From an uncultured Alphaproteobacteria bacterium (GTDB lineage Bacteria; Pseudomonadota; Alphaproteobacteria; HIMB59; GCA-002718135): DNA of 64,000 nt. Location: NCBI GenBank assembly GCA_902567855.1, contig CACFOQ010000005.1:1-64000 (forward strand). Direction: 5' to 3'. Shown one piece after another: positions 1 through 64,000 of this stretch. Position 1 is the first letter of the stretch; the number at the start of each line of letters is the position of its first letter. The translations under genes and the position numbers were made by a program. The notes under the pieces were generated by a model. That model searched no databases, was not told the origin of the DNA, and saw only the letters and a program-made list of their open reading frames with translations.

Positions 1-824
1 ATGATCAAGTACGTTTTGAGTTAGGTTACTATGCAAATGACTCTTCAATAATTGTTATCTCTCCTTGGAGAGAGTGGGATTTAAGCTCTAGAAAAGAATT
101 AGTTAATTTTGCTCAAAAATATCAAATACCAATTCCTAAAGATAAAAAAGGCGAACCTCCTTTTAGTACAGATGCAAATCTATTACACACTTCTTCAGAA
201 GGTAAAATTTTGGAAGACCCGTGGTTAGAGGCACCTGAATATGTATATAATCGTACAACCTCTCTATTAGACGCACCTGATAGACCTGAAGAAATAAATA
301 TTATTTTTGAGAATGGAGACCCTATTGCTGTAAATAATAAAAAGATGAAAGCTCATGAAATTCTTACTTCCTTAAACAATATAGCAAGCAAGCACGGTGT
401 AGGACGAATTGATATTGTTGAAAATAGATTAGTAGGTATGAAATCTAGAGGTGTTTATGAAACTCCAGGAGGCACTATACTTCTTCATGCACATAGAGCA
501 ATTGAGAGCATAACTTTAGATAGAGGTGAGGCTCATTTAAAAGATGAAATTATGCCTAAATATGCAGAAATAATTTACAATGGCCTTTGGTTCTCTTCAG
601 AGAGAGAATCAATGCAAAAAATTATTGATAAAACTCAAGTAAATGTTTCTGGTGAAGTTCGTTTAAAAATTTATAAAGGAAATGTAATAGTGTGTGGCCG
701 CAAATCAAAAAATAGCTTATACGATACGTCTTTAGTATCTTTTGATGAAGAAGGTCAATTTAATCAAAAAGATGCTGAAGGTTTTATAAAAATTTTATCA
801 CTACGTTTAAAAAAAAGAAAATAA
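1..824 (+). CDS. argG: Argininosuccinate synthase, C-terminal part (5' end outside window)
   Basis: Joins citrulline and aspartate with ATP to make argininosuccinate, the penultimate step of arginine synthesis, in the cytosol. The reading frame is already open at base 3 ([10 protein letters not shown]), so the gene starts upstream of the window; an internal ATG at 210 is not the start. The visible 273 or so residues hold the family's C-terminal landmarks: SPWREW, a KYQIPIP-type stretch, LEDPW, and [11 protein letters not shown]-like residues ([14 protein letters not shown]). It ends with TAA directly abutting the convergent folD gene, with no space for a terminator between them. Identification is by family sequence and is firm. 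Confidence 0.95.
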
Positions 825-1706
825 TTATCTTGAATTTTTGAATGCAATTGTTGTATTTCTTAATAAACAAGCAATTGTCATAGGGCCTACACCTCCCGGT
901 ACAGGTGTAATTGCCAAGGCATTTTTTTCTGCTTCTTTAAAATCTACATCACCCACAAGTTTATTTTTTCTTTCACCATCTATTTCTACTTCTATGCGAT
1001 TTATACCGACATCAATAACAATTGCTCCTTTTTTTATCCATTCACCTTTTATCATTTTAGGTTTTCCAACTGCAGCAACGACTATATCAGCATTTTGACA
1101 AACATCAGGTAAGTCTTTTGTTTTAGAATGCGCCACAGTTACCGTACAAGATTCTTTAATTAATAATTGTACCATAGGTTTTCCAACTATATTAGACCTT
1201 CCTACAACAACTGCGTTTTTTCCTGCGAGCTCAATATTTAAACCTTTTAACATCAGAAGACATCCATAAGGAGTACATGGGATAAGTAAATTTTCATCAT
1301 TGTGTGAGGCAATTGAAAGTTTGCCAACATTTAGTGGATGAAATCCATCAGCGTCTTTATCAGGATTAATGGAATCTAAAACTAATTGCTCATTCATGTG
1401 TTTAGGTAGAGGCAACTGTACTAAAATACCATTAACATTCTTTTGAGTATTTAATTTTTCAATCAAGTTTAGGAGCTCTTCTTCAGATATAGATTCTTCA
1501 AGATGGTGGTCTATTACTTCAATGCCAACTTCTTTGGCACTTTTAGTTTTTGCTTTAACATACACACTACTAGCTGCAACGTTTCCTACTTGAACAACTG
1601 CAAGTCCTGGAACAGCATTATATTTTTTTTTTAAATCTTTGATTTCTTTATTTAAATCTTCTTTTAATTTTTTAGAAATTTCTTTTCCATCTATTATTAT
1701 AGTCAT
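825..1706 (-). CDS. folD: Bifunctional methylenetetrahydrofolate dehydrogenase/cyclohydrolase
   Basis: Interconverts 5,10-methylene-THF, methenyl-THF and 10-formyl-THF, supplying one-carbon units for purines and formyl-Met. About 293 residues, normal for FolD. Visible motifs are YVKAKTKSAKEVGI with the catalytic Lys region near the N-terminus, QLPLPKH, DKDADGFHP, the NADP-binding GRSNIVGKP and the C-terminal PVPGGVGPMT. A longer frame starts at a TTG at 1721, but the ATG at 1706 overlaps the stop of the upstream yggT gene (TAATG), gives the normal N-terminus MTIIIDGK and is the better start. Transcribed after yggT. Confidence 0.95.
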   Translation of the reverse strand: MTIIIDGKEISKKLKEDLNKEIKDLKKKYNAVPGLAVVQVGNVAASSVYVKAKTKSAKEVGIEVIDHHLEESISEEELLNLIEKLNTQKNVNGILVQLPLPKHMNEQLVLDSINPDKDADGFHPLNVGKLSIASHNDENLLIPCTPYGCLLMLKGLNIELAGKNAVVVGRSNIVGKPMVQLLIKESCTVTVAHSKTKDLPDVCQNADIVVAAVGKPKMIKGEWIKKGAIVIDVGINRIEVEIDGERKNKLVGDVDFKEAEKNALAITPVPGGVGPMTIACLLRNTTIAFKNSR

Positions 1707-1990
1707 TAATACCTCGGCCAATATTCAATTAATAAACTTTTAATAAACCATAACAGTAAGTAAACAATTACTGGCGAAATATCTATAGCACCTAAATTTG
1801 GTAAATATTGTCTTACAAGCCTTAAGCTTGGGTCACATAGGCGAAAAAGTGCATTCATCATACTAAATATAAATCGATTGGAAGTATTGATAATATTAAA
1901 GCTAATTAACCAAGTCATTATAATATAAATTAATAAAATAAATTGGTACAAATTAATAATTTGAATAATAAGTCCTAATAATGAATTCAT
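1706..1990 (-). CDS. YggT family membrane protein
   Basis: A 94-residue protein with two hydrophobic segments (about residues 5-30 and 68-88) separated by a short polar loop containing NRFIFSMMNALFRLCDPSLR and LVRQYLP. That layout, with the conserved FRLCDP and LPNLGAIDISP sequences, is typical of the YggT family (PF02325). The family is implicated in membrane or osmotic functions and cell-division-associated roles, but it has no settled biochemical activity. It overlaps folD by one base and is probably co-transcribed with it. The family call is firm; the function is not known. Confidence 0.88.
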   Translation of the reverse strand: MNSLLGLIIQIINLYQFILLIYIIMTWLISFNIINTSNRFIFSMMNALFRLCDPSLRLVRQYLPNLGAIDISPVIVYLLLWFIKSLLIEYWPRY

Positions 1991-2035
1991 GTATTTTGCA
2001 CTGCGTAAAATTTTTTTTTATACCATTAATTAAAT

Positions 2036-2063
2036 AAAAAAAGCGGCTTAAGCCGCTTTTTTT
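2036..2063 (-). terminator. Rho-independent terminator of the binding-protein gene
   Basis: A perfect 28-base palindrome with a GC-rich core (AGCGGCTTAAGCCGCT) flanked by A7 and T7. Read on the minus strand it ends the binding-protein transcript 18 bases past its stop codon and insulates yggT-folD. Because it is symmetric it could also work on the plus strand, but no plus-strand gene reads into it. Confidence 0.9.
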
Positions 2064-2080
2064 AAACAACAACAATTAAA

Positions 2081-2911
2081 TTACATAGAAATATCTCTAC
2101 CAAACCACTGTTTCGTGATTTCTGCAGTAGTACCGTCGGCACTCATCTCAGCTATTGCTTTATTAAACATTTCTAAAATATCAGTGTCTTCTTTTCTAAC
2201 AGCGCCACCAACACCATCTCCAAAAACTCCTCCAGAGAATTTTGGTCCTGTTAAAACTACATCAACACCACCATCTGAATCCATAAAATCAATAAGAGAT
2301 CCAACATCAGCAAGAATAGCATCGCATCGTCCAGCAGCTAAATCAAGGTTATGATCATCAACTGCTTGATAAAGTCTGACATCTACAGCTCCTGCCATAT
2401 GTTTTTCTAAAAAGTTTTGATGAATTGTAGAAGATTGAACACAAACAGTTTTACCGTTCATAGCAGCAATTAATTGACCTATAGCTGCCTGTTCTTTTCC
2501 ACCTGCATTATTTAAATTTACTTTTTCAGATCCAACTGACAAATTTGCCAATCCACTACCTTTTAAGACAGCAAAACTTGCAGGGTCAGTCATATATCCT
2601 GTAGTAAAGTTTACTTTTTCTTTTCTTTCTTCAGTAATTGACATACCAGCAATGATGATGTCATACTTACCATTAAGTAAAGCAGGTATAATACCATCCC
2701 AATCTTGAGTTACCCACTCACAATCAGCACTCATTCTTTTGCATAACTCATTACCAAAATCAATTTCAGCACCTTCAAGCTCACCAGCAGAATTTAAATT
2801 ATTCCAAGGTGGGTATGCACCTTCAGTTCCTATTCTTATTGTCTTAGCACTTGCAACTGTAGTTAAACACAAAACACTAAGAGCAATTAAAGATAATATA
2901 AATTTTTTCAC
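2081..2911 (-). CDS. ABC transporter substrate-binding protein, polar amino acid type
   Basis: Periplasmic solute-binding protein of family 3 (HisJ/ArtJ/LAO type), 276 residues. An N-terminal signal peptide of about 22 residues ends ...TTVASA. The mature protein opens IRIGTEGAYPPWN, followed by EIDFGNELCKRM, a DWDGIIPALLNGKYD segment and IIAGMSITEERKEKVNF, all standard for amino-acid binders. The likely ligand is a basic or polar amino acid or opine; sequence alone does not settle it. The start is GTG at 2911 with a strong AGGAGG (2916-2921). No permease or ATPase gene is adjacent, so it is an orphan here. Its DNA is visibly richer in GC than its neighbours, which fits high expression. Confidence 0.9.
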   Translation of the reverse strand: MKKFILSLIALSVLCLTTVASAKTIRIGTEGAYPPWNNLNSAGELEGAEIDFGNELCKRMSADCEWVTQDWDGIIPALLNGKYDIIIAGMSITEERKEKVNFTTGYMTDPASFAVLKGSGLANLSVGSEKVNLNNAGGKEQAAIGQLIAAMNGKTVCVQSSTIHQNFLEKHMAGAVDVRLYQAVDDHNLDLAAGRCDAILADVGSLIDFMDSDGGVDVVLTGPKFSGGVFGDGVGGAVRKEDTDILEMFNKAIAEMSADGTTAEITKQWFGRDISM

Positions 2912-2924
2912 AATTCCTCCTAAT

Positions 2925-2944
2925 GACCTATACGTTAATAGGTC
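2925..2944 (-). promoter_or_regulatory. Inverted repeat in the 5' leader of the binding-protein gene
   Basis: A 7-bp perfect inverted repeat (GACCTAT / ATAGGTC, 6-base loop) lies just upstream of the AGGAGG ribosome binding site of the binding-protein gene. It could be an RNA hairpin that modulates translation or a DNA operator. I do not recognise it as a known riboswitch. No clear -35/-10 pair stands out in the short leader. Confidence 0.45.
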
Positions 2945-3013
2945 TTAAAATTTTATTTTTATATGTTCGTTATAGTTAAAATTATAAAAAAGGAAATAAA
3001 TAGTCAGCTTTTC

Positions 3014-3409
3014 TTAGTTTTTTTTGATTCTAAAAATTAGGAAAATCAAGGATATTGCTAAAATAACAAAAGGAAAGAACCATAAAAAATAATTTTTTAT
3101 GTTCATTTGAGGCTCAAAGACTATGTATTCCCCATATCTTTGTACAAGAAATTTAATTATCTCTTTCTCGGTATGCCCACTTTCTAATTTTTGAACTATT
3201 ATTTTTTTTATATCTTTTGAAAAGTCAGCATCTGAATCATAAATACTTTGATTTTGGCAAGTCATACAACGTAATTTTGATGATATTTTTTTTAAATCTT
3301 TTTCAGAATATGCATTTGTAGATCCTGAGAAAAGAAATATAAAAAAACAAATTAAAAAAAATAAAAAATATTTTAGAAAATTTTCAGTTAAGTAAGGGAT
3401 AAATATCAT
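3014..3409 (-). CDS. ccmH: Cytochrome c maturation protein CcmH (CycL)
   Basis: Thiol-disulfide component of System I that handles apocytochrome c before heme ligation, anchored in the inner membrane and facing the periplasm. An N-terminal hydrophobic segment (residues about 12-30) precedes the signature LRCMTCQNQSI with the redox pair Cys48/Cys51, then a helical bundle and a C-terminal membrane helix. A TTG at 3415 extends the frame by two residues, but the ATG at 3409 is preferred. It overlaps the end of ccmG, so the two are translationally coupled. It is last in the ccm operon; no ccmI follows, so this is the short, stand-alone CcmH form. Confidence 0.93.
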   Translation of the reverse strand: MIFIPYLTENFLKYFLFFLICFFIFLFSGSTNAYSEKDLKKISSKLRCMTCQNQSIYDSDADFSKDIKKIIVQKLESGHTEKEIIKFLVQRYGEYIVFEPQMNIKNYFLWFFPFVILAISLIFLIFRIKKN

Positions 3410-3911
3410 TTTCAATAATTTTTTTATCTAATGGGCCTAAGTGTTTATAGATAATTTTTCCTTTTTTATTAATTATAAAAGTTTCTGGTAGTCCAAAAAC
3501 TCCAAATTCTAAACCAATTAAGCCTTGTTTATCATAGCCCACAAAATCATAAGGGTTACCATCTTTTTTTAAATAATCTAATGCATCATTTTTTGGATCT
3601 TTATAATCAACTCCTATTATAAATAAGTTAGGATGGTCTTCTTTGATCTTAAAAAAAAGAGGATGCTCAACTTTGCAAGGAGCACACCAAGAAGCAAAAA
3701 AATTAACTAAAATCAATTTGTCATTAAATTCAATATTTGTTAAAAATTTTTTTTCATCAAATAAATCTGGAATTTTTATTTTTGGTACATCTTCATTTAA
3801 AAGAGCACTAGGAGGCTTTTTAGGATCTTTGTTTTGTAAGAGATAAAATAATAAAAAACTTGAAATAATTAAAGTTAATAAAAAGGGTATAATTAATATA
3901 ATTTTCTTCAT
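3384..3911 (-). CDS. ccmG: Thiol:disulfide interchange protein CcmG (DsbE)
   Basis: Membrane-anchored periplasmic thioredoxin that keeps the heme-binding cysteines of apocytochrome c reduced. It has 175 residues, an N-terminal membrane anchor (residues about 3-25), then a thioredoxin fold with the active site WCAPC (Cys76/Cys79) inside LVNFFASWCAPC. The GLPETFIINKKGKI stretch carries the conserved cis-Pro region. Length and motifs match DsbE/CcmG. It lies between ccmF (3 bases apart) and ccmH (overlapping) in the ccm operon. Confidence 0.95.
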   Translation of the reverse strand: MKKIILIIPFLLTLIISSFLLFYLLQNKDPKKPPSALLNEDVPKIKIPDLFDEKKFLTNIEFNDKLILVNFFASWCAPCKVEHPLFFKIKEDHPNLFIIGVDYKDPKNDALDYLKKDGNPYDFVGYDKQGLIGLEFGVFGLPETFIINKKGKIIYKHLGPLDKKIIENDIYPLLN

Positions 3912-3914
3912 ACT

Positions 3915-5787
3915 TTATATTTTTCGTATTCCCAAAAATCCTGACAGAACCATTATTATAACCCCAATCCATATTAAGCTTACAAGAGGGTTTTGGTAAA
4001 TTTTTACTGACCATATCTTATCTTTTTCATTGCCGATGATAACATAAAAATCTTGAAACCAACTATGGTATATACCTGCTTCAGTAGTGATCATTTTTGA
4101 AACACTATAATATCTTTTACTGGGTTTAATTTCAGCTATCTTTTTATTGTCTTTATATAGTGAGAATACAGCTACTAATTCTTGAAAATTACTGTCTTGA
4201 TTTGTTTCTAATTTTAACAATGTATATGAGTAATTATTAATTTGTTTTTTTTCATTTATCATAAATGTTTCGCTAAATTCAGATTTATAAACACTCGATG
4301 TTGTAATTCCCAAAATTAATATTCCCACCCCAATATGAGCTAATAATGCATTATTATGACTAATAAAATTTCTTAATCCAAATTTTTTATAATTAAAATA
4401 AACAGACAACAATGATGAAAATATAATTATCAAACCCAGTGAAATCCCTATAAATCCCCAAACATTAAAAGTATTTAAATAAACAATAATAAAAGATAAA
4501 AAACTTAGAGCTATGAAAACAAAAATATAACTTTTATATTTTGGTAACTTATTATTCTGCCATGATAATGCCGGAGCAATACTCATTAGCAAAAAACCAG
4601 GAAGCAATATAGGAAGAGCGGTAGAGTTAAAATATGGAGCTCCAACTGATATTCTTTTATTTGTAATTACTTCAATTACAATTGGGTAAATTGTACCTAA
4701 TAATATTGTTAAGCAAGCTATTATCATAACTATATTATTAAATACTAGTGCAGTAGATTTATTTATAAACAAAAGTTTTAATTTTTCTTCTGAATCATCA
4801 GTTTTAAAAATAAACAGTATAAAAGAAAATCCTGTAGAAACTAAAAATATGATTAAAATAAATATGCCCCGAGCAGAATCAGTTGCAAATGAATGTACGC
4901 TAGTTAAAATGCCTGATCGTACTAAAAAGGTGCCAAAAATACTTAGCGAAAAACATAATATAGATAAAAAGACTATCCATCTAATTAGTAATTGTTCCTT
5001 TTTTGTTATCATTAATGAATGAACAAGTGCTAGACCAGCAATCCAGGGCATTAAGGAAACATTTTCAACAGGATCCCAAAACCACCACCCCCCCCCAACC
5101 TAATTCATAGTAGGCCCAATATGACCCCAAAGCTATTCCTCCAGTAAGCATTGACCAACAAAATAAAGTTAATTTTTTTGCAGTATTCATCCATTCATAA
5201 TCTATTTGTTTAAATGTTAATCCAGCTAAAGCCAAACTCAGAATTAATGAAAAACCTACATAGCCAATATACAAAATAGGAGGATGTACTGCTAATGCTG
5301 GATCTTGTAAAATAGGATTTAGACCCATACCCTCCTCAAAATTAATTGAATTTATCAAAAATGGATTAGAAGTAAAAATAACAAACACTGCAAAAAGAAG
5401 AAAAAGACTAGTCTGAAAAGTTATAGTTAATTTTTTAATATTATCTTTTAAATTTTTATTGAATGTAAAAAATAATGTATAGCTTGACATAATCAACAAC
5501 CATAAAAGCATTGAGCCCTCATGGTTTCCCCATGTTCCAGTTATTTTATATAAAATTGGCTTATCAGAATGAGAGTTTTCAAAAACATTTTGATTTGAAA
5601 AATCAGAAACTATATAAGCAAATATAAGTGTTAAAAAAGAAACTATAATAAAAAAAAACTTAAAAAAAACTAAATTATAATAAGTTCTACTTATTTCATT
5701 TTTGTTATTAAAAAAATATGAAAAAAATATTATTAATCCAATTAAAAAAGAAAATAATAAATTAGCAAACCCTACTAAAGATATCAT
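3915..5787 (-). CDS. ccmF: Cytochrome c heme lyase CcmF, interrupted by a single-base frameshift
   Basis: Large polytopic membrane protein that transfers heme from CcmE to apocytochrome c. As read, the gene is split into an N-terminal frame ending near 5065 in an aberrant GGVVVLGSC tail and a C-terminal frame starting about 5085. Removing one base from the run of nine C (5088-5096, nine G on the coding strand) restores the expected WGGWWFWDPVEN heme-handling WWD motif and a normal protein of about 623 residues. The N-terminus MISLVGFANLL from ATG 5787 overlaps the ccmE stop (ATGA); a TTG six codons upstream is less likely. Either a sequencing error or a genuine homopolymer indel. Confidence 0.9.
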
Positions 5788-6224
5788 TGGTAGCTTTTGT
5801 TCCAATATTTATTTTTTTCAAGCTGCTTTTTAATAGATGTAGGCATATAGTTTTCGTCATGTTTAGCAAAAACTCGGTCAGCTTTTATTTTGTCAATTTT
5901 TGTTAATTTTCCTTGTACTACCACCCCCTGTTCTTCTCTAAATAAATCAGGCAATATACCTGTGTAACTAACTCTTACATAATTATTATTATCATGGATA
6001 ATAAAAACATATTTATTATCTTCGATATTTTTTAATGAATCCTTTTTTACAATTCCTCCAATGCGAATTGTGTCATTAATTTGAGTTTTTGAATTTAGTA
6101 ATTCTGAAGGGGTATAAAAAAAAATTAAATTTTTTTTTGAATTAAAGAGAATAAGAAAAATCGAAGCTGTTAAAAAAAACAACGATAAGAATATAAGTAA
6201 TAATCTTTGAAATCTTAAGGACAT
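5784..6224 (-). CDS. ccmE: Cytochrome c maturation heme chaperone CcmE
   Basis: Periplasmic heme chaperone that binds heme covalently and passes it from the CcmABCD complex to CcmF. It has 146 residues, with one N-terminal membrane anchor (residues about 7-27) and an OB-fold domain containing RIGGIVKKDS, a GILPDLFREEQGVVVQG segment and the heme-attachment site AKHDENYMP (His122, with Tyr126 as the usual axial ligand). The stop overlaps the ccmF start by ATGA. It sits between ccmD and ccmF. Confidence 0.96.
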   Translation of the reverse strand: MSLRFQRLLLIFLSLFFLTASIFLILFNSKKNLIFFYTPSELLNSKTQINDTIRIGGIVKKDSLKNIEDNKYVFIIHDNNNYVRVSYTGILPDLFREEQGVVVQGKLTKIDKIKADRVFAKHDENYMPTSIKKQLEKNKYWNKSYQ

Positions 6225-6231
6225 TATTACT

Positions 6232-6330
6232 TTATTTAAGTTTTTTAAGTTTTAAATATGACTGGACTAAAAGCAGAAATAGCAAAACAAAGCTTATTAA
6301 ATAAGCAAAGAAAATATACCAAAAATACAT
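6232..6330 (-). CDS. ccmD: Heme exporter accessory protein CcmD (32 residues)
   Basis: A very short membrane protein found by reading the gap between ccmC and ccmE in every frame. From ATG 6330 it encodes MYFWYIFFAYLISFVLLF, then a basic tail ending LKLKKLK and TAA. CcmD proteins are short single-span peptides with an aromatic N-terminus (YxWxAYxxxF) and a Lys/Arg-rich C-terminus, and they stabilise holo-CcmE release from CcmABC. Sequence, size and operon position all agree. A 66-residue frame overlapping this region (6245-6445) is out of phase and lacks these traits. Confidence 0.88.
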   Translation of the reverse strand: MYFWYIFFAYLISFVLLFLLLVQSYLKLKKLK

Positions 6331-6395
6331 AAACCCTTTTAACAAAAAAATTATATAATGTAATAATACTTAGATGACCGATCGTCTCATCAAGA

Positions 6396-7088
6396 TTATC
6401 TAAGTTTTCTCTTAAGTATCTCCGCTTTAATTCTAATAATACCAATTACTATAGCCAATAACATAAGTGCAATAGTCATAATAACAAGAGGTCTTAGCAT
6501 ACTAGGGTCAATAGAGGGAGAAGATAACTTGCTTATACTAGCAGGTTGATGAAGTGTATTCCACCAATCCACAGAAAATTTAATTATTGGGAGGTTAATA
6601 GATCCTACTATTATTAAAACAGCAGTAATTTTTTCTGAAACATTAATATTCGTAATTGAGTTTTTAAGAAAGATTATGATTAAATATAAAAGAAATAAAA
6701 TTGCTACAGAAGTTAATCTTGCGTCCCAAACCCACCAAGTTCCCCACATGGGCTTACCCCACAAAGAGCCAGTAACTATGCATATCAATGTAAATATCGC
6801 TCCTATAGGAGCAATGGCTGAATTAATTATAAAACTAAAATTAATTTTAAAAGCTAATCCTACAATACTATAAAGTGTCATTATTAAAAAAGTCAAAACT
6901 GCTATCCACGCAGCAGGAACATGAACATACATTATCCTAACAGTAGCACCCTGTTGATAATCGTTAGGAGACAAAAAGAAAGCAAATACTATCCCAATTA
7001 TCAAAAATATAGCAGTTAAATAAATTAATGGTTTGAAAACTAGGTCACTAAACTTAATAAAACGATTTGGATTAATTAAAAACTTCAT
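6396..7088 (-). CDS. ccmC: Heme exporter protein CcmC
   Basis: Polytopic inner-membrane protein that presents heme to CcmE. It has 230 residues and about six membrane segments. The periplasmic tryptophan-rich WWD domain is plain (WGKPMWGTWWVWDARLTS), flanked by the heme-ligand histidine regions YVHVPAAW and TLHQPAS. It starts at ATG 7088, one base after the ccmB stop, so it is co-transcribed. About 65 bases separate it from ccmD, the widest gap within the operon. Length and motifs are normal for CcmC. Confidence 0.95.
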   Translation of the reverse strand: MKFLINPNRFIKFSDLVFKPLIYLTAIFLIIGIVFAFFLSPNDYQQGATVRIMYVHVPAAWIAVLTFLIMTLYSIVGLAFKINFSFIINSAIAPIGAIFTLICIVTGSLWGKPMWGTWWVWDARLTSVAILFLLYLIIIFLKNSITNINVSEKITAVLIIVGSINLPIIKFSVDWWNTLHQPASISKLSSPSIDPSMLRPLVIMTIALMLLAIVIGIIRIKAEILKRKLR

Positions 7089-7089
7089 A

Positions 7090-7770
7090 TTATTTATTTT
7101 GTAATGATATTTTAATACATAATCCGCTAGCCCAAGGTGAAATTGCTAGAAAAAAAAACATAATTCCTAAAAGGATATTGATTTGCGCTTTTATAATCTC
7201 AATATTATTTGAAACATTTGCAATATTAACTCCAAATATTATTACTGGAATACTAAATATCATAATAATAAGTCCCCCTATTGAAAAATTTTTTTTATTT
7301 AATAAATTCATTGATCCTGATATTGCAGATATACACGTAATAATAACAGAACCTATTAAAAAACTTAAATAAACTATTTTTAAATTGTCAAATTGCATTT
7401 CTAATAAAAGAAAAGCAATAGGAAGAATTATAAAAAAAGGAGCTTGAAGAAACATCCATATCGTTAACATTTTTATAAGTGCTATGATTTCATAGGAAAG
7501 CCCGCTCATATGAATTATTATCAAGCTATTGTCATCAAAATCATTCTGAAAAAATTTTTTTATTGAAAGAGTATTGCTTAATAATATTATTGTCCAAATA
7601 ATACCCACACCAATTTGGTTAAACATTTCTTTATTTGAACCTACTGCAAAAACAAAAATTATAATGCTAAGAATAAAAAATAAAAATATACTTAATATAT
7701 GAAAGAAACTTCTATAATGTATTTTAGACTCTCTTAAAAATACTCCCAAAATTGAATTGAAGCTACTCAT
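7090..7770 (-). CDS. ccmB: Heme exporter protein CcmB
   Basis: Membrane subunit of the CcmAB ABC-type complex that drives release of holo-CcmE from CcmC. It has 226 residues and about six hydrophobic segments. The start resembles other CcmB proteins (LRESKIHYRS), and a conserved FQNDFDDNSLIIIHMSGLSYE stretch corresponds to the usual F..D..DG.LE.L..S.L region. It overlaps the ccmA stop by eight bases and is followed immediately by ccmC. Identification rests on topology, these weak motifs and operon position. Confidence 0.92.
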   Translation of the reverse strand: MSSFNSILGVFLRESKIHYRSFFHILSIFLFFILSIIIFVFAVGSNKEMFNQIGVGIIWTIILLSNTLSIKKFFQNDFDDNSLIIIHMSGLSYEIIALIKMLTIWMFLQAPFFIILPIAFLLLEMQFDNLKIVYLSFLIGSVIITCISAISGSMNLLNKKNFSIGGLIIMIFSIPVIIFGVNIANVSNNIEIIKAQINILLGIMFFFLAISPWASGLCIKISLQNK

Positions 7771-8380
7771 TGATTTCCAAATTTACAGTATTAATATTAG
7801 GAATAGTTGGTAATGTATGGGAAGTAAAAATTACCATACCATTTAATTCTAGGTGATTAGTTATTGTCTGTATAATTATTTCAACAGATTTTAAATCTAG
7901 ACCTATAAAAGGCTCATCCAGGATCCAAAGTTTTTTTTGTTCAATAATTAACCTAATTAGTTCTAGTTTTTTAATTTCTCCAAAAGATAGATGAATAGTA
8001 GAAGTATTTTTATATTCTAACAATCCTAAAACTTCTAATATTGATTCTATTTCATTAATCTTAATTTGTGATGAAAAAATTTTCTTCCAAAAAATTATAT
8101 TTTCATAGACTGTTAAATTTTCATTAGAAGTATTTTGATCCAAAATAAAAGTTATATTTTTACAATAATCATAATGATTTTTTTTTATATTTTTACCATT
8201 CCAAAAAATTTCACCATCATCTGGATTTAGAATTTTACATATAATTTTTAATAATGTTGTTTTACCAACACCATTATTTCCGGTTAGATGAATTATGCCT
8301 TTGGGAGGTATAGATAAATTTACATCTTTTAAAATGGTTTTACTTTGACGACTGAAATAAATATTATTAACGAGAAGCAT
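7763..8380 (-). CDS. ccmA: Cytochrome c maturation ABC ATPase CcmA
   Basis: ATPase of the CcmAB complex, 205 residues. It has Walker A GNNGVGKTTLL (residues 34-44), an ABC signature in the relaxed form LSFGEIKKLELIRL, Walker B LWILDEPFIGLD and a switch histidine in FTSHT. The variant signature is normal for CcmA, where LSAGQ-type sequences are loose. It is the first gene of the ccmABCDEFGH operon, preceded on the minus strand by the terminator of the H1-like gene. I see no unmistakable promoter between that terminator and the ATG at 8380. Confidence 0.94.
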   Translation of the reverse strand: MLLVNNIYFSRQSKTILKDVNLSIPPKGIIHLTGNNGVGKTTLLKIICKILNPDDGEIFWNGKNIKKNHYDYCKNITFILDQNTSNENLTVYENIIFWKKIFSSQIKINEIESILEVLGLLEYKNTSTIHLSFGEIKKLELIRLIIEQKKLWILDEPFIGLDLKSVEIIIQTITNHLELNGMVIFTSHTLPTIPNINTVNLEINE

Positions 8381-8421
8381 TTTTTTGATCCATAATCTCT
8401 TTATTAGACTTAGACAACAAT

Positions 8422-8447
8422 AAAAAACGGGGCCTTAAGACCCCGTT
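8422..8447 (-). terminator. Rho-independent terminator of the H1-like gene
   Basis: On the minus strand a 7-bp stem (AACGGGG / CCCCGTT, with further CTT/AAG pairing inside) is followed by a T-run. It lies about 70 bases past the H1-like stop codon and 40 bases before ccmA, so it separates the two units. Confidence 0.85.
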
Positions 8448-8514
8448 ATTTGAGATAAAATCTCTATTTTTAAGAAAAAGAAAACTTAAATTAAGCTTTC
8501 TATTAAAAAAGAAA

Positions 8515-8712
8515 TTATCTTCTTCTTTTCTTAGCTGCTTTTTTCTTTTTTTTCTTAGCTGCTTTTTTCTTTTTCTTAGGTGCAGCTTTTTTCTTTTTCT
8601 TAGGTGCAGCTTTTTTCTTTTTCTTAGCTGCTTTTTTTCTTTTAGGTGCAGCTTTTCTTTTTCTTGGTGCAGCTTTTCTTTTCTTAGCTGCCTTCTTTTT
8701 CTTCTTTGCCAT
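8515..8712 (-). CDS. Histone H1-like, Lys/Ala-rich nucleoid protein
   Basis: Sixty-five residues built from only five amino acids (Met, Ala, Lys, Arg, Pro) in a loose KKKKAAP repeat, ending KKRRR. This resembles the C-terminal domains of eukaryotic histone H1 and bacterial H1-like proteins (AlgP/Hc1 type), which bind and compact DNA through charge. The start is ATG 8712, with AAGGAG eight bases upstream deciding the frame. The other frames here also stay open because the DNA is repetitive, but they lack a ribosome binding site. It has its own terminator, so it is monocistronic. The role is inferred from composition; ribosome or RNA binding is an alternative. Confidence 0.75.
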   Translation of the reverse strand: MAKKKKKAAKKRKAAPRKRKAAPKRKKAAKKKKKAAPKKKKKAAPKKKKKAAKKKKKKAAKKRRR

Positions 8713-8738
8713 TTGATGCTCCTTGTGTTGGGTTTAGT

Positions 8739-8776
8739 GGAGGAACCTCCCTCCATCATCACTTAAAAAAAGTGAT
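8739..8776 (-). promoter_or_regulatory. Double hairpin leader of the H1-like gene
   Basis: Two inverted repeats lie in the presumed 5' leader. One is ATCACTT/AAGTGAT with a 5-base A/T loop (8758-8776). The other is GGAGG-AA-CCTCC (8739-8750), which on the transcript would hide or mimic a Shine-Dalgarno sequence about 30 bases before the real AAGGAG. This could allow translational control of a very abundant basic protein. That role is inference. Confidence 0.45.
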
Positions 8777-8987
8777 AAACATAAAAGGCTGTCTTTTTTT
8801 CCCAAAACTTACGGAAAATGTCAACGATATAGTAGATTTTAAAAAAAAATCTAAAAAATATCAATTTTAAATTTAAATATATAATTTTTAGTATTACTAT
8901 TTTTAAAAAAAAGTTTTTTTAATCAAATAGTGCTAATTTTTCCCAGAAATCTTATATTTTATTAACTTTTATATATACTTTATCTTT

Positions 8988-9016
8988 TTGACATAATATT
9001 TATAAAAATAGAAAAT
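8988..9016 (+). promoter_or_regulatory. Candidate promoter of acnA
   Basis: A perfect -35 TTGACA (8988-8993), a 17-base spacer and a four-of-six -10 GAAAAT (9011-9016) would start RNA about 20 bases before the acnA ATG. It lies in the divergent 328-base spacer between the H1-like gene and acnA. Apart from the H1 leader, the rest of that spacer is A/T runs, including one AT-only inverted repeat at 8833-8853. Confidence 0.4.
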
Positions 9017-9040
9017 GAATTTTAATTTTCTTTATTTAAC

Positions 9041-11686
9041 ATGAAATCTAAAAATACTTTTAAAACTCGATCAATATTGCAAATAAATGGACAGGAATAT
9101 GTCTATTTTGACCTTAATATTCTTTCAAATTATTTTGGTTTTAATCTATCTAAAATTCCAAATAGTATAAAAATTTTATTAGAAAATTTAATTAGAAATG
9201 AAGATGGAGAGTCAATAAATCAAGAAATGATATCATCTTTATGTACACAATTAGAGAAAAAAGATTTATCTTCTGAGATTGCTTTTTTTCCAACTAGAGT
9301 TTTAATGCAAGATTTTACTGGAGTACCTGCCATAGCAGACTTAGCAGCTATGAGAGATGCCCTTAAGTTAAAGCATATTGATCCAAAGAAAATAAATCCT
9401 CTATCAAGAGTAGATTTAGTCATTGATCATTCGGTTATGGTTGATAAATTTGGCACCTCTTCAGCTTTAGAAGATAATGTAAAAATTGAATTTCATCGTA
9501 ATCAAGAAAGATATGAATTTTTAAAATGGGGCCAAGAGTCTTTTAATAATTTTTTTTTAGTTCCACCTGGGGCTGGTATTTGTCACCAAGTAAATTTAGA
9601 AAATATTGCTAAAACTGTTTGGGTAAATAAATTTGAAAACAATCACTATATTTATCCAGATTCTGTAGTTGGTACAGATAGCCATACTACTATGGTTAAT
9701 TCGCTCTCAGTTTTAGGTTGGGGTGTAGGAGGTATTGAAGCTGAAGCCGCTATGCTAGGCCAACCTATATCAATGAACATTCCAAAAGTTTTAGGTTTTA
9801 ATATAACTGGCTCTTTAAGAGAAGGAATAACAGCAACTGATTTAGTTCTTACCATAACAGAAAAATTACGTAAACATGGAGTTGTAGGTAAATTTGTTGA
9901 ATTTTATGGTACGGGTTTAAATAATTTGTCATTGGCAGACAGAGCAACAATTTCAAACATGGCTCCAGAATACGGAGCTACATGTGGTTTTTTTCCAACT
10001 GATCAGGAAACTATTAATTATCTTCAAATGTCAGGGAAGGATAAAAATCATTTAGATATAGTTAAAGCTTATACAACAAAACAAAAACTTTGGTATGACA
10101 AAAATATTGAACAAAATTTTGACGAAACAATAAATTTTAATTTAGATAAAGTAGAAGCTGCAGTAGCAGGACCAAAAAGACCCCAAGATAAAATTTTATT
10201 AAAAGATATTCCTGATTCATTTATTTCTTTATCAAAAGAAAATAGAACATTAATCAGAAAACAAAATGAAATATTATCTGGAGATATAGTAATTGCTGCA
10301 ATTACAAGTTGCACAAATACATCTAACCCAAGTGTTATGGTTGCGGCAGGACTTGTTGCTAAAAAAGCTGTTGAACTTGGACTAAAAGTAAAGCCTTGGG
10401 TAAAAACAAGTTTAGCGCCTGGTAGCAAAGTAGTTAGCGATTATTTAGATCAATCCAATTTGTCAGAATTTTTAAATAAAATTGGTTTTAATTTGGTAGG
10501 ATATGGTTGCACAACATGTATAGGCAATTCTGGTCCATTAGACAAACTGGTTTCTGAACAAATTAAAAATAAACAATTATCAGTTTGTTCAGTTTTATCA
10601 GGAAATAGAAATTTTGAAGGTAGAGTACATCAAGAAATAAAGGCGAACTATCTTGCCTCGCCACCTCTGGTTGTTGCTTTCGCCTTAGCTGGAAATATCA
10701 CAATAGATATAGTTAATGATCCAATAGGAATTGGTAAAAATGAAAAAAAAATATATTTAAGGGATATTTGGCCTACTTCAAAAGAAATAGAAAATATAGT
10801 AAAATCCAGTCTATCCTCTGACGTTTTTTTATCAAGATATAAAGAAATATACAAAGGCGATAAAAATTGGAACGCTATTAAAACTATATCTCAAGATACT
10901 TTTAAATGGAAAGATACAAGTACGTATATCAAACACCCACCGTTTTTTGAAGATAACTCTAATAGTACAAAAGAAGATATAAATAATGCTAGAATAATAG
11001 CTCTTTTAGGAGACTCAGTAACCACAGACCATATTTCTCCAGCTGGTGCTATAAAGGAAGAAAGTCCTGCCGGTGATTATCTTTCTATAAGACAAATACC
11101 GAAAGAAAATTTTAATTCTTATGGATCTAGAAGGGGAAATCACGAAATAATGATGAGAGGTACTTTTGCCAATATAAGAATAAGAAATGAAATTAATAAG
11201 AATATAGAAGGAGGCATAACACATTGTTATATTAATAATAAAAATATGCCAATTTATGAAGCTGCCATGGAATATGCCAAACATTCTGTTCCCTTAGTTG
11301 TGTTAGCTGGCAAAGAGTATGGTACTGGTTCATCTCGAGACTGGGCAGCTAAAGGTACCAAGCTTTTAGGAATTAGAGCCATAATAGCAGAATCATTTGA
11401 AAGAATTCATAGATCTAATTTGATAGGAATGGGAGTTTTGCCGTTTGAGTTTACAGAAGGTCAAACTCGTATAAATTTATCAATCGAGGGAGATGAAAAA
11501 ATTTCAATTTTGGGAATAAGCCAAATTGCTCCAAATAAAATAATTGAGTGTACTATATCAGGAAAGGATTTTTCTAAAAAAATAAAATTAAGATGTAGAA
11601 TAGATACAATAAAAGAGCTTGAATATTTTAAAGCTGGAGGCATTTTGCAGTATGTTCTTAACTCAATTATTGACAAAGCTTCTTAA
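9041..11686 (+). CDS. acnA: Aconitate hydratase A
   Basis: Isomerises citrate to isocitrate through cis-aconitate in the TCA cycle, using a [4Fe-4S] cluster. It has 881 residues, normal for AcnA/IRP1-type aconitase. The cluster cysteines are in the SCTNTSNPSVM segment and in GYGCTTCIGNSGPL. Substrate-site motifs VVGTDSHTTMVN, GWGVGGIEAEAAMLGQ and YGTGSSRDWAAKG are intact. It starts at ATG 9041 without an obvious ribosome binding site. It is the first TCA gene here, well apart from the sdh-suc block. The helicase gene follows 12 bases later and may be co-transcribed. Confidence 0.97.
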   Translation: MKSKNTFKTRSILQINGQEYVYFDLNILSNYFGFNLSKIPNSIKILLENLIRNEDGESINQEMISSLCTQLEKKDLSSEIAFFPTRVLMQDFTGVPAIADLAAMRDALKLKHIDPKKINPLSRVDLVIDHSVMVDKFGTSSALEDNVKIEFHRNQERYEFLKWGQESFNNFFLVPPGAGICHQVNLENIAKTVWVNKFENNHYIYPDSVVGTDSHTTMVNSLSVLGWGVGGIEAEAAMLGQPISMNIPKVLGFNITGSLREGITATDLVLTITEKLRKHGVVGKFVEFYGTGLNNLSLADRATISNMAPEYGATCGFFPTDQETINYLQMSGKDKNHLDIVKAYTTKQKLWYDKNIEQNFDETINFNLDKVEAAVAGPKRPQDKILLKDIPDSFISLSKENRTLIRKQNEILSGDIVIAAITSCTNTSNPSVMVAAGLVAKKAVELGLKVKPWVKTSLAPGSKVVSDYLDQSNLSEFLNKIGFNLVGYGCTTCIGNSGPLDKLVSEQIKNKQLSVCSVLSGNRNFEGRVHQEIKANYLASPPLVVAFALAGNITIDIVNDPIGIGKNEKKIYLRDIWPTSKEIENIVKSSLSSDVFLSRYKEIYKGDKNWNAIKTISQDTFKWKDTSTYIKHPPFFEDNSNSTKEDINNARIIALLGDSVTTDHISPAGAIKEESPAGDYLSIRQIPKENFNSYGSRRGNHEIMMRGTFANIRIRNEINKNIEGGITHCYINNKNMPIYEAAMEYAKHSVPLVVLAGKEYGTGSSRDWAAKGTKLLGIRAIIAESFERIHRSNLIGMGVLPFEFTEGQTRINLSIEGDEKISILGISQIAPNKIIECTISGKDFSKKIKLRCRIDTIKELEYFKAGGILQYVLNSIIDKAS

Positions 11687-11697
11687 AAAGTTTTTCT

Positions 11698-14283
11698 GTG
11701 CAAGATAGAGACAATAATTTAACAGCAATTCTTGGACCAACTAATACCGGCAAAACTTATACTGCATTTGAGCGTCTTATCTCATACAAATCGGGTATTT
11801 TTGGTTTCCCACTAAGATTATTAGCTAGAGAAAATTATGATAAAGCCGTAACTAAATTAGGATCTAAAAAAGTGGCCTTAATAACTGGAGAGGAAAAAAT
11901 TTTTCCAAAAACAGCTAAGTATTTCTTTTGTACTGTTGAATCAATGCCGCTAAATATTAATGCAGAATGTATAGCAATAGATGAAGTACAACTAGCCTCA
12001 GATTATGAAAGAGGGCATATTTTTACGGATCGTTTACTTAATATGCGTGGAGAACATGAAACAATTTTTTTGGGCTCATTAACTATTGAAAGAATATTAA
12101 TAAATTTATTTCCAAAAATTAATATTAAAAAACGAGAAAGATTTTCTAAGTTAACTTTTGAAAATAAAAAGAATTTATCTAAGCTTAATCCTCGTTCAGC
12201 AATTATTGCTTTTAATATTAATTCAATTTATGAAATTGCAGAATCTTTAAGAGCTCACAAAGGTGGAGCTGCTGTTGTTTTAGGTTCGTTAAGTCCGAGA
12301 ACACGTAATTCACAAGTCGAAATTTATGAAGACAAAAAAGTAGATTTTTTAGTTGCCACTGATGCTATTGGTATGGGGCTTAATTTAAATATCGAGCATG
12401 TATCTTTCTCTTCATTCCAAAAATTTGATGGAAGGTATAATCGTGATTTATATTCCGCAGAATTGGGTCAAATTGCAGGAAGAGCAGGTAGACATTTAAA
12501 TGATGGAACATTTGGATGTTTAAACACTGCCGGCAACCTAGACCCAATGATTGTTAAATCAATAGAAGATAGCAAGTTTGATTCGATAAAAAAAATTTAT
12601 TGGAGAAATTCAAAAATTGATTTTCAATCTGTTGATTCAGTTATTAACTCTTTCAAAAAATTTCCTATAAAAAATTTTTTTATACATAAAAAAAATGCAG
12701 AAGATGAGCTTAATTTTAGAGAACTCTCTCAGAATAAAAAAATTAAACCATTTTTAAATAATTTTGATTCCATTAGTTTGCTTTGGAATGTATGCCAAAT
12801 ACCTGATTTTCAAAAAATTTTTAAGGAATCATATTTAGATTTATTAAAAGATATTTTTTTAGAATTGATTAATAATGACGGAGTAATAAATGATAATTGG
12901 CTTAGAGACAAAATACTTAAATTAGAAAATTATTCAGGAGGGATAGAAGAACTATCAATCAAAATTTCTAATATAAGAACCTGGACTTATATATCTAATC
13001 AAACAAAATGGATAAAAGAATATGAATTTTGGCAAAACAAGACCAAGGAAATAGAAGATAATTTATCAGATAATTTGCATGAATCTCTTACTAAAAGATT
13101 TGTTGATTTTTCAGCTAGTTTTTTTGTTAATAACAAAAAACTTGGCGAAGATATAAAAGTTGAAGTTGATAATAATAAAAATATTATATTAAATGGACAA
13201 AATTATGGATATATTAATGGTTTTAATTTAGAATTAAAAGTAAGTAAATCTGAGTCTTTATTTTCTCTAATACATGTTAAAAAATCAATACGAACAATGA
13301 TAGAAGAAAAAATTAATAATTTTTTAAAAGCTCCTTTAATAGCTATTAATTTAGGAAATATTTATAAATTTCCAATTAATGATGAAGTTAAAATTTATTG
13401 GGGCGATGAACCTATAGGTAGATTAATCAAAGGAAATAAAATATTTGCCCCAAAAGCTGAATGCTTAAATTCAGAATTATTAGAATCTGATAAAAAATTG
13501 GCTATAACAACAAAATTACAAAAGTGGGTTGATGATAAAATAGCCAATACTTTAAAATCTCTAACTGAAGAAATTGATGCCAATATTTCTTCGGAAGCGA
13601 GAGCAATTGTCTATAATGTGTTTGATTCCCTTGGAACAATGTCAATATATGGGTATTCTGATAGTTTAAAAAAATTATCTGAAGGGGATAAGTCAAGTTT
13701 ATCAAAAACAGGAGTTAGAGTTGGAACTAAATTTTTTTTTATGCCGCATTTGCTAAAAAAATTACCTATGGAATTAAATGCCCTGCTTTGGAAAGTGTAT
13801 TATGAATCTCAAGAAGAAAATTTATATCCACTACCAAATGACGGAAGAGTATCTTTTCTTTGTAATTTTACTATGCCAGAGTCTTATTGGTTTGCGATAG
13901 GTTACATCAATTTAAATGGTTTTTTAATAAGAGCAGACGTTTTTGAAAGAATTTTTTTTATAGCTAGACAAAAAGCTAAATACGGACCTTTTTTGGAATC
14001 TTCTGAGTTGATGAATCCAGTTGGCTGTAATTCTGATCAGCTTAAAAACATCTTAAATTATTGTGGATTTGAAAGTATTTCTATTTCTGAAAATAAAAAA
14101 CTATTTTTTTACAAATCAAATAAAAAAGAAATATCAAAAAAATCTAATAAAAAAATAAAGCTACATAAGAAGAAAATTAAAAAATCTAATATTAATTTAA
14201 AAAAGAATATTTCAAATAAGGAAAGAAAAGATAATAAAAAAGATCCTAATTCTCCTTTTGCAGTTTTAGAAAAATTACTTTAA
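11698..14283 (+). CDS. Suv3-like superfamily 2 RNA helicase
   Basis: ATP-dependent helicase of the mitochondrial-Suv3/alphaproteobacterial type, 861 residues. Walker A is GPTNTGKT (residues 13-20), the DEAD-box variant is DEVQ (95-98), SAT-equivalent GSLT follows, and motif VI QIAGRAGRH lies near 257-265. A long middle region is followed by a Lys-rich tail (KKSNKKIKLHKKKIKKS) that probably binds RNA. Members act in RNA turnover; in mitochondria Suv3 works with a 3'-5' exonuclease. The GTG at 11698 places Walker A at the usual distance. It heads a helicase-TerB-fdxA-carD-phosphoesterase-like run. Confidence 0.88.
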   Translation: MQDRDNNLTAILGPTNTGKTYTAFERLISYKSGIFGFPLRLLARENYDKAVTKLGSKKVALITGEEKIFPKTAKYFFCTVESMPLNINAECIAIDEVQLASDYERGHIFTDRLLNMRGEHETIFLGSLTIERILINLFPKINIKKRERFSKLTFENKKNLSKLNPRSAIIAFNINSIYEIAESLRAHKGGAAVVLGSLSPRTRNSQVEIYEDKKVDFLVATDAIGMGLNLNIEHVSFSSFQKFDGRYNRDLYSAELGQIAGRAGRHLNDGTFGCLNTAGNLDPMIVKSIEDSKFDSIKKIYWRNSKIDFQSVDSVINSFKKFPIKNFFIHKKNAEDELNFRELSQNKKIKPFLNNFDSISLLWNVCQIPDFQKIFKESYLDLLKDIFLELINNDGVINDNWLRDKILKLENYSGGIEELSIKISNIRTWTYISNQTKWIKEYEFWQNKTKEIEDNLSDNLHESLTKRFVDFSASFFVNNKKLGEDIKVEVDNNKNIILNGQNYGYINGFNLELKVSKSESLFSLIHVKKSIRTMIEEKINNFLKAPLIAINLGNIYKFPINDEVKIYWGDEPIGRLIKGNKIFAPKAECLNSELLESDKKLAITTKLQKWVDDKIANTLKSLTEEIDANISSEARAIVYNVFDSLGTMSIYGYSDSLKKLSEGDKSSLSKTGVRVGTKFFFMPHLLKKLPMELNALLWKVYYESQEENLYPLPNDGRVSFLCNFTMPESYWFAIGYINLNGFLIRADVFERIFFIARQKAKYGPFLESSELMNPVGCNSDQLKNILNYCGFESISISENKKLFFYKSNKKEISKKSNKKIKLHKKKIKKSNINLKKNISNKERKDNKKDPNSPFAVLEKLL

Positions 14284-14311
14284 TGAACCTTTTTAACAAA
14301 ATAAATTTAAA

Positions 14312-14764
14312 TTGATAAACTCACTTAAAAATTTTTTTATTAGATCTAAAGAAAATACAGAAACAGAAATTTCTGATTTAAATATATTGTGTGGAATTAT
14401 GATTGAGGCTGCCAATATTGATGGGACTATTGATAGAAAGGAAGTTGACAAAATATTTAATTTCTTAGTGGGCTTATTTGAAGAAAAGCCAGAAGATGTT
14501 AAAAAAGAAATAGATAAATGCATAAATGAAATTAATAATCACAAATCTTTACATTTTTTTACTTCAAAAATTAATAAACTCTATCCTGATGAAAAGAAAA
14601 TAGAATTAATAGAAATTTTATGGGAAATTATTCTTGCTGATGGAAAAATTCATGACTATGAATCTAATCTTATTAGAAGGCTCGCAGGGTTGTTATACTT
14701 AAATGATTATGAATGTGGAAAAGCTAAGAAAAAAGTTTTATTAAAAATGGGATTTAATGAATAG
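14312..14764 (+). CDS. TerB-like (tellurite resistance TerB family) protein
   Basis: A 150-residue, mostly helical acidic protein. It holds two copies of the TerB metal-binding pattern: AANIDGTIDRKEVDKIF near residues 31-47 and ILADGKIHDYESNLIRRL near 108-125. Both show the D-G-x-I/x-x-x-E arrangement of the TerB fold (PF05099). TerB proteins are small cytoplasmic scaffolds, and the link with tellurite is historical. The start is probably TTG at 14312; an ATG at 14284 reads only ten codons. In many alphaproteobacteria this slot between the helicase and fdxA holds a small S4-domain RNA-binding protein, so the replacement is noteworthy. Confidence 0.72.
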   Translation: MINSLKNFFIRSKENTETEISDLNILCGIMIEAANIDGTIDRKEVDKIFNFLVGLFEEKPEDVKKEIDKCINEINNHKSLHFFTSKINKLYPDEKKIELIEILWEIILADGKIHDYESNLIRRLAGLLYLNDYECGKAKKKVLLKMGFNE

Positions 14765-14773
14765 GTTTTAATT

Positions 14774-15106
14774 TTGACATACGTAGTAGATGAAAATTGT
14801 ATTAAATGTAAGCATATGGATTGTGTAGAAGTATGCCCAGTGGATTGTTTTTACGAGGGTGAAAATATGCTTGTGATTCATCCAGATGAGTGTATTGACT
14901 GCGGAGTGTGCGAACCAGAATGTCCAGTAGATGCGATACACCCAGATACGGAAGAAAATATGGAAAAATGGGCAGAAATCAACAGAATTTACTCTGAAAA
15001 ATGGCCAGTAATTACTGAAAAAAAAGATCCACCAAAAGATGCTAAAGAATGGGAAAATGTTAAAAATAAATTTTCAAAATATTTTAGTGAAAAATCAGGA
15101 GAATAA
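14774..15106 (+). CDS. fdxA: Ferredoxin FdxA (3Fe-4S/4Fe-4S type)
   Basis: A 110-residue low-potential electron carrier. The cysteine pattern Cys9, Cys17, Cys21 then Cys25, Cys40, Cys43, Cys46, Cys50 in [17 protein letters not shown] and [16 protein letters not shown] is that of the seven-iron Azotobacter FdI/FdxA family, with the helical C-terminal extension (EWENVKNKF). The start appears to be TTG at 14774. It sits directly before carD, an arrangement common in alphaproteobacteria. Its redox partner cannot be told from the sequence. Confidence 0.94.
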
Positions 15107-15610
15107 ATGAACGCTAAGAAAAATAAGGAATTTAAAATTGGAGAAGTAGTGGTTTACCCAAAGCATGGAGTAGGAGAAATAATTAGAATTGAATCCATGG
15201 AAGTTTCAAGCATAAAAACAAAATTTTATGTCGTTAAAATGGAGCAGGGGAAATTAACAATCAGGGTGCCTTTAGATAAGCAAAATGAAGTTGGTTTAAG
15301 AAAAATTTCTTCTAAAAAAATAATTGACGAAGTATTTAATATTTTAAAATTAAAACCTAAAATAAGACGTATTATGTGGAGTAGACGAGCACAAGAATAT
15401 GATACTAAAATATTTTCAGGAGATCCGATAAAAATAGGAGAAGTAGTAAGAGATTTATTTCGAAAAAATAGTCAACCAGAACAGTCATATAGCGAAAGAC
15501 AAATGTTTCAAGTTGCTTTAGAACGATTAGCAAGAGAGGTTGCTGCAGTAGAAAAGACAGATTATTTTCAAGCTACAGAAAAAATAGAAACAACATTGTA
15601 CAAAAAGTAA
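15107..15610 (+). CDS. carD: CarD family transcriptional regulator
   Basis: A 167-residue RNA-polymerase-binding regulator that stabilises promoter open complexes. The N-terminal Tudor-like RNAP-interaction domain begins FKIGEVVVYPKHGVGEI, the family signature. A helical C-terminal DNA-binding domain follows (WSRRAQEYDTKIFSGDP, then MFQVALERLAREVAAVE). ATG 15107 has GGAGAA just upstream and immediately follows the fdxA stop, so the two are co-translated. CarD commonly boosts rRNA and stress promoters; the targets here are unknown. Confidence 0.93.
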   Translation: MNAKKNKEFKIGEVVVYPKHGVGEIIRIESMEVSSIKTKFYVVKMEQGKLTIRVPLDKQNEVGLRKISSKKIIDEVFNILKLKPKIRRIMWSRRAQEYDTKIFSGDPIKIGEVVRDLFRKNSQPEQSYSERQMFQVALERLAREVAAVEKTDYFQATEKIETTLYKK

Positions 15611-15613
15611 TTA

Positions 15614-16426
15614 GTGGATAAAAAAACAAACTTTACAGAAATTGCAAAATCAAAAAAAATTTGGGCAATAGGCTCAATACATTCTCGAGATACTGCTTTT
15701 CAGTCAATTAAAAAATACTTATTAGAAAAATTTGAAAAAAATGATTCTTTAGTTTTTTTAGGTAATATTATAGGTTTGGGAACAGAGTCAAAAAAAACTT
15801 TAAGTAGTGTTTTAGATCTCAGGAATAATCTTATGTCTAAGTTTTGTTTAGATCCTGAAAAAATTATTTTTTTGAGAGGGGCGCAAGAAGAAATGTTTCT
15901 TAAATTACTTCAGTTACAAACTGCTCCAAATCCTCATGATATAGTTAAGTGGATGTTTGAACATGGAGTTGATGCTACAATTAATTCATATGGGTTTAAT
16001 ATAGAAGAATTGTTACAAGTTTCTATGCAAGGAACCATGCCTATAAGTAAGTGGACTTCAAAATTAAACTCCGCCCTACTTGCCCAACCAGGACATAATC
16101 AATATTTTAGTAATTTAAAACATGCAGCTTATACAAATACAAAAAAAATTTTATTTTTGAACAGAGGTGTTGATATTTCTCGACCATTATCAGCTCAAAA
16201 TGACTGTTTTTGGTGGGGTTATCAAAATTTTTCAAATTTAAATAAACCATACAATACATTTATTAGAATAGTTAGAGGCTATAAATCTTCTAATAATGAA
16301 GAAATAAAAGATGTAAATAAAAGAATAGTATGCTCATTATTTAATCAACCTTTAAATAACCCTAAAATTTTAGCTGGAATCTTTGATGATTCTGGTAAGA
16401 TTCTTGATATATTTGAATCAAATTGA
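15614..16426 (+). CDS. Calcineurin-like phosphoesterase-family protein lacking metal ligands
   Basis: A 270-residue protein laid out like a PPP/calcineurin-type phosphoesterase, but with the metal-binding blocks altered. The GDxHG block reads GSIHSR (20-25), GDxxDRG reads GNIIGLG (50-56) and GNHE reads GAQEE (89-93). Thus Asp, Asp and Asn-His that hold the two metals are replaced by Ser, Asn and Ala-Gln. A late PGHNQYF near 156 sits where a GHT-type motif would be. I infer a non-catalytic pseudophosphatase used for binding. It starts at GTG 15614, three bases after carD, and is the last gene of the run. Family assignment is moderate. Confidence 0.6.
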   Translation: MDKKTNFTEIAKSKKIWAIGSIHSRDTAFQSIKKYLLEKFEKNDSLVFLGNIIGLGTESKKTLSSVLDLRNNLMSKFCLDPEKIIFLRGAQEEMFLKLLQLQTAPNPHDIVKWMFEHGVDATINSYGFNIEELLQVSMQGTMPISKWTSKLNSALLAQPGHNQYFSNLKHAAYTNTKKILFLNRGVDISRPLSAQNDCFWWGYQNFSNLNKPYNTFIRIVRGYKSSNNEEIKDVNKRIVCSLFNQPLNNPKILAGIFDDSGKILDIFESN

Positions 16427-16440
16427 TTCTTTGTTAAAAA

Positions 16441-16457
16441 TTATAATATTATTATAA
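16441..16457. promoter_or_regulatory. AT palindrome with -10-like elements before pagL
   Basis: A perfect 8+1+8 palindrome (TTATAATA T TATTATAA) lies in the 99-base gap between the phosphoesterase-like gene and the PagL-like gene. It contains TATAAT sequences that could act as -10 boxes. No matching -35 box is clear. In DNA this AT-rich it may also be chance. Confidence 0.25.
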
Positions 16458-16525
16458 TATCAAATTACTGATTTAATAATTTTTCAATTGATAGAATTAA
16501 AAATTGTTTTAGTATAAAAAAATAA

Positions 16526-17062
16526 ATGTTTAAAAAATTATCTATTATTTTAATATTATTTTTATTTCCTAAAACTGTATATGCAGGAGGCTATGATGTT
16601 TTTGGTATTGGCTTATATGATATAAAGTTTGATGGTAGTCAAACTAACGAAGCTATCGATTTAAGATATGAAAGAAGGTTTGATAATTCTATAGTTGAAA
16701 TAGGCCCTGAAAGTGAAAATTTTTTTTACCTTAAACCATTCTTTGGTTTAGAAACCACAACAGACTCCGCAGTATATGTATTGGGTGGAATTTATTTAGA
16801 AGATAATCTTGGCACTCTATTTGTAGGTGATGACTCTAATTTTATATTTACCCCTAGCTTTGGAGCAGGATTTTATGAAGATGGTGAAGGCAAACAACTT
16901 GGGAATAATATTCAATTTAGAACTACTTTTGAATTTAGCTATGAATTAAAAAATAAAAATAGAATAGGCATATCTTTTGGACATATTTCTAATGCAAATC
17001 TAGGTGACAAAAATCCTGGAGCAGAAATCTTATCACTTTCTTATCAAGTTCCTTTTAATTAA
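16526..17062 (+). CDS. PagL-like lipid A 3-O-deacylase (acyloxyacyl hydrolase family)
   Basis: Outer-membrane beta-barrel enzyme expected to remove an acyl chain from lipid A. It has 178 residues with a signal peptide of about 20 residues (ends TVYA). The C-terminal half matches the PagL family: SFGAGFYEDGEGKQLGN, a basic-to-acidic strand, then GHISNANLGDKNPGAE carrying the His-Ser pair (His153, Ser155) and Glu167 of the catalytic triad. It ends with strand-like SLSYQVPFN, as barrel proteins do. It stands alone, and its end overlaps the convergent dusA by eight bases. It suggests a lipopolysaccharide outer membrane with remodelling capacity. Confidence 0.82.
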   Translation: MFKKLSIILILFLFPKTVYAGGYDVFGIGLYDIKFDGSQTNEAIDLRYERRFDNSIVEIGPESENFFYLKPFFGLETTTDSAVYVLGGIYLEDNLGTLFVGDDSNFIFTPSFGAGFYEDGEGKQLGNNIQFRTTFEFSYELKNKNRIGISFGHISNANLGDKNPGAEILSLSYQVPFN

Positions 17063-18050
17063 TTAATAATTCTTTTTTTTGTTTAATAAATTGTAAAAAT
17101 AAAGACTCAAGCTCATTTATTTTATGATTTTTCATATTATCATGAATATCAGTTTTAAATTTTTTGCTATTAGGAACACCAAAAAAAATCTGCAATATTG
17201 GACTCAATAATCTAAATATCGATTCAGTATTAATTTTTGGCTTAATATAATTAAAATATTCAATAATTATTTTTTCATTAATTATTTTCTTTTCAGAATA
17301 ATTAAAAAAAAGTTTATCTATCTTAGATAAACAAAAAGGATTATTTTGAATTAATCTACCAACCATTACCCCATCGTATTTCTTTGAAAGTTTATAAGCA
17401 TGTTCTAAATTTTCTATTCCGCCATTGAGAATAAATTGCACTTTTGGGTGTTCTGATTTAATTTTTTTTACAAAATCATAATTTAAAGGCGGAATATTTC
17501 TATTGGCTTTTGGGCTTATCCCATTTAGAATTGCATTACGAGCATGTACGTATACTATTGAAATATCACTTTTAATAATTTCATTTATAAAGTCTGAAAA
17601 AAAATCATAGTTAAATTCTTTTCCAATTCCAATACGACATTTTATTGAAACTTCAATATCTGCTGCATTTTTCATTTGTTCTAAACAATTTCTAACTAAG
17701 GATTTTTTTTTCATTAAACAGGCTCCAAAACTTCCTTTTTGCACTGCCTTACTTGGACAACCTACATTTAAATTTATTTCATCATAATTATAAGATTTAG
17801 CAATTTTGGAGCATTTTTTTAAATCATCAATTTCAGACCCCCCAACTTGTAAAGCAACAGGGTTGTTGGAGTCATTTTCTATAATTAAATCTCTATTTTG
17901 AGAATTTATCATTGTTTTTGTTGCTATCATTTCGGTAAATAAAAATGCTTCAGAAGAAAGCATACGATAAAGTCTACGAGCGTGAGGAGTAGTATACCCC
18001 ATCATTGGAGCAACACAAAAAATTCTTTTTTTTGATTTATTATTCATCAA
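17055..18050 (-). CDS. dusA: tRNA-dihydrouridine synthase A
   Basis: FMN enzyme that reduces U20/U20a in tRNA D-loops. It has 331 residues. The N-terminus APMMGYTTPHARRLYRML, the LNVGCPSKAVQKGSFGACLM segment with the catalytic Cys, the CRIGI motif and the FMN-phosphate site FILNGGIEN/GVMVGR identify the DusA subfamily; the GxFGACLM form is DusA-specific. It starts at ATG 18050. It is 11 bases downstream of panB on the same strand and overlaps the convergent pagL-like gene at its 3' end. Confidence 0.94.
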   Translation of the reverse strand: MMNNKSKKRIFCVAPMMGYTTPHARRLYRMLSSEAFLFTEMIATKTMINSQNRDLIIENDSNNPVALQVGGSEIDDLKKCSKIAKSYNYDEINLNVGCPSKAVQKGSFGACLMKKKSLVRNCLEQMKNAADIEVSIKCRIGIGKEFNYDFFSDFINEIIKSDISIVYVHARNAILNGISPKANRNIPPLNYDFVKKIKSEHPKVQFILNGGIENLEHAYKLSKKYDGVMVGRLIQNNPFCLSKIDKLFFNYSEKKIINEKIIIEYFNYIKPKINTESIFRLLSPILQIFFGVPNSKKFKTDIHDNMKNHKINELESLFLQFIKQKKELLIN

Positions 18051-18061
18051 GTATTATGAAA

Positions 18062-18856
18062 CTACTTATAAACATTTTTTTTACTAGGAAATTTTTTTTG
18101 AATAACATCTAAGCAATATTTTTTTACAGATTTATTAATTATTGATTCAAAATTAGCATATGATTTAACAAACTTAGGTTTTTTTTCTGAGCTTGATATT
18201 CCTAATATGTCATCTATTACTAAAATTTGACCATCACAATCTTTAGAGGCCCCTATCCCAATAGTCGGAATTTTTAATTTTTTTGATATCTCATTGGCTA
18301 AAGTTTCTTTCATACATTCAAGAACAATCAAACATGAACCAGCTTTTTCAAGATTTAAAGCTAATTTGATAATTTTTTCCTTTTCATTTGGAAGTTTACC
18401 TGCTGTACGTATTTTATTAAAATTTTTATATTTTTGAGGAGTTACACCAATATGAGATACAACTTTGACTTTGTTTTTAGTTAAATATTTTACTATTCCT
18501 ATATTATTTTTGTCAGTCTCTATTTTGATTGATTGGCATTTAGTATAATTAATTATACTCTTAGCATTTGCTAATGCTTCTTTATTATTATTATAGGTAT
18601 TGAATGGCATATCAATAATTGTAAATGATTTTTTGCAGTACTGAGAAACAGCTCGACCATGCGCCTTCATCATTCCCAACGTAACTTTTTGAGTATTTTT
18701 CATCCCATAAATTGTTGACCCTAAAGAGTCACCTACCAAAACAATATCTACATAATTATCAATGATTTTAGCAACAGAAGAGGTATAAGCGGTCAAACAT
18801 GTAATTTTTCTTCCACCCTTTTGTTGTTGTATAGCTTTAATTGTTTTTTTAGTCAT
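18062..18856 (-). CDS. panB: 3-methyl-2-oxobutanoate hydroxymethyltransferase
   Basis: First committed step of pantothenate (CoA) synthesis: transfers a hydroxymethyl group from methylene-THF to 2-oxoisovalerate. It has 264 residues. Motifs are ITCLTAYTSSVAKIID, the Mg-binding VLVGDSLGSTIYG, MMKAHGRAV, the FTIIDMPFNTY strand, VVSHIGVTPQ and IPTIGIGASKDCDGQILVIDD. All match PanB. panC is not adjacent. It is upstream of dusA in the same orientation, with an 11-base gap, so probably co-transcribed. Confidence 0.95.
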   Translation of the reverse strand: MTKKTIKAIQQQKGGRKITCLTAYTSSVAKIIDNYVDIVLVGDSLGSTIYGMKNTQKVTLGMMKAHGRAVSQYCKKSFTIIDMPFNTYNNNKEALANAKSIINYTKCQSIKIETDKNNIGIVKYLTKNKVKVVSHIGVTPQKYKNFNKIRTAGKLPNEKEKIIKLALNLEKAGSCLIVLECMKETLANEISKKLKIPTIGIGASKDCDGQILVIDDILGISSSEKKPKFVKSYANFESIINKSVKKYCLDVIQKKFPSKKNVYK

Positions 18857-18902
18857 AAAAAATTTTCATAATATTCTATTTATAAACAAATTTTAAAAAA
18901 TT

Positions 18903-20372
18903 TTAATTACTATTAATAAATGAATTAATCTCTTTTTCTATTTGTTTAAAAGGTTCGTTCCAATCATTTAGTTTTGATTGTCTAAATAATTTCATAGATG
19001 GATACCAAGGGGTTATTTTTTTATCTAACATCCATCGCCAATCAGGAATAAATTGCAGAAGCACCCAAACCTTACAACCCATTGATCCTGCTAAATGCGC
19101 AATAGATGTATCTACAGTAATTATTAAATCTAACTTATTCATTAATACGGCTGTATCTAAAAAGGCTGCTTCTTTATCTAAATCAGCACCTAAATTAATT
19201 ACTTTTATTTCTTTAAAATTTGAGTGTAACTGTTCTGTCCCATCATTTTTTTGTAAGCTAAATAATTTAACATTTTTTATTTTAGAGATATTTTTAAAAT
19301 ATTTTATTGAAAATGATCTTCCTTCATCTTTTGAATATGAGCTACCTTGCCAACATATTCCAATATTAAAATTATCTTGATTTAATTTATTTTCCCAAAT
19401 TTTTTTTGGGAGACTGGGCTTTTTAATATAGGGAATATTTTGAGGAATACTATTAATGTTTGTTTTAAAGGCATTAGGCAAACTAAGTAGAGGGCAATGA
19501 CAATCAAAAAAGGGTAATTTTTCTCCTTTTCGAATTGTAACAAAATTTCCTTTTAAATATTTCATTAGTTTAATAAGAGAGTCTTCAACTTCAAATATTA
19601 CTTTAGCCCCTAATTTTTCTACTAACTCAATATATCTTGCAAATTGTATACTATCCCCTAATCCTTGCTCAGTATGAATTAAAATTATTTTTTTGTTTAT
19701 GTTAAAATTTCCTAACCACAATGGTTGAGAAAAGTTTCTTTTTTCAGATGAAAAATCATTTTTTTTCCACCTCCATTCATAATATTTCCAACCTTCTTCT
19801 AAATCTCCTTTCAGCAAAAGAGTAATTGCTTTATTCCAATTCGGCTCTACTTCATTCGATTTAATTTTAATTGCTTTATTATAATTTGTAATTGCCTCAT
19901 CTAATTTTTTTAAGTTTTTAAGAGAGTTACCTTTGTTAATATATGCACCAAACAAATTAGAATTAAATTCTAGAGCTTTATCGTAGCTGATTATTGATTT
20001 TTCAAAACTTTGTAATTTTTGTAAAGCATTTCCTTTGTTGTAGTAAGCATTAACTAATTTAGGATGTAGAGATATTGCTATATCATAATTTTTAATAGCT
20101 TCTTCCAATTCATTTAATTCAAAATGTGCATTTCCTTTATTACAATATAATCCTGCATGATCATCCTTAATCTTAATTGCTTTATTAAAATATTTTAAAC
20201 CTTTATTGAATTTTTTATATTGGCAGTAAAGTATTCCAAGTAAGTTGTGAGCTTCAAAATTATTTATATCTATATCAATGATTTTTTTATAAAATTTTTC
20301 AGCCTTTAAATTTTCTTTTTTATTTTGGCAATCTTTAGCCTTTTCTAACAATTCTTTTATTATATTGTTCAT
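18903..20372 (-). CDS. TPR protein with C-terminal glycosyltransferase-like domain
   Basis: A 489-residue protein. The first 190 or so residues are five to six tetratricopeptide repeats (pattern AHNLLGILYCQYKKFNKGL, YCNKGNAHFELNELEEAI, AYYNKGNALQKLQSFEKSI). The rest resembles the GT-B/GT41- or GT9-like domain often fused to TPRs: ILIHTEQGLGDSIQFARYI, then NIGICWQGSSYSKDEGRS, and LIITVDTSIAHLAGSMGCKVWVLL with DWRWM near the end. Such proteins probably glycosylate proteins or act in surface polysaccharide assembly; the acceptor is unknown. It is a single gene with no sugar-pathway neighbours. Confidence 0.8.
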   Translation of the reverse strand: MNNIIKELLEKAKDCQNKKENLKAEKFYKKIIDIDINNFEAHNLLGILYCQYKKFNKGLKYFNKAIKIKDDHAGLYCNKGNAHFELNELEEAIKNYDIAISLHPKLVNAYYNKGNALQKLQSFEKSIISYDKALEFNSNLFGAYINKGNSLKNLKKLDEAITNYNKAIKIKSNEVEPNWNKAITLLLKGDLEEGWKYYEWRWKKNDFSSEKRNFSQPLWLGNFNINKKIILIHTEQGLGDSIQFARYIELVEKLGAKVIFEVEDSLIKLMKYLKGNFVTIRKGEKLPFFDCHCPLLSLPNAFKTNINSIPQNIPYIKKPSLPKKIWENKLNQDNFNIGICWQGSSYSKDEGRSFSIKYFKNISKIKNVKLFSLQKNDGTEQLHSNFKEIKVINLGADLDKEAAFLDTAVLMNKLDLIITVDTSIAHLAGSMGCKVWVLLQFIPDWRWMLDKKITPWYPSMKLFRQSKLNDWNEPFKQIEKEINSFINSN

Positions 20373-20503
20373 TTTTTAAAAAAATCACCAAGCTTGATAT
20401 TTTTTGTTAAAATTATTTTAACATTTTATTGAAGTTTAAAAACTAATAATTCAACAATAATTTGCATCCTCAACATAATTAAAGTAAAAATTACTAAACT
20501 TTT

Positions 20504-20509
20504 TATAAT
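20504..20509 (+). promoter_or_regulatory. Candidate -10 box before the dioxygenase cluster
   Basis: A perfect TATAAT 20 bases before the ATG of the first dioxygenase gene; a good -35 is not visible. It lies in the 157-base divergent gap to the TPR glycosyltransferase. If used, the transcript would have a leader of only about a dozen bases. Confidence 0.35.
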
Positions 20510-20529
20510 GTAGTCAATTTATATAGAAA

Positions 20530-21402
20530 ATGGTTAAAGAAAATGACAATCGTGATTTGAGTTTTTTACCTATACAAAACTCCTCTCCAAAATTATTATC
20601 ATTTGAAGATATTGAAAAGTATAACTCCAGTGGTTTCATTGCGCCTTTTAATGCGTTTTCTAAAAGTGAAATAAATAAGGTAAGAAAATCTGTAGATAAT
20701 TTGTTTTTTAAACTTCAATCATTTAAAGATGGTAGAGATAGTTATTCAATAAATTGCTATCAACATAAATCAAAATCAATTTGGAAAATTATCAATAATA
20801 CCAAAATATTAAATCACGTCGAGGATTTGATCGGTCCTAATATTATTTGTTGGGCGTCACATTTTTTTAATAAACTTCCAAATGATAATAGACCAGTTCC
20901 TTATCATCAAGATGCAAGTTATTGGTTAATGACTCCGGCAAGAACAGTTACTGTTTGGTTGGCCATAGATGATACTGATTTAGAAAATGCTCCGATGGAG
21001 TTTCTCCCTGGTTCACATAGGGTAGGCCCATTACCTTGGAAAGTTACAGATAAAAAAAATCCTGTATTGAGTCAAGAAATTACTGGTATTGAAAAATTTG
21101 GCAGCCCTTATTTAAATGTTCTTAAAGCTGGAGACTTTTCCTTACATGCTGATATGATTGCACATGGATCACTCCCAAACTTGTCTCATAGGAGAAGGTG
21201 TGGTTTAACAATTAGATATTGTAATCCTGAATCTACAAACCCTCTTGATCCCATGTATGCGGAAAAGGCTATACTTTGTAGAGGAATTAAACCAACTGGT
21301 AAGTGGAGTTCATGTAATGTAAATATGCCTTTAGAAGATGATCTTGCAATTATAGAATCTAATCCAATAGTAGAATTACCTAATCCACAATCTTTTCACT
21401 AA
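20530..21402 (+). CDS. Phytanoyl-CoA dioxygenase (PhyH) family oxygenase
   Basis: Predicted 2-oxoglutarate/Fe(II) dioxygenase, 290 residues. The facial triad is visible as His126-x-Asp128 in VPYHQDASYW and the distal His212 in DMIAHGS, followed by the 2OG-binding Arg in HRRRCGLTIRY. The sequence NAPMEFLPGSHRVG is typical of the PhyH family (PF05721). Bacterial PhyH members hydroxylate diverse small molecules, so the substrate cannot be read from sequence. It is the first of three consecutive oxygenase genes on the plus strand, with only nine bases to the next, suggesting one operon and pathway. Confidence 0.85.
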   Translation: MVKENDNRDLSFLPIQNSSPKLLSFEDIEKYNSSGFIAPFNAFSKSEINKVRKSVDNLFFKLQSFKDGRDSYSINCYQHKSKSIWKIINNTKILNHVEDLIGPNIICWASHFFNKLPNDNRPVPYHQDASYWLMTPARTVTVWLAIDDTDLENAPMEFLPGSHRVGPLPWKVTDKKNPVLSQEITGIEKFGSPYLNVLKAGDFSLHADMIAHGSLPNLSHRRRCGLTIRYCNPESTNPLDPMYAEKAILCRGIKPTGKWSSCNVNMPLEDDLAIIESNPIVELPNPQSFH

Positions 21403-21411
21403 AATTTCTTG

Positions 21412-22257
21412 ATGTCTCTCCAGGTCAACAAACTGCATAAAAAATTTGGTGCTGAAATAATAAATTTTGATTTGTCAAAAAGTTTAAACAACAAATATTT
21501 TAAAGAAATTTTAAAAAATTTTAATGAATATGGTATTTTGCTTTTCAGGAATCAAAATCTATCTATTAAAAATCAAGTAATATTTGGAAGAAAATTTGGA
21601 AAAGTTTTAATTCATGCTGTTAACCAGAATCATGCCAAAGAACACCCAGAAATTTATGTATTAAGTAACTTAGACAATAAAGGACAACCATCAGGAAAGC
21701 ATCCTGATCAAGGTTCTTTATATTGGCATACTGATGGATCATGGCGTAAAATTACAGGGCAAGCAACCATAATGGTTGCTGATATAATTCCATCTAAAGG
21801 AGGCGAAACCCATTTTTGTTGTATGGAAAATGCATATGATTCTCTAAGTGATAGCATGAAACTGAAAATTAATGATCTATTTGCCATTCATAATTTAGAT
21901 TTTTCTAGAAATAGAAGACATGGTCATGATCCTTTATCCAAAAAACAAAAAAATAATGCTCCTCCCGTAATTCATCCTGTTGTCAGAACTCATCCAAATA
22001 CAAGCAGAAAAAGTTTATTTCTAGGTGATCATGCAGAATATATAGAGGATATTGATTATTCAAAAGGAAGAAATTTTATTGAGCAATTAAACAAATTAGC
22101 AACTAAATCAAAATTTATTTATAAGCACAAGTACAAAGAAGGTGATGTGTTGGTTTGGGATAATCGCAGATTACTTCATAAAGGCACAAAATATGATACT
22201 GCTAAAGAAAAAAGAGTTATGCGCAGAACTACAATTATTGGAGAGGCACCTCAATGA
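21412..22257 (+). CDS. TauD/TfdA family dioxygenase (first copy)
   Basis: Predicted 2-oxoglutarate/Fe(II) dioxygenase. The N-terminal core GAEIINFDLSKS...YGILLFRNQNLSI is typical of TauD/TfdA. The iron site is HTD (WHTDGSW) and the distal His in WDNRRLLHKG, with the 2OG Arg in VMRRTT. The frame also opens at TTG 21409, but the ATG at 21412 is preferred, giving 281 residues. It overlaps the next gene by ATGA. The family includes taurine, 2,4-D and alkylsulfatase dioxygenases and carnitine/betaine-type hydroxylases; no sulfonate transporter is nearby, so taurine use is not implied. Confidence 0.85.
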   Translation: MSLQVNKLHKKFGAEIINFDLSKSLNNKYFKEILKNFNEYGILLFRNQNLSIKNQVIFGRKFGKVLIHAVNQNHAKEHPEIYVLSNLDNKGQPSGKHPDQGSLYWHTDGSWRKITGQATIMVADIIPSKGGETHFCCMENAYDSLSDSMKLKINDLFAIHNLDFSRNRRHGHDPLSKKQKNNAPPVIHPVVRTHPNTSRKSLFLGDHAEYIEDIDYSKGRNFIEQLNKLATKSKFIYKHKYKEGDVLVWDNRRLLHKGTKYDTAKEKRVMRRTTIIGEAPQ

Positions 22258-23084
22258 AAGTTGAATTACTATCAGGAGCTTTAGGAGCAGAAATTACAGA
22301 TATAGATTTGCGTAATACTTCAGACAATAATGTTGAAAAAATTAAAGATCTTTTATGGGAACACAAAGTAATTTTTTTTCGTGAACAGAATATTTCACAT
22401 CAAGAACAAATTGATATTGCCAAGTGTTTTGGTCCTATAGAATATCATGCATATGTTAAGGGATTACCTGATCATCCTGAAATATTAAGAATTGTTAAAG
22501 AGCCATTCGAAAAAAACAATTGGGGTGAAAATTGGCACAGTGATGTAAGTTATAATCCTGAACCTACTCAAGCTGTTATTTTAAAATCCGTTGAAATACC
22601 ACCTATTGGTGGTGATACAATGTTTGCTAATATGGAGCTTGCATGGGAAACACTAGATGAGGAATTAAAAAATCAAATAATAGATAAAAAAGCCTTACAT
22701 AGTTCTCTTGGAATGTCATTTTTTGTAGATAATTATGCTGGAATGGAAGCAAAAAAAGTAGATATAGACGAATATTCTAATGAGCATCCAATAGTAAGAA
22801 CACATCCTGAAACAGGAAAAAAAATTTTATATGTAAATTGGACATATACAAAAAAAATTATAGGTTTAAGTAAAAAAGAAAGCGATGAACTATTGATGAA
22901 AATTTTTAAGCATCAAGAAAGATTAGAATTAACATGTAGATTTAGGTGGACTAAAAATGCGGTGGCAATATGGGACAATAGAAGCGTGATACATTATGCA
23001 ATAGCTGACTATTTTCCTAATAGAGGTTTAGGTTACAGAAGAATTATGGACCGAGTAGCCATTAAAGGAGATAAACCTTTTTAA
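22254..23084 (+). CDS. TauD/TfdA family dioxygenase (second copy)
   Basis: A 276-residue 2-oxoglutarate/Fe(II) dioxygenase, related to but clearly distinct from the preceding gene. The N-terminus VELLSGALGAEITDIDLR with VIFFREQNIS is the standard TauD/TfdA start. The iron ligands are His95-x-Asp97 in NWHSDVSY and His248 in WDNRSVIHYA, and the 2OG Arg lies in YRRIMDR. A THPETGKKILYVN stretch is also typical. It overlaps the upstream copy by four bases, so the two are translationally coupled and may catalyse successive steps or form a heteromer. The substrate is unknown. Confidence 0.87.
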   Translation: MKVELLSGALGAEITDIDLRNTSDNNVEKIKDLLWEHKVIFFREQNISHQEQIDIAKCFGPIEYHAYVKGLPDHPEILRIVKEPFEKNNWGENWHSDVSYNPEPTQAVILKSVEIPPIGGDTMFANMELAWETLDEELKNQIIDKKALHSSLGMSFFVDNYAGMEAKKVDIDEYSNEHPIVRTHPETGKKILYVNWTYTKKIIGLSKKESDELLMKIFKHQERLELTCRFRWTKNAVAIWDNRSVIHYAIADYFPNRGLGYRRIMDRVAIKGDKPF

Positions 23085-23118
23085 TTTCAAAACTAAATTA
23101 TTTAAAAAAGATTAGTTT

Positions 23119-24615
23119 TTAAGTTATTTTGATCCAAGTTGATTTTACTTGAAGATAATTTTCTAGAGCTTGTGAACCGTTATCTCTTCCAATTCCAGAT
23201 TGTTTATATCCACCAAGAGGTATAGTTGAGTCAACACCTTCCTCATAGTTGTTTATATAAACTGTTCCTGCACGAATTTCTCTTGAGGCTCTAATTGCTT
23301 TGTTAATATCATTCGTCCACACACCAGCAGCTAGTCCATATTCAGAGTCATTAGCAATTGAAACAGCCTCCTCAAAATTAGAAAAAGCTAAAGTTGTTAG
23401 CACGGGTCCAAAAATTTCTTCTTGAGCAATCTTCATATTGTTCTTAACATTTTTAAAAATAGTAGGCTCAAAATAACAACCACCTGTTTCTTTCATTGTT
23501 ATATTTCCTCCAACTTCAATATCAGCTCCTTCTTTTTTGCCTATATTTACATATTTATGTATTTTTTCTAACTGTTCAGTATTTACTATTGCACCAGCAA
23601 ATGAATCTGGATTTAGTGGATCTGAAGGTTGCATTTTTTTACTTAATTGAACAACTTTATTGATGAAATCTTTTTCAATATCTTTTTGGATTATAAGTCT
23701 AGATCCTGCTGAACAAACCTCACCTTGATTTCCAAAGATAGCATAAGCAGATGCTTCTGCAGCTCTATCAAGATCATCACAATCTGCAAAAATAATATTT
23801 GGTGATTTTCCTCCACACTCCAGTTGCACTCTTTTCATATTCGATTGACCAGAATACTGAAGTACTAATTTACCAACTTCACCTGACCCAGTAAAAGCTA
23901 CACAATCAATATCATTATGAAGACATAACGATTTTCCTGTAATAGGTCCATCTCCTGGAAGTACTGAAAATACTCCATCAGGTACACCAGCTTCTGAGAG
24001 CAAAGAACCAATTTTAATAGCGCTCATTGGAGATTGTTCTGCAGGCTTTAATATAACAGAGTTACCAGTAATAAGCGCTGGAGCAATTTTCCATATTGCC
24101 ATCCATAATGGATAATTCCAAGGTACTATGGCTGCTACAACTCCGATTGGTTCTTTGGTAATTAAGCCCAAATATTCTTTTGAACTTGGTGAAATATCAT
24201 CAAAAAGTTTATCAATTATTTCAGCATACCATTCAATATTATCTATGCTAGTTGGTAAGTCAGCATTGTAAGTATCATTAATTGTTTTACCCATGTCTAT
24301 GGTATCAAGAAGTGATAACTCCAAACGATCTCTTTCCAATAGTATAGCAAATTTTAAAAGTATTTTTTTTCTTTCACCTGGTGAAAGATTTGACCAATAT
24401 CCTTTATTAAAAGTTTCTTTAGCTTTAGAAACAGCTAAATCAATATCTTCTTGCTCAGCAAAAAAAACTTGATTTACAATACTTCCGTCAATTGGAGAAA
24501 TATTTTCAAATGATTTTTCTGAAATTGATTTTTGATATTTACCATTAATAAATAATTGAGAGGGGTAATTTAAATTAGATTTTGTTTTTTTAATATTTTC
24601 AAAGGTTAAACTCAT
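23119..24615 (-). CDS. NAD(P)-dependent aldehyde dehydrogenase, PuuC/KauB-like
   Basis: Oxidises an aldehyde to its acid. It has 498 residues with the full ALDH set: PWNYPLWMAIWKIAPAL, KPAEQSP, FTGSGEVGK, the catalytic Glu266 in LECGGKSPN and the nucleophile Cys301 in NQGEVCSAGSR. The C-terminal GGYKQSGIGRDNGSQALENY resembles enzymes for gamma-glutamyl-aminobutyraldehyde, guanidinobutyraldehyde or betaine aldehyde. It is convergent with the oxygenase trio, so it may oxidise the aldehyde they release by hydroxylating and cleaving a C-N, C-S or C-O bond. That link is inference. Confidence 0.9.
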   Translation of the reverse strand: MSLTFENIKKTKSNLNYPSQLFINGKYQKSISEKSFENISPIDGSIVNQVFFAEQEDIDLAVSKAKETFNKGYWSNLSPGERKKILLKFAILLERDRLELSLLDTIDMGKTINDTYNADLPTSIDNIEWYAEIIDKLFDDISPSSKEYLGLITKEPIGVVAAIVPWNYPLWMAIWKIAPALITGNSVILKPAEQSPMSAIKIGSLLSEAGVPDGVFSVLPGDGPITGKSLCLHNDIDCVAFTGSGEVGKLVLQYSGQSNMKRVQLECGGKSPNIIFADCDDLDRAAEASAYAIFGNQGEVCSAGSRLIIQKDIEKDFINKVVQLSKKMQPSDPLNPDSFAGAIVNTEQLEKIHKYVNIGKKEGADIEVGGNITMKETGGCYFEPTIFKNVKNNMKIAQEEIFGPVLTTLAFSNFEEAVSIANDSEYGLAAGVWTNDINKAIRASREIRAGTVYINNYEEGVDSTIPLGGYKQSGIGRDNGSQALENYLQVKSTWIKIT

Positions 24616-24696
24616 TATTGGTCATATATACTATTATCTTTTTTTAAGCATCCTTTTTTAGAGTTGGGAAATATGAAATCTTGATATGAGTAAATT

Positions 24697-25203
24697 TTAT
24701 AAATTTATTTTTTTTATATAAAAAGAATACAGCATTAAAAAATATCCCCAAAAAATAACCATTGTTGTCATAGCTAAAGTTATATTTTTACTAGAAGCTA
24801 TATCCAGTGGGATACCTAAATAATAGGTAGGGGGAGCAAGTACGGCACCTATCAAGAAAGATAGTAATAAATAATTTTTTAAAAAAACAAGAACATTTAC
24901 AAATAAAGTTGTAAAGCTAGGCCAGAGTACTAAAAACCAAATTGGCATATAGCCTATCATAATATTAGACTTAATATTAAATAGTTGAGTATATCCAAGA
25001 ATACTATCAAACAAATATCCAATAAATGAAAAGAGCAGACATATTTTTAATGCTCGAATTTTAAATTTAATAAAATAGAAAAAAGTAGACAAATATAAAA
25101 TTCCTACAACAATACCAAGTAAAGGATAATTGTAATATTCACCAAAAACACAAAATATCCATGTTAATTGATATCCTGTTAGTGTTAAAAATATGTTTTT
25201 CAT
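24697..25203 (-). CDS. DUF2878 family membrane protein
   Basis: A 168-residue polytopic membrane protein with about five to six hydrophobic helices. The start LTLTGYQLTWIFCVFGEYYNYP, the middle LFDSILGYTQLF and PIWFLVLWPSFTTLFVN, and the later GAVLAPPTYYLG match the DUF2878 family as I recall it. In other proteobacteria DUF2878 genes often sit near fatty-acid or cyclopropane-synthase genes; none are here. Function unknown. It is on the same strand as the aldehyde dehydrogenase, 80 bases upstream of it. Confidence 0.7.
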   Translation of the reverse strand: MKNIFLTLTGYQLTWIFCVFGEYYNYPLLGIVVGILYLSTFFYFIKFKIRALKICLLFSFIGYLFDSILGYTQLFNIKSNIMIGYMPIWFLVLWPSFTTLFVNVLVFLKNYLLLSFLIGAVLAPPTYYLGIPLDIASSKNITLAMTTMVIFWGYFLMLYSFYIKKINL

Positions 25204-25300
25204 AAATTTGTGTAAATATATAGTGCATTATATTTAATATTGTATTTATTTATCATCTAAAATTTTGTACTATTTTTTTTAATTGCAAGATTGATTTAAG

Positions 25301-26218
25301 ATGACTGAAAAAAACTCAAATTATAAAGATGTGGATGTAACAAGTCCAGGAAACTCAGATTTAAACAATATAAATGAAAAAATAGATTTTATGAATATTG
25401 ATGAAACAGATTTTGAATCGATGTCTCTTGGAGAAAAAAAACGCCATCTTGAAGTTGAAGGATATACTATTCTTCCTAAAGCTGTAGATGCTTCAAAGAT
25501 TGAACAGATAAAAAAAGAAATGAAAGATGCACCTATGCAGACAAAGGATTATAGTGACTGCCAGACTTTTCATTTAGAGCCTCAATGGTATAGTCCTGCA
25601 GTTGCGTCCTTGATAGCTAACCCACTAGTAGTTGAATTTCTTGAAGAGTTATGTGGTCCAGAAATAATTTTTACAAGGGGTTTTTTTCATCGAACACTTC
25701 CGGGCTCACCTCCTGTATCAATGCATACTGATGGACAGCCATTCGGCTCTTCAATTTTTGGATATGAGGGAAGTTCTCCCAAACTTTTACGTGTAATTTA
25801 TTATTTTGATGATTTAACTAAAGAACGTGCACCGTTTAGAATTTTACCACGATCCCATCTTTCTTTTCATGCTGAAGCCAATCCATATAAAAGATATAAA
25901 TCTCATCCAGAAGAAATCACTATATGTGCCGAAGCAGGAACTGCTATAGTTTTCCCAGTTAATATATTTCATGGTGTTCATCCCAATTTAGCTGATACTC
26001 GCCGTACTATGGTACAATTTGGTTATCGTCCAATTTGGGCAGGCCCTATTAAACCTATGGAAGAGTGGGATCCTGAACTTGTAGATAAGGCACCTAAAGA
26101 AACTAAACGTTTTCTTAAAAGTGTTAATAGTTCAGGAGTTGAATGGGAACAGCCTCACAAACCCAAAGGAATGAAATCAAAAGCCTCAGCTATTAATCCT
26201 AGTAGGTGGGATAAATAA
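25301..26218 (+). CDS. Phytanoyl-CoA dioxygenase (PhyH) family oxygenase (second copy)
   Basis: A 305-residue predicted 2-oxoglutarate/Fe(II) dioxygenase. A polar, probably disordered 35-residue N-terminus leads to LEVEGYTILPKAVD, the usual PhyH opening. Iron ligands are His142-x-Asp144 in VSMHTDGQPFG and a distal His in NIFHGVHPN (224 or 227), with the 2OG Arg in DTRRTM. It is only distantly similar to the PhyH gene at 20.5 kb. It stands between two membrane-protein genes, and the YczE-type gene downstream may be in the same unit. The substrate is unknown. Confidence 0.82.
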   Translation: MTEKNSNYKDVDVTSPGNSDLNNINEKIDFMNIDETDFESMSLGEKKRHLEVEGYTILPKAVDASKIEQIKKEMKDAPMQTKDYSDCQTFHLEPQWYSPAVASLIANPLVVEFLEELCGPEIIFTRGFFHRTLPGSPPVSMHTDGQPFGSSIFGYEGSSPKLLRVIYYFDDLTKERAPFRILPRSHLSFHAEANPYKRYKSHPEEITICAEAGTAIVFPVNIFHGVHPNLADTRRTMVQFGYRPIWAGPIKPMEEWDPELVDKAPKETKRFLKSVNSSGVEWEQPHKPKGMKSKASAINPSRWDK

Positions 26219-26277
26219 TATCCGTAATTTATTCAGATAGAGAACCAGTTTCCTAATCTATATAGGTACTGAAACTT

Positions 26278-26943
26278 ATGTTAAAAAAAATAATTTATGC
26301 ATTAACACTTAAAGCAATTCCTAAACTTTATTGGAGTTCTTCACATGAATATAATTTAAAACCAAAAATAATAACTGTTTTATATTTAATTTTTGGGTTA
26401 ATATTATTTGGTTTAGGTGAGACATTAATAGTAACAGCAAATATTGGAGTTAGCCCCTGGTTCGTGCTTCATCAAGGGTTGTCTTTTATCACTGGTTATA
26501 CAATTGGAGTAACTACATTTTTAGTTAGTATAATTTCCCTACTATTTTGGTTTCCATTAAAACAAAAACCAGGAATTGCTACAATTCTAAATGCTATACT
26601 GATATCAGTAGTTATTGATTTATCTTTACCATTTTTACCAAAACCAGATATTTTTTTATTACAATTATTTCAAGTAATTTTTGCCATACTAATCATTGGA
26701 ATAGGAAGTGGATTTTATTTAGCAGCTAACTTAGGTCCAGGTCCAAGGGACGGACTGATGACGGGCATCAATAAGCAAACTGGTTTGTCTTTTTCTCTAA
26801 TCAGATTAGTACTTGAGTTAAGCGTTGTAGGCCTTGGTTTTTGGTTAGGTGGTATAGTTGGTATAGGAACTGTTCTATATGCGGTAGGAATAGGTTATTC
26901 TGTTTCTTTAGGTTTATTTTTGGTGGGAAAATTTTATAAATAA
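26278..26943 (+). CDS. YczE/YitT-type integral membrane protein
   Basis: A 221-residue membrane protein with about five helices. Two Gly/Pro-rich blocks repeat, GLGETLIVTANIGVSPWFVLHQGLS and GSGFYLAANLGPGPRDGLMTGI, which is the hallmark of the YczE/YyaS/YitT family. The biochemical role of this family is unresolved; a transporter function is often supposed. It starts at ATG 26278, after a small inverted repeat (AGTTTC ... GAAACT) in the 59-base gap to the PhyH gene. It is convergent with the RhaM-type gene. Confidence 0.82.
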   Translation: MLKKIIYALTLKAIPKLYWSSSHEYNLKPKIITVLYLIFGLILFGLGETLIVTANIGVSPWFVLHQGLSFITGYTIGVTTFLVSIISLLFWFPLKQKPGIATILNAILISVVIDLSLPFLPKPDIFLLQLFQVIFAILIIGIGSGFYLAANLGPGPRDGLMTGINKQTGLSFSLIRLVLELSVVGLGFWLGGIVGIGTVLYAVGIGYSVSLGLFLVGKFYK

Positions 26944-26959
26944 AAATTGTTATAGGTAT

Positions 26960-27283
26960 TTAATCTTTTCTAAAAACTTCTTCTAATTCTACCCAGCCCT
27001 CAAACTTTTCTTGGTGTTCAAGAGGTCTAAACATATTTTCATGAAACTTTTCCCATTCTATAAATCTTGGATGATTTTTCATTTTTGTCATATCTTTTTC
27101 AAAATCATTACCATGATATTCAAAAAAAGCAAAAAGTCTGTCTTCTTGTGCAAAAATTGAATAATTTTTAATTTTACTTTCTGAAATTTTTTCTAATATA
27201 TCAGGCCAAACATCAGAGTGGGTTTTTTTATACTCTGCAATAAACTCAGGCTTAATACCTATTACTAACCCTTTTCTAATCAT
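26960..27283 (-). CDS. L-rhamnose mutarotase (RhaM) family protein
   Basis: A 107-residue dimeric alpha/beta-barrel-type protein that interconverts alpha and beta anomers of L-rhamnose or a related deoxysugar. Typical sequences are VIGIKPEFIAEYKKTHSDVWPDIL, containing the catalytic His, then IKNYSIF and LFAFFEYHGNDFEKDM. The length matches RhaM (about 104). No rhamnose isomerase, kinase or aldolase gene is in the window, so it may act on another sugar (for example fucose) or in a pathway encoded elsewhere. Confidence 0.85.
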   Translation of the reverse strand: MIRKGLVIGIKPEFIAEYKKTHSDVWPDILEKISESKIKNYSIFAQEDRLFAFFEYHGNDFEKDMTKMKNHPRFIEWEKFHENMFRPLEHQEKFEGWVELEEVFRKD

Positions 27284-27334
27284 AATATTTATTTTAAATT
27301 TTTTTTATAAATTGTAAATTTTAAATCTTAATAC

Positions 27335-27751
27335 TTATTCAAATTTATCTGAGTAAAACCAAGGAATTAATATTGTTAAAACAATATATAAACAATAAAA
27401 CAATACTATAGGTAATAAAATATTATAGATTCCAATTGCAGCTATTGGTCCAAAGATAGAAGCATAAATTGTAAATAGAACATTTGAACCTAAAAACCAA
27501 TACCCCCCTGATTTTTTTAGTTTATATAAAAGAAATATTCCATAAATTATACCAATTTCAAAAATTATGAAAACAATCAAATCTATTGTTGTGGGCTTGA
27601 TAAAATAATCTACTCCTGGAAAACTTGCACCTTCTCCAAAATATCCAATAATTACAAATCTATAAATGGTATCGATTGTATCTCCAGCTAAGAGAATTAT
27701 CATTACCCAATATACCAATTTAAATGAATTTTCTTTAAAAGCTTCACTCAT
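27335..27751 (-). CDS. Hypothetical membrane protein
   Basis: A 138-residue protein with four predicted membrane helices (about 12-32, 52-75, 82-104, 106-130), separated by short charged turns. I recognise no family. It lies ten bases downstream of gcrA on the same strand, so it may share its transcript. The sequence has normal codon bias for this genome and a sensible helix pattern, which supports a real gene. Confidence 0.6.
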   Translation of the reverse strand: MSEAFKENSFKLVYWVMIILLAGDTIDTIYRFVIIGYFGEGASFPGVDYFIKPTTIDLIVFIIFEIGIIYGIFLLYKLKKSGGYWFLGSNVLFTIYASIFGPIAAIGIYNILLPIVLFYCLYIVLTILIPWFYSDKFE

Positions 27752-27761
27752 AGTAAAAAAA

Positions 27762-28238
27762 TTATTTATATTTTACTGATCTATTTACTGGCAAAGGTTT
27801 TGCCTCTTCTTTTTCCGGAATCACATAAGCTATAGCACAATGATCTAAACAATATGGCTTATCATCAAATCTTTCTTTACCACAAAAATGAAAATCAGAT
27901 TCATCAGGATGACCCATAGGCCATTCACAACCTCTTTTTGAACTAGAAATAAAAATATTTTTAACAGAAGGTTGAAACTTGCCAGTATTAATTTGATTTG
28001 TTTCTGACTCTTGTTTTTCAAAATTTAATTTTGGCATTACTGGTGAGCGTGCTTTTTTTCTATCAGGTTTAACCGCGGTTCTTCTTATCGGCGAAGGTCT
28101 TCTTTCTAATCCAATTCTATGGGCCTTGCCAACAACAGCATTTTTCGTAAAACCTAATAATTTACCTATTTGAGCTGTAGGAAGTCCTTGATCCCATAAT
28201 TCTTTTAAGCGAAGGACATTATCATCATTCCAAGACAT
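27762..28238 (-). CDS. gcrA: GcrA cell cycle regulator
   Basis: Alphaproteobacterial sigma-70-associated regulator that activates promoters bearing methylated GANTC sites. It has 158 residues. The N-terminal DNA-binding domain MSWNDDNVLRLKELWDQGLP, followed by TAQIGKLLGFTKNAVVGKAHR, is nearly diagnostic. After a basic Pro-rich linker, the C-terminal domain holds the conserved Cys/His set CEWPMGHP..FHFCG..YCLDHCAIAY that contacts RNA polymerase. It normally works with the CcrM methylase, which is not in this window. It lies divergent from pgk, with 148 bases between them. Confidence 0.95.
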   Translation of the reverse strand: MSWNDDNVLRLKELWDQGLPTAQIGKLLGFTKNAVVGKAHRIGLERRPSPIRRTAVKPDRKKARSPVMPKLNFEKQESETNQINTGKFQPSVKNIFISSSKRGCEWPMGHPDESDFHFCGKERFDDKPYCLDHCAIAYVIPEKEEAKPLPVNRSVKYK

Positions 28239-28331
28239 AAATTATATACTCTCCTTACAATAGTCTCTATATATAGTATCTTGGATATAGACTAATATAC
28301 TAAATATGTATTTTTTTAAACAAAAAACTGC

Positions 28332-28349
28332 CATTTTTTTAAAAAAATG
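28332..28349. repeat. Perfect AT palindrome between gcrA and pgk
   Basis: An 18-base perfect palindrome (CATTTTTTT AAAAAAATG) in the divergent gcrA-pgk spacer, flanked on each side by a copy of AAAAACTG (28323-28330 and 28353-28360, 30 bases apart in direct orientation). It could be an operator for a dimeric regulator, or a chance product of A/T runs. Confidence 0.35.
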
Positions 28350-28386
28350 TAGAAAAACTGTGATTAATTAGGATAAAAATTGAATA

Positions 28387-29598
28387 ATGAAAAGTATAGA
28401 AGATAAAAATTTAAGTAAAAAAAATATTTTAGTTAGAGTAGATCTTAATGTTCCTGTTGTTAATGATCAGATAACTGACAGATCAAGGATTAAATCAATA
28501 TTACCAACTTTGAATAAGTTGAAAGACTCTAATAATAAAATTTTTTTAATTTCTCATTTTGGAAGACCTAACGGCATTAAAAATAAAAAATATTCTTTAA
28601 AATTTATATGCAGTATTCTTGAGGAAGAAATAAATATTAAAAAAATCTATTTTCTAAAAGACTTCGATGAAAAAAATATTCAGAATATGATTAATGATAT
28701 TAACCCAGGAGATATTTGTCTTTTTGAAAATATCCGATTTTATTCAGCTGAAGAAAAGAATGATTTAGATTTTGCTAAAAATATTTGTAAAAATTTTGAT
28801 GCATTTGTCAATGATGCTTTTTCTTGCTCTCATAGAAAACATGCATCTATAGTTGCTCTTCCAACTTTTTTACCCTCATATCTAGGATATAGTTTTTTAA
28901 ATGAAATCAATAATCTTAATTCTTTATTATCTAATAAAGCCAAACCAAATTTAGCAATTATTGGTGGCTCAAAAATTTCTACTAAAATAGAATTACTTTT
29001 TAATTTATCTTATTACTTTGATACAATAGTTATTGGAGGAGCCATGGCTAATACTTTTTTATATGCAAAAAAAATCAACATAGGAAAATCTTTAATTGAA
29101 AAAAACTATAATGAAGTTGTGTTTTCAATTATTAGTAAAGCAAAAGAAAATAATTGTGAAATCATTCTGCCAATTGATGTTGTCTGTGCAAATAATTTAA
29201 ATGAAAAAAAAAATATTAGAAGATGTGAAATAGAGAATATATCTGACTCTCAAATGATTTTAGATATTGGATCTAAAACAACTCAAATGATCTCACAATA
29301 TATTAATAAATCAAAATTGATTTTATGGAACGGACCTTTAGGAGCTTTTGAATACCCATCTTTTGCGGAGTCTTCTATTAAAATTGCTAATATTATAAAG
29401 TCACGCTCAACCAACTCTGAAATCACTAGTATTGCAGGAGGTGGAGATACAAACTCTGTTATTAAAATTGCTAAAGCAAAAGATGGTTTTTCTTATATTT
29501 CAAATGCTGGAGGGGCATTTCTTGAATGGCTAGAAGGAAATGGATCCCCAGGTTTTAATGCAATTGAAGAAAATAATATAAATCAATCTTCTATTTGA
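28387..29598 (+). CDS. pgk: Phosphoglycerate kinase
   Basis: Transfers phosphate between 1,3-bisphosphoglycerate and ADP in glycolysis and gluconeogenesis. It has 403 residues. Motifs are VRVDLNVPV (substrate-binding Asp/Asn), LISHFGRP, LFENIRFYSAEE, FVNDAFSCSHRKHAS, LAIIGGSKISTK and the nucleotide-loop GPLGAFEYPSFAESS and TSIAGGGDTNSVI. It is not beside gap or fba here, unlike in many alphaproteobacteria. Its 3' end overlaps the convergent yciB by 16 bases, with no terminator. Confidence 0.96.
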   Translation: MKSIEDKNLSKKNILVRVDLNVPVVNDQITDRSRIKSILPTLNKLKDSNNKIFLISHFGRPNGIKNKKYSLKFICSILEEEINIKKIYFLKDFDEKNIQNMINDINPGDICLFENIRFYSAEEKNDLDFAKNICKNFDAFVNDAFSCSHRKHASIVALPTFLPSYLGYSFLNEINNLNSLLSNKAKPNLAIIGGSKISTKIELLFNLSYYFDTIVIGGAMANTFLYAKKINIGKSLIEKNYNEVVFSIISKAKENNCEIILPIDVVCANNLNEKKNIRRCEIENISDSQMILDIGSKTTQMISQYINKSKLILWNGPLGAFEYPSFAESSIKIANIIKSRSTNSEITSIAGGGDTNSVIKIAKAKDGFSYISNAGGAFLEWLEGNGSPGFNAIEENNINQSSI

Positions 29599-30134
29599 TG
29601 TTTTTTTAAAAGAGAAAATTGGCTTAGAGTAAATAAAAATGTAATTGGTAAAATACCAAAAACCTTAAAGTTTACCCATATATCTGTAGATTGAGTTCTC
29701 CATATAATTTCGTTTAAAATACCAAGAGCTATAAAAAAAGCTATCCATCTTTTTGTAAGTATAGACCATCCTTCCTCAGAGAGCTTTAAAGCAGAACCCA
29801 AAAGTAGTTTTAATAACGGTTTTTTTATAACTTCTCCAGCATATAAAATTACTGCAAAAATAATATTAATTATAGTTGGTTTCATTTTAAAAAAAACTTC
29901 ATTATTAAAGTAGATCGTTAGTCCTCCAAAAACTAAAATAATAAATGCCCCAAAAGTTGGCATGATGGGTATTTTTTTTTCTAATATGTACGAAAACAAT
30001 ATGGCAACAATTGTTGCAATCATTAATGGTAGAATTGCTGATTGTAACTTTGCTCCCTCTTCACCTCTTGTATAAAAAATAAAAAATATTGCTAAGGGCC
30101 CAATATCAATAATTATTTTTGTTAAACCTTTCAT
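29583..30134 (-). CDS. yciB: Inner membrane-spanning protein YciB (IspZ, septation protein A)
   Basis: A 183-residue membrane protein with five to six helices, implicated in envelope maintenance and septation. Recognisable features are the N-terminal IDIGPLAIFFIFY, the KMKPTIINIIFAVIL block, the LLGSALKLSEEGWSILTKRWIAFFI segment (usual form L...L.L...GW..L..RW..FF) and NEIIWR. It is last in the dapF-mtaB-ftsY-yciB set, four bases after the ftsY stop. That gene order is classic for alphaproteobacteria. Confidence 0.92.
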   Translation of the reverse strand: MKGLTKIIIDIGPLAIFFIFYTRGEEGAKLQSAILPLMIATIVAILFSYILEKKIPIMPTFGAFIILVFGGLTIYFNNEVFFKMKPTIINIIFAVILYAGEVIKKPLLKLLLGSALKLSEEGWSILTKRWIAFFIALGILNEIIWRTQSTDIWVNFKVFGILPITFLFTLSQFSLLKKHQIED

Positions 30135-30137
30135 TTT

Positions 30138-31049
30138 TTATTTTTTAATTTCAATAATTGATTCAGCAAAATTTTTTGCATTAAATAAAAGTAAATCTTC
30201 TTTTTTCTCTCCCATTCCAACAAAGTGTATAGGTAAGTCGTATTTTTTTGCTATAGCAATCAGTGCCCCACCTTTTGCAGTACCATCGATTTTTGTTATT
30301 ATTAATCCTGTTACATCCATTGATTTGCCAAATATTTCAACTTGTTTAATCATATTTGATCCATTAGTTCCATCTAAAACTAAAATTATCTTTAGATCAT
30401 CTTTATTTATATTTTTTTCTACAACAGTTTTAATCTTTATTAATTGATTTAATAAATTTGCATTATTTGATAGGCGACCTGCAGTATCCAAAATTACATA
30501 ATCATAACCTTCACTTTTAGCTTTTAAAGTAGCATTATATGCAACACTTGCGGGATCTTGATTAATTTTACCTTCATAGAAATCGACACTTTGTTTTATC
30601 GACCACTCTTTTAATTGTTCAACCGCAGCTGCTCTAAAAGTATCGCAAGCCCCTATTAAAATTTTTTTATCAGAAATAAAATTTATTACCTTTCCAATAG
30701 TTGTGGTTTTTCCACTTCCGTTAACACCTATAAAAATTAATCCACCGGGCTTATTATCACTTTCTGAAACTAATATTTTTTCTTTAGATTTAAGAATTTG
30801 CTCTATTTCATCACATAATATTTTTAAAACTAAATTAGAATCCTCCTTACCTGATAATTTTGACGATTTTATTTTTTCAATTAAATGATTAGTTACTTCC
30901 ATTCCTATATCACTTGAAAGTAAAATATTTTCAATTTCATCAATTACTTCTTGATCAATTTTATTTTTTGCTAAAACGTTTAATAAACTTGAAGAAAAAA
31001 TAGCTGAAGTTTTGTTTAATCCAATTTGAAATTTTTTAAAAATATTCAT
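30138..31049 (-). CDS. ftsY: Signal recognition particle receptor FtsY
   Basis: SRP GTPase that docks ribosome-SRP complexes at the membrane. It has 303 residues, so it contains the NG domain without the long acidic A domain of E. coli FtsY. The N domain occupies about residues 1-95. G1 is GVNGSGKTTTIGK, the insertion box CDTFRAAAVEQL is diagnostic of SRP GTPases, G3 is DTAGRL and G4 is TKIDGTAKGGAL. The C-terminal GMGEKKEDLLLF matches. Its partner ffh lies about 2.3 kb away on the other strand. Confidence 0.96.
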   Translation of the reverse strand: MNIFKKFQIGLNKTSAIFSSSLLNVLAKNKIDQEVIDEIENILLSSDIGMEVTNHLIEKIKSSKLSGKEDSNLVLKILCDEIEQILKSKEKILVSESDNKPGGLIFIGVNGSGKTTTIGKVINFISDKKILIGACDTFRAAAVEQLKEWSIKQSVDFYEGKINQDPASVAYNATLKAKSEGYDYVILDTAGRLSNNANLLNQLIKIKTVVEKNINKDDLKIILVLDGTNGSNMIKQVEIFGKSMDVTGLIITKIDGTAKGGALIAIAKKYDLPIHFVGMGEKKEDLLLFNAKNFAESIIEIKK

Positions 31050-31053
31050 TAAA

Positions 31054-32316
31054 TTAGATAATATTTCCCTTTAAGATATTGTCATTATAATCTGTAATTT
31101 TACAATTTATTATTTGGCCTATATTTATTTTTTTATCAATTTTAGTTTTAATAAAATGTTGAGATTTTCCAAATGATGAATTATCATTTACTTCTTCAAC
31201 TAATACTGAAGCATAATTACCGATTTGTTTTTTTAATAATTTCTCCATTTCTTTCTTCCCCGCTTCTCTTAATAATTTTGCTCTTTTTTTAATTATTTCT
31301 CTTGGCACTTGTGGCATTCTTGCTGCTGGAGTACCTTCTCTTGGAGAATATGGAAAAATATGTAAATGTGTTAAATTACATTCTTCAATCATAGTCAGCG
31401 AATCTTTAAACATAATTTCTGTTTCTGTAGGAAAACCCGCAATAATATCTGCTCCCAGAACTACGTCAGGTCTAAATGATCTAATTTTTTTACAGAAATC
31501 AATAACTTGTTTATTATTATGTCTTCTTTTCATCCTTTTTAAAATTAAATCGTTTCCAGCTTGTAAACTTAAATGAAAATGGGGCATAATTCTCTTATCA
31601 TTAAGTAGTGGCCAGAAATCATTGTTAATTTCAGCACAATCAATTGAAGACAATCTCAATTGTTTCAGCTGTGGCACTAAATTGAGGATTCGTTTAATAA
31701 GTTGAAAAAGATTTGGTTTGCCTGGCAAATCTTTTCCATAATCTGTTATATCTACTCCTGTTAAAACAATTTCATTATAACCATTATCTACAAGTTTGGT
31801 AATTCGATTTACAATTACCCCTACAGGCACGCTTCTATTGTTACCTCTACCAAAAGGGATAATACAGAATGTGCAACGATGATCACACCCTTGTTGTATT
31901 TCAATATATGCTCTCGATTTACCTTCAAATTTTTCAATTAAATTATTATGTAATTTATTATCTGAAAAAATATTATTAACTTTAATAGGATCATTATCTG
32001 ATAAATTATTCCAAGTTGAACTTTCCAATTTTTCTTTGTTTCCTATTACAAAGTTAACATCACTTATTTCAGCATATTTTTTGGGTGTAATTTGTGCAGC
32101 GCATCCAGTTACAATAATTTTTTTATCAGGAAAGTATTTTTTTGATTTTCTAATCTCATACAAAACTTTTTTTTCAGCTTGTTCAGTTACAGCACAAGAG
32201 TTAATTATTGTATAATTTTTAATATCACTTTTTTTTACCAAAGTATTCATCACCTCACCTTCAAAAATATTTAATCTACAACCAAGATTAACAATATCTA
32301 CTCTATTTTTTTTCAT
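31054..32316 (-). CDS. mtaB: tRNA t6A37 methylthiotransferase MtaB
   Basis: Radical-SAM enzyme that converts t6A to ms2t6A at position 37 of tRNAs. It has 420 residues. The N-terminal MTTase domain carries cysteines in VNLGCRLN, INSCAVTEQAEKK and VTGCAAQ. The radical-SAM cluster motif CDHRCTFCIIP is next, followed by FPTETEIMF and a C-terminal TRAM-like domain. NLGCRLN and CIIPFGRG distinguish MtaB from MiaB and RimO. It is four bases from both dapF and ftsY, all in one operon. Confidence 0.94.
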   Translation of the reverse strand: MKKNRVDIVNLGCRLNIFEGEVMNTLVKKSDIKNYTIINSCAVTEQAEKKVLYEIRKSKKYFPDKKIIVTGCAAQITPKKYAEISDVNFVIGNKEKLESSTWNNLSDNDPIKVNNIFSDNKLHNNLIEKFEGKSRAYIEIQQGCDHRCTFCIIPFGRGNNRSVPVGVIVNRITKLVDNGYNEIVLTGVDITDYGKDLPGKPNLFQLIKRILNLVPQLKQLRLSSIDCAEINNDFWPLLNDKRIMPHFHLSLQAGNDLILKRMKRRHNNKQVIDFCKKIRSFRPDVVLGADIIAGFPTETEIMFKDSLTMIEECNLTHLHIFPYSPREGTPAARMPQVPREIIKKRAKLLREAGKKEMEKLLKKQIGNYASVLVEEVNDNSSFGKSQHFIKTKIDKKINIGQIINCKITDYNDNILKGNII

Positions 32317-32319
32317 AAA

Positions 32320-33141
32320 TTAGTAATCTATACTTCCATAAAAACTTATCTCTGCTGGTCCTGTCATTATTGCTTCATCATTAATTATGTTGATATATAA
32401 TGACCCTCTTTCTAAAATTACCTCAACTTCATTTTCAAGAAGGTTTTTTAATGTTCCAGCATATACTGAAGCACAAGCTCCACTTCCACAGGCTAGTGTA
32501 AGTCCAGCTCCTCGCTCCCATACCCTTATTTTAATTTTATTCCTATTTATGATTTCTACAAGCTCAACATTTATTTTGTTAGGAAAAAACTTATGATTTT
32601 CTATGCTAGGTCCTATCATACCCAAATCCACATCATTTATATTTGGTCCAAAAAAAACTAGATGAGGATTACCAATATTTACAGCCACTCCATTACTAAA
32701 GTCATTTATTTTTATTGGAACATTCATGGTATCCATATCTTTTATTATAGGAATTTTTTTCCAATTAGTTGTAAGTTTTCCTAAATTGACACTAATATTG
32801 TTATCTTTTTGTTTAGCTACTAAAATTCCAGCATCAGAAAGTATTTTGATATCATTTCTATTTAACTCTTCAAATAATAATTTTGCTACACATCTAGTCC
32901 CATTTCCACAAGCTTCAGCTTGATCACCACTAGGATTATATATTTTTATTTCAGCATCTATATCAATATCTTTTTTACTACTGTCATTAATAGTGATTAA
33001 TTGATCACAACCAGCACCACTTTTTCTGTCACTTAATTTGCTTATTAACTCTTTTGTAATGTTAATTTTATTGACTCTTTTATCAATGATTACAAAATCA
33101 TTACCTAGGCCGTGCATTTTGATAAAATTTATTTTTTGCAT
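32320..33141 (-). CDS. dapF: Diaminopimelate epimerase
   Basis: Converts LL- to meso-diaminopimelate for peptidoglycan and lysine. The catalytic cysteine pair is visible in GDQAEACGNGTRC (Cys78) and LACGSGACAS. Substrate loops FIKMHGLGNDFV and FFGPNINDVDL fit the family. An upstream GTG/ATG-type extension to 33201 would add 20 atypical residues; the ATG at 33141 gives the normal start MQKINFIKMHGLGNDF, so I use it (273 residues). It is the first gene of dapF-mtaB-ftsY-yciB and divergent from ffh. Confidence 0.95.
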   Translation of the reverse strand: MQKINFIKMHGLGNDFVIIDKRVNKINITKELISKLSDRKSGAGCDQLITINDSSKKDIDIDAEIKIYNPSGDQAEACGNGTRCVAKLLFEELNRNDIKILSDAGILVAKQKDNNISVNLGKLTTNWKKIPIIKDMDTMNVPIKINDFSNGVAVNIGNPHLVFFGPNINDVDLGMIGPSIENHKFFPNKINVELVEIINRNKIKIRVWERGAGLTLACGSGACASVYAGTLKNLLENEVEVILERGSLYINIINDEAIMTGPAEISFYGSIDY

Positions 33142-33204
33142 AAAAATGCTTTTATGACTGTTTTTTCGAAGAATTCCAGTAAAAATTCCATCACTTATCA
33201 AATC

Positions 33205-33233
33205 TTGACTTTAATGCTCTATTTCAATATGCG
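33205..33233 (+). promoter_or_regulatory. Candidate promoter of the ffh operon
   Basis: TTGACT (33205-33210) with a 17-base spacer and a poor -10 (TATGCG, 33228-33233) would give an ffh leader of about 95 bases, long enough to contain the hairpin described next. The -35 is good, the -10 weak. Confidence 0.3.
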
Positions 33234-33284
33234 TTCTCTAAAATTCATTAAATGAAATTTTGCTAACTTATCAGTTTTGATAGG

Positions 33285-33317
33285 TACATCAGTCCACGAG
33301 TTTCGTGCCCTGGTGTG
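33285..33317 (+). promoter_or_regulatory. Structured leader upstream of ffh
   Basis: A two-part stem-loop. The outer helix is 8 bp (TACAUCAG with CUGGUGUG, 33285-33292/33310-33317, two wobbles), then a symmetric 2x2 internal loop (UC/CC), a 4-bp CACG/CGUG helix and a 5-base loop. It ends 17 bases before the ffh ATG and is much richer in GC than the surrounding spacer. I recall a conserved ffh leader motif described from Pelagibacter comparative genomics, but I cannot confirm the match here. Confidence 0.6.
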
Positions 33318-33334
33318 AAAGGTTATTTGATATT

Positions 33335-34702
33335 ATGTTTGAAACATTAAATGAAAGATTAGAAAAAATTGTCAACTCCATTAGAGGCAAGGCAATAATT
33401 TCAGAGTCAGATCTTGATACTACTATGAGAGAAATAAGAATTTCTCTTCTAGAGGCTGATGTAGCTCTTTCAGTAGTTAAGAGTTTTGTAGACAACATAA
33501 AATCAAATATTTTAGGTAAAGAAGTTTTAAAATCAATAAAACCTGATCAAATGATTATTAAATTAGTTCAAGACGAACTAATTAAAGTTCTTGGTGATAA
33601 TAATGAACCTTTAAATATTCAAAAAAATAGTTTAACAAAAATTCTTTTCTGTGGACTTCAAGGGTCAGGTAAAACGACAACTGTTGCAAAAATTGCAAAT
33701 GACATTAAAAAAAATACAAAGAAAAAAATTTTATTAGTTTCAGTTGATATTTATCGCCCAGCAGCCCAAGAACAATTAAAGGTATTAGCTAATCAAATTG
33801 ATGTAGATTTTTATGACATTAAAAACTCTGATTCTGTTAATAATATATTAAGCGAATCATTAAATTTCGCTGAGAAAAATTTAGTAGATATTATTTTATT
33901 AGACACAGCTGGAAGGCAAGTCATTGATGAAGAAATGATGAAAGAGTTAAAAGATATAAATGATTTTTTTAATCCCCATGAGACACTTCTAGTGGCTGAT
34001 TCTTTAACTGGGCAAGATGCAGCAAACATAGCAAAAAGTTTTAGTAATACAGTAAATATTACTGGATCTATTCTAACTAGAATTGATGGAGATGGAAGAG
34101 GAGGTGCAGCCTTATCAATAAAATCAATAACTGGAGCTCCTATTAAGTTTATAGGTACAGGAGAAAAAATTGATCAACTTGAAGCTTTTTACCCTGAGAG
34201 AATAGCTAATAGAATTCTTGGGATGGGAGACATTGTTTCATTAGTAGAAAAAGCTTCTGAAAATATAGATCAAAAAGAAGCAGAAATTTTAGCCAAAAAA
34301 ATGGCTAAAGGTAATTTTGATTTAGAAGATTTTGCAAAGCAACTTAATCAAATGGGAAAGATGGGGGGAGTATCAGGCATTATGTCTATGCTACCAGGAA
34401 TTTCAAAAGCACAAAAACTAATGGCTGAAAATAAAATATCAGATGATATGATTAAACATCAGATTGCAATAATTAATTCAATGACAAAAAAAGAGAAATC
34501 TAATCCAGATTTAATAAAAGCATCAAGAAAAATTCGTATATCCAAAGGCTCTGGCACTAGAGTACAAGATGTAAACAAATTATTAAAACAGTTTCTTCAA
34601 TCTCAAAAGATGATGAAAAAAATGAAATCCATGGGAAAAGGCGGTCTTCCAAGTGATTTTATGAATAAATTGCAAGGAAAATTACCGCCAAATTTAAATT
34701 GA
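33335..34702 (+). CDS. ffh: Signal recognition particle protein Ffh
   Basis: SRP54 homologue that binds signal peptides and 4.5S RNA, then pairs with FtsY. From ATG 33335 it has 455 residues; a GTG at 33305 would add ten residues made of leader-hairpin sequence and is unlikely. The NG domain shows GLQGSGKTTTVAKIA, VSVDIYRPAAQEQL, DTAGRQ and TRIDGDGRGGAALS. The Met-rich M domain has MLPGISKAQKLM, IRISKGSGTRVQDVNKLLKQF and a MMKKMKSMGKGG tail. It heads ffh-rpsP-rimM-trmD-rplS-leuCDB-asd. Confidence 0.96.
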   Translation: MFETLNERLEKIVNSIRGKAIISESDLDTTMREIRISLLEADVALSVVKSFVDNIKSNILGKEVLKSIKPDQMIIKLVQDELIKVLGDNNEPLNIQKNSLTKILFCGLQGSGKTTTVAKIANDIKKNTKKKILLVSVDIYRPAAQEQLKVLANQIDVDFYDIKNSDSVNNILSESLNFAEKNLVDIILLDTAGRQVIDEEMMKELKDINDFFNPHETLLVADSLTGQDAANIAKSFSNTVNITGSILTRIDGDGRGGAALSIKSITGAPIKFIGTGEKIDQLEAFYPERIANRILGMGDIVSLVEKASENIDQKEAEILAKKMAKGNFDLEDFAKQLNQMGKMGGVSGIMSMLPGISKAQKLMAENKISDDMIKHQIAIINSMTKKEKSNPDLIKASRKIRISKGSGTRVQDVNKLLKQFLQSQKMMKKMKSMGKGGLPSDFMNKLQGKLPPNLN

Positions 34703-34719
34703 TATAGAAAGGAAAAAAT

Positions 34720-35145
34720 ATGCCAGTTAGAATTAGACTATCAAGAGGGGGAGCAAAAAAGAGACCTTATTATCGAATAGTTGTTGCAGATTCAAGACGT
34801 GCCAGAGACGGTAAATTTATTGAACAGATAGGTACATATAACCCAATGCTAACAAAAGATAATCCAGAAAGAGTTAAAGTAGATTTAAACAAAGCAAAAG
34901 ATTGGATTGGGAAAGGTGCACAACCAAGTAACAGAGTTCAATTGTTTTTGAGTTCTATGGGTGTTGGAGAAAAACCTATCATTACTGAAAAAACAAAAAA
35001 ACATCTTCCAAAGAAAAAAGCAGACGAAAAACCTGCTGAAGCTAAAGCAGACGAAAAACCTGCTGAAGAAAAACCTGCTGAAGCTAAAGCAGACGAAAAA
35101 CCTGCTGAAGCTAAAGCAGAAGAAAAACCTGCTAAGGAGAAGTAG
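34720..35145 (+). CDS. rpsP: 30S ribosomal protein S16 with repetitive C-terminal tail
   Basis: Small-subunit assembly protein. Residues 1 to about 82 are ordinary S16 ([26 protein letters not shown], then [14 protein letters not shown] and GAQPSNRVQ). The rest of the 141 residues is an extension, ending in roughly four copies of ADEKPAEAK, so the protein is well over the usual 80-90 residues. Such Ala/Glu/Lys/Pro tails occur on S16 in some alphaproteobacteria and are probably disordered. Good ribosome binding site (AAAGGAAAA) before ATG 34720. Confidence 0.95.
35020..35142 (+). repeat. 27-bp tandem repeat inside rpsP
   Basis: A 27-base unit starting GCAGACGAAAAACCTGCTGA occurs four times: at 35020, at 35047 (with a 15-base internal duplication), at 35089 and, diverged, at 35116. 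It encodes the ADEKPAEAK tail of S16. Copies are nearly identical at DNA level, so the array probably expands and contracts by slippage. Confidence 0.9.
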
Positions 35146-35181
35146 AAATTTTAATATTTAAATATTTAATAGTTAGTTAAA

Positions 35182-35691
35182 ATGAAAAAAAATCAATTGG
35201 TTCTTGTAGGCTCTTTTGGTAACCCCAGAGGTTTAAAGGGCGATATAATTATCAATATTTTTATGTCTAATTTAAAATCTTTTAAAATGTTAAAAGAATT
35301 TTTTTTAGAAGAAAATAAAAAAATTTTACATTTTACTTATTTTAAAAAAATAGGAACTAAATATATAGCTAGTTTAGATAAATGTTGTGACAGAAACACA
35401 GCATTATTATTTAAAGGAAAAAATATTTATTCTTATAGAAAAAACTTTCCAAGATTAAAAAAAAGTGAGTTTTATTCAACAGATTTAATTGGTTGTAAAG
35501 TTACTAATATAAAAAATAAATTTCTTGGAAATGTTACAGATTTAAAAAATTTTGGAGCAGGTGATTTACTTGAAATTTACGATGAAAAGAAAAAGAATTT
35601 TTTTATTCCAATGGATAAAAATAACATTGTAAGCGTTGATATTGTAAATAAAATTATAATTACTGATCCTTTATTAGGACTTATGGACTGA
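35182..35691 (+). CDS. rimM: Ribosome maturation factor RimM
   Basis: Assists 16S rRNA 3'-domain processing and 30S assembly, acting with S19. It has 169 residues. The N-terminal barrel shows LVGSFGNPRGLKGDI, and the C-terminal PRC-type barrel shows FYSTDLIGCKVTN, KNFGAGDLLEIY, FFIPM and VNKIIIT. Many Lys codons and AT-driven substitutions make it a diverged copy, but position between rpsP and trmD leaves little doubt. Its stop overlaps the trmD start by one base (TGATG). Confidence 0.92.
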   Translation: MKKNQLVLVGSFGNPRGLKGDIIINIFMSNLKSFKMLKEFFLEENKKILHFTYFKKIGTKYIASLDKCCDRNTALLFKGKNIYSYRKNFPRLKKSEFYSTDLIGCKVTNIKNKFLGNVTDLKNFGAGDLLEIYDEKKKNFFIPMDKNNIVSVDIVNKIIITDPLLGLMD

Positions 35692-36401
35692 TGTTAGATG
35701 TTAAAATATTAACCGCTTATCCTAATATGTTTCCTGGGACACTGAATCATTCTTTAATTGGAAGTGCATTAAAAGAGAAAAAATGGACGCTTGAGGTGAT
35801 TAATTTACATAATTTTGGTTATGATAATACTAAAAGTATTGATGATGAGCCTTTTGGAGGTGGTCCTGGCATGATTATTCGAGCTGATGTAGTAGAAAAA
35901 GCCTTACTTTCTATAGAATATCCTAATAATATTAAGAGAAAATTAATATATTTAACTCCTTCAGGCACCCCTTTAAAGCAAGCAAATTTATTAGAATTTT
36001 CAAGATTTAATCAATTAATTATACTTTGTGGGAGATTTGAAGGGGTAGACCAGAGAGCAATAAATGTTTTGGATTTCTCAGAAATTAGCATTGGAGATTA
36101 TATTTTAATGGGAGGAGAAACAGCAGCTCAAGTATTAGTTGAAGGTTGTATTCGTTTGCTTCCTGGAGTATTAGGGCAGCCTAAAAGTTTATTAGAAGAA
36201 AGTTTTTCTAATGATCTTTTAGAGTATCCGCATTATACCAGACCTAAAGTTTGGAGAGATACTAATAACAATAATCATGAAATTCCTGAAGTATTAATTT
36301 CAGGACATCATGAAAAGATTAAAGAGTGGAGATTAAAAAAGTCTATTGAGAGAACTAAAATAATTAGGCCAGATTTATTAATTAAAGATAAGAAAGCATA
36401 A
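35691..36401 (+). CDS. trmD: tRNA (guanine-N1-)-methyltransferase
   Basis: Methylates G37 in tRNAs reading CNN codons and prevents +1 frameshifting; an SPOUT-fold dimer. It has 236 residues. Motifs are [58 protein letters not shown] and the knot region [21 protein letters not shown] followed by LPGVLGQ. All are standard apart from small substitutions ([10 protein letters not shown] for the commoner SGGELAAMVL). Overlaps rimM by one base. Confidence 0.96.
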
Positions 36402-36409
36402 GGAAAAGA

Positions 36410-37030
36410 ATGAATAATTTATTAGAAAAATTTGAAAAAAAACAAATTGAAAATCTTATTTCAAAAAAAAGAATTCCTGCTTTTCGTCCTGGAGATACAA
36501 TTAAAGTGACTTTAAAGATTACTGAGGGTGATAAGTCGCGACTACAATCTTTTGAAGGAATGTGTATTGCAAGAAAAAACAATTCAGTTAATTCAAAATT
36601 TACTCTAAGAAAAATTTCTCATGGTGAAGGTGTAGAACGAGTCTTTCCTCTTTTTAGTGCCAACATAGATAAAATAGAAATTATACGTAAAGGTAATGTT
36701 AAAAGAGCAAAATTATATTATCTTCGTGATCGAACAGGGAAAAGCGCGCGAATTGCAGATCGTGATAGAGGCGATGAAGTTGATCAATATGCGATGACTG
36801 AAGAAGAAGTAATATCAGAAGATAGTTCTAAAGAAACTTCAATTGAAGCAACACAAACTGAATCAATTGAACAAAGTGCCGAACCTAAAGCAGAAGAGGA
36901 GCAAATAAAAAAAGAAGCGTCTGAAAAACCTGTAAATGAAGAAAAAAAAGAAGATGCACAAAAAGAATCAGTAAAATCAGAAGCTCCTGCTGTAAAAGCT
37001 GAAAAAAAAACGGATGAACAATCCAAATAA
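36410..37030 (+). CDS. rplS: 50S ribosomal protein L19 with acidic C-terminal tail
   Basis: L19 lies at the 30S-50S interface. Residues 1 to about 120 are a typical L19 ([62 protein letters not shown]). The final 85 residues are a low-complexity Glu/Lys/Ala/Ser tail ([12 protein letters not shown], then [15 protein letters not shown]), giving 206 residues against the usual 115-130. The tail has no visible domain and is probably disordered. The gene overlaps the start of leuC by 17 bases, linking translation of ribosomal and leucine genes. Confidence 0.94.
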
Positions 37031-38417
37031 TAAAACATTATTTGATAAAATTTGGTCTCATCATCTTGTCCACCAACAAGAAGATGGAACTTGTCTAATT
37101 TATATTGATCGTCATTTAGTTCATGAGGTAACAAGTCCTCAAGCATTTGAGGGTTTAAGAGACAATAATAGAAAAGTACATCGCCCTGAAAGCACTTTTG
37201 CTGTTGCTGATCATAATGTTCCTACTTCAGATAGATCTAAAGGTATTGATAATGAAGAAAGCAGAATACAAGTTGAAACACTAGAAAATAACTGTAAAGA
37301 ATTTGGAGTTACTCTATTTCCTCTTCTAGATAAACGACAAGGTATTGTTCATATAGTTGGCCCTGAACAAGGCATTACTCAACCAGGAATGACTATTGTA
37401 TGTGGAGATAGTCACACTGCCACGCATGGAGCTTTTGGTGCACTTGCTTTTGGAATAGGTACGAGTGAAGTAGAACATGTTTTAGCTAGTCAGACTCTTA
37501 TTCAACAACCTGCAAAAAATATGAAAATTTCTGTTAATGGTAAATTAAAATCAGGGGTTACAGCAAAAGATATTATTCTTCATATTATAGGTTTGATTGG
37601 GACAGCTGGTGGAACAGGTTATGTTATTGAATATACTGGCAACGTTATTCATTCACTTAGTATGGAAGGGCGTATGACTATATGTAATATGAGTATAGAA
37701 GCTGGAGCAAGAGCTGGACTAATTGCACCTGATCAAAAAACCTTTGATTATATTAAAGATAGACCCTATGCACCTAAAGGTGCTGAGTGGGAAAAGGCTG
37801 TTGAATTTTGGAAGTCCTTACCCTCTGATGATAATGCAAAATATGATAAAGAAATAAATATTAATGCTGAAGACATTACTCCTCAAATTACGTGGGGAAC
37901 TAGTCCTCAAGATGTTGTGCCAATTAATGGAAGGGTTCCAAACCCTTCATCTGTTGAAGATATTAATAGAAAAAAATCAATTGAGCGATCACTTGAATAT
38001 ATGGGCTTAGAACCTGATCAAGAAATAAATGAAATTAAAATTGATAAGGTTTTTATTGGATCATGCACAAACGGTAGAATCGAGGACCTAAGAGAAGTTG
38101 CAAGAGTAGTTAAAGGAAAAAAAGTAAGTGTTGATTCAATGATTGTTCCTGGATCCGGTCTAGTAAAAGAGCAAGCAGAGAGTGAAGGATTAGATAAAAT
38201 TTTTATTGAAGCTGGCTTTGATTGGAGAGAACCAGGATGCTCAATGTGTTTAGCTATGAATCCAGATCAATTAAAACCAAGAGAAAGATGTGCTTCAACA
38301 TCAAATAGAAATTTTGAAGGAAGACAAGGTAGAGAAGGTAGAACACATTTAGTTAGTCCAGTTATTGCTGCTGCATCTGCAATTAAAGGCTCATTTGCTC
38401 AGGAGACTGATTTATAA
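37014..38417 (+). CDS. leuC: 3-isopropylmalate dehydratase large subunit
   Basis: [4Fe-4S] isomerase of leucine synthesis, working with LeuD. It has 467 residues. Motifs are [78 protein letters not shown] and cluster cysteines in [13 protein letters not shown] and GCSMCLAMN. The ATG at 37014 lies inside the rplS tail and gives the standard N-terminus. Its stop overlaps leuD by one base. Confidence 0.97.
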
Positions 38418-39019
38418 TGGAAAAATTCATAACTTTAAAAGGTATTGCAGCCCCCCTCCCTATGATCAATGTTGATACAGATATGATCATACCAAAACAA
38501 TTTTTAAAAACAATTAAACGCTCTGGTTTGGGAAAAAATCTTTTTCATGAGTTAAGATTTGATATTCAAGGTAACATAAAAAATGATTTTGTTTTAAATT
38601 GGGACCCTTATAAAAAAGCAACTATTCTTATCGCAGGTGATAACTTTGGTTGTGGTTCAAGCAGAGAACATGCGCCCTGGTCTTTATTAGATTTTGGATT
38701 TAAGTGTATTGTTGCTCCAAGTTTTGCTGATATTTTTTATAATAATTGTTTTAAAAATGGCATTCTTCCTATTCACTTAAATCAAGAAAAAGTGAATATA
38801 TTAATGACAGAAGCAACAAATAAAAATCAATTAACCATAAATCTTGATGAGCAAATAATCATTTTAGAAGATAAAAATGCTATTGAGTTTGATATTGATC
38901 CCTTTAGAAAAAAATGCTTGATAGAAGGCCTTGACGATATTGGTTTAACACTTCAAAAAAAAGATAAAATTTCTAAATATGAAGAAAGTATTAAGTCATC
39001 TCATCCTTGGATAATATAA
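38417..39019 (+). CDS. leuD: 3-isopropylmalate dehydratase small subunit
   Basis: Swivelling-domain partner of LeuC. It has 200 residues with [44 protein letters not shown] (the swivel-domain signature) and [21 protein letters not shown]. The TAATG overlap with leuC gives strict coupling, and the leuB start follows one base after its stop. All features are normal for bacterial LeuD. Confidence 0.97.
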
Positions 39020-39020
39020 A

Positions 39021-40133
39021 ATGAGTAATAAAAAAATTCTTATTTTGCCTGGTGATGGTATTGGCAATGAGGTTATGGCTGAAGTTCTAAAAATTATTGA
39101 TTGGATGGAAAAAACAAAATCTATGTCTTTTGATATTTCGGAGAGATTAGTTGGCGGAGCTGCATACGATAAAGAAGGAAACTCTATTAGTGATGAAACC
39201 ATGCAGATTGCTTTGGACTCAGATGCTGTTTTATTTGGTGCAGTTGGAGGGTCTAAATGGGATAATGTTGAAAGAGAAAAAAGACCAGAAGCTGCGTTAT
39301 TAAGATTAAGGAAAGATTTAGATCTTTTTGCAAATTTAAGACCAGCTGTTGTATTAGATGCTTTAGCAGAATCTTCTTCTTTGAAATCAGATTTAGTGAA
39401 AGGATTAGATATATTAATTGTACGAGAATTAACAAGCGGAGTATATTTTGGTCAGCCAAGAGGCATTTCTAAAATTAGCGATACAGAAAGTAAAGCTATT
39501 GATACTCAAGTTTATACTACATCTGAGATAGAAAGAGTTTCAAGAGTTGCTTTTGATTTAGCAAAATTGAGAAGAAACAAAGTTTCATCAGCTGAAAAAT
39601 CCAATGTAATGGAAACTGGATTGTTTTGGAGAAACATTGTTACTGATTTACATAAAAAAGAATATTCTTCGGTAAATCTTGAACATATATTAGCTGATAA
39701 TTGTGCAATGCAACTTGTTCGATATCCTAAACAATTTGATGTTATTCTAACAGACAATCTTTTTGGAGATTTGCTTAGTGATACTGCAGCAATGCTAACT
39801 GGCTCACTTGGTATGCTCCCATCAGCATCACTTGGGGCATTAAAGGAAAATGGCTCTAGAGCAGCCATGTACGAACCAGTTCATGGAAGTGCGCCGGATA
39901 TTGCTGGTCAATCAAAGGCAAATCCTCTCGCAATGGTTATGAGTTTCGCCATGATGCTCAAATATAGTTTTGATATGCAAGAGGATAGTGAACTAGTTGA
40001 AAAAGCTGTTCAAAATGTTTTATTAAAAGGTTTTAGAACTGCAGATATTAAAGAAGGTGCAAAAAAAATAATTTCTACTAAAGAAATGGGAGATGCTGTA
40101 ATACAGGAATTAAAACTATTATCAGGAAATTAA
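39021..40133 (+). CDS. leuB: 3-isopropylmalate dehydrogenase
   Basis: NAD-dependent oxidative decarboxylation of 3-isopropylmalate to 2-oxoisocaproate. It has 370 residues. Motifs are [23 protein letters not shown], the substrate arginines in [31 protein letters not shown], and [27 protein letters not shown] with the Mg-binding aspartates, then [13 protein letters not shown]. Complete and in operon with leuCD; asd begins directly after its stop. Confidence 0.97.
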
Positions 40134-41174
40134 ATGACACAAGAATATAACGTAGTAGTCGCTGGTGCAACAGGAGCAGTTGGAAGTGAAATAATACAAA
40201 TTTTAGAACAAAGAAATTTTCCAATTGATAATCTGTATTTACTTGCATCTTCAAAATCTAAAGGGAAAAAATTAGAATTTAAAGAAAAGGAGATTGTTGT
40301 TGAGGATCTCGCTGAATTTGATTTTTCAAAAACTCAAATAGGCTTGTTTTCACCAGGTGGTAAAATTTCAGCTGAATATGCACCTAAAGCTGCTAAAGCT
40401 GGCTGTATAGTTATCGACAACACATCTTATTTTAGAATGCAAAAAAATATTCCTCTAATAGTTCCTGAAGTTAATTCTGATACTCTTGAAGAATTTTTTC
40501 AAAATGAAGAAAGAACAAATATCATTTCAAATCCTAATTGTTCAACAATTCAGATGGTGGTTGCTTTAAAACCGCTGCATGAAAAATCAATTATAAATAG
40601 AGTGGTAGTTTCAACATATCAAGCTGTATCAGGTGCAGGTAAAACAGGAATGGATGAATTATTTAATCAAACTCAAAATGTTTATGCAAATCAAGAACTA
40701 AAAAAAGAAAAGTTTACTAAACAAATAGCTTTCAATGCAATTCCTCATATAGGTGCTTTTTTAGAAAACGGTAATACTGAAGAAGAACAAAAAATGATTG
40801 ATGAAACAAAAAAAATTTTAGATGAAGGAATTAAAGTCTCCGCAACATGTGTTAGAACAGCAGTATTTATTGGCCATTCAGAGGCTATAAATATTGAATT
40901 TGATTCTCCATTGGATGCTAAAGAAGCTCATGATATTCTATCTAAGTCTGATGGTATTTCAGTTATTGATCATAGAAAAGATGAAGGATACGTAACTCCT
41001 GTCGAAATAGCTGGCGAAGATAAAGTTTATATAAGTAGAATTAGAAATGATGATTCAATTGATAATGGTTTAAGTTTGTGGGTGGTATCAGATAATCTTC
41101 GTAAAGGAGCTGCCTTAAATGCTGTTCAGATAGCTGAAACTATAATAAAAGATTATGAACAGTATATTCAATAA
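40134..41174 (+). CDS. asd: Aspartate-semialdehyde dehydrogenase
   Basis: Makes aspartate semialdehyde for Lys/DAP, Thr, Met and Ile. It has 346 residues. The NADP loop is VVAGATGAVGSEIIQIL, the active-site Cys is in ISNPNCSTIQMVVAL, followed by TYQAVSGAGKTGMDEL, FNAIPHIGAFLENG and the late-catalytic VRTAVFIGHSEAINIEF. Same strand as leuB with no gap. It feeds DapF's pathway in the neighbouring divergent operon. Confidence 0.97.
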   Translation: MTQEYNVVVAGATGAVGSEIIQILEQRNFPIDNLYLLASSKSKGKKLEFKEKEIVVEDLAEFDFSKTQIGLFSPGGKISAEYAPKAAKAGCIVIDNTSYFRMQKNIPLIVPEVNSDTLEEFFQNEERTNIISNPNCSTIQMVVALKPLHEKSIINRVVVSTYQAVSGAGKTGMDELFNQTQNVYANQELKKEKFTKQIAFNAIPHIGAFLENGNTEEEQKMIDETKKILDEGIKVSATCVRTAVFIGHSEAINIEFDSPLDAKEAHDILSKSDGISVIDHRKDEGYVTPVEIAGEDKVYISRIRNDDSIDNGLSLWVVSDNLRKGAALNAVQIAETIIKDYEQYIQ

Positions 41175-41191
41175 ATTAGTTTTTTAATATT

Positions 41192-41839
41192 GTGAACGAC
41201 AAAATTCATTTAAATATATCTAAACCTTTTGGTCCAAGTTTGGGTAAGGTAAATATTCCTGAAAACTTAATTATAAAAATCAATAATTATATAGATGAAG
41301 TAATAGAAAAAAATAAAGAAGCCGCTCAACTTAATGACTATGGATCAAGCCTAGCAGGTCAAGTAAAACAAGAAATCAGATTACCAAAAGAAATCGTAGA
41401 AGGTGAACTCTTAAATTATCTTATTAGCATTTCAAAAACATATGTTAAATTGTCTTGTGGACAGGAAATAACTAAATTTGAACTTATGTCTGCTTGGGTT
41501 GTAAGACAATTTGAAAATGAATATAATCCTGCTCATGTACATGGGGGCCATCTTTCAGGCGCAGGATATCTTAAATTACCAGATACTTTTGGAGAAACAA
41601 TTCAAGAAAATAAAAAAAATGTTCATGGAAATATAAATTTTATTCATGGAACTGAACAATTTCTTTCTAAAGGTGCTTTGTCAGAAAAACCTCGTGTTGG
41701 AGATTTTTACATTTTTCCTCATTATTTATTTCATTCAGTAAATCCTTTTATAGGCACAGGCGAAAGAAGATCTTTGTCATTTAATGCTAAAATTGATGAA
41801 GAAATTTTTAGTGTTCATAGTCATAGAGAAAAAAAGTAA
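41192..41839 (+). CDS. Putative 2OG-Fe(II) oxygenase
   Basis: A 215-residue protein of the small 2OG-Fe(II) oxygenase family often annotated only as putative. Visible features are SAWVVRQFENEYNPAHVHGGHLSGAGYLKLP, where the histidine cluster should supply iron ligands, and GDFYIFPHYLFHSVNPFIGTGERRSLSFN with the distal His and the 2OG-binding Arg. Members are frequent in marine alphaproteobacteria and phages, and the substrate is unknown. The start is GTG 41192. Its stop codon touches the 3' end of the convergent tRNA-Arg gene. Confidence 0.75.
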   Translation: MNDKIHLNISKPFGPSLGKVNIPENLIIKINNYIDEVIEKNKEAAQLNDYGSSLAGQVKQEIRLPKEIVEGELLNYLISISKTYVKLSCGQEITKFELMSAWVVRQFENEYNPAHVHGGHLSGAGYLKLPDTFGETIQENKKNVHGNINFIHGTEQFLSKGALSEKPRVGDFYIFPHYLFHSVNPFIGTGERRSLSFNAKIDEEIFSVHSHREKK

Positions 41840-41914
41840 TGGCAGTCTCGTAGGGACTCGAACCCCAAACTTTGGTTCCGAAGACCAACGTGATATCCAT
41901 TTCACCACGAGACC
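41840..41914 (-). tRNA. tRNA-Arg (anticodon UCG)
   Basis: A cloverleaf of 75 nt including an encoded CCA. The acceptor is GGTCTCG/CGAGACT, T8 is in place, the D stem is GTGA/TCAC, the anticodon stem TTGGT/ACCAA carries loop CTTCGGA (anticodon TCG), and the T arm has TTCGAGT. The discriminator is G73. The first acceptor pair is G1-U72 rather than Watson-Crick. It reads CGN arginine codons. Confidence 0.95.
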
Positions 41915-41952
41915 TTATAAAAACAATCATTATCATTTTTAAATAGTTTTAA

Positions 41953-42513
41953 CTACCAAGCACTATTAGGTTGTTTTAGAAAAATTTCTTCTTTTGGAGT
42001 AGACTTTCTACCAAGAATCTCATTTCTATGTGGATAACGCCCAAATTTTTTTATTGGAATTGTGTGATCATCCCAAGCCTTTTTAATTAATTTATATTTT
42101 TTATGTTTTTTTAAATATGTTTCTATGAGTTTGTGTCCAAAAATATGATCACTAATATCTTCACTATGAATTAATGGTAGCAATAAAAAATGTATTTTAT
42201 CAAGTTCTAATTCTTCCAAATATCCTCTATCTATTGCTTCATTTACTATTAATCTTGTTTTGTAGTCTTGATGAAATGCTTTTTTGCTGTTTCTAAAAAG
42301 ATTTCTTGAAAATTGATCAAGTAAAATGACTAAGGCTACACATTCATTAGGATTATCCTGCCAATCGTCATATTCATTATTAATGGCTTGATTATAATCT
42401 TCAAAGAAAAGATCTCTAATTTTTTTATCAAAATTATCATTTTTTTCAAACCAATCTTTTATTGATGATTTGATAAACCAAAATTCAATTATCTTTTTTG
42501 CTCTTTCATTCAT
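41953..42513 (-). CDS. DUF924 family protein
   Basis: A 186-residue helical cytoplasmic protein. KKIIEFWF at the N-terminus, then WFEKNDNFDKKIRDLF, CVALVILLDQFSRNLFRNSKKAF and FLLLPLIHSEDISDH, with FGRYPHRNEILGR near the end, are the conserved blocks of DUF924 (PF06041). The fold is TPR-like, and no activity is established. It is transcribed divergently from the uracil-DNA glycosylase gene with a 33-base spacer. Confidence 0.88.
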   Translation of the reverse strand: MNERAKKIIEFWFIKSSIKDWFEKNDNFDKKIRDLFFEDYNQAINNEYDDWQDNPNECVALVILLDQFSRNLFRNSKKAFHQDYKTRLIVNEAIDRGYLEELELDKIHFLLLPLIHSEDISDHIFGHKLIETYLKKHKKYKLIKKAWDDHTIPIKKFGRYPHRNEILGRKSTPKEEIFLKQPNSAW

Positions 42514-42546
42514 ATCTTTACTATAATATAGAAGACTTATTTCTTC

Positions 42547-43227
42547 ATGACACTAATAAAATTAAATGAAACTATTACTAAATGTAGACAATGTAAGAGG
42601 CTTGTAAATTTTAGAGAAAAAATTGCAAAAGAGAAACGTAAACAATACATAAATGAAAATTATTGGGGCAAACCAATAACTGGATATGGTGATCCAGATG
42701 CCAAATTGTTAATGATTGGCTTAGCACCAGCGGCTCATGGAGGTAACAGAACTGGAAGAGTTTTTACCGGGGATAAATCATCTGAATTTTTATTTCAATG
42801 TTTGTTTAAAGCAGGCTTATCAAATCAGTCAAACTCAATAGAAAAAAATGATGGATTACAATTATATAATGCTTATTTAACTACTGCTCTTAAATGTGTT
42901 CCTCCTGAAGATAAACCAACATCTAAAGAATTAAAGACTTGTTTTGATTTTTTTAAAAAAGAGAAAAACTATTTAAGAAATATTAAAGTAATTTTGGCTT
43001 TAGGTAAAATTGCTTTCGATGCATGTTTAAACTTTTACAGAGAAGACTATGAAATAAAAAATAAAGATTACAAATTTTCTCATGGATGTAAATTGCAACT
43101 ACCTGATAAAAAAATTCTTGTCGGATGTTATCATCCTAGTCCACGAAATGTGAATACTGGAAGAATCAATATAAAGAAAATGGTTAATTTATTAAATGAA
43201 GTTAAAAAAATAACATTAAAATATTAA
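42547..43227 (+). CDS. Uracil-DNA glycosylase, family 5 (UdgB-type)
   Basis: Removes uracil, and in family 5 also some deaminated purines, from DNA. It has 226 residues. N-terminal CRQCKRLVNFR (Cys13, Cys16) and later cysteines are placed to ligate a [4Fe-4S] cluster. Motif A is LAPAAHGGNRTGRVFTGD, the family-5 form, and motif B is HPSPRNVNTGR. The TALKCVPPEDKP segment is also conserved. No family-1 Ung is present in this window. Confidence 0.92.
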   Translation: MTLIKLNETITKCRQCKRLVNFREKIAKEKRKQYINENYWGKPITGYGDPDAKLLMIGLAPAAHGGNRTGRVFTGDKSSEFLFQCLFKAGLSNQSNSIEKNDGLQLYNAYLTTALKCVPPEDKPTSKELKTCFDFFKKEKNYLRNIKVILALGKIAFDACLNFYREDYEIKNKDYKFSHGCKLQLPDKKILVGCYHPSPRNVNTGRINIKKMVNLLNEVKKITLKY

Positions 43228-43228
43228 T

Positions 43229-43432
43229 ATGATTAAAACAAAAAACTCAATTAATATAATTCATATAGAAAGCAATGGACAACAATCATTTTTTGGACGT
43301 GATAATATTTTTTTTAAAACAATTAATATGCCAAAAAAACAACACTTTAAAAATATTTGTTGTAAATTTAAATTAAAAAAATCATATAAAAAAAGAAAAT
43401 TATTTTTACCTTTTTTTTCAATTTGTAATTAA
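43229..43432 (+). CDS. Doubtful small hypothetical protein
   Basis: An open frame of 67 residues beginning one base after the uracil-DNA glycosylase stop and ending six bases before the MFS gene, so it would fit an operon. The sequence is basic with no recognisable motif (FKLKKSYKKRKLF near the end). It may be a genuine small protein or simply AT-rich filler that happens to stay open. No strong ribosome binding site is present. Confidence 0.3.
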   Translation: MIKTKNSINIIHIESNGQQSFFGRDNIFFKTINMPKKQHFKNICCKFKLKKSYKKRKLFLPFFSICN

Positions 43433-43438
43433 TAAAAT

Positions 43439-44634
43439 ATGAGAGATTTTTTATCATTTGACCCTAAATTACTTGTTTACGGATTTGCTATTCTTTTTTT
43501 TGCTAGTTTTGGTCAAACATTTTTTATTTCAATTTATAATTTAGAGATAAGAGAATTTTATATTTTAACAGATGGAGAATTTGGTTTAGTTTACGCTCTT
43601 GGCACTTTGTCTAGCTCACTTATTCTAGTGGGGTTTGCTAAACTTATAGATTACATAGATCTAAGAATTTACTCTTTAATAATTTCAGTAGGCTTATCTT
43701 TAGCGTGTTTAGGCATGTATTCATCTTTTAAGAGCTCTTTTTTTCTTTTTTTTGTTATATTTGCTTTACGTTTTTTTGGCCAAGGAGCCATGTCTCATGC
43801 AGGAGAAACCACAATGGCCAGATACTTTGGTGATAACAGAGGGAAAGCTTTATCAGTTGCTACACTAGGAGGAATGATTGGTGTTATGATATTGCCAATG
43901 ATTGTTGTTAAATTAGCTGGTAATTTAGAGTGGAAACATATTTGGTTAGCAGGGAGTTTTAGTATTTTAATTATTTTTTTACCAATACTTTTTCTATCTT
44001 TACAAAATCAATCTATCAGACATTCTAACTTTAGAGAAAATTCGTTAAACTTTGTAAATAACAAAACTTGGCGAACCCGAGATGTTGTATTTGATAAAAA
44101 ATTTTATTATTATTTACCAATTTCTATTGCTGCACCATATATTAGTACAGGACTGACATTTCATCAAATTTTTATTATTAATCAAAAAGGGTGGACCATT
44201 CAAATGTTAGCAAATGGATTTATTTTTTTAGGAATATTTTCTATCATAGGAATCATTATTGGTGGCCCTATAGTTGATAAATATAATACCAAAAAAGTAA
44301 TTTATTTTACTCTGGCACCTTTATTTTTTGGAATACTAGCTTTAATTTTTTTTGAAAGTTATTTTTTTATGATGCTTTATATGTCTTTGCTTGGTTTAAG
44401 TTTAGGAATTGGAACTCCATTTATTGGTTCCTTATGGGCAGAACTTTATGGTCTTGAAAGTTTAGGATCCGTAAAAGCACTACTACATGCATTAGGAGTT
44501 TTTTTAGTGCTTTATCACCAGTGGTTTTTGGTTATATGATAGATTTTGGAATGGGTTTACTATCTATTAGTTTTATGAGCTTATTCATAATAATATTTTC
44601 AACTGTTTTACCTTTTTTTTACAATCAAAATTGA
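43439..44634 (+). CDS. MFS transporter, frameshifted near its C-terminus
   Basis: Major facilitator superfamily protein with about twelve helices expected. As read, translation stops after 366 residues in an aberrant LVLYHQWFLVI. Adding one T to the T7 run at 44499-44505 switches to the frame that encodes SALSPVVFGYMIDFGMGLLS and one more helix, ending at TGA 44632-44634, about 398 residues in all. A loop with RFFGQGAMSHAGETTMARYFG lies where MFS proteins have conserved loops. The substrate is unknown. The restored end overlaps the next small gene by TGATG, which supports the restored frame. Confidence 0.8.
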
Positions 44635-44783
44635 TGAACAAAGATATTGATGAAAGCATAAGATATCTTTTTGAAGAATACAATAGATTAAAGTTAAAAG
44701 AAAAAGAACAAAAATTAACAATTGAAGAACATGAAACACTTAAAAAACTTTCTTCTTTTTTAGGAAAATCAAATGAAAAATAA
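44634..44783 (+). CDS. Small helical protein (49 residues), unknown function
   Basis: A short frame starting at the ATG that overlaps the restored MFS stop and ending 11 bases inside zapE. It encodes a charged, helix-forming peptide (IDESIRYLFEEYNRLKLKEK, then LTIEEHETLKKLSSFLGK). The double overlap is what a real translationally coupled gene would show. A longer antisense frame (44585-44815) looks like a shadow. I recognise no family. Confidence 0.6.
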   Translation: MNKDIDESIRYLFEEYNRLKLKEKEQKLTIEEHETLKKLSSFLGKSNEK

Positions 44784-45816
44784 CTTAATAAAAATATATA
44801 ATGATTTTGTATCAAGTAATTTTATTAGTTATGATGAAGATCAAATTAAAATTTTAAATATTTTTGAGAAAATTTGGACCCAGAACCAAAAAATTAATTT
44901 TTTTTTAAATAAAGAAAAATTTAAAGGCATATATCTCTATGGCAAAGTAGGTATTGGTAAAACTTTTCTAATTAATTTATTTATTAATAACATTGAAAAA
45001 TCAAAAAAATTTCACTTTAATCATTTTATGATTAATTTACATGCATTTGTTAATAATCATAACAAAAAAGATTTTGCTCTAGAAATATATGTTAAAAAAC
45101 TTTCTAAAAAATATAAAATTATATTTATTGATGAATTGCATGTTTTTAATATAGTAGATGCATTATTGTTAAAAAAAATATTTTATTTTTTTCAAAAATA
45201 TAAAATTTTTATTATCACCTCTTCAAATTATTTTCCCAATGACCTTTATAAAAATGGTTTACAAAGAGAGGATTTTATTCCGTTTATTGAACATATAAAA
45301 AATAATTTTAAAGTTTTACATTTAGAGAGCTTTGAAGATTATAGACGACAAATGCTTAACCAGGCAAAAACTTACTATAGTCCTATAAACAATAAAACAA
45401 TTAATGAATTTAATAAACTTTTTGATCGTTTTGTTGATAAGGGAGAAATTCATATAAGAAAAATTAAAACCAAAAGTAGATCTATACGTCTTGAAAAATG
45501 TACAGCTAATATAGCTTATTGTGAATTTTCTGAACTTTGTATGGCTAATTTAGCTCACGAAGATTATAAAAATATTGCGAATGAGTTTAGTATTTTATTT
45601 ATTTATAAAGTTCCAGAATTTTCAGACTCCGAATCTGATCAATGCAGAAGATTTATTAGTCTTATTGATATGTTGTATGAAAAAAAATGTTCAGTGGTAA
45701 TATTGGCTGCAAAACCAATAAACAACTTATGCAATATACAAAAACTAAAAAATGAGTTTGAGCGAACAGCTAGTAGATTATACGAAATGACAATTATAAC
45801 TTCTGAAATAGAATGA
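44773..45816 (+). CDS. zapE: Cell division protein ZapE (AFG1-like ATPase)
   Basis: AAA-type ATPase that in E. coli associates with the Z-ring and in mitochondria (Afg1/LACE1) with turnover of inner-membrane proteins. It has 347 residues. Walker A is GIYLYGKVGIGKTFLIN and Walker B is IIFIDELHVFNIVDALLL. Later blocks are IITSSNYFPNDLYKNGLQREDFIPFIE, ASRLYEM and an FSELC..NLAHEDY segment. The usual GVGRGKT reads KVGIGKT. Unlike in many alphaproteobacteria it is not next to mdh. Overlaps the following hydrolase by four bases. Confidence 0.92.
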   Translation: MKNNLIKIYNDFVSSNFISYDEDQIKILNIFEKIWTQNQKINFFLNKEKFKGIYLYGKVGIGKTFLINLFINNIEKSKKFHFNHFMINLHAFVNNHNKKDFALEIYVKKLSKKYKIIFIDELHVFNIVDALLLKKIFYFFQKYKIFIITSSNYFPNDLYKNGLQREDFIPFIEHIKNNFKVLHLESFEDYRRQMLNQAKTYYSPINNKTINEFNKLFDRFVDKGEIHIRKIKTKSRSIRLEKCTANIAYCEFSELCMANLAHEDYKNIANEFSILFIYKVPEFSDSESDQCRRFISLIDMLYEKKCSVVILAAKPINNLCNIQKLKNEFERTASRLYEMTIITSEIE

Positions 45817-46805
45817 TAAAAAAATTAATTTATATTTTCAGTTCTTTGATATTTTTTATATGTTTCCTTTATGTAGCTGCTGGTTTTTATTTAGCTAATA
45901 CTATACTAAAAATTGATCCGTCATGCGGATTACATGAAGGTTCTTTACCTAACACATGGTCAACATTAGTAGATCATCATGAATATACAAATGTTAATAG
46001 AAGTATTCTTAGAAAGAATTTTCCTTTTAAAAATTATTATATTGATGATTGGCAGGCAGTTTATTTCCCCTCTAGAGAAAAAGATATTAAAATAAGTGGT
46101 TGGTTATTTAACCACTATAAAGAACAACCAATTGTAATTATAGTTCATGGATTATTTCCTAATGGAAAATGTAAACCAGAATCTAATCTTTTAGCAAGTT
46201 TATTAATAAAAAACAATATTAATGCCCTTACAATTGATTTGAGAAATTATGGTGATAGCTCTACTGTTAGCAATTATGAAAATTTAGGATTAAGTGAATA
46301 TAAAGATGTTTTAGGTGCTTATGATTTTTTAGTAGAAAATGGATTTAGAGAATCTTCTATTGGCTTACTGGGAATTTCTTTAGGAGGAACATCTGTTATA
46401 TTCGCTGGCAAAGAAGAACCAAATATTAAAGCTATTTGGCTTGATAGTACTTTAGCAGAATTCAAAATGATTTTAAAAGATGAAATTGCTCGTTATGGCT
46501 TCCCTCATGATTTTGGACCTTCAGTAAGTTTTGCAGGAAAGTTTTTAACAGGTATTGATCCAACGAAACTTTCACCAGCATTTTCTTTGACAAAAACCCA
46601 AAATTATTTTTTTACGCACGGAGATAAAGATGAAAGAGTATTAATTCATCATTTTGATTATTTTAAAGAGTATATCAATAAGAATAATATCAAAGCAAAA
46701 TTCTGGCTTGTAAAAGATTCGTATCATGTTGATGCTATGTTTAAATACCCAGACGAATATGGAATAAAATTAAAAAATTTTTTTGAAGAACATTTAAATA
46801 ATTAA
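45813..46805 (+). CDS. Membrane-anchored alpha/beta hydrolase
   Basis: A 330-residue serine hydrolase with one N-terminal membrane or signal segment (residues about 5-28), so the catalytic domain is probably periplasmic. The fold signatures are IVIIVHGLFPNGKC (oxyanion region), the nucleophile elbow GISLGG, an acid in FTHGDKDERV and the final His in SYHVDAMF. The substrate is unknown; esterase or depolymerase is possible. It overlaps zapE by ATGA and is the last protein gene before the 6S-like RNA. Confidence 0.8.
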   Translation: MIKKLIYIFSSLIFFICFLYVAAGFYLANTILKIDPSCGLHEGSLPNTWSTLVDHHEYTNVNRSILRKNFPFKNYYIDDWQAVYFPSREKDIKISGWLFNHYKEQPIVIIVHGLFPNGKCKPESNLLASLLIKNNINALTIDLRNYGDSSTVSNYENLGLSEYKDVLGAYDFLVENGFRESSIGLLGISLGGTSVIFAGKEEPNIKAIWLDSTLAEFKMILKDEIARYGFPHDFGPSVSFAGKFLTGIDPTKLSPAFSLTKTQNYFFTHGDKDERVLIHHFDYFKEYINKNNIKAKFWLVKDSYHVDAMFKYPDEYGIKLKNFFEEHLNN

Positions 46806-46806
46806 A

Positions 46807-46953
46807 AGTGCCGGACTCGTCTTCACCAGTTTGTACCTTGGCAGACACTTCTCTAGTTTAGACAAAACTCTAATACATCATCCGGCGGGAATGATAGTAA
46901 ACTGTCTCTCGGCGTTCCTCCGAAGCTAAGAAAACGAGCTTTTTATCCGGCAT
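46807..46953 (+). ncRNA. ssrS: Probable 6S RNA
   Basis: A GC-rich island of about 147 bases in an otherwise AT-rich gap. A closing helix pairs TGCCGGA (46809-46815) with TCCGGCA (46946-46952) and CTCGT (46816-46820) with ACGAG (46934-46938). A second helix pairs CAGTTTGT (46827-46834) with GTAAACTG (46897-46904). Between them the 3' side carries a small TCGG/CCGA hairpin followed by AAGC and AAAAC. This closing stem, asymmetric bubble with 3' hairpin, and the CTCGG...CCGA..AAGC...AAAAC order match E. coli 6S RNA as I recall it, and fix the plus strand. 6S RNA traps sigma70 RNA polymerase. No T-run terminator follows. Confidence 0.65.
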
Positions 46954-47049
46954 TACCAAATTACTTTCAAACTAGAAATTATTCAAGAAATAAGGAAAAA
47001 AAGATTGGTTAATTTGACTAAGTTATTAGAATTTAAGCTAAAATTTATA

Positions 47050-47070
47050 TTTTCCACAGATTTATCCACA
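47050..47070 (+). promoter_or_regulatory. Pair of DnaA boxes upstream of sdhC
   Basis: TTTTCCACA (47050-47058) and a consensus TTATCCACA (47062-47070) lie in direct orientation three bases apart. A TATAAT-like TATAGT follows at 47089 and runs of A and T at 47099-47135. They could mediate DnaA control of sdh or, less likely, belong to a replication origin. The rest of 46954-47173 holds no gene that I can see. Confidence 0.55.
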
Positions 47071-47173
47071 TTATTTGCTTAAATTCATTATAGTCTAAAA
47101 AAGCATTTTTTTTTGAATTTCTCTAAAAAAAGAATACTTAAAAGTTAGAATATATATTTTTAATTTTCAATAA

Positions 47174-47542
47174 ATGATTGATAATAGACCTTTATCCCCA
47201 CATCTTAGTATTCACAAAAAAGTATTAACTGCTGTTTTTTCTATTTTTCATAGATTAACTGGTATCTTTTTAACATTAGGATCACTTTTACTAGTTTTTT
47301 GGTTTTTATCTATTTCAATTGGAGAAAATTTTTATAATTATTTTCAAATTATTTCTTCTAATTTTATTTTTAAAGTAATTTTATTTTTTTGGACATTGGC
47401 ATTATTTTATCATTTGTTTAATGGTATTCGCTATTTATTCTGGTCTTTTAGTTTGGGAATGGAACTAAAAACAGTCTACCTTTCAGGTTACATAATTGCA
47501 TTATTAACAATTATTTCCACTATCATAGTCTGGTATTTATAA
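47174..47542 (+). CDS. sdhC: Succinate dehydrogenase cytochrome b556 subunit
   Basis: Membrane anchor of complex II carrying heme b and part of the quinone site. It has 122 residues and three helices. RPLSPHLSIHKKVLTAVFSIFHRLTG is the conserved N-terminal block (Ser/Arg of the quinone site), and YHLFNGIRYLFW contains the heme-ligand His80. The usual GIRHLxWD reads GIRYLFWS, so the second histidine is Tyr. First gene of sdhCDAB-mdh-sucCDAB-lpd. Confidence 0.94.
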   Translation: MIDNRPLSPHLSIHKKVLTAVFSIFHRLTGIFLTLGSLLLVFWFLSISIGENFYNYFQIISSNFIFKVILFFWTLALFYHLFNGIRYLFWSFSLGMELKTVYLSGYIIALLTIISTIIVWYL

Positions 47543-47547
47543 ATATT

Positions 47548-47883
47548 ATGAAAAAAAACTATAAAAATAGCTGGATAGCTCAAAGAGTTACTGCAGCAAT
47601 CTTATTGCCTTTGTCTTTTTGGTTTATTTATCATTGTATTTTATTTCAAAGTCAATCTTATGAAGAAATTAGGATTTTTTTTGAATCATTTTTTAATAGT
47701 TTTCTTTTTTTAATAATGATGTTGGCAATACTATTACATTCAAAAATAGGCTGTGAAACTATCATACAGGATTATATTTCAGCAAAAAATTTACAAATCT
47801 TTTTTATAAGATTTATAAATTTAATTATATTAGCTTCAGCTATTCTAGTTGTAGTTGGAATTTTGAAATTGAATTTTTTTTAA
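47548..47883 (+). CDS. sdhD: Succinate dehydrogenase membrane anchor subunit
   Basis: Second hydrophobic anchor of complex II, 111 residues, three helices. [18 protein letters not shown] and [16 protein letters not shown] (heme His64; Asp75-Tyr76 near the quinone) are the family blocks. Its TAATG overlap with sdhA gives translational coupling. Short, diverged and AT-driven, but the position between sdhC and sdhA supports it strongly. Confidence 0.92.
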
Positions 47884-49676
47884 TGAATAAATCGTATAAT
47901 ATAATTGATCATAATTATGATGTAGTTGTCATTGGAGCAGGAGGATCAGGTTTACGATCTACTTTAGGTTTGGCTGAATCTGGTTTAAATGTAGCTTGTA
48001 TATCAAAAGTTTTTCCAACAAGAAGTCATACAGTTGCAGCTCAAGGTGGCATAGGTGCAGCGCTTGGTAATATGGGTGAGGATAATTGGAAATGGCATAT
48101 GTTTGATACAGTTAAAGGCTCTGATTGGCTTGGAGATCAAGATGCAATAGAATATCTTTGTTCAAAAGCTCCTGAAGCTATTGAAGATTTAGAAGAATAT
48201 GGAATGCCATTTAGCAGAACTGAAGAAGGCAAGATTTATCAACGACCTTTTGGAGGACACTTAACTAGCAATGGTGAAGGTCCGCCAGCTATGCGAGCTT
48301 GTGCTGCTGCAGATAGAACAGGACATGCTTTATTACACACTCTATACCAACAATCTTTAAAAAATTCTGTTGAATTTTTTATTGAATATTTTGTTTTAGA
48401 TTTACTTATAGATGATGATGGAGCTTGCAAAGGAGTGATTGCATGGAGTCTTGAAGATGGAAAATTGCACAGATTCTTATCTCATCAAACTATTATCGCC
48501 ACAGGAGGATATGGACGTGCATATTTTTCTTCAACAAGTGCTCACATCTGTACTGGTGATGGAAGTGCAATGGCTTTAAGGCAAGGATTACCATTATCAG
48601 ATATGGAATTTATTCAATTTCATCCTACTGGAGTCTACGGAGCTGGGGTCTTAATAACTGAAGGAGCCAGAGGAGAAGGAGGCTACTTAACAAATAGTGA
48701 TGGAGAGCGTTTTATGGAACGTTATGCCCCCAATGCAAAAGATCTAGCCTCTCGTGATGTTGTAAGTAGAGCTATGACGATTGAAATAAATGAAAACAGA
48801 GGATGTGGAGAAAATTCTGATCATGTATTGCTTCATCTAGAACATATTAATTCGAACACCATTCACAAAAGATTACCAGGAATATCAGAAACAGCAAAGA
48901 TTTTTGCAGGCGTAGATTTAACCAAAGACCCTATACCAGTTTTGCCCACTGTACATTATAACATGGGAGGTATTCCGACAAATTATAGAACTGAAGTACT
49001 TAATCCAACAACTGATAATCCTGACAAAATTTGTGAAGGCCTTATGGCAGTTGGAGAAGCAGCTTGTGTTTCTGTGCATGGAGCTAATAGATTAGGCACA
49101 AACTCTTTAATTGATTTATTAGTTTTTGGTAAAGCCTCTAGTATTACTGCAAGTAAAAAAACAAAACCTAATTCAGCTAAAGTTAATATTCATCAGAGAT
49201 ATACTGAAGAAATATTAAATAGATTTGATCTTATCAGACACAACAAAGGAGAAATTTTTTCAGGAGAAGCACGTAATGAAATGCAAAAAATAATGCAAAA
49301 AAAATGTGCTGTTTTTAGAACTGAGGATTTAATTAAAAGTGGTATAAAAGAATTTGAAACTGTTGAAAGAAAAATGGAAAAAATTCAAGTTAAGGATCAA
49401 TCACTTATTTTTAATACAGATTTAGTAGAAACATTAGAATTGCACAATCTAATGGAGCAATCTAAAGCAACATTATATTCAGCTCTTAATCGAACAGAAA
49501 GTAGAGGGGCTCACGCGAGAGAAGACTATCCAGAAAGAGACGATAAAAATTGGCTTGTTCATAGTTTGGTTTGGTTGGATAAAGAAGGAAATATAAAATT
49601 AGATAAGAAGCCTGTAAACTTAAATACATTAACTAATCACGTTCAACCAATCCCACCCAAGAAAAGAGTTTATTAA
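47883..49676 (+). CDS. sdhA: Succinate dehydrogenase flavoprotein subunit
   Basis: Oxidises succinate to fumarate using covalent FAD. It has 597 residues. The FAD-binding start is [21 protein letters not shown], and the FAD-attachment His49 lies in [18 protein letters not shown]. Catalytic regions are [34 protein letters not shown]-like [15 protein letters not shown] and [18 protein letters not shown]. Full length and canonical. Confidence 0.97.
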
Positions 49677-49680
49677 TATT

Positions 49681-50466
49681 ATGGCTAATTTTATTTTACC
49701 AAAAAATTCAAAAATCAAAGAAGGCAAAACCTATTCTTTTGAAGGAAATAATGATTCAACAAAAAAATTAATTATATACAGATGGGATCCTGAGGAGAAT
49801 GAAAATCCTAGATTAGACAAATATGAAGTTGATTTAAAAAACTGTGGTCCAATGGTTTTAGACGCTCTTATAAAAATTAAAAATGAAATTGATACTACCT
49901 TAACTTTTAGAAGGTCTTGCAGAGAAGGTGTATGCGGGTCATGTGCAATGAATATTGATGGAGTAAATACATTGGCTTGTTTGAAACCAATTGAAGAAAT
50001 TAAAAAAGATATTAAAATTTATCCTCTTCCCCATATGCGTGTTGTTAAAGATTTGGTTCCTGATTTAACAGATGCATATAAACAACTAGAGTCAATAAAA
50101 CCATGGTTGCAAAATGATGAAGAAAAAAAAGGGAAAAATCCTTCTAAAAATATTCAAAAGCCAGAAGATAGGGCTAAATTAGATGGAAGTTGGGAATGCG
50201 TTTTATGTTTTTGTTGCACAACCTCTTGTCCAAGTTATTGGTGGAATGGAGATAATTATCTAGGACCAGCAGTTCTACTGCAAGCATCAAGATGGATAAA
50301 TGACACACGAGATACTAAAAGAAAAGAGAGATTAGAAGAAATTAATGACTCTCTTAAATTATACCGATGCCATTCTATAATGAATTGTACCAGATCTTGT
50401 CCCAAAGGATTAAATCCAGCCAAAGCAATAGCAGATATAAAGAAGGCTATTGTTACTGAAAAATAA
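49681..50466 (+). CDS. sdhB: Succinate dehydrogenase iron-sulfur subunit
   Basis: Carries the [2Fe-2S], [4Fe-4S] and [3Fe-4S] clusters from FAD to quinone. It has 261 residues. Cysteine blocks are [37 protein letters not shown] and [17 protein letters not shown]. The first helical-domain block reads CVLCFCC rather than the common CILCACC. Follows sdhA by four bases and is in operon with mdh. Confidence 0.97.
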
Positions 50467-52625
<2,159 letters not shown>

Positions 52626-53510
52626 ATGTCAATTATAATTAATAAAGACACCAAAGTTATTTGTCAGGGTTTTACAGGATCTCAAGGAACTTTTCATTCT
52701 AAGCAAGCTATTGATTATGGGACTCAAATGGTTGGAGGGGTAACACCTGGAAAGGGAGGAAGTATTCATTTAAATCTTCCAGTCTTTGATTCTGTTCAAG
52801 AGGCTGTTGATAGAACTAAACCTGATGCTACAGTAATTTATGTTCCAGCAAAATTTGCAACTAAGGCTATTCATGAAGCTATAGATGCCAATATTAAAAT
52901 TATTACATGCATCACTGAAGGTATTCCAGTTTTAGATATGGTCGAAATAAAAAAAAGAATTATTGAACAAAATATATATTTTATTGGTCCTAACTGTCCC
53001 GGTCTTGTTACTCCAGAAGAGTGTAAGATTGGTATTATGCCTGGATTTATTCATAAAAAAGGTAAAATTGGAATAGTTAGCCGTTCAGGAACTCTTACAT
53101 ATGAAGCTGTTTGGCAAACATCAGAAATAGGGCTTGGTCAAACAACCTGTGTGGGTATTGGAGGTGATCCCATTCATGGGATGAATTTTATTGATTGTAT
53201 AGATCTTTTTTTACATGATGAAGAAACAAAAGGAATATTGATGATAGGAGAAATAGGAGGATCTGCAGAAGAAGATGCCGCTGAATTTATTAAAAAATCT
53301 TCTATTAAGAAGCCCACTGCAGCTTTTATTGCGGGTATTACTGCTCCAAAAGGAAAACGTATGGGACACGCTGGAGCTATAATATCAGGAAATAAAGGAA
53401 CTGCTGAGTCTAAAATCAAAGCACTAGAACAATCAAATGTTTTAATAGCCCCTTCACCTGCAAAACTTGGTGAAACCATGTTAAAAGCGATGCAAAAAAG
53501 CTATACTTAG
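52626..53510 (+). CDS. sucD: Succinyl-CoA synthetase alpha subunit
   Basis: Binds CoA and carries the phosphohistidine intermediate. It has 294 residues. CoA-site blocks are [19 protein letters not shown] and [18 protein letters not shown], followed by [35 protein letters not shown] and the phospho-His region [17 protein letters not shown]. Starts right after the sucC stop. A 53-base AT-rich gap without a hairpin leads to sucA. Confidence 0.97.
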
Positions 53511-53563
53511 AAAAAAATAATATTAATAGTCATAATATATAAAGGTATATTAATTTTTTTTAA

Positions 53564-56464
53564 ATGAACGACAGTTTTCTTAATAGTGCAAATGCGCCTT
53601 ACGTGGCAGAGCTGTTTTTTAAATTCAAAGAAGATCCAAATTCAATTGATAAAAGTTGGAGCAATTTTTTTGAAACTTTTCATGAAGATGATTTGGCAAT
53701 TTTATCTGATTTTGGTGGACCAGAATGGAAAAAAAGAACATCAAATGTAATAGATAATGTTTCTTTTGATAAAGTTATACGATCAATAGGTAACATCGAT
53801 GAAAATAATTTTAAAAGTTCTACAATTGATTCAATAAGAGCGCTGCGATTAATAAGAGCTTTTAGAATCAATGGACATTTAATTGCTGATTTAGATCCAC
53901 TAAATCTTCATATAAAAAATTATCATCCTGAGCTAGATTACAGATCATATGGATTTACTGATAGAGATTTAGACAAAGAAATATTTATTGATGGAAGTTT
54001 AGGTTTAGAAAAAACATCTTTAAAAAATATTATTCAAATTGTTAAGGATACTTATTCATCTTCAATTGGTATAGAATTTTTACATATTCAATCTCCAGAA
54101 CAAAAACAATGGATTCAAGAACGTATTGAAGAGGTACAAAATAAAACAAACTTTACTAATCAAGGAAAAAAAGCAATCTTTAAAAGATTAGCTGAATCTG
54201 AATTATTTGAACAATATTTAGATAAAAAATTCTTAGGCACAAAAAGATATGGTGTAGAGGGTGGAGAATCCATGATACCTGGAATAGAGCAGATAGTTAA
54301 ACAATCTTGTTTAGCTGACGTGGAAAATATTTTTTTTGGAACAGCGCATAGAGGAAGATTAACATTACTTGCTACAGTTTTGGGAATGCCCTATCGAGGT
54401 ATTTTGTCAAAATTTCAAGGTAATCTTAATGATCCTAATGAAGTATTAGGTTCTGGTGATGTAAAGTACCATTTAGGTGTTTCAAGTGATAGAGAATTTA
54501 ATGGAAAAAAAATCCATTTATCACTAACACCTAATCCCTCTCATCTGGAGGCTGTTGACCCAGTATTAGTTGGCAAAGTTAGAGCCAAACAAACTTTACT
54601 TAAAGATAAATTAAACAATAAAGTTTTTGGTATATTAATTCATGGGGATGCAGCAATGGCTGGACAAGGAATTGTAGCTGAAACATTTGCTATGTCTCAA
54701 CTAAGAGGTTTTAGGACTGGAGGCACAGTGCATTTTGTAATTAATAATCAAATAGGTTTTACTACTACCCCACACTATGGCAGATCTGCCCCTTATTGTA
54801 CTGAAATTGCTAAAATGGTTCAGGCTCCTATATTTCATGTTAATGGTGATGACCCTGAAGCTGTTGTTCATGTATGTAGATTAGCAGCAGAATATAGAAA
54901 TCTTTTTAAAGAAGATGTTGTTGTTGATATGTTTTGCTATCGACGTTCAGGGCATAATGAAGCTGATGAACCATCTTTTACTCAACCGCTTATGTATAAA
55001 GCAATAGATAATCATCCAACAACATTAAAGATTTATGAAAAAAAATTAATTGAAGAAAATATTATTAGTGAAGAAGAATCAAAAAAAATACTAACTGATT
55101 TTAGAAAATTTCTCGATGAAGAGTTTGAATCTGCAAAATCTTATAAACCAAATAAAGCTGACTGGTTGGATGGTACTTGGAAAGGATTTAAAACAGCATC
55201 TCTTGATGCAAGAAAAGGAAAAACTTCTTTTATTGAAAAAAATTTAATTGAGATTGGAAAGCAAATTCATCATATCCCTGATGATTTTAATGCTCATAAA
55301 AAAATTAGAAAAATTTATCAAGAAAGAAAACAATCTATAATAGATGGAAAAAATATTGATTGGGCAACTGCAGAGTCATTAGCTTTTGCCACACTTTTAA
55401 AAGAAGGCTATGGAGTACGTTTATCAGGTCAAGATGTTGGCAGAGGCACTTTTAGTCAACGTCACGGAGTTTTGTATGATCAAGAAAATGAAAATCGTTT
55501 TGTTCCATTACGTCATTTTACAAAAGAACAGGGATTATATGAAATTGTTGATAGTTTTTTATCTGAATTTGGTGTTCTTGGTTTTGAATATGGATATTCT
55601 CAAGCTGATCCAAAAACTTTGGTTTTATGGGAAGCACAATTTGGTGATTTTGCCAATGGCGCTCAAATAATTATTGATCAATTTATCACAACAGGCGAGA
55701 GAAAGTGGCTTCGTATGTCAGGTTTGACAATTTTGTTACCACATGGTCATGAAGGTCAAGGTCCTGAACACTCAAGCTCTAGAATTGAAAGATTTTTAAC
55801 TATGTGTGCCGAAGATAATATTCAAGTTGCTAACTGCACTAGTCCTGCAAATTATTTTCATATTTTGCGTCGACAACTTTTAAGAGATTTTCGAAAACCA
55901 TTAATTTTAATGACACCAAAATCTACCTTGAGGCATAAAAAAAATACTTCATCTATAGATGAGTTTATTAATGGCTCAACCTTTCACCGAGTTCTAAGCG
56001 ACCCTATTCAAGAAGGTGAACAAAAAAATATTAAAAGATTAATTTTATGTTCTGGAAAAATATATTTTGAATTACAAGATTATATAGAAAAATTAAAAAA
56101 GACGGGGATACATATTGTAAGAATAGAACAGCTGTATCCTTTTCCATATGAAACTCTTACTGAGTCAATAAAAAATTTTAATAATTGTGAGATGATATGG
56201 TGTCAAGAAGAACCAAAAAATATGGGAGCATGGGTTTTTGTTAAAAATCGTATTGAGAATGTTTTGAAAACTATTAATGCTAAGCAATTAGACTTACATT
56301 TTATTGGAAGAAGAGCTGCGGCATCTCCTGCTACAGGTGTATTTGATCGACATCTTGCTAATCAGCAAAATATACTGAGATTAGCTACAGAAGCTGATTT
56401 AGAAGAAATTAAAAAAGAAAATAAAGGAGTTTCTTTAGTAAAATATAAACTGCCAATTGAATAA
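53564..56464 (+). CDS. sucA: 2-oxoglutarate dehydrogenase E1 component
   Basis: Thiamine-diphosphate decarboxylase of the 2-oxoglutarate dehydrogenase complex. It has 966 residues. The N-terminal LNSANAPYVAELFFKFKEDP is the E2-binding helix. Active-site blocks are FFGTAHRGRLTLLATVLG, the TPP motif HGDAAMAGQGIVAETF, HFVINNQIGFTT, then LSGQDVGRGTFSQRHGVL and LPHGHEGQGPEHSSSRIERFL. Complete; its partners sucB and lpd follow directly. Confidence 0.97.
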   Translation: MNDSFLNSANAPYVAELFFKFKEDPNSIDKSWSNFFETFHEDDLAILSDFGGPEWKKRTSNVIDNVSFDKVIRSIGNIDENNFKSSTIDSIRALRLIRAFRINGHLIADLDPLNLHIKNYHPELDYRSYGFTDRDLDKEIFIDGSLGLEKTSLKNIIQIVKDTYSSSIGIEFLHIQSPEQKQWIQERIEEVQNKTNFTNQGKKAIFKRLAESELFEQYLDKKFLGTKRYGVEGGESMIPGIEQIVKQSCLADVENIFFGTAHRGRLTLLATVLGMPYRGILSKFQGNLNDPNEVLGSGDVKYHLGVSSDREFNGKKIHLSLTPNPSHLEAVDPVLVGKVRAKQTLLKDKLNNKVFGILIHGDAAMAGQGIVAETFAMSQLRGFRTGGTVHFVINNQIGFTTTPHYGRSAPYCTEIAKMVQAPIFHVNGDDPEAVVHVCRLAAEYRNLFKEDVVVDMFCYRRSGHNEADEPSFTQPLMYKAIDNHPTTLKIYEKKLIEENIISEEESKKILTDFRKFLDEEFESAKSYKPNKADWLDGTWKGFKTASLDARKGKTSFIEKNLIEIGKQIHHIPDDFNAHKKIRKIYQERKQSIIDGKNIDWATAESLAFATLLKEGYGVRLSGQDVGRGTFSQRHGVLYDQENENRFVPLRHFTKEQGLYEIVDSFLSEFGVLGFEYGYSQADPKTLVLWEAQFGDFANGAQIIIDQFITTGERKWLRMSGLTILLPHGHEGQGPEHSSSRIERFLTMCAEDNIQVANCTSPANYFHILRRQLLRDFRKPLILMTPKSTLRHKKNTSSIDEFINGSTFHRVLSDPIQEGEQKNIKRLILCSGKIYFELQDYIEKLKKTGIHIVRIEQLYPFPYETLTESIKNFNNCEMIWCQEEPKNMGAWVFVKNRIENVLKTINAKQLDLHFIGRRAAASPATGVFDRHLANQQNILRLATEADLEEIKKENKGVSLVKYKLPIE

Positions 56465-56496
56465 AAAAAGTAAAATGATAAATAGAGATAAACACA

Positions 56497-57693
56497 ATGA
56501 CTGTTGAATTAATAGTTCCTACTTTAGGTGAATCTATCACTGAGGCTACTGTTTCTAAATGGTTAAAAAAGGTTGGCGAGCCTTTTGATATCGATGAGCC
56601 TTTGGTTGAAATAGAGACTGATAAAATTACAGTTGAAGTTCCAGCACCTCAGGCAGGATCTTTATCAGAAATTAAAGCCAAAGAAGGTTCTGATATTCAT
56701 ATTGGTGGTGTGTTAGGAATTATTGGAGATTCTAATGGTTCAAAAAAAATTCAAACTAATGAAACAAAAAATATCGAACCAAAAAAAGAAAAAATCGTTG
56801 AACAAAATATAAAGGATAATAAAAAAATAAATAAAAATAATAATAAATTATCTCCATCAGTAAAAAAAATGCTTGTAGAAAATAATCTTGATGCAAGTTC
56901 TATTAAAACACAACGAGATGATGGTCGAATTACAAAAGAGGATATTTTAAATCATTTAGAAGGAAAAAATTCATTAAAAAAACAAAAATCTACTGATAGA
57001 GAAGAAATAGTTCCTATGTCTAAAATCAGACAAACTATAGCAACACGATTAAAAGAATCACAAAATACTGCAGCTATCTTAACTACCTTTAATGAAGTTG
57101 ATATGTCAGCTATCATAGAAATACGCGAGAAAAAAAATGATGATTTTAAAGAGCGTTATGGGGTCAAATTAGGATTCATGTCCTTTTTTGTAAAAGCTGC
57201 AGTGATGAGTCTTCAAGAATTTCCTGCTGTTAATGCTGAAATACGCGAAAACAATATTGTTTACAAAAATCATTTTGATATTGGTATTGCTGTTGGTACT
57301 GAAAAAGGATTAGTTGTTCCAGTTTTAACTAATGCTGATGAAATGACTTTTGGAGATATTGAAAAGAAAATAGTTGAACTAAGTGACAAGGCTAAAGAGG
57401 GAAGTTTAACTATGGATGATTTAAGTGGAGGAACTTTTACTATATCAAATGGAGGAGTCTATGGTTCTATGTTAAGCACACCTATTATTAATAGACCACA
57501 ATCAGGTATTTTAGGTATGCATAATATTCAAAAAAGAGCTGTTGTTGTAGATGATGAAATTGTTGCTCGTCCCATGATGTATTTGGCATTTAGTTATGAT
57601 CATCGTATTATTGATGGCAAAGAAAGTGTTGGTTTTCTTGTAAAAATTAAATCTTTGCTAGAAAATCCCTCAAAGATTGTATTAGGTATTTAG
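56497..57693 (+). CDS. sucB: Dihydrolipoyl succinyltransferase (E2o)
   Basis: Core E2 of the 2-oxoglutarate dehydrogenase complex. It has 398 residues: a lipoyl domain with Lys43 in [15 protein letters not shown], a Lys/Asn-rich linker, a peripheral-subunit-binding domain ([28 protein letters not shown]) and the catalytic domain ending [16 protein letters not shown] with the catalytic His. Its stop is followed immediately by the lpd ATG. Confidence 0.97.
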
Positions 57694-59091
57694 ATGGTTG
57701 ATTTTGATGTAATTGTTGTTGGAGCTGGACCAGGAGGATATGTTGCAGCAATAAGAGCAGCACAACTTGGAATGAAAGTAGCATGTGTAGAAAAAGAATC
57801 AACGTTGGGTGGTACTTGTTTGAACATCGGATGTATTCCTTCAAAAGCTTTATTGAATTCATCAGAAAAATTTATGGATATCTCAAAACATGCTGAAGAG
57901 CATGGAATTAAGGCTACAAAAATAGAACTTGATTTAGCAAAACTAATGCAACGTAAAGATAAAATTGTAAAACAACTTACAGGAGGAATTGGTTTTCTAT
58001 TCAAAAAAAATAAAATTGAACATATTAGTGGCTCAGCATCTTTTATTGATAGTAAAACAATTCTTGTTAAATCTGCAAAAGAAGAAAAAAAACTTTCAGC
58101 TAAAAATTTTATTATAGCCACAGGATCTTCTTCTATTGAAATACCTAGTATGCCAATTGATGAAAAACAAATTGTTACATCAACTGGTGCTCTTTCTCTA
58201 CAATCAGTTCCAAAATCTATGTTGGTTGTTGGAGGAGGATATATTGGTTTAGAGATGGGATCTGTTTGGTCAAGACTTGGAACAAAAGTAACAGTAGTAG
58301 AAGCATTAGACCGTATTGTTCCAACTATGGACGGAGAGATCGCATCTAATTTTATGAAGGCCTTACAAAAACAAGGTATAGAATTTAAATTATCTCATAA
58401 AGTTAATAATGCAAAAATAAATAAAGATAATGTTGAAGTATCTATAGAATCATCTGAAAAAAAAGAACTTAAAGAAAAATATGAAATTGTTCTTATGTCA
58501 GTTGGAAGAAAACCAAACTCGGAAGGATTAAATTTAGAAAAAATCGGTGTTAACTTAGATGAAAAAAAAGCAATAAAAATTAATCAAGAATTTAAAACAA
58601 GTGTTGATGGCATTTATGCAATTGGAGATGTTGCACCTGGACCAATGCTAGCGCATAAAGCAGAAGAAGAAGGTGTTGCATGTATAGAATTAATTCATGG
58701 TCAAAAAACACATATGAACTATGATATTATTCCAGCTATAGTTTATACAAATCCTGAAGTTGCTTCCGTTGGCAAAACAGAAGAACAACTTAAAGAACTT
58801 AAAATTGAATACAAGATTGGAAAGTTTCCTTTTATGGCAAATGGCAGAGCCCTCACTACATCCACTACCGAAGGTTTTGTTAAAATTTTAGCTGATAAAA
58901 AAACAGACTCAATTTTAGGTGCGCATATTATAGGTCATGATGCAGGTCAGCTAATTGCTGAAATTGTCACTACAATGGAATTTGGCGGTAGCGCCGAAGA
59001 TATTGCTCGTATTTGTCATGCTCATCCAACAACAAGTGAAGCAGTTAAAGAGGCAGCAATGAATGTAGATGGTAGGGCTATTCATATTTAA
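57694..59091 (+). CDS. lpd: Dihydrolipoamide dehydrogenase (E3)
   Basis: Flavoprotein that reoxidises lipoamide with NAD. It has 465 residues. FAD loop VIVVGAGPGGYVAAIRAA, redox disulfide Cys42/Cys47 in GGTCLNIGCIPSKALL, NAD loop VVGGGYIGLEMGSVW, AIGDVAPGPMLAHKAEEEG and the active-site CHAHPTTSEAVKEAA. Last gene of the TCA block, presumably E3 for both 2-oxoglutarate and other 2-oxoacid complexes. Its end overlaps the convergent DUF484 gene by 14 bases. Confidence 0.97.
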   Translation: MVDFDVIVVGAGPGGYVAAIRAAQLGMKVACVEKESTLGGTCLNIGCIPSKALLNSSEKFMDISKHAEEHGIKATKIELDLAKLMQRKDKIVKQLTGGIGFLFKKNKIEHISGSASFIDSKTILVKSAKEEKKLSAKNFIIATGSSSIEIPSMPIDEKQIVTSTGALSLQSVPKSMLVVGGGYIGLEMGSVWSRLGTKVTVVEALDRIVPTMDGEIASNFMKALQKQGIEFKLSHKVNNAKINKDNVEVSIESSEKKELKEKYEIVLMSVGRKPNSEGLNLEKIGVNLDEKKAIKINQEFKTSVDGIYAIGDVAPGPMLAHKAEEEGVACIELIHGQKTHMNYDIIPAIVYTNPEVASVGKTEEQLKELKIEYKIGKFPFMANGRALTTSTTEGFVKILADKKTDSILGAHIIGHDAGQLIAEIVTTMEFGGSAEDIARICHAHPTTSEAVKEAAMNVDGRAIHI

Positions 59092-59752
59092 ATTGATGAA
59101 TTTTATTCTCAATAATTTTTATTAAATATTCGATAAGATCAACCTGTTGATCAGGATTAAATTTATTGATATCTTTTGATCCCATAGCAACAACAAACAT
59201 GTCTTCCTGAAAATTAATTTTTAATAAAATATAGGATTTTATTTGTGGTGATTTATTGGGAAAGAATAACAAGACGCCTTTAGAATTTTGATTTAAGTTT
59301 GTCATCGCTTTGTCACGAAAATAACTTTTTGCTACGCGCGTATCTATTTTTTGAACTTTGTTGATGCTAATATTATTATTTGTACTAAAACAATTAATAT
59401 ATTCACAACCAAGAAGTATTTTAAAATCTGATAAAATAACACTAAAGACTTTTGCTAGTGATTTGCTGTTAAGAATTTTAAGTGATGATTTGAGAATTCT
59501 TTTTTGAGATTGCATGTGACTTTTGCCAGCTAAAAGAATTTCAGTCATTTGATTTTGCAGATCTATATTTTCTTGAGAAATTTTTTTGTATCTATATGCA
59601 TCTAAATCAATAATCTTTTCAGAACCATTATCTTTTAAAGGAAAATTGAGCCCTTTAATTAGTTCTGGATACTTAATAAAAAAATTTTTATTTTTTTTTA
59701 AATATTCAATGACAATCTCTTCCGAGGAGTTTTTGTCATTTTCTTTTTTCAT
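59078..59752 (-). CDS. DUF484 family protein
   Basis: A 224-residue protein. The N-terminal EIVIEYLKKNKNFFIKYPELIKGLNFP matches the start of DUF484 (V..YL..NP.F...P.LL..L..P), and the C-terminal half looks like a GAF-type sensor fold (SDFKILLGCEYINCF, then AMGSKDINKFNPDQQVDLIEYL). Function unproven; it often sits beside recombinase or priA genes. It follows the transaldolase gene by two bases on the same strand. Confidence 0.8.
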   Translation of the reverse strand: MKKENDKNSSEEIVIEYLKKNKNFFIKYPELIKGLNFPLKDNGSEKIIDLDAYRYKKISQENIDLQNQMTEILLAGKSHMQSQKRILKSSLKILNSKSLAKVFSVILSDFKILLGCEYINCFSTNNNISINKVQKIDTRVAKSYFRDKAMTNLNQNSKGVLLFFPNKSPQIKSYILLKINFQEDMFVVAMGSKDINKFNPDQQVDLIEYLIKIIENKIHQFKYE

Positions 59753-59754
59753 AC

Positions 59755-60414
59755 TTACTTAGGAAGTATAGATTGCCCAGTTTTTGCCCAGTCATCAAGA
59801 AAAGCTTTTAGGCCTTTGTCGGTTAAAGAATGATCGTATAGTTCATAAATTACTTTTGGAGGTAGGGTAGCAACGTGAGCTCCAATAACTGCTGAATCAA
59901 TTACATGCTGCTTAGTACGTATAGAAGCAACTAGAACCTCTGTTTCAAAAGCATAGTTTTCATACATTATTACTATATCTTCTATAAGGTCCATCCCTTT
60001 TTCTCCGATGTCATCTAGCCTTCCAACAAAAGGTGAGATAAATGAAGCACCCGCTTTAGCAGCTAATAAAGCTTGAGCAGCAGAAAAACATAATGTGACA
60101 TTCACCATAATTCCTTTTTCGCGAAGAGACTTGCACGTTTTAAGACCATCAATAGTTAAAGGAACTTTAACAGCAACATTTTTTGCTAATGAAGCTAAAT
60201 ATTCACCTTCTTCAAGCATTTTTGTAAAATCAGTAGCTGTAACTTCAGCACTGACAGGGCCATTAACAATCGAACAGATATTTTTAATTGTTTCAGCCAT
60301 ATCTGCTCCTTGTTTAGCAATAAGTGAGGGATTTGTTGTAACTCCATCAACGAATCCAGTTGGAATCAATTTCTCTATATCCTCTATATTTGCTGTATCT
60401 ACAAAAAACTTCAT
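59755..60414 (-). CDS. tal: Transaldolase, small (TalC/FSA-like) type
   Basis: Class I aldolase of the pentose-phosphate pathway. It has 219 residues, the short TalC/fructose-6-phosphate-aldolase subfamily. [35 protein letters not shown] and the Schiff-base Lys83 in VKVPLTIDG are clear, followed by [30 protein letters not shown]. Transaldolase activity is more likely than FSA activity in alphaproteobacteria, but sequence alone does not separate them. It is divergent from priA. Confidence 0.92.
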
Positions 60415-60477
60415 AGATTTATCTATAACATAAAAGTAATATTTAAAAAAATAAGAAATAAATTAATTAAAAAAAAT

Positions 60478-62445
60478 ATGTTTTGTAATATCATTGTCAC
60501 TAGGCCTTTTGATCAATATTTCACCTATAAACTAAAAAAAGGACAAATTGTCAAAGAAGGAACTATTGTTAGAGTTCCATTTGGGAGAACAAAGAATCAG
60601 TTAGGAATGGTCATAGAGACTATGCGAACATTGCCTGAGAAAAAAGAATATAAACTTAAAAATGTTGAATATGTTTTTGAAGAAATCTTACTAAGTAAGC
60701 AAATAATAAGATTAATTAATTGGATTAGTGATTACACGCTCGAGCCTAGAGGACTTGTACTTAAGCTATTTTTAATTAATAATAAAATTTTTGAAGAGAA
60801 TAAAATTGAACAAAAAAATAATTTATTTAAGCCTAATGTTGTTAAATTAAATAATGATCAAGCAATTGCCTCACAAAAAATAAAAGACTTATTGTTTAAA
60901 TTTTATTCACCAATTGTTTTGGAGGGAGTAACGGGCTCAGGTAAAACTGAAGTATATTTTGAAATTGTAGAAGAGGTATACAAAAAAAATAAACAAATAT
61001 TAATTATGGTACCTGAAATTTCTTTAACACCTCAATTGGAAAAAAGATTTTTAGAAAGATTTGGTTTTAATCCTGAAGTATGGCATTCAAAAATTTCAGA
61101 TAAAAAAAGAAAAAGTATTTGGTCCCGTTCTTATTTAGGAGAGCCGATAGTAGTTATAGGTGCTAGGTCTTCATTATTTCTTCCATTTAAAAAACTAGGT
61201 TTAATAATTGTTGATGAAGAACACGATATTTCCTACAAACAAGAAGATAACATTCGTTATCATGCAAGAGATATAGCCACTGTAAGAGCAAAAATTGAAA
61301 AATGTAATATTATTTTATCCTCTGCTACACCATCTTTGGAGACACAAAACAATATAAATAAAAAAAAATATAAACATGTTTTCTTAAAATCACAATTTTC
61401 AGGAATCGAATTACCTAAAATTGAATTAATTAATTTAAATGAAAATTTATTAAAAAAAGATAAATGGATTTCTCAGCCAATTATTGACGAATTAACTTCT
61501 TGTTTAAATAAAAAAGAACAAGCATTATTATTTTTAAATAGAAGGGGCTACTCTCCGCTAAGTTTGTGTTTTGAGTGCGGATATAGATACCAGTGTAACC
61601 AATGTACTTCATGGTTAGTAATGCATAGATCAAAAAAGCGTTTGTTATGTCACCACTGCGGTGTAATTTACCCTATAAAATCTGATTGTCCAAAATGTGA
61701 ATCTAAAGAATCAATAAAATTAATTGGACCAGGAATTGAACGTATTCAAGAAGAGCTTGGTATTTTGTTTCCACAATATAGGATTGGAGTAATGTCGAGT
61801 GATGTTGCAAACACACCAAATAAAATTAAAAATATAGTAGAAAATTTTGAAAATAATAAAATAGATATTCTAGTAGCTACCCAGATAATGGCTAAAGGAT
61901 ATCATTTTCCCAATTTGTCTTTTGTGGGAGTTTTGGATGCTGATGCTGGTTTAACTGGAGGGGATATGAGGGCCATAGAAAGAACTTATAACTTATTGCA
62001 ACAAGTAAGTGGCAGAGCTGGAAGGGCCAATAAAAGAGGCAAAGTTTTAATTCAAACTTATTTTCCTGATCAAGAAGTTATTCAATCTTTAATAAAAAGG
62101 GATCGTAAATTATTTGTACAACAAGCTCTCAAAGATAGGGAAACATTTAATATCCCTCCCTTTACATATATGACATCAATTATTATATCAGGGCATGCAA
62201 AAAGTCAGGCAGAAAGTTACGCTCAAAAATTAGTACAGCACAATTTTTCTTCAAAAAATATTAATATTTTAGGTCCTGTCGAAGCGCCTATTTTTTTACT
62301 CAGAGGTCAGCATAGATATAGAATATTAATAAAAGGAAGTTCAAGAAAACTTCTTAATGAATACACCAAATTTTTACTTAAAAAATACCCTCTACCGCCA
62401 TCACTAAAGCGAATAATTGATGTTGATCCATATACTTTTATGTAA
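60478..62445 (+). CDS. priA: Primosomal protein N' (replication restart helicase PriA)
   Basis: 3'-5' helicase that reloads the replisome at stalled forks. It has 655 residues, shorter than E. coli PriA (732). The N-terminal DNA-binding domain begins FCNIIVTRPFDQYFTYKL. Walker A is LEGVTGSGKTEVY, the DEAH-type motif is IVDEEHDISYKQ, and zinc-binding cysteines are in CFECGYRYQCNQC, CHHCG and CPKCES. Motifs MAKGYHFPNLSFVGVLDADAGL and QQVSGRAGRA complete the helicase core. Next to atp genes, as in other alphaproteobacteria. Confidence 0.95.
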   Translation: MFCNIIVTRPFDQYFTYKLKKGQIVKEGTIVRVPFGRTKNQLGMVIETMRTLPEKKEYKLKNVEYVFEEILLSKQIIRLINWISDYTLEPRGLVLKLFLINNKIFEENKIEQKNNLFKPNVVKLNNDQAIASQKIKDLLFKFYSPIVLEGVTGSGKTEVYFEIVEEVYKKNKQILIMVPEISLTPQLEKRFLERFGFNPEVWHSKISDKKRKSIWSRSYLGEPIVVIGARSSLFLPFKKLGLIIVDEEHDISYKQEDNIRYHARDIATVRAKIEKCNIILSSATPSLETQNNINKKKYKHVFLKSQFSGIELPKIELINLNENLLKKDKWISQPIIDELTSCLNKKEQALLFLNRRGYSPLSLCFECGYRYQCNQCTSWLVMHRSKKRLLCHHCGVIYPIKSDCPKCESKESIKLIGPGIERIQEELGILFPQYRIGVMSSDVANTPNKIKNIVENFENNKIDILVATQIMAKGYHFPNLSFVGVLDADAGLTGGDMRAIERTYNLLQQVSGRAGRANKRGKVLIQTYFPDQEVIQSLIKRDRKLFVQQALKDRETFNIPPFTYMTSIIISGHAKSQAESYAQKLVQHNFSSKNINILGPVEAPIFLLRGQHRYRILIKGSSRKLLNEYTKFLLKKYPLPPSLKRIIDVDPYTFM

Positions 62446-62493
62446 TTTACCCACAGATTCAAAAAATTGTGTCGAAATACTCACTTTAGTAGA

Positions 62494-62508
62494 TAAACTC
62501 ACAGTTTA
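62494..62508. promoter_or_regulatory. Small inverted repeat upstream of the atp operon
   Basis: TAAACT-CAC-AGTTTA, a perfect 6-bp inverted repeat with a three-base centre, in the 119-base priA-atpH spacer. It could be an operator or a small hairpin in the atp leader. A good GGAG ribosome binding site precedes the atpH ATG; no clear -35/-10 pair is visible. Confidence 0.3.
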
Positions 62509-62564
62509 CCTTGATTTTCTGATGTGTTAATACCCATTCTCAATTCCTAATTTGGAGAACATTA

Positions 62565-63122
62565 ATGGCATCACAATTATCTTCTGGCGACCTAATATCA
62601 GATCGTTATGCTTCAGCGCTATATGATTTAGCGTCAGAAAAAAAATTAGTAGATGTAGTTTTAGATGATCTTTTATTTATCCAATCAACGATAAAAAATA
62701 ATAAAGATTTAAAATTAGTTATAAAAAGCCCTCTAATAAAATCTAATGATAAATTAGAAATTTTACAAAACATATTAAAATCTAAAAACCCAAATGAATT
62801 ATCCTCAACCTTTTTAAAAGTTTTATCTAAAAATAAAAGATTTCAAAAAACAGTTGATATAATTGCTCAATTTAAAAATATTAATGCACATAAAAGAGGT
62901 GATGTTTTAGCAGATATAACTTCTGCAGAAAAACTATCCAATGAACAACAAGATAATATTAAAGAACAGTTAAGAACAATTTTAGGTGATAAGCTTTCAC
63001 TTAGTTATAAAGTTGATGAGCAAATAATAGGTGGTTTGATTATTAAGGTAGGTTCCAAAATGATTGACACATCTTTGTCTAATAAAATAAATAAACTCAA
63101 GATTGCAATGAAGGGGGCATAA
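62565..63122 (+). CDS. atpH: ATP synthase F1 delta subunit
   Basis: Stator subunit (OSCP equivalent) linking F1 alpha to the peripheral stalk. It has 185 residues. [20 protein letters not shown] is the typical start, and [25 protein letters not shown] plus [27 protein letters not shown] is the conserved C-terminus. It has GGAG upstream, and the stop overlaps the atpA start by one base. In alphaproteobacteria atpHAGDC forms a unit separate from atpIBEF, and this fits. Confidence 0.95.
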
Positions 63123-64000
63123 TGGAAATTAAAGCTGCAGAAATTTCATCAGTAATAAAAGACCAAATATCAAATTTTGAAACCAAAGCAGATGTTGCTG
63201 AAGTTGGAACAGTTTTAAGTGTTGGAGATGGAATCGCTAGAGTCTATGGTTTAGATCAGGTTCAGGCGGGTGAAATGGTAGAGTTTCCTGGTGGAGTTAA
63301 AGGTATGGCTCTAAATTTAGAAATGGACAATGTAGGTGTTAGTATTTTTGGTGATGATACAGGTATTAAAGAAGGAGATACCGTTAAACGTACAGGAGAA
63401 ATTGTTGATGTACCAGTAGGTAAAGAATTATTGGGCAGAGTAGTTGATGGTTTAGGTAACCCGATTGATGGAAAGGGTCCAATTAATTCTAAAGACAGAA
63501 GAAGAATTGAATTAAAAGCTCCAGGAATTATACCAAGACAAAGTGTATCAGAACCAATGCAGACTGGGATAAAAGCTTTAGATGCACTTGTCCCTATAGG
63601 AAGAGGTCAAAGAGAGTTAATTATTGGAGACAGACAAACAGGCAAAACTGCCGTAGCTATTGATACTATTTTAAATCAAAAAACAGTCAATGAATCTAAC
63701 AATGAAAAAGAAAAGCTATATTGTATTTATGTAGCTATTGGTCAAAAGAGATCAACAGTTGCACAAATAGTTAAAACGCTAGAAGACAATGGAGCAATGG
63801 AATACACAATAGTTGTGAGTGCAACAGCTTCTGAACCGGCTCCACTTCAATTTTTATCAGCCTACACAGGCTGTACAATGGGAGAGTTTTTTAGAGATAA
63901 TGGTATGCATGCTTTAATTGTTTATGATGATTTGTCTAAACAAGCAGTAGCATATAGACAAATGTCTTTACTACTTAGAAGACCACCAGGACGTGAAGCT
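63122..64000 (+). CDS. atpA: ATP synthase F1 alpha subunit, N-terminal part (runs off the window)
   Basis: Non-catalytic nucleotide-binding subunit of F1. The first 293 residues are visible. The N-terminus [16 protein letters not shown] is followed by the beta-barrel [17 protein letters not shown], then [19 protein letters not shown] and Walker [23 protein letters not shown] and [20 protein letters not shown]. The gene is truncated only by the window edge. The ATG overlaps the atpH stop (TAATG). Confidence 0.96.

Follow-up and report, generated by a model that had tools for sequence, protein, structure and literature searches.

So-called taurine dioxygenases occur in several streamlined marine bacteria that have no sulfite reductase, and the SAR86 enzymes have been suggested to serve a different function (PMC11582366). 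In the order HIMB59, flexible genomic islands have been described that share one function, phosphorus (PMC10734472). The oxygenase island analyzed here lies in a window of 64,000 nucleotides from a host that we infer to belong to the AEGEAN-169/HIMB59 marine alphaproteobacteria. It resembles the islands described in the same bacterial order (PMC10734472) in its variable cargo, fixed position, and conserved flanking genes, but differs from them in its content and in that the content of the site has no single function. Comparative sequence analysis shows it to be accessory cargo peculiar to one genus, carried at a variable site and made up of genes with separate histories, not one conserved pathway; the full explanation, including the enzyme roles proposed at the end, has roughly an even chance of being right. 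The gene positions and families that an earlier note had given for positions 20530-27283 were borne out, the families by searches with Pfam and NCBIfam profiles; these genes and their neighbors are as follows.

panB, 18062..18856, - strand: conserved left flank of the variable site
PhyH1, 20530..21402, + strand: PhyH-type 2OG/Fe(II) oxygenase (PF05721, 87 bits) with an intact HxD motif (His126-Gln-Asp128)
TauD1, 21409..22257, + strand: TauD/TfdA-type 2OG oxygenase (PF02668, 195 bits)
TauD2, 22254..23084, + strand: TauD/RdpA-type 2OG oxygenase (PF02668, 193 bits), its start overlapping the TauD1 stop
ALDH, 23119..24615, - strand: aldehyde dehydrogenase (PF00171, 548 bits), nearest to the KauB/PuuC class
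DUF2878 membrane protein, 24697..25203, - strand: PF11086, 76 bits
PhyH2, 25301..26218, + strand: divergent PhyH-type oxygenase (PF05721, 46 bits)
YczE family membrane protein, 26278..26943, + strand: NCBIfam NF052291, 212 bits (cut-off, 205)
RhaM-family protein, 26960..27283, - strand: PF05336, 94 bits; TIGR02625, 39 bits
TM138, 27335..27751, - strand: small membrane protein between RhaM and gcrA, with no Pfam or NCBIfam match
gcrA, 27762..28238, - strand: conserved right flank of the variable site

Strand and spacing indicate at least four transcription units, not one operon: PhyH1-TauD1-TauD2 (+), DUF2878-ALDH (-), PhyH2-YczE (+), and gcrA-TM138-RhaM (-), with ALDH convergent to the oxygenase operon. 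Promoter-like matches occurred at chance level only, and the hairpin between TauD2 and ALDH, considered as a shared terminator, was no better than those of shuffled sequences. Family searches of the assembly (~82% complete), on which all genome-wide absences given below rest, returned eight PhyH and four TauD genes. The chance of finding 4 of these 12 genes within 5.7 kb is p ~1e-4; the oxygenase clustering claimed earlier is thus real. Between congeners, dN/dS values of the island genes range from 0.035 to 0.26, a mark of purifying selection indicating that these genes are functional.

The complete gene set is found together in three congeneric genomes only, that is, in a single genus and not in independent lineages as would characterize a conserved catabolic cluster. 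All nine genes, including RhaM and TM138, are kept together across these congeners, an arrangement that shared function could also explain. Two congeners retain the gene order of the island, yet genes have been gained or lost at three junctions. In other genera, the position between gcrA and panB/dusA holds different genes: both flanks are kept in five genomes (G007, G008, G027, G034, and this genus), with content that differs by genus, and G004, G005, and G006 retain the gcrA side only. With differing content between the same conserved flanks, the locus is a flexible genomic island. A relative of TM138 (40% identity) occupies the same site in G005.

We compared the two TauD-type proteins with Escherichia coli TauD using the active-site contact residues described for that enzyme (PMC9304159). 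Both share with it the fold family, the iron ligands His99, Asp101, and His255, the 2OG-binding Arg266, and the sulfonate-holding His70 and Arg270, but they are only 29-36% identical to it, adjoin no TauABC transporter, and have an altered amine site. Specifically, within the amine-positioning network Asp94/Asn95/Ser158, Asn95 is replaced by Gly in TauD2 and by Ser in TauD1, Asp94 is also replaced in both proteins, and Ser158 is retained in TauD1 only. The two proteins scored 170.5 and 228.6 bits, below the taurine dioxygenase cut-off NF007104 (313 bits). Their nearest solved relatives are of the TfdA type for TauD1 and RdpA for TauD2; unlike the TfdA and RdpA systems, however, this locus has no aromatic-degradation genes nearby. 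The loss of amine-binding residues and the missed curated cut-off support the earlier proposal of a substrate other than taurine. TauD1 and TauD2 probably hydroxylate other small anions, although, as the earlier note held, no substrate can be assigned from sequence comparison. Having lost amine positioning while keeping the sulfonate-holding residues, these two small proteins make a suggestion of the kind put forward for SAR86 directly testable.

TauD1 is 95% and 88% identical to its counterparts in congeners and 54% identical to those in Rhodospirillaceae metagenome-assembled genomes (MAGs), and it occurs in other alphaproteobacteria without any island partner. TauD2 orthologues were identified in G004, G005, and G006 (66, 83, and 79% identity, respectively); across three other genera the gene stands in three different contexts, and in two genera it is found without this ALDH. 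PhyH1 is 95-96% identical in congeners, and its best match elsewhere among 385 genomes of the class reaches 41%, whereas for PhyH2 the remaining genomes sampled from the class gave no match at E<=1e-30, and the protein is nearly unrelated by sequence to every solved structure. Plasmid relatives showed at most 37% identity to TauD1 or PhyH1 and 42% to TauD2, in varied contexts, none of which points to a substrate; among viral contigs and phage records, nothing related to TauD1, PhyH1, or PhyH2 merited follow-up. PHYHD1, SyrB2, MysH, and EvdO have the PhyH domain in common with these proteins, with weak similarity. The conserved HxD motif (His-Gln-Asp) of PhyH1 points to a hydroxylase, not a halogenase, and assignment to the SyrB2 type was rejected (TIGR01762, 73 of 226 bits). 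AlphaFold models of PhyH1 and PhyH2, built on three-sequence alignments, had a mean pLDDT of 33-35 and were unusable. The RhaM-family protein matches PF05336 but falls short of the L-rhamnose mutarotase equivalog TIGR02625 (38.6 versus 99.6 bits).

omega-Aminoaldehydes are the substrates of KauB/PuuC enzymes, the class nearest to ALDH. KauB is its best solved relative (550 bits over a full-length alignment), and PuuC is the best-scoring of all ALDH equivalogs, at 548 bits against a cut-off of 850. Unlike in KauB/PuuC systems, no putrescine/arginine pathway genes lie beside ALDH. The gene occurs in three genomes with quite different partners, and in G034 and G027 it is situated inside a cluster encoding a butyrobetaine-dioxygenase-like enzyme and a class II aldolase. 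It is 89% identical to the ALDH of such a cluster, whereas the remaining genes of that cluster are 59-70% identical to their counterparts in this genome and core identities range from 51 to 84%, indicating that ALDH moved between lineages alone. TauD2 and ALDH are the only island genes that also stand close together in a second genus, where the locus is unrelated; from this proximity we infer that theirs is the best-supported functional link of the island. In G004, several genes separate the two, and ALDH has a class II aldolase and a cysteine-desulfurase-like protein as neighbors, which may be its true partners.

The earlier note had read the locus as a single undescribed pathway in which oxygenases act ahead of ALDH. 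Proximity in two genera supports a TauD2-ALDH step in this scheme, but the orthologues are largely scattered without co-occurrence, the outcome that the note itself had set against its proposal: TauD1 stands alone elsewhere, TauD2 dispenses with ALDH in two genera, and ALDH was transferred by itself. That all four oxygenases and ALDH serve one pathway for a single dissolved compound is therefore very improbable, despite clustering beyond chance, conservation of the set in three congeners, and purifying selection, since partners differ between genomes, at least four transcription units are involved, and the site carries variable cargo. Rather unlikely, too, is that ALDH acts in trans, on an omega-trimethylaminoaldehyde, as part of a trimethyllysine/butyrobetaine-type route for quaternary amines, with its island position incidental. 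The partner would be the C8 cluster (G000:C8), which encodes a gamma-butyrobetaine-dioxygenase-like 2OG enzyme, a class II aldolase, a cysteine-desulfurase-like PLP enzyme, and a ProXWV transporter. The use of omega-aminoaldehydes by KauB/PuuC enzymes and the placement of ALDH within the corresponding cluster in G034 and G027 fit this route, as does the preservation here of the same cluster, whole apart from this ALDH. However, C8 already holds a different ALDH of its own, its dioxygenase scores below the butyrobetaine (308/415 bits) and trimethyllysine dioxygenase (219/268 bits) cut-offs, and TauD2 in G005 and G006 needs neither ALDH nor the cluster. The island also illustrates that gene neighborhood alone can mislead: the close relatives of ALDH belong to another cluster whose remainder is intact elsewhere in the genome.

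Two further readings concern the oxygenases themselves. TauD1 and TauD2 could desulfonate non-taurine sulfonates, leaving ALDH to oxidize the aldehyde that remains after sulfite release. His70/Arg270 in both proteins, in contrast to Lys at the His70 position of pJP4 TfdA and a non-His residue in RdpA, would suit such chemistry, and TauD1 orthologues in the Rhodospirillaceae MAGs adjoin an HpsN-like sulfopropanediol dehydrogenase and a TRAP transporter. Nonetheless, we consider desulfonation distinctly unlikely: the HpsN neighborhood comes from a single clade and is oriented away from TauD1, the island holds no sulfonate transporter, and family searches of this genome and six relatives turned up no sulfite reductase. 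On the absence of sulfite-handling genes, the earlier note was accordingly right as to sulfite reductase in the searched assembly. TauE/SafE, considered as a sulfite-export marker, is present here but also in 14 of 14 control genomes, and so general a family is uninformative. In the literature collection searched, nothing useful connected TauD with either HpsN or class II aldolase, or marine bacteria with trimethyllysine. Modification of a surface glycan by PhyH1 and the adjacent TPR-glycosyltransferase, with RhaM acting on a sugar, is highly unlikely. Congeners do carry a methyltransferase-like ORF that overlaps PhyH1 and is divergent from the TPR-glycosyltransferase, and distant PhyH1 relatives (30-34%) reside in polysaccharide clusters of Ruegeria B32 and Sphingobium RAC03; yet similarly distant relatives occur in UbiD-type, amidase, glycyl-radical, or lipid clusters, and the ORF is missing from this genome.

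Within this cargo of mixed origin, the parts could act as follows. Strand and spacing suggest that PhyH1-TauD1-TauD2 are expressed as one transcription unit. TauD1 and TauD2, given their active-site residues, would hydroxylate a small substrate held by its anionic group and other than taurine; by analogy with the known TauD reaction, hydroxylation beside a leaving group would release an aldehyde. The KauB/PuuC-class ALDH may then oxidize the aldehyde made by TauD2, and PhyH1 and PhyH2 would act on separate substrates. That TauD1 and TauD2, with PhyH1 and ALDH, constitute a new route for oxidizing an anionic compound of the sea, such as a sulfonate or betaine derivative, is a long shot. For an ocean clade that is streamlined and lacks sulfite reductase, the gain from such a route would be the carbon skeleton, not the sulfur.

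The island (20530-27283) consists of eight genes flanked by panB and a TPR-glycosyltransferase gene on one side and by a small membrane protein gene (TM138, 27335-27751), gcrA, and pgk on the other:

PhyH1, TauD1, and TauD2 (2OG/Fe(II) oxygenases), + strand
ALDH (aldehyde dehydrogenase) and DUF2878, - strand
PhyH2 (PhyH-type oxygenase) and YczE, + strand
RhaM, - strand

PhyH1 and TauD1 are separated by 6 bases, and TauD1 and TauD2 overlap by ATGA; the three form a tight unit, which ALDH faces from the opposite strand. The genome carries 8 PhyH and 4 TauD genes in total, and 4 of these 12 lie within 5.7 kb (chance p about 1e-4). The island genes exhibit dN/dS values of 0.035 to 0.26 between congeners and are therefore working genes. 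The cluster that the earlier note singled out is real, but the single undescribed pathway proposed for it fails most comparative tests, with relatives of TauD1, TauD2, and ALDH residing in separate contexts. Because only the TauD2-ALDH link persists in a second genus, the island is better described as accessory cargo of variable content that includes oxidative enzymes.

Among 100 relatives, TauD1 has close matches in the two congeners only. Three Rhodospirillaceae-type MAGs carry orthologues at 54%, with a gene for an HpsN-like dehydrogenase close by (376 bits as sulfopropanediol dehydrogenase versus 247 as histidinol dehydrogenase) and, on the longest MAG contig, one for a TRAP transporter; none of the other island genes was found in the stretch examined around them. 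The stretch L128:8004-15301 from these MAGs, which combines all three genes, is possibly a sulfonate-use cluster. In genomes sampled elsewhere in the class, PhyH1 relatives reach at most 41%, and PhyH2 has none at E≤1e-30.

Outside the genus, TauD2 was found in only three of the 100 relatives, G004 (66%), G005 (83%), and G006 (79%), all from other genera. The TauD2-ALDH link survives in G004, where TauD2 shares its neighborhood with the island ALDH's orthologue, a class II aldolase, a cysteine-desulfurase-like protein, and permeases of the amino-acid ABC type, but not in G005 or G006, which have no orthologue of the island ALDH. TauD2 followed by ALDH would be the likeliest two-step reaction within the cargo. 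TauD2 adjoins katG in G006; in G005, a Rieske oxygenase gene lies 33 bases downstream, and the same run also includes VOC, cupin, and glutamine-synthetase-like genes. This gene set, with a MetX-like gene, is common to two genera, beside TauD2 in G005 and beside an agmatinase-like gene, a TmpA-like 2OG enzyme (337/400 bits), and an ALDH in the window genome (G000):

L064 (G000:C10:26000-42000), 2017-10078, Rieske/VOC/cupin/glutamine-synthetase-like/MetX-like set
L155:10207-17026, the same set

Orthologues of the island ALDH in two relatives from other genera, G034 (89% identity) and G027 (86%), have a gamma-butyrobetaine-dioxygenase-like enzyme on one side and a class II aldolase on the other, and a ProXWV transporter accompanies them. 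Core proteins of the window genome and G034 are 51 to 84% identical (median, 68; n = 10), and the neighbors of the G034 ALDH are 59 to 70% identical to window-genome counterparts, which are located at G000:C8 with a different ALDH. Since the ALDH exceeds the core background whereas its neighbors do not, the ALDH alone has moved horizontally. The G000:C8 cluster looks like a quaternary-amine catabolic route and is partly common to G002, G004, G027, and G034:

L062 (G000:C8:47500-67400), 2730-12365, ProXWV transporter, ALDH, EamA, gamma-butyrobetaine-dioxygenase-like 2OG enzyme, class II aldolase, cysteine-desulfurase-like PLP enzyme, and HpaI-type aldolase

Alignment to Escherichia coli TauD and pJP4 TfdA revealed that TauD1 and TauD2 retain the iron ligands, Arg266, and His70/Arg270 but have lost Asp94/Asn95. 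In TauD, the His70/Arg270 pair binds taurine, and Asp94/Asn95 are part of the amine-positioning network (PMC9304159). RdpA lacks this His, and TfdA has Lys in its place. On these residues, the best reading is an anionic, non-taurine substrate, which may be a sulfonate or a carboxylate. Family searches, on which all genome-wide absences are based, detected no sulfite/nitrite reductase family member in the window genome or six relatives, whereas 11 of 14 control genomes have one. The island ALDH is assigned by sequence to the KauB/PuuC class, with no equivalog cutoff reached.

The window genome probably belongs to the AEGEAN-169/HIMB59 group. The island is known from three genomes of the genus only, all incomplete; its gene order is the same in both congeners, the single-cell genomes AG-447-P01 (G001) and AG-426-I04 (G002), with local differences. 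In both, a 189-aa ORF, putatively methyltransferase-like by motifs only and without a family match, overlaps the PhyH1 start; it is cleanly absent from the window genome (20515-20545). The sequence GAAAATG(A/G)TTAAA contains the start codons of both the ORF and PhyH1, and short direct repeats bound the missing stretch, as expected for loss (or gain) via short-repeat recombination. In G001, TauD1 and TauD2 are separated by the gene for a secreted-looking 1289-aa protein that contains a peptidoglycan-binding domain (L025:10441-14310); in G002, a homocysteine S-methyltransferase-family gene separates YczE from RhaM. The unusually high divergence of G002 TauD1 (dS, 0.57 to 0.80, versus 0.04 to 0.39 in other genes) suggests allele replacement. 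In G003 (L135, G003:C33), listed as the same genus, pgk is only 58% identical to the window copy, and a search of this genome detected no TauD-family gene; its relationship may be more distant than the listing indicates, or the assembly may be incomplete here.

The content of the gcrA-adjacent site varies among other genera: on the panB/dusA-facing side, it may be an MFS transporter, an SDR, sugar epimerases, an ABC operon for sugars, a homocysteine methyltransferase, or small genes unrelated to these. Fixed-position flexible islands, for phosphorus, have been described in this order (PMC10734472); a text search of that article gave no match to gcrA. Homocysteine S-methyltransferase-family genes occur near gcrA in three genera (G002, G006, and G060), at differing exact places:

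L026:3217-4143, homocysteine S-methyltransferase-family gene beside gcrA
L137:6757-7662, the same family
L140:10459-11370, the same family
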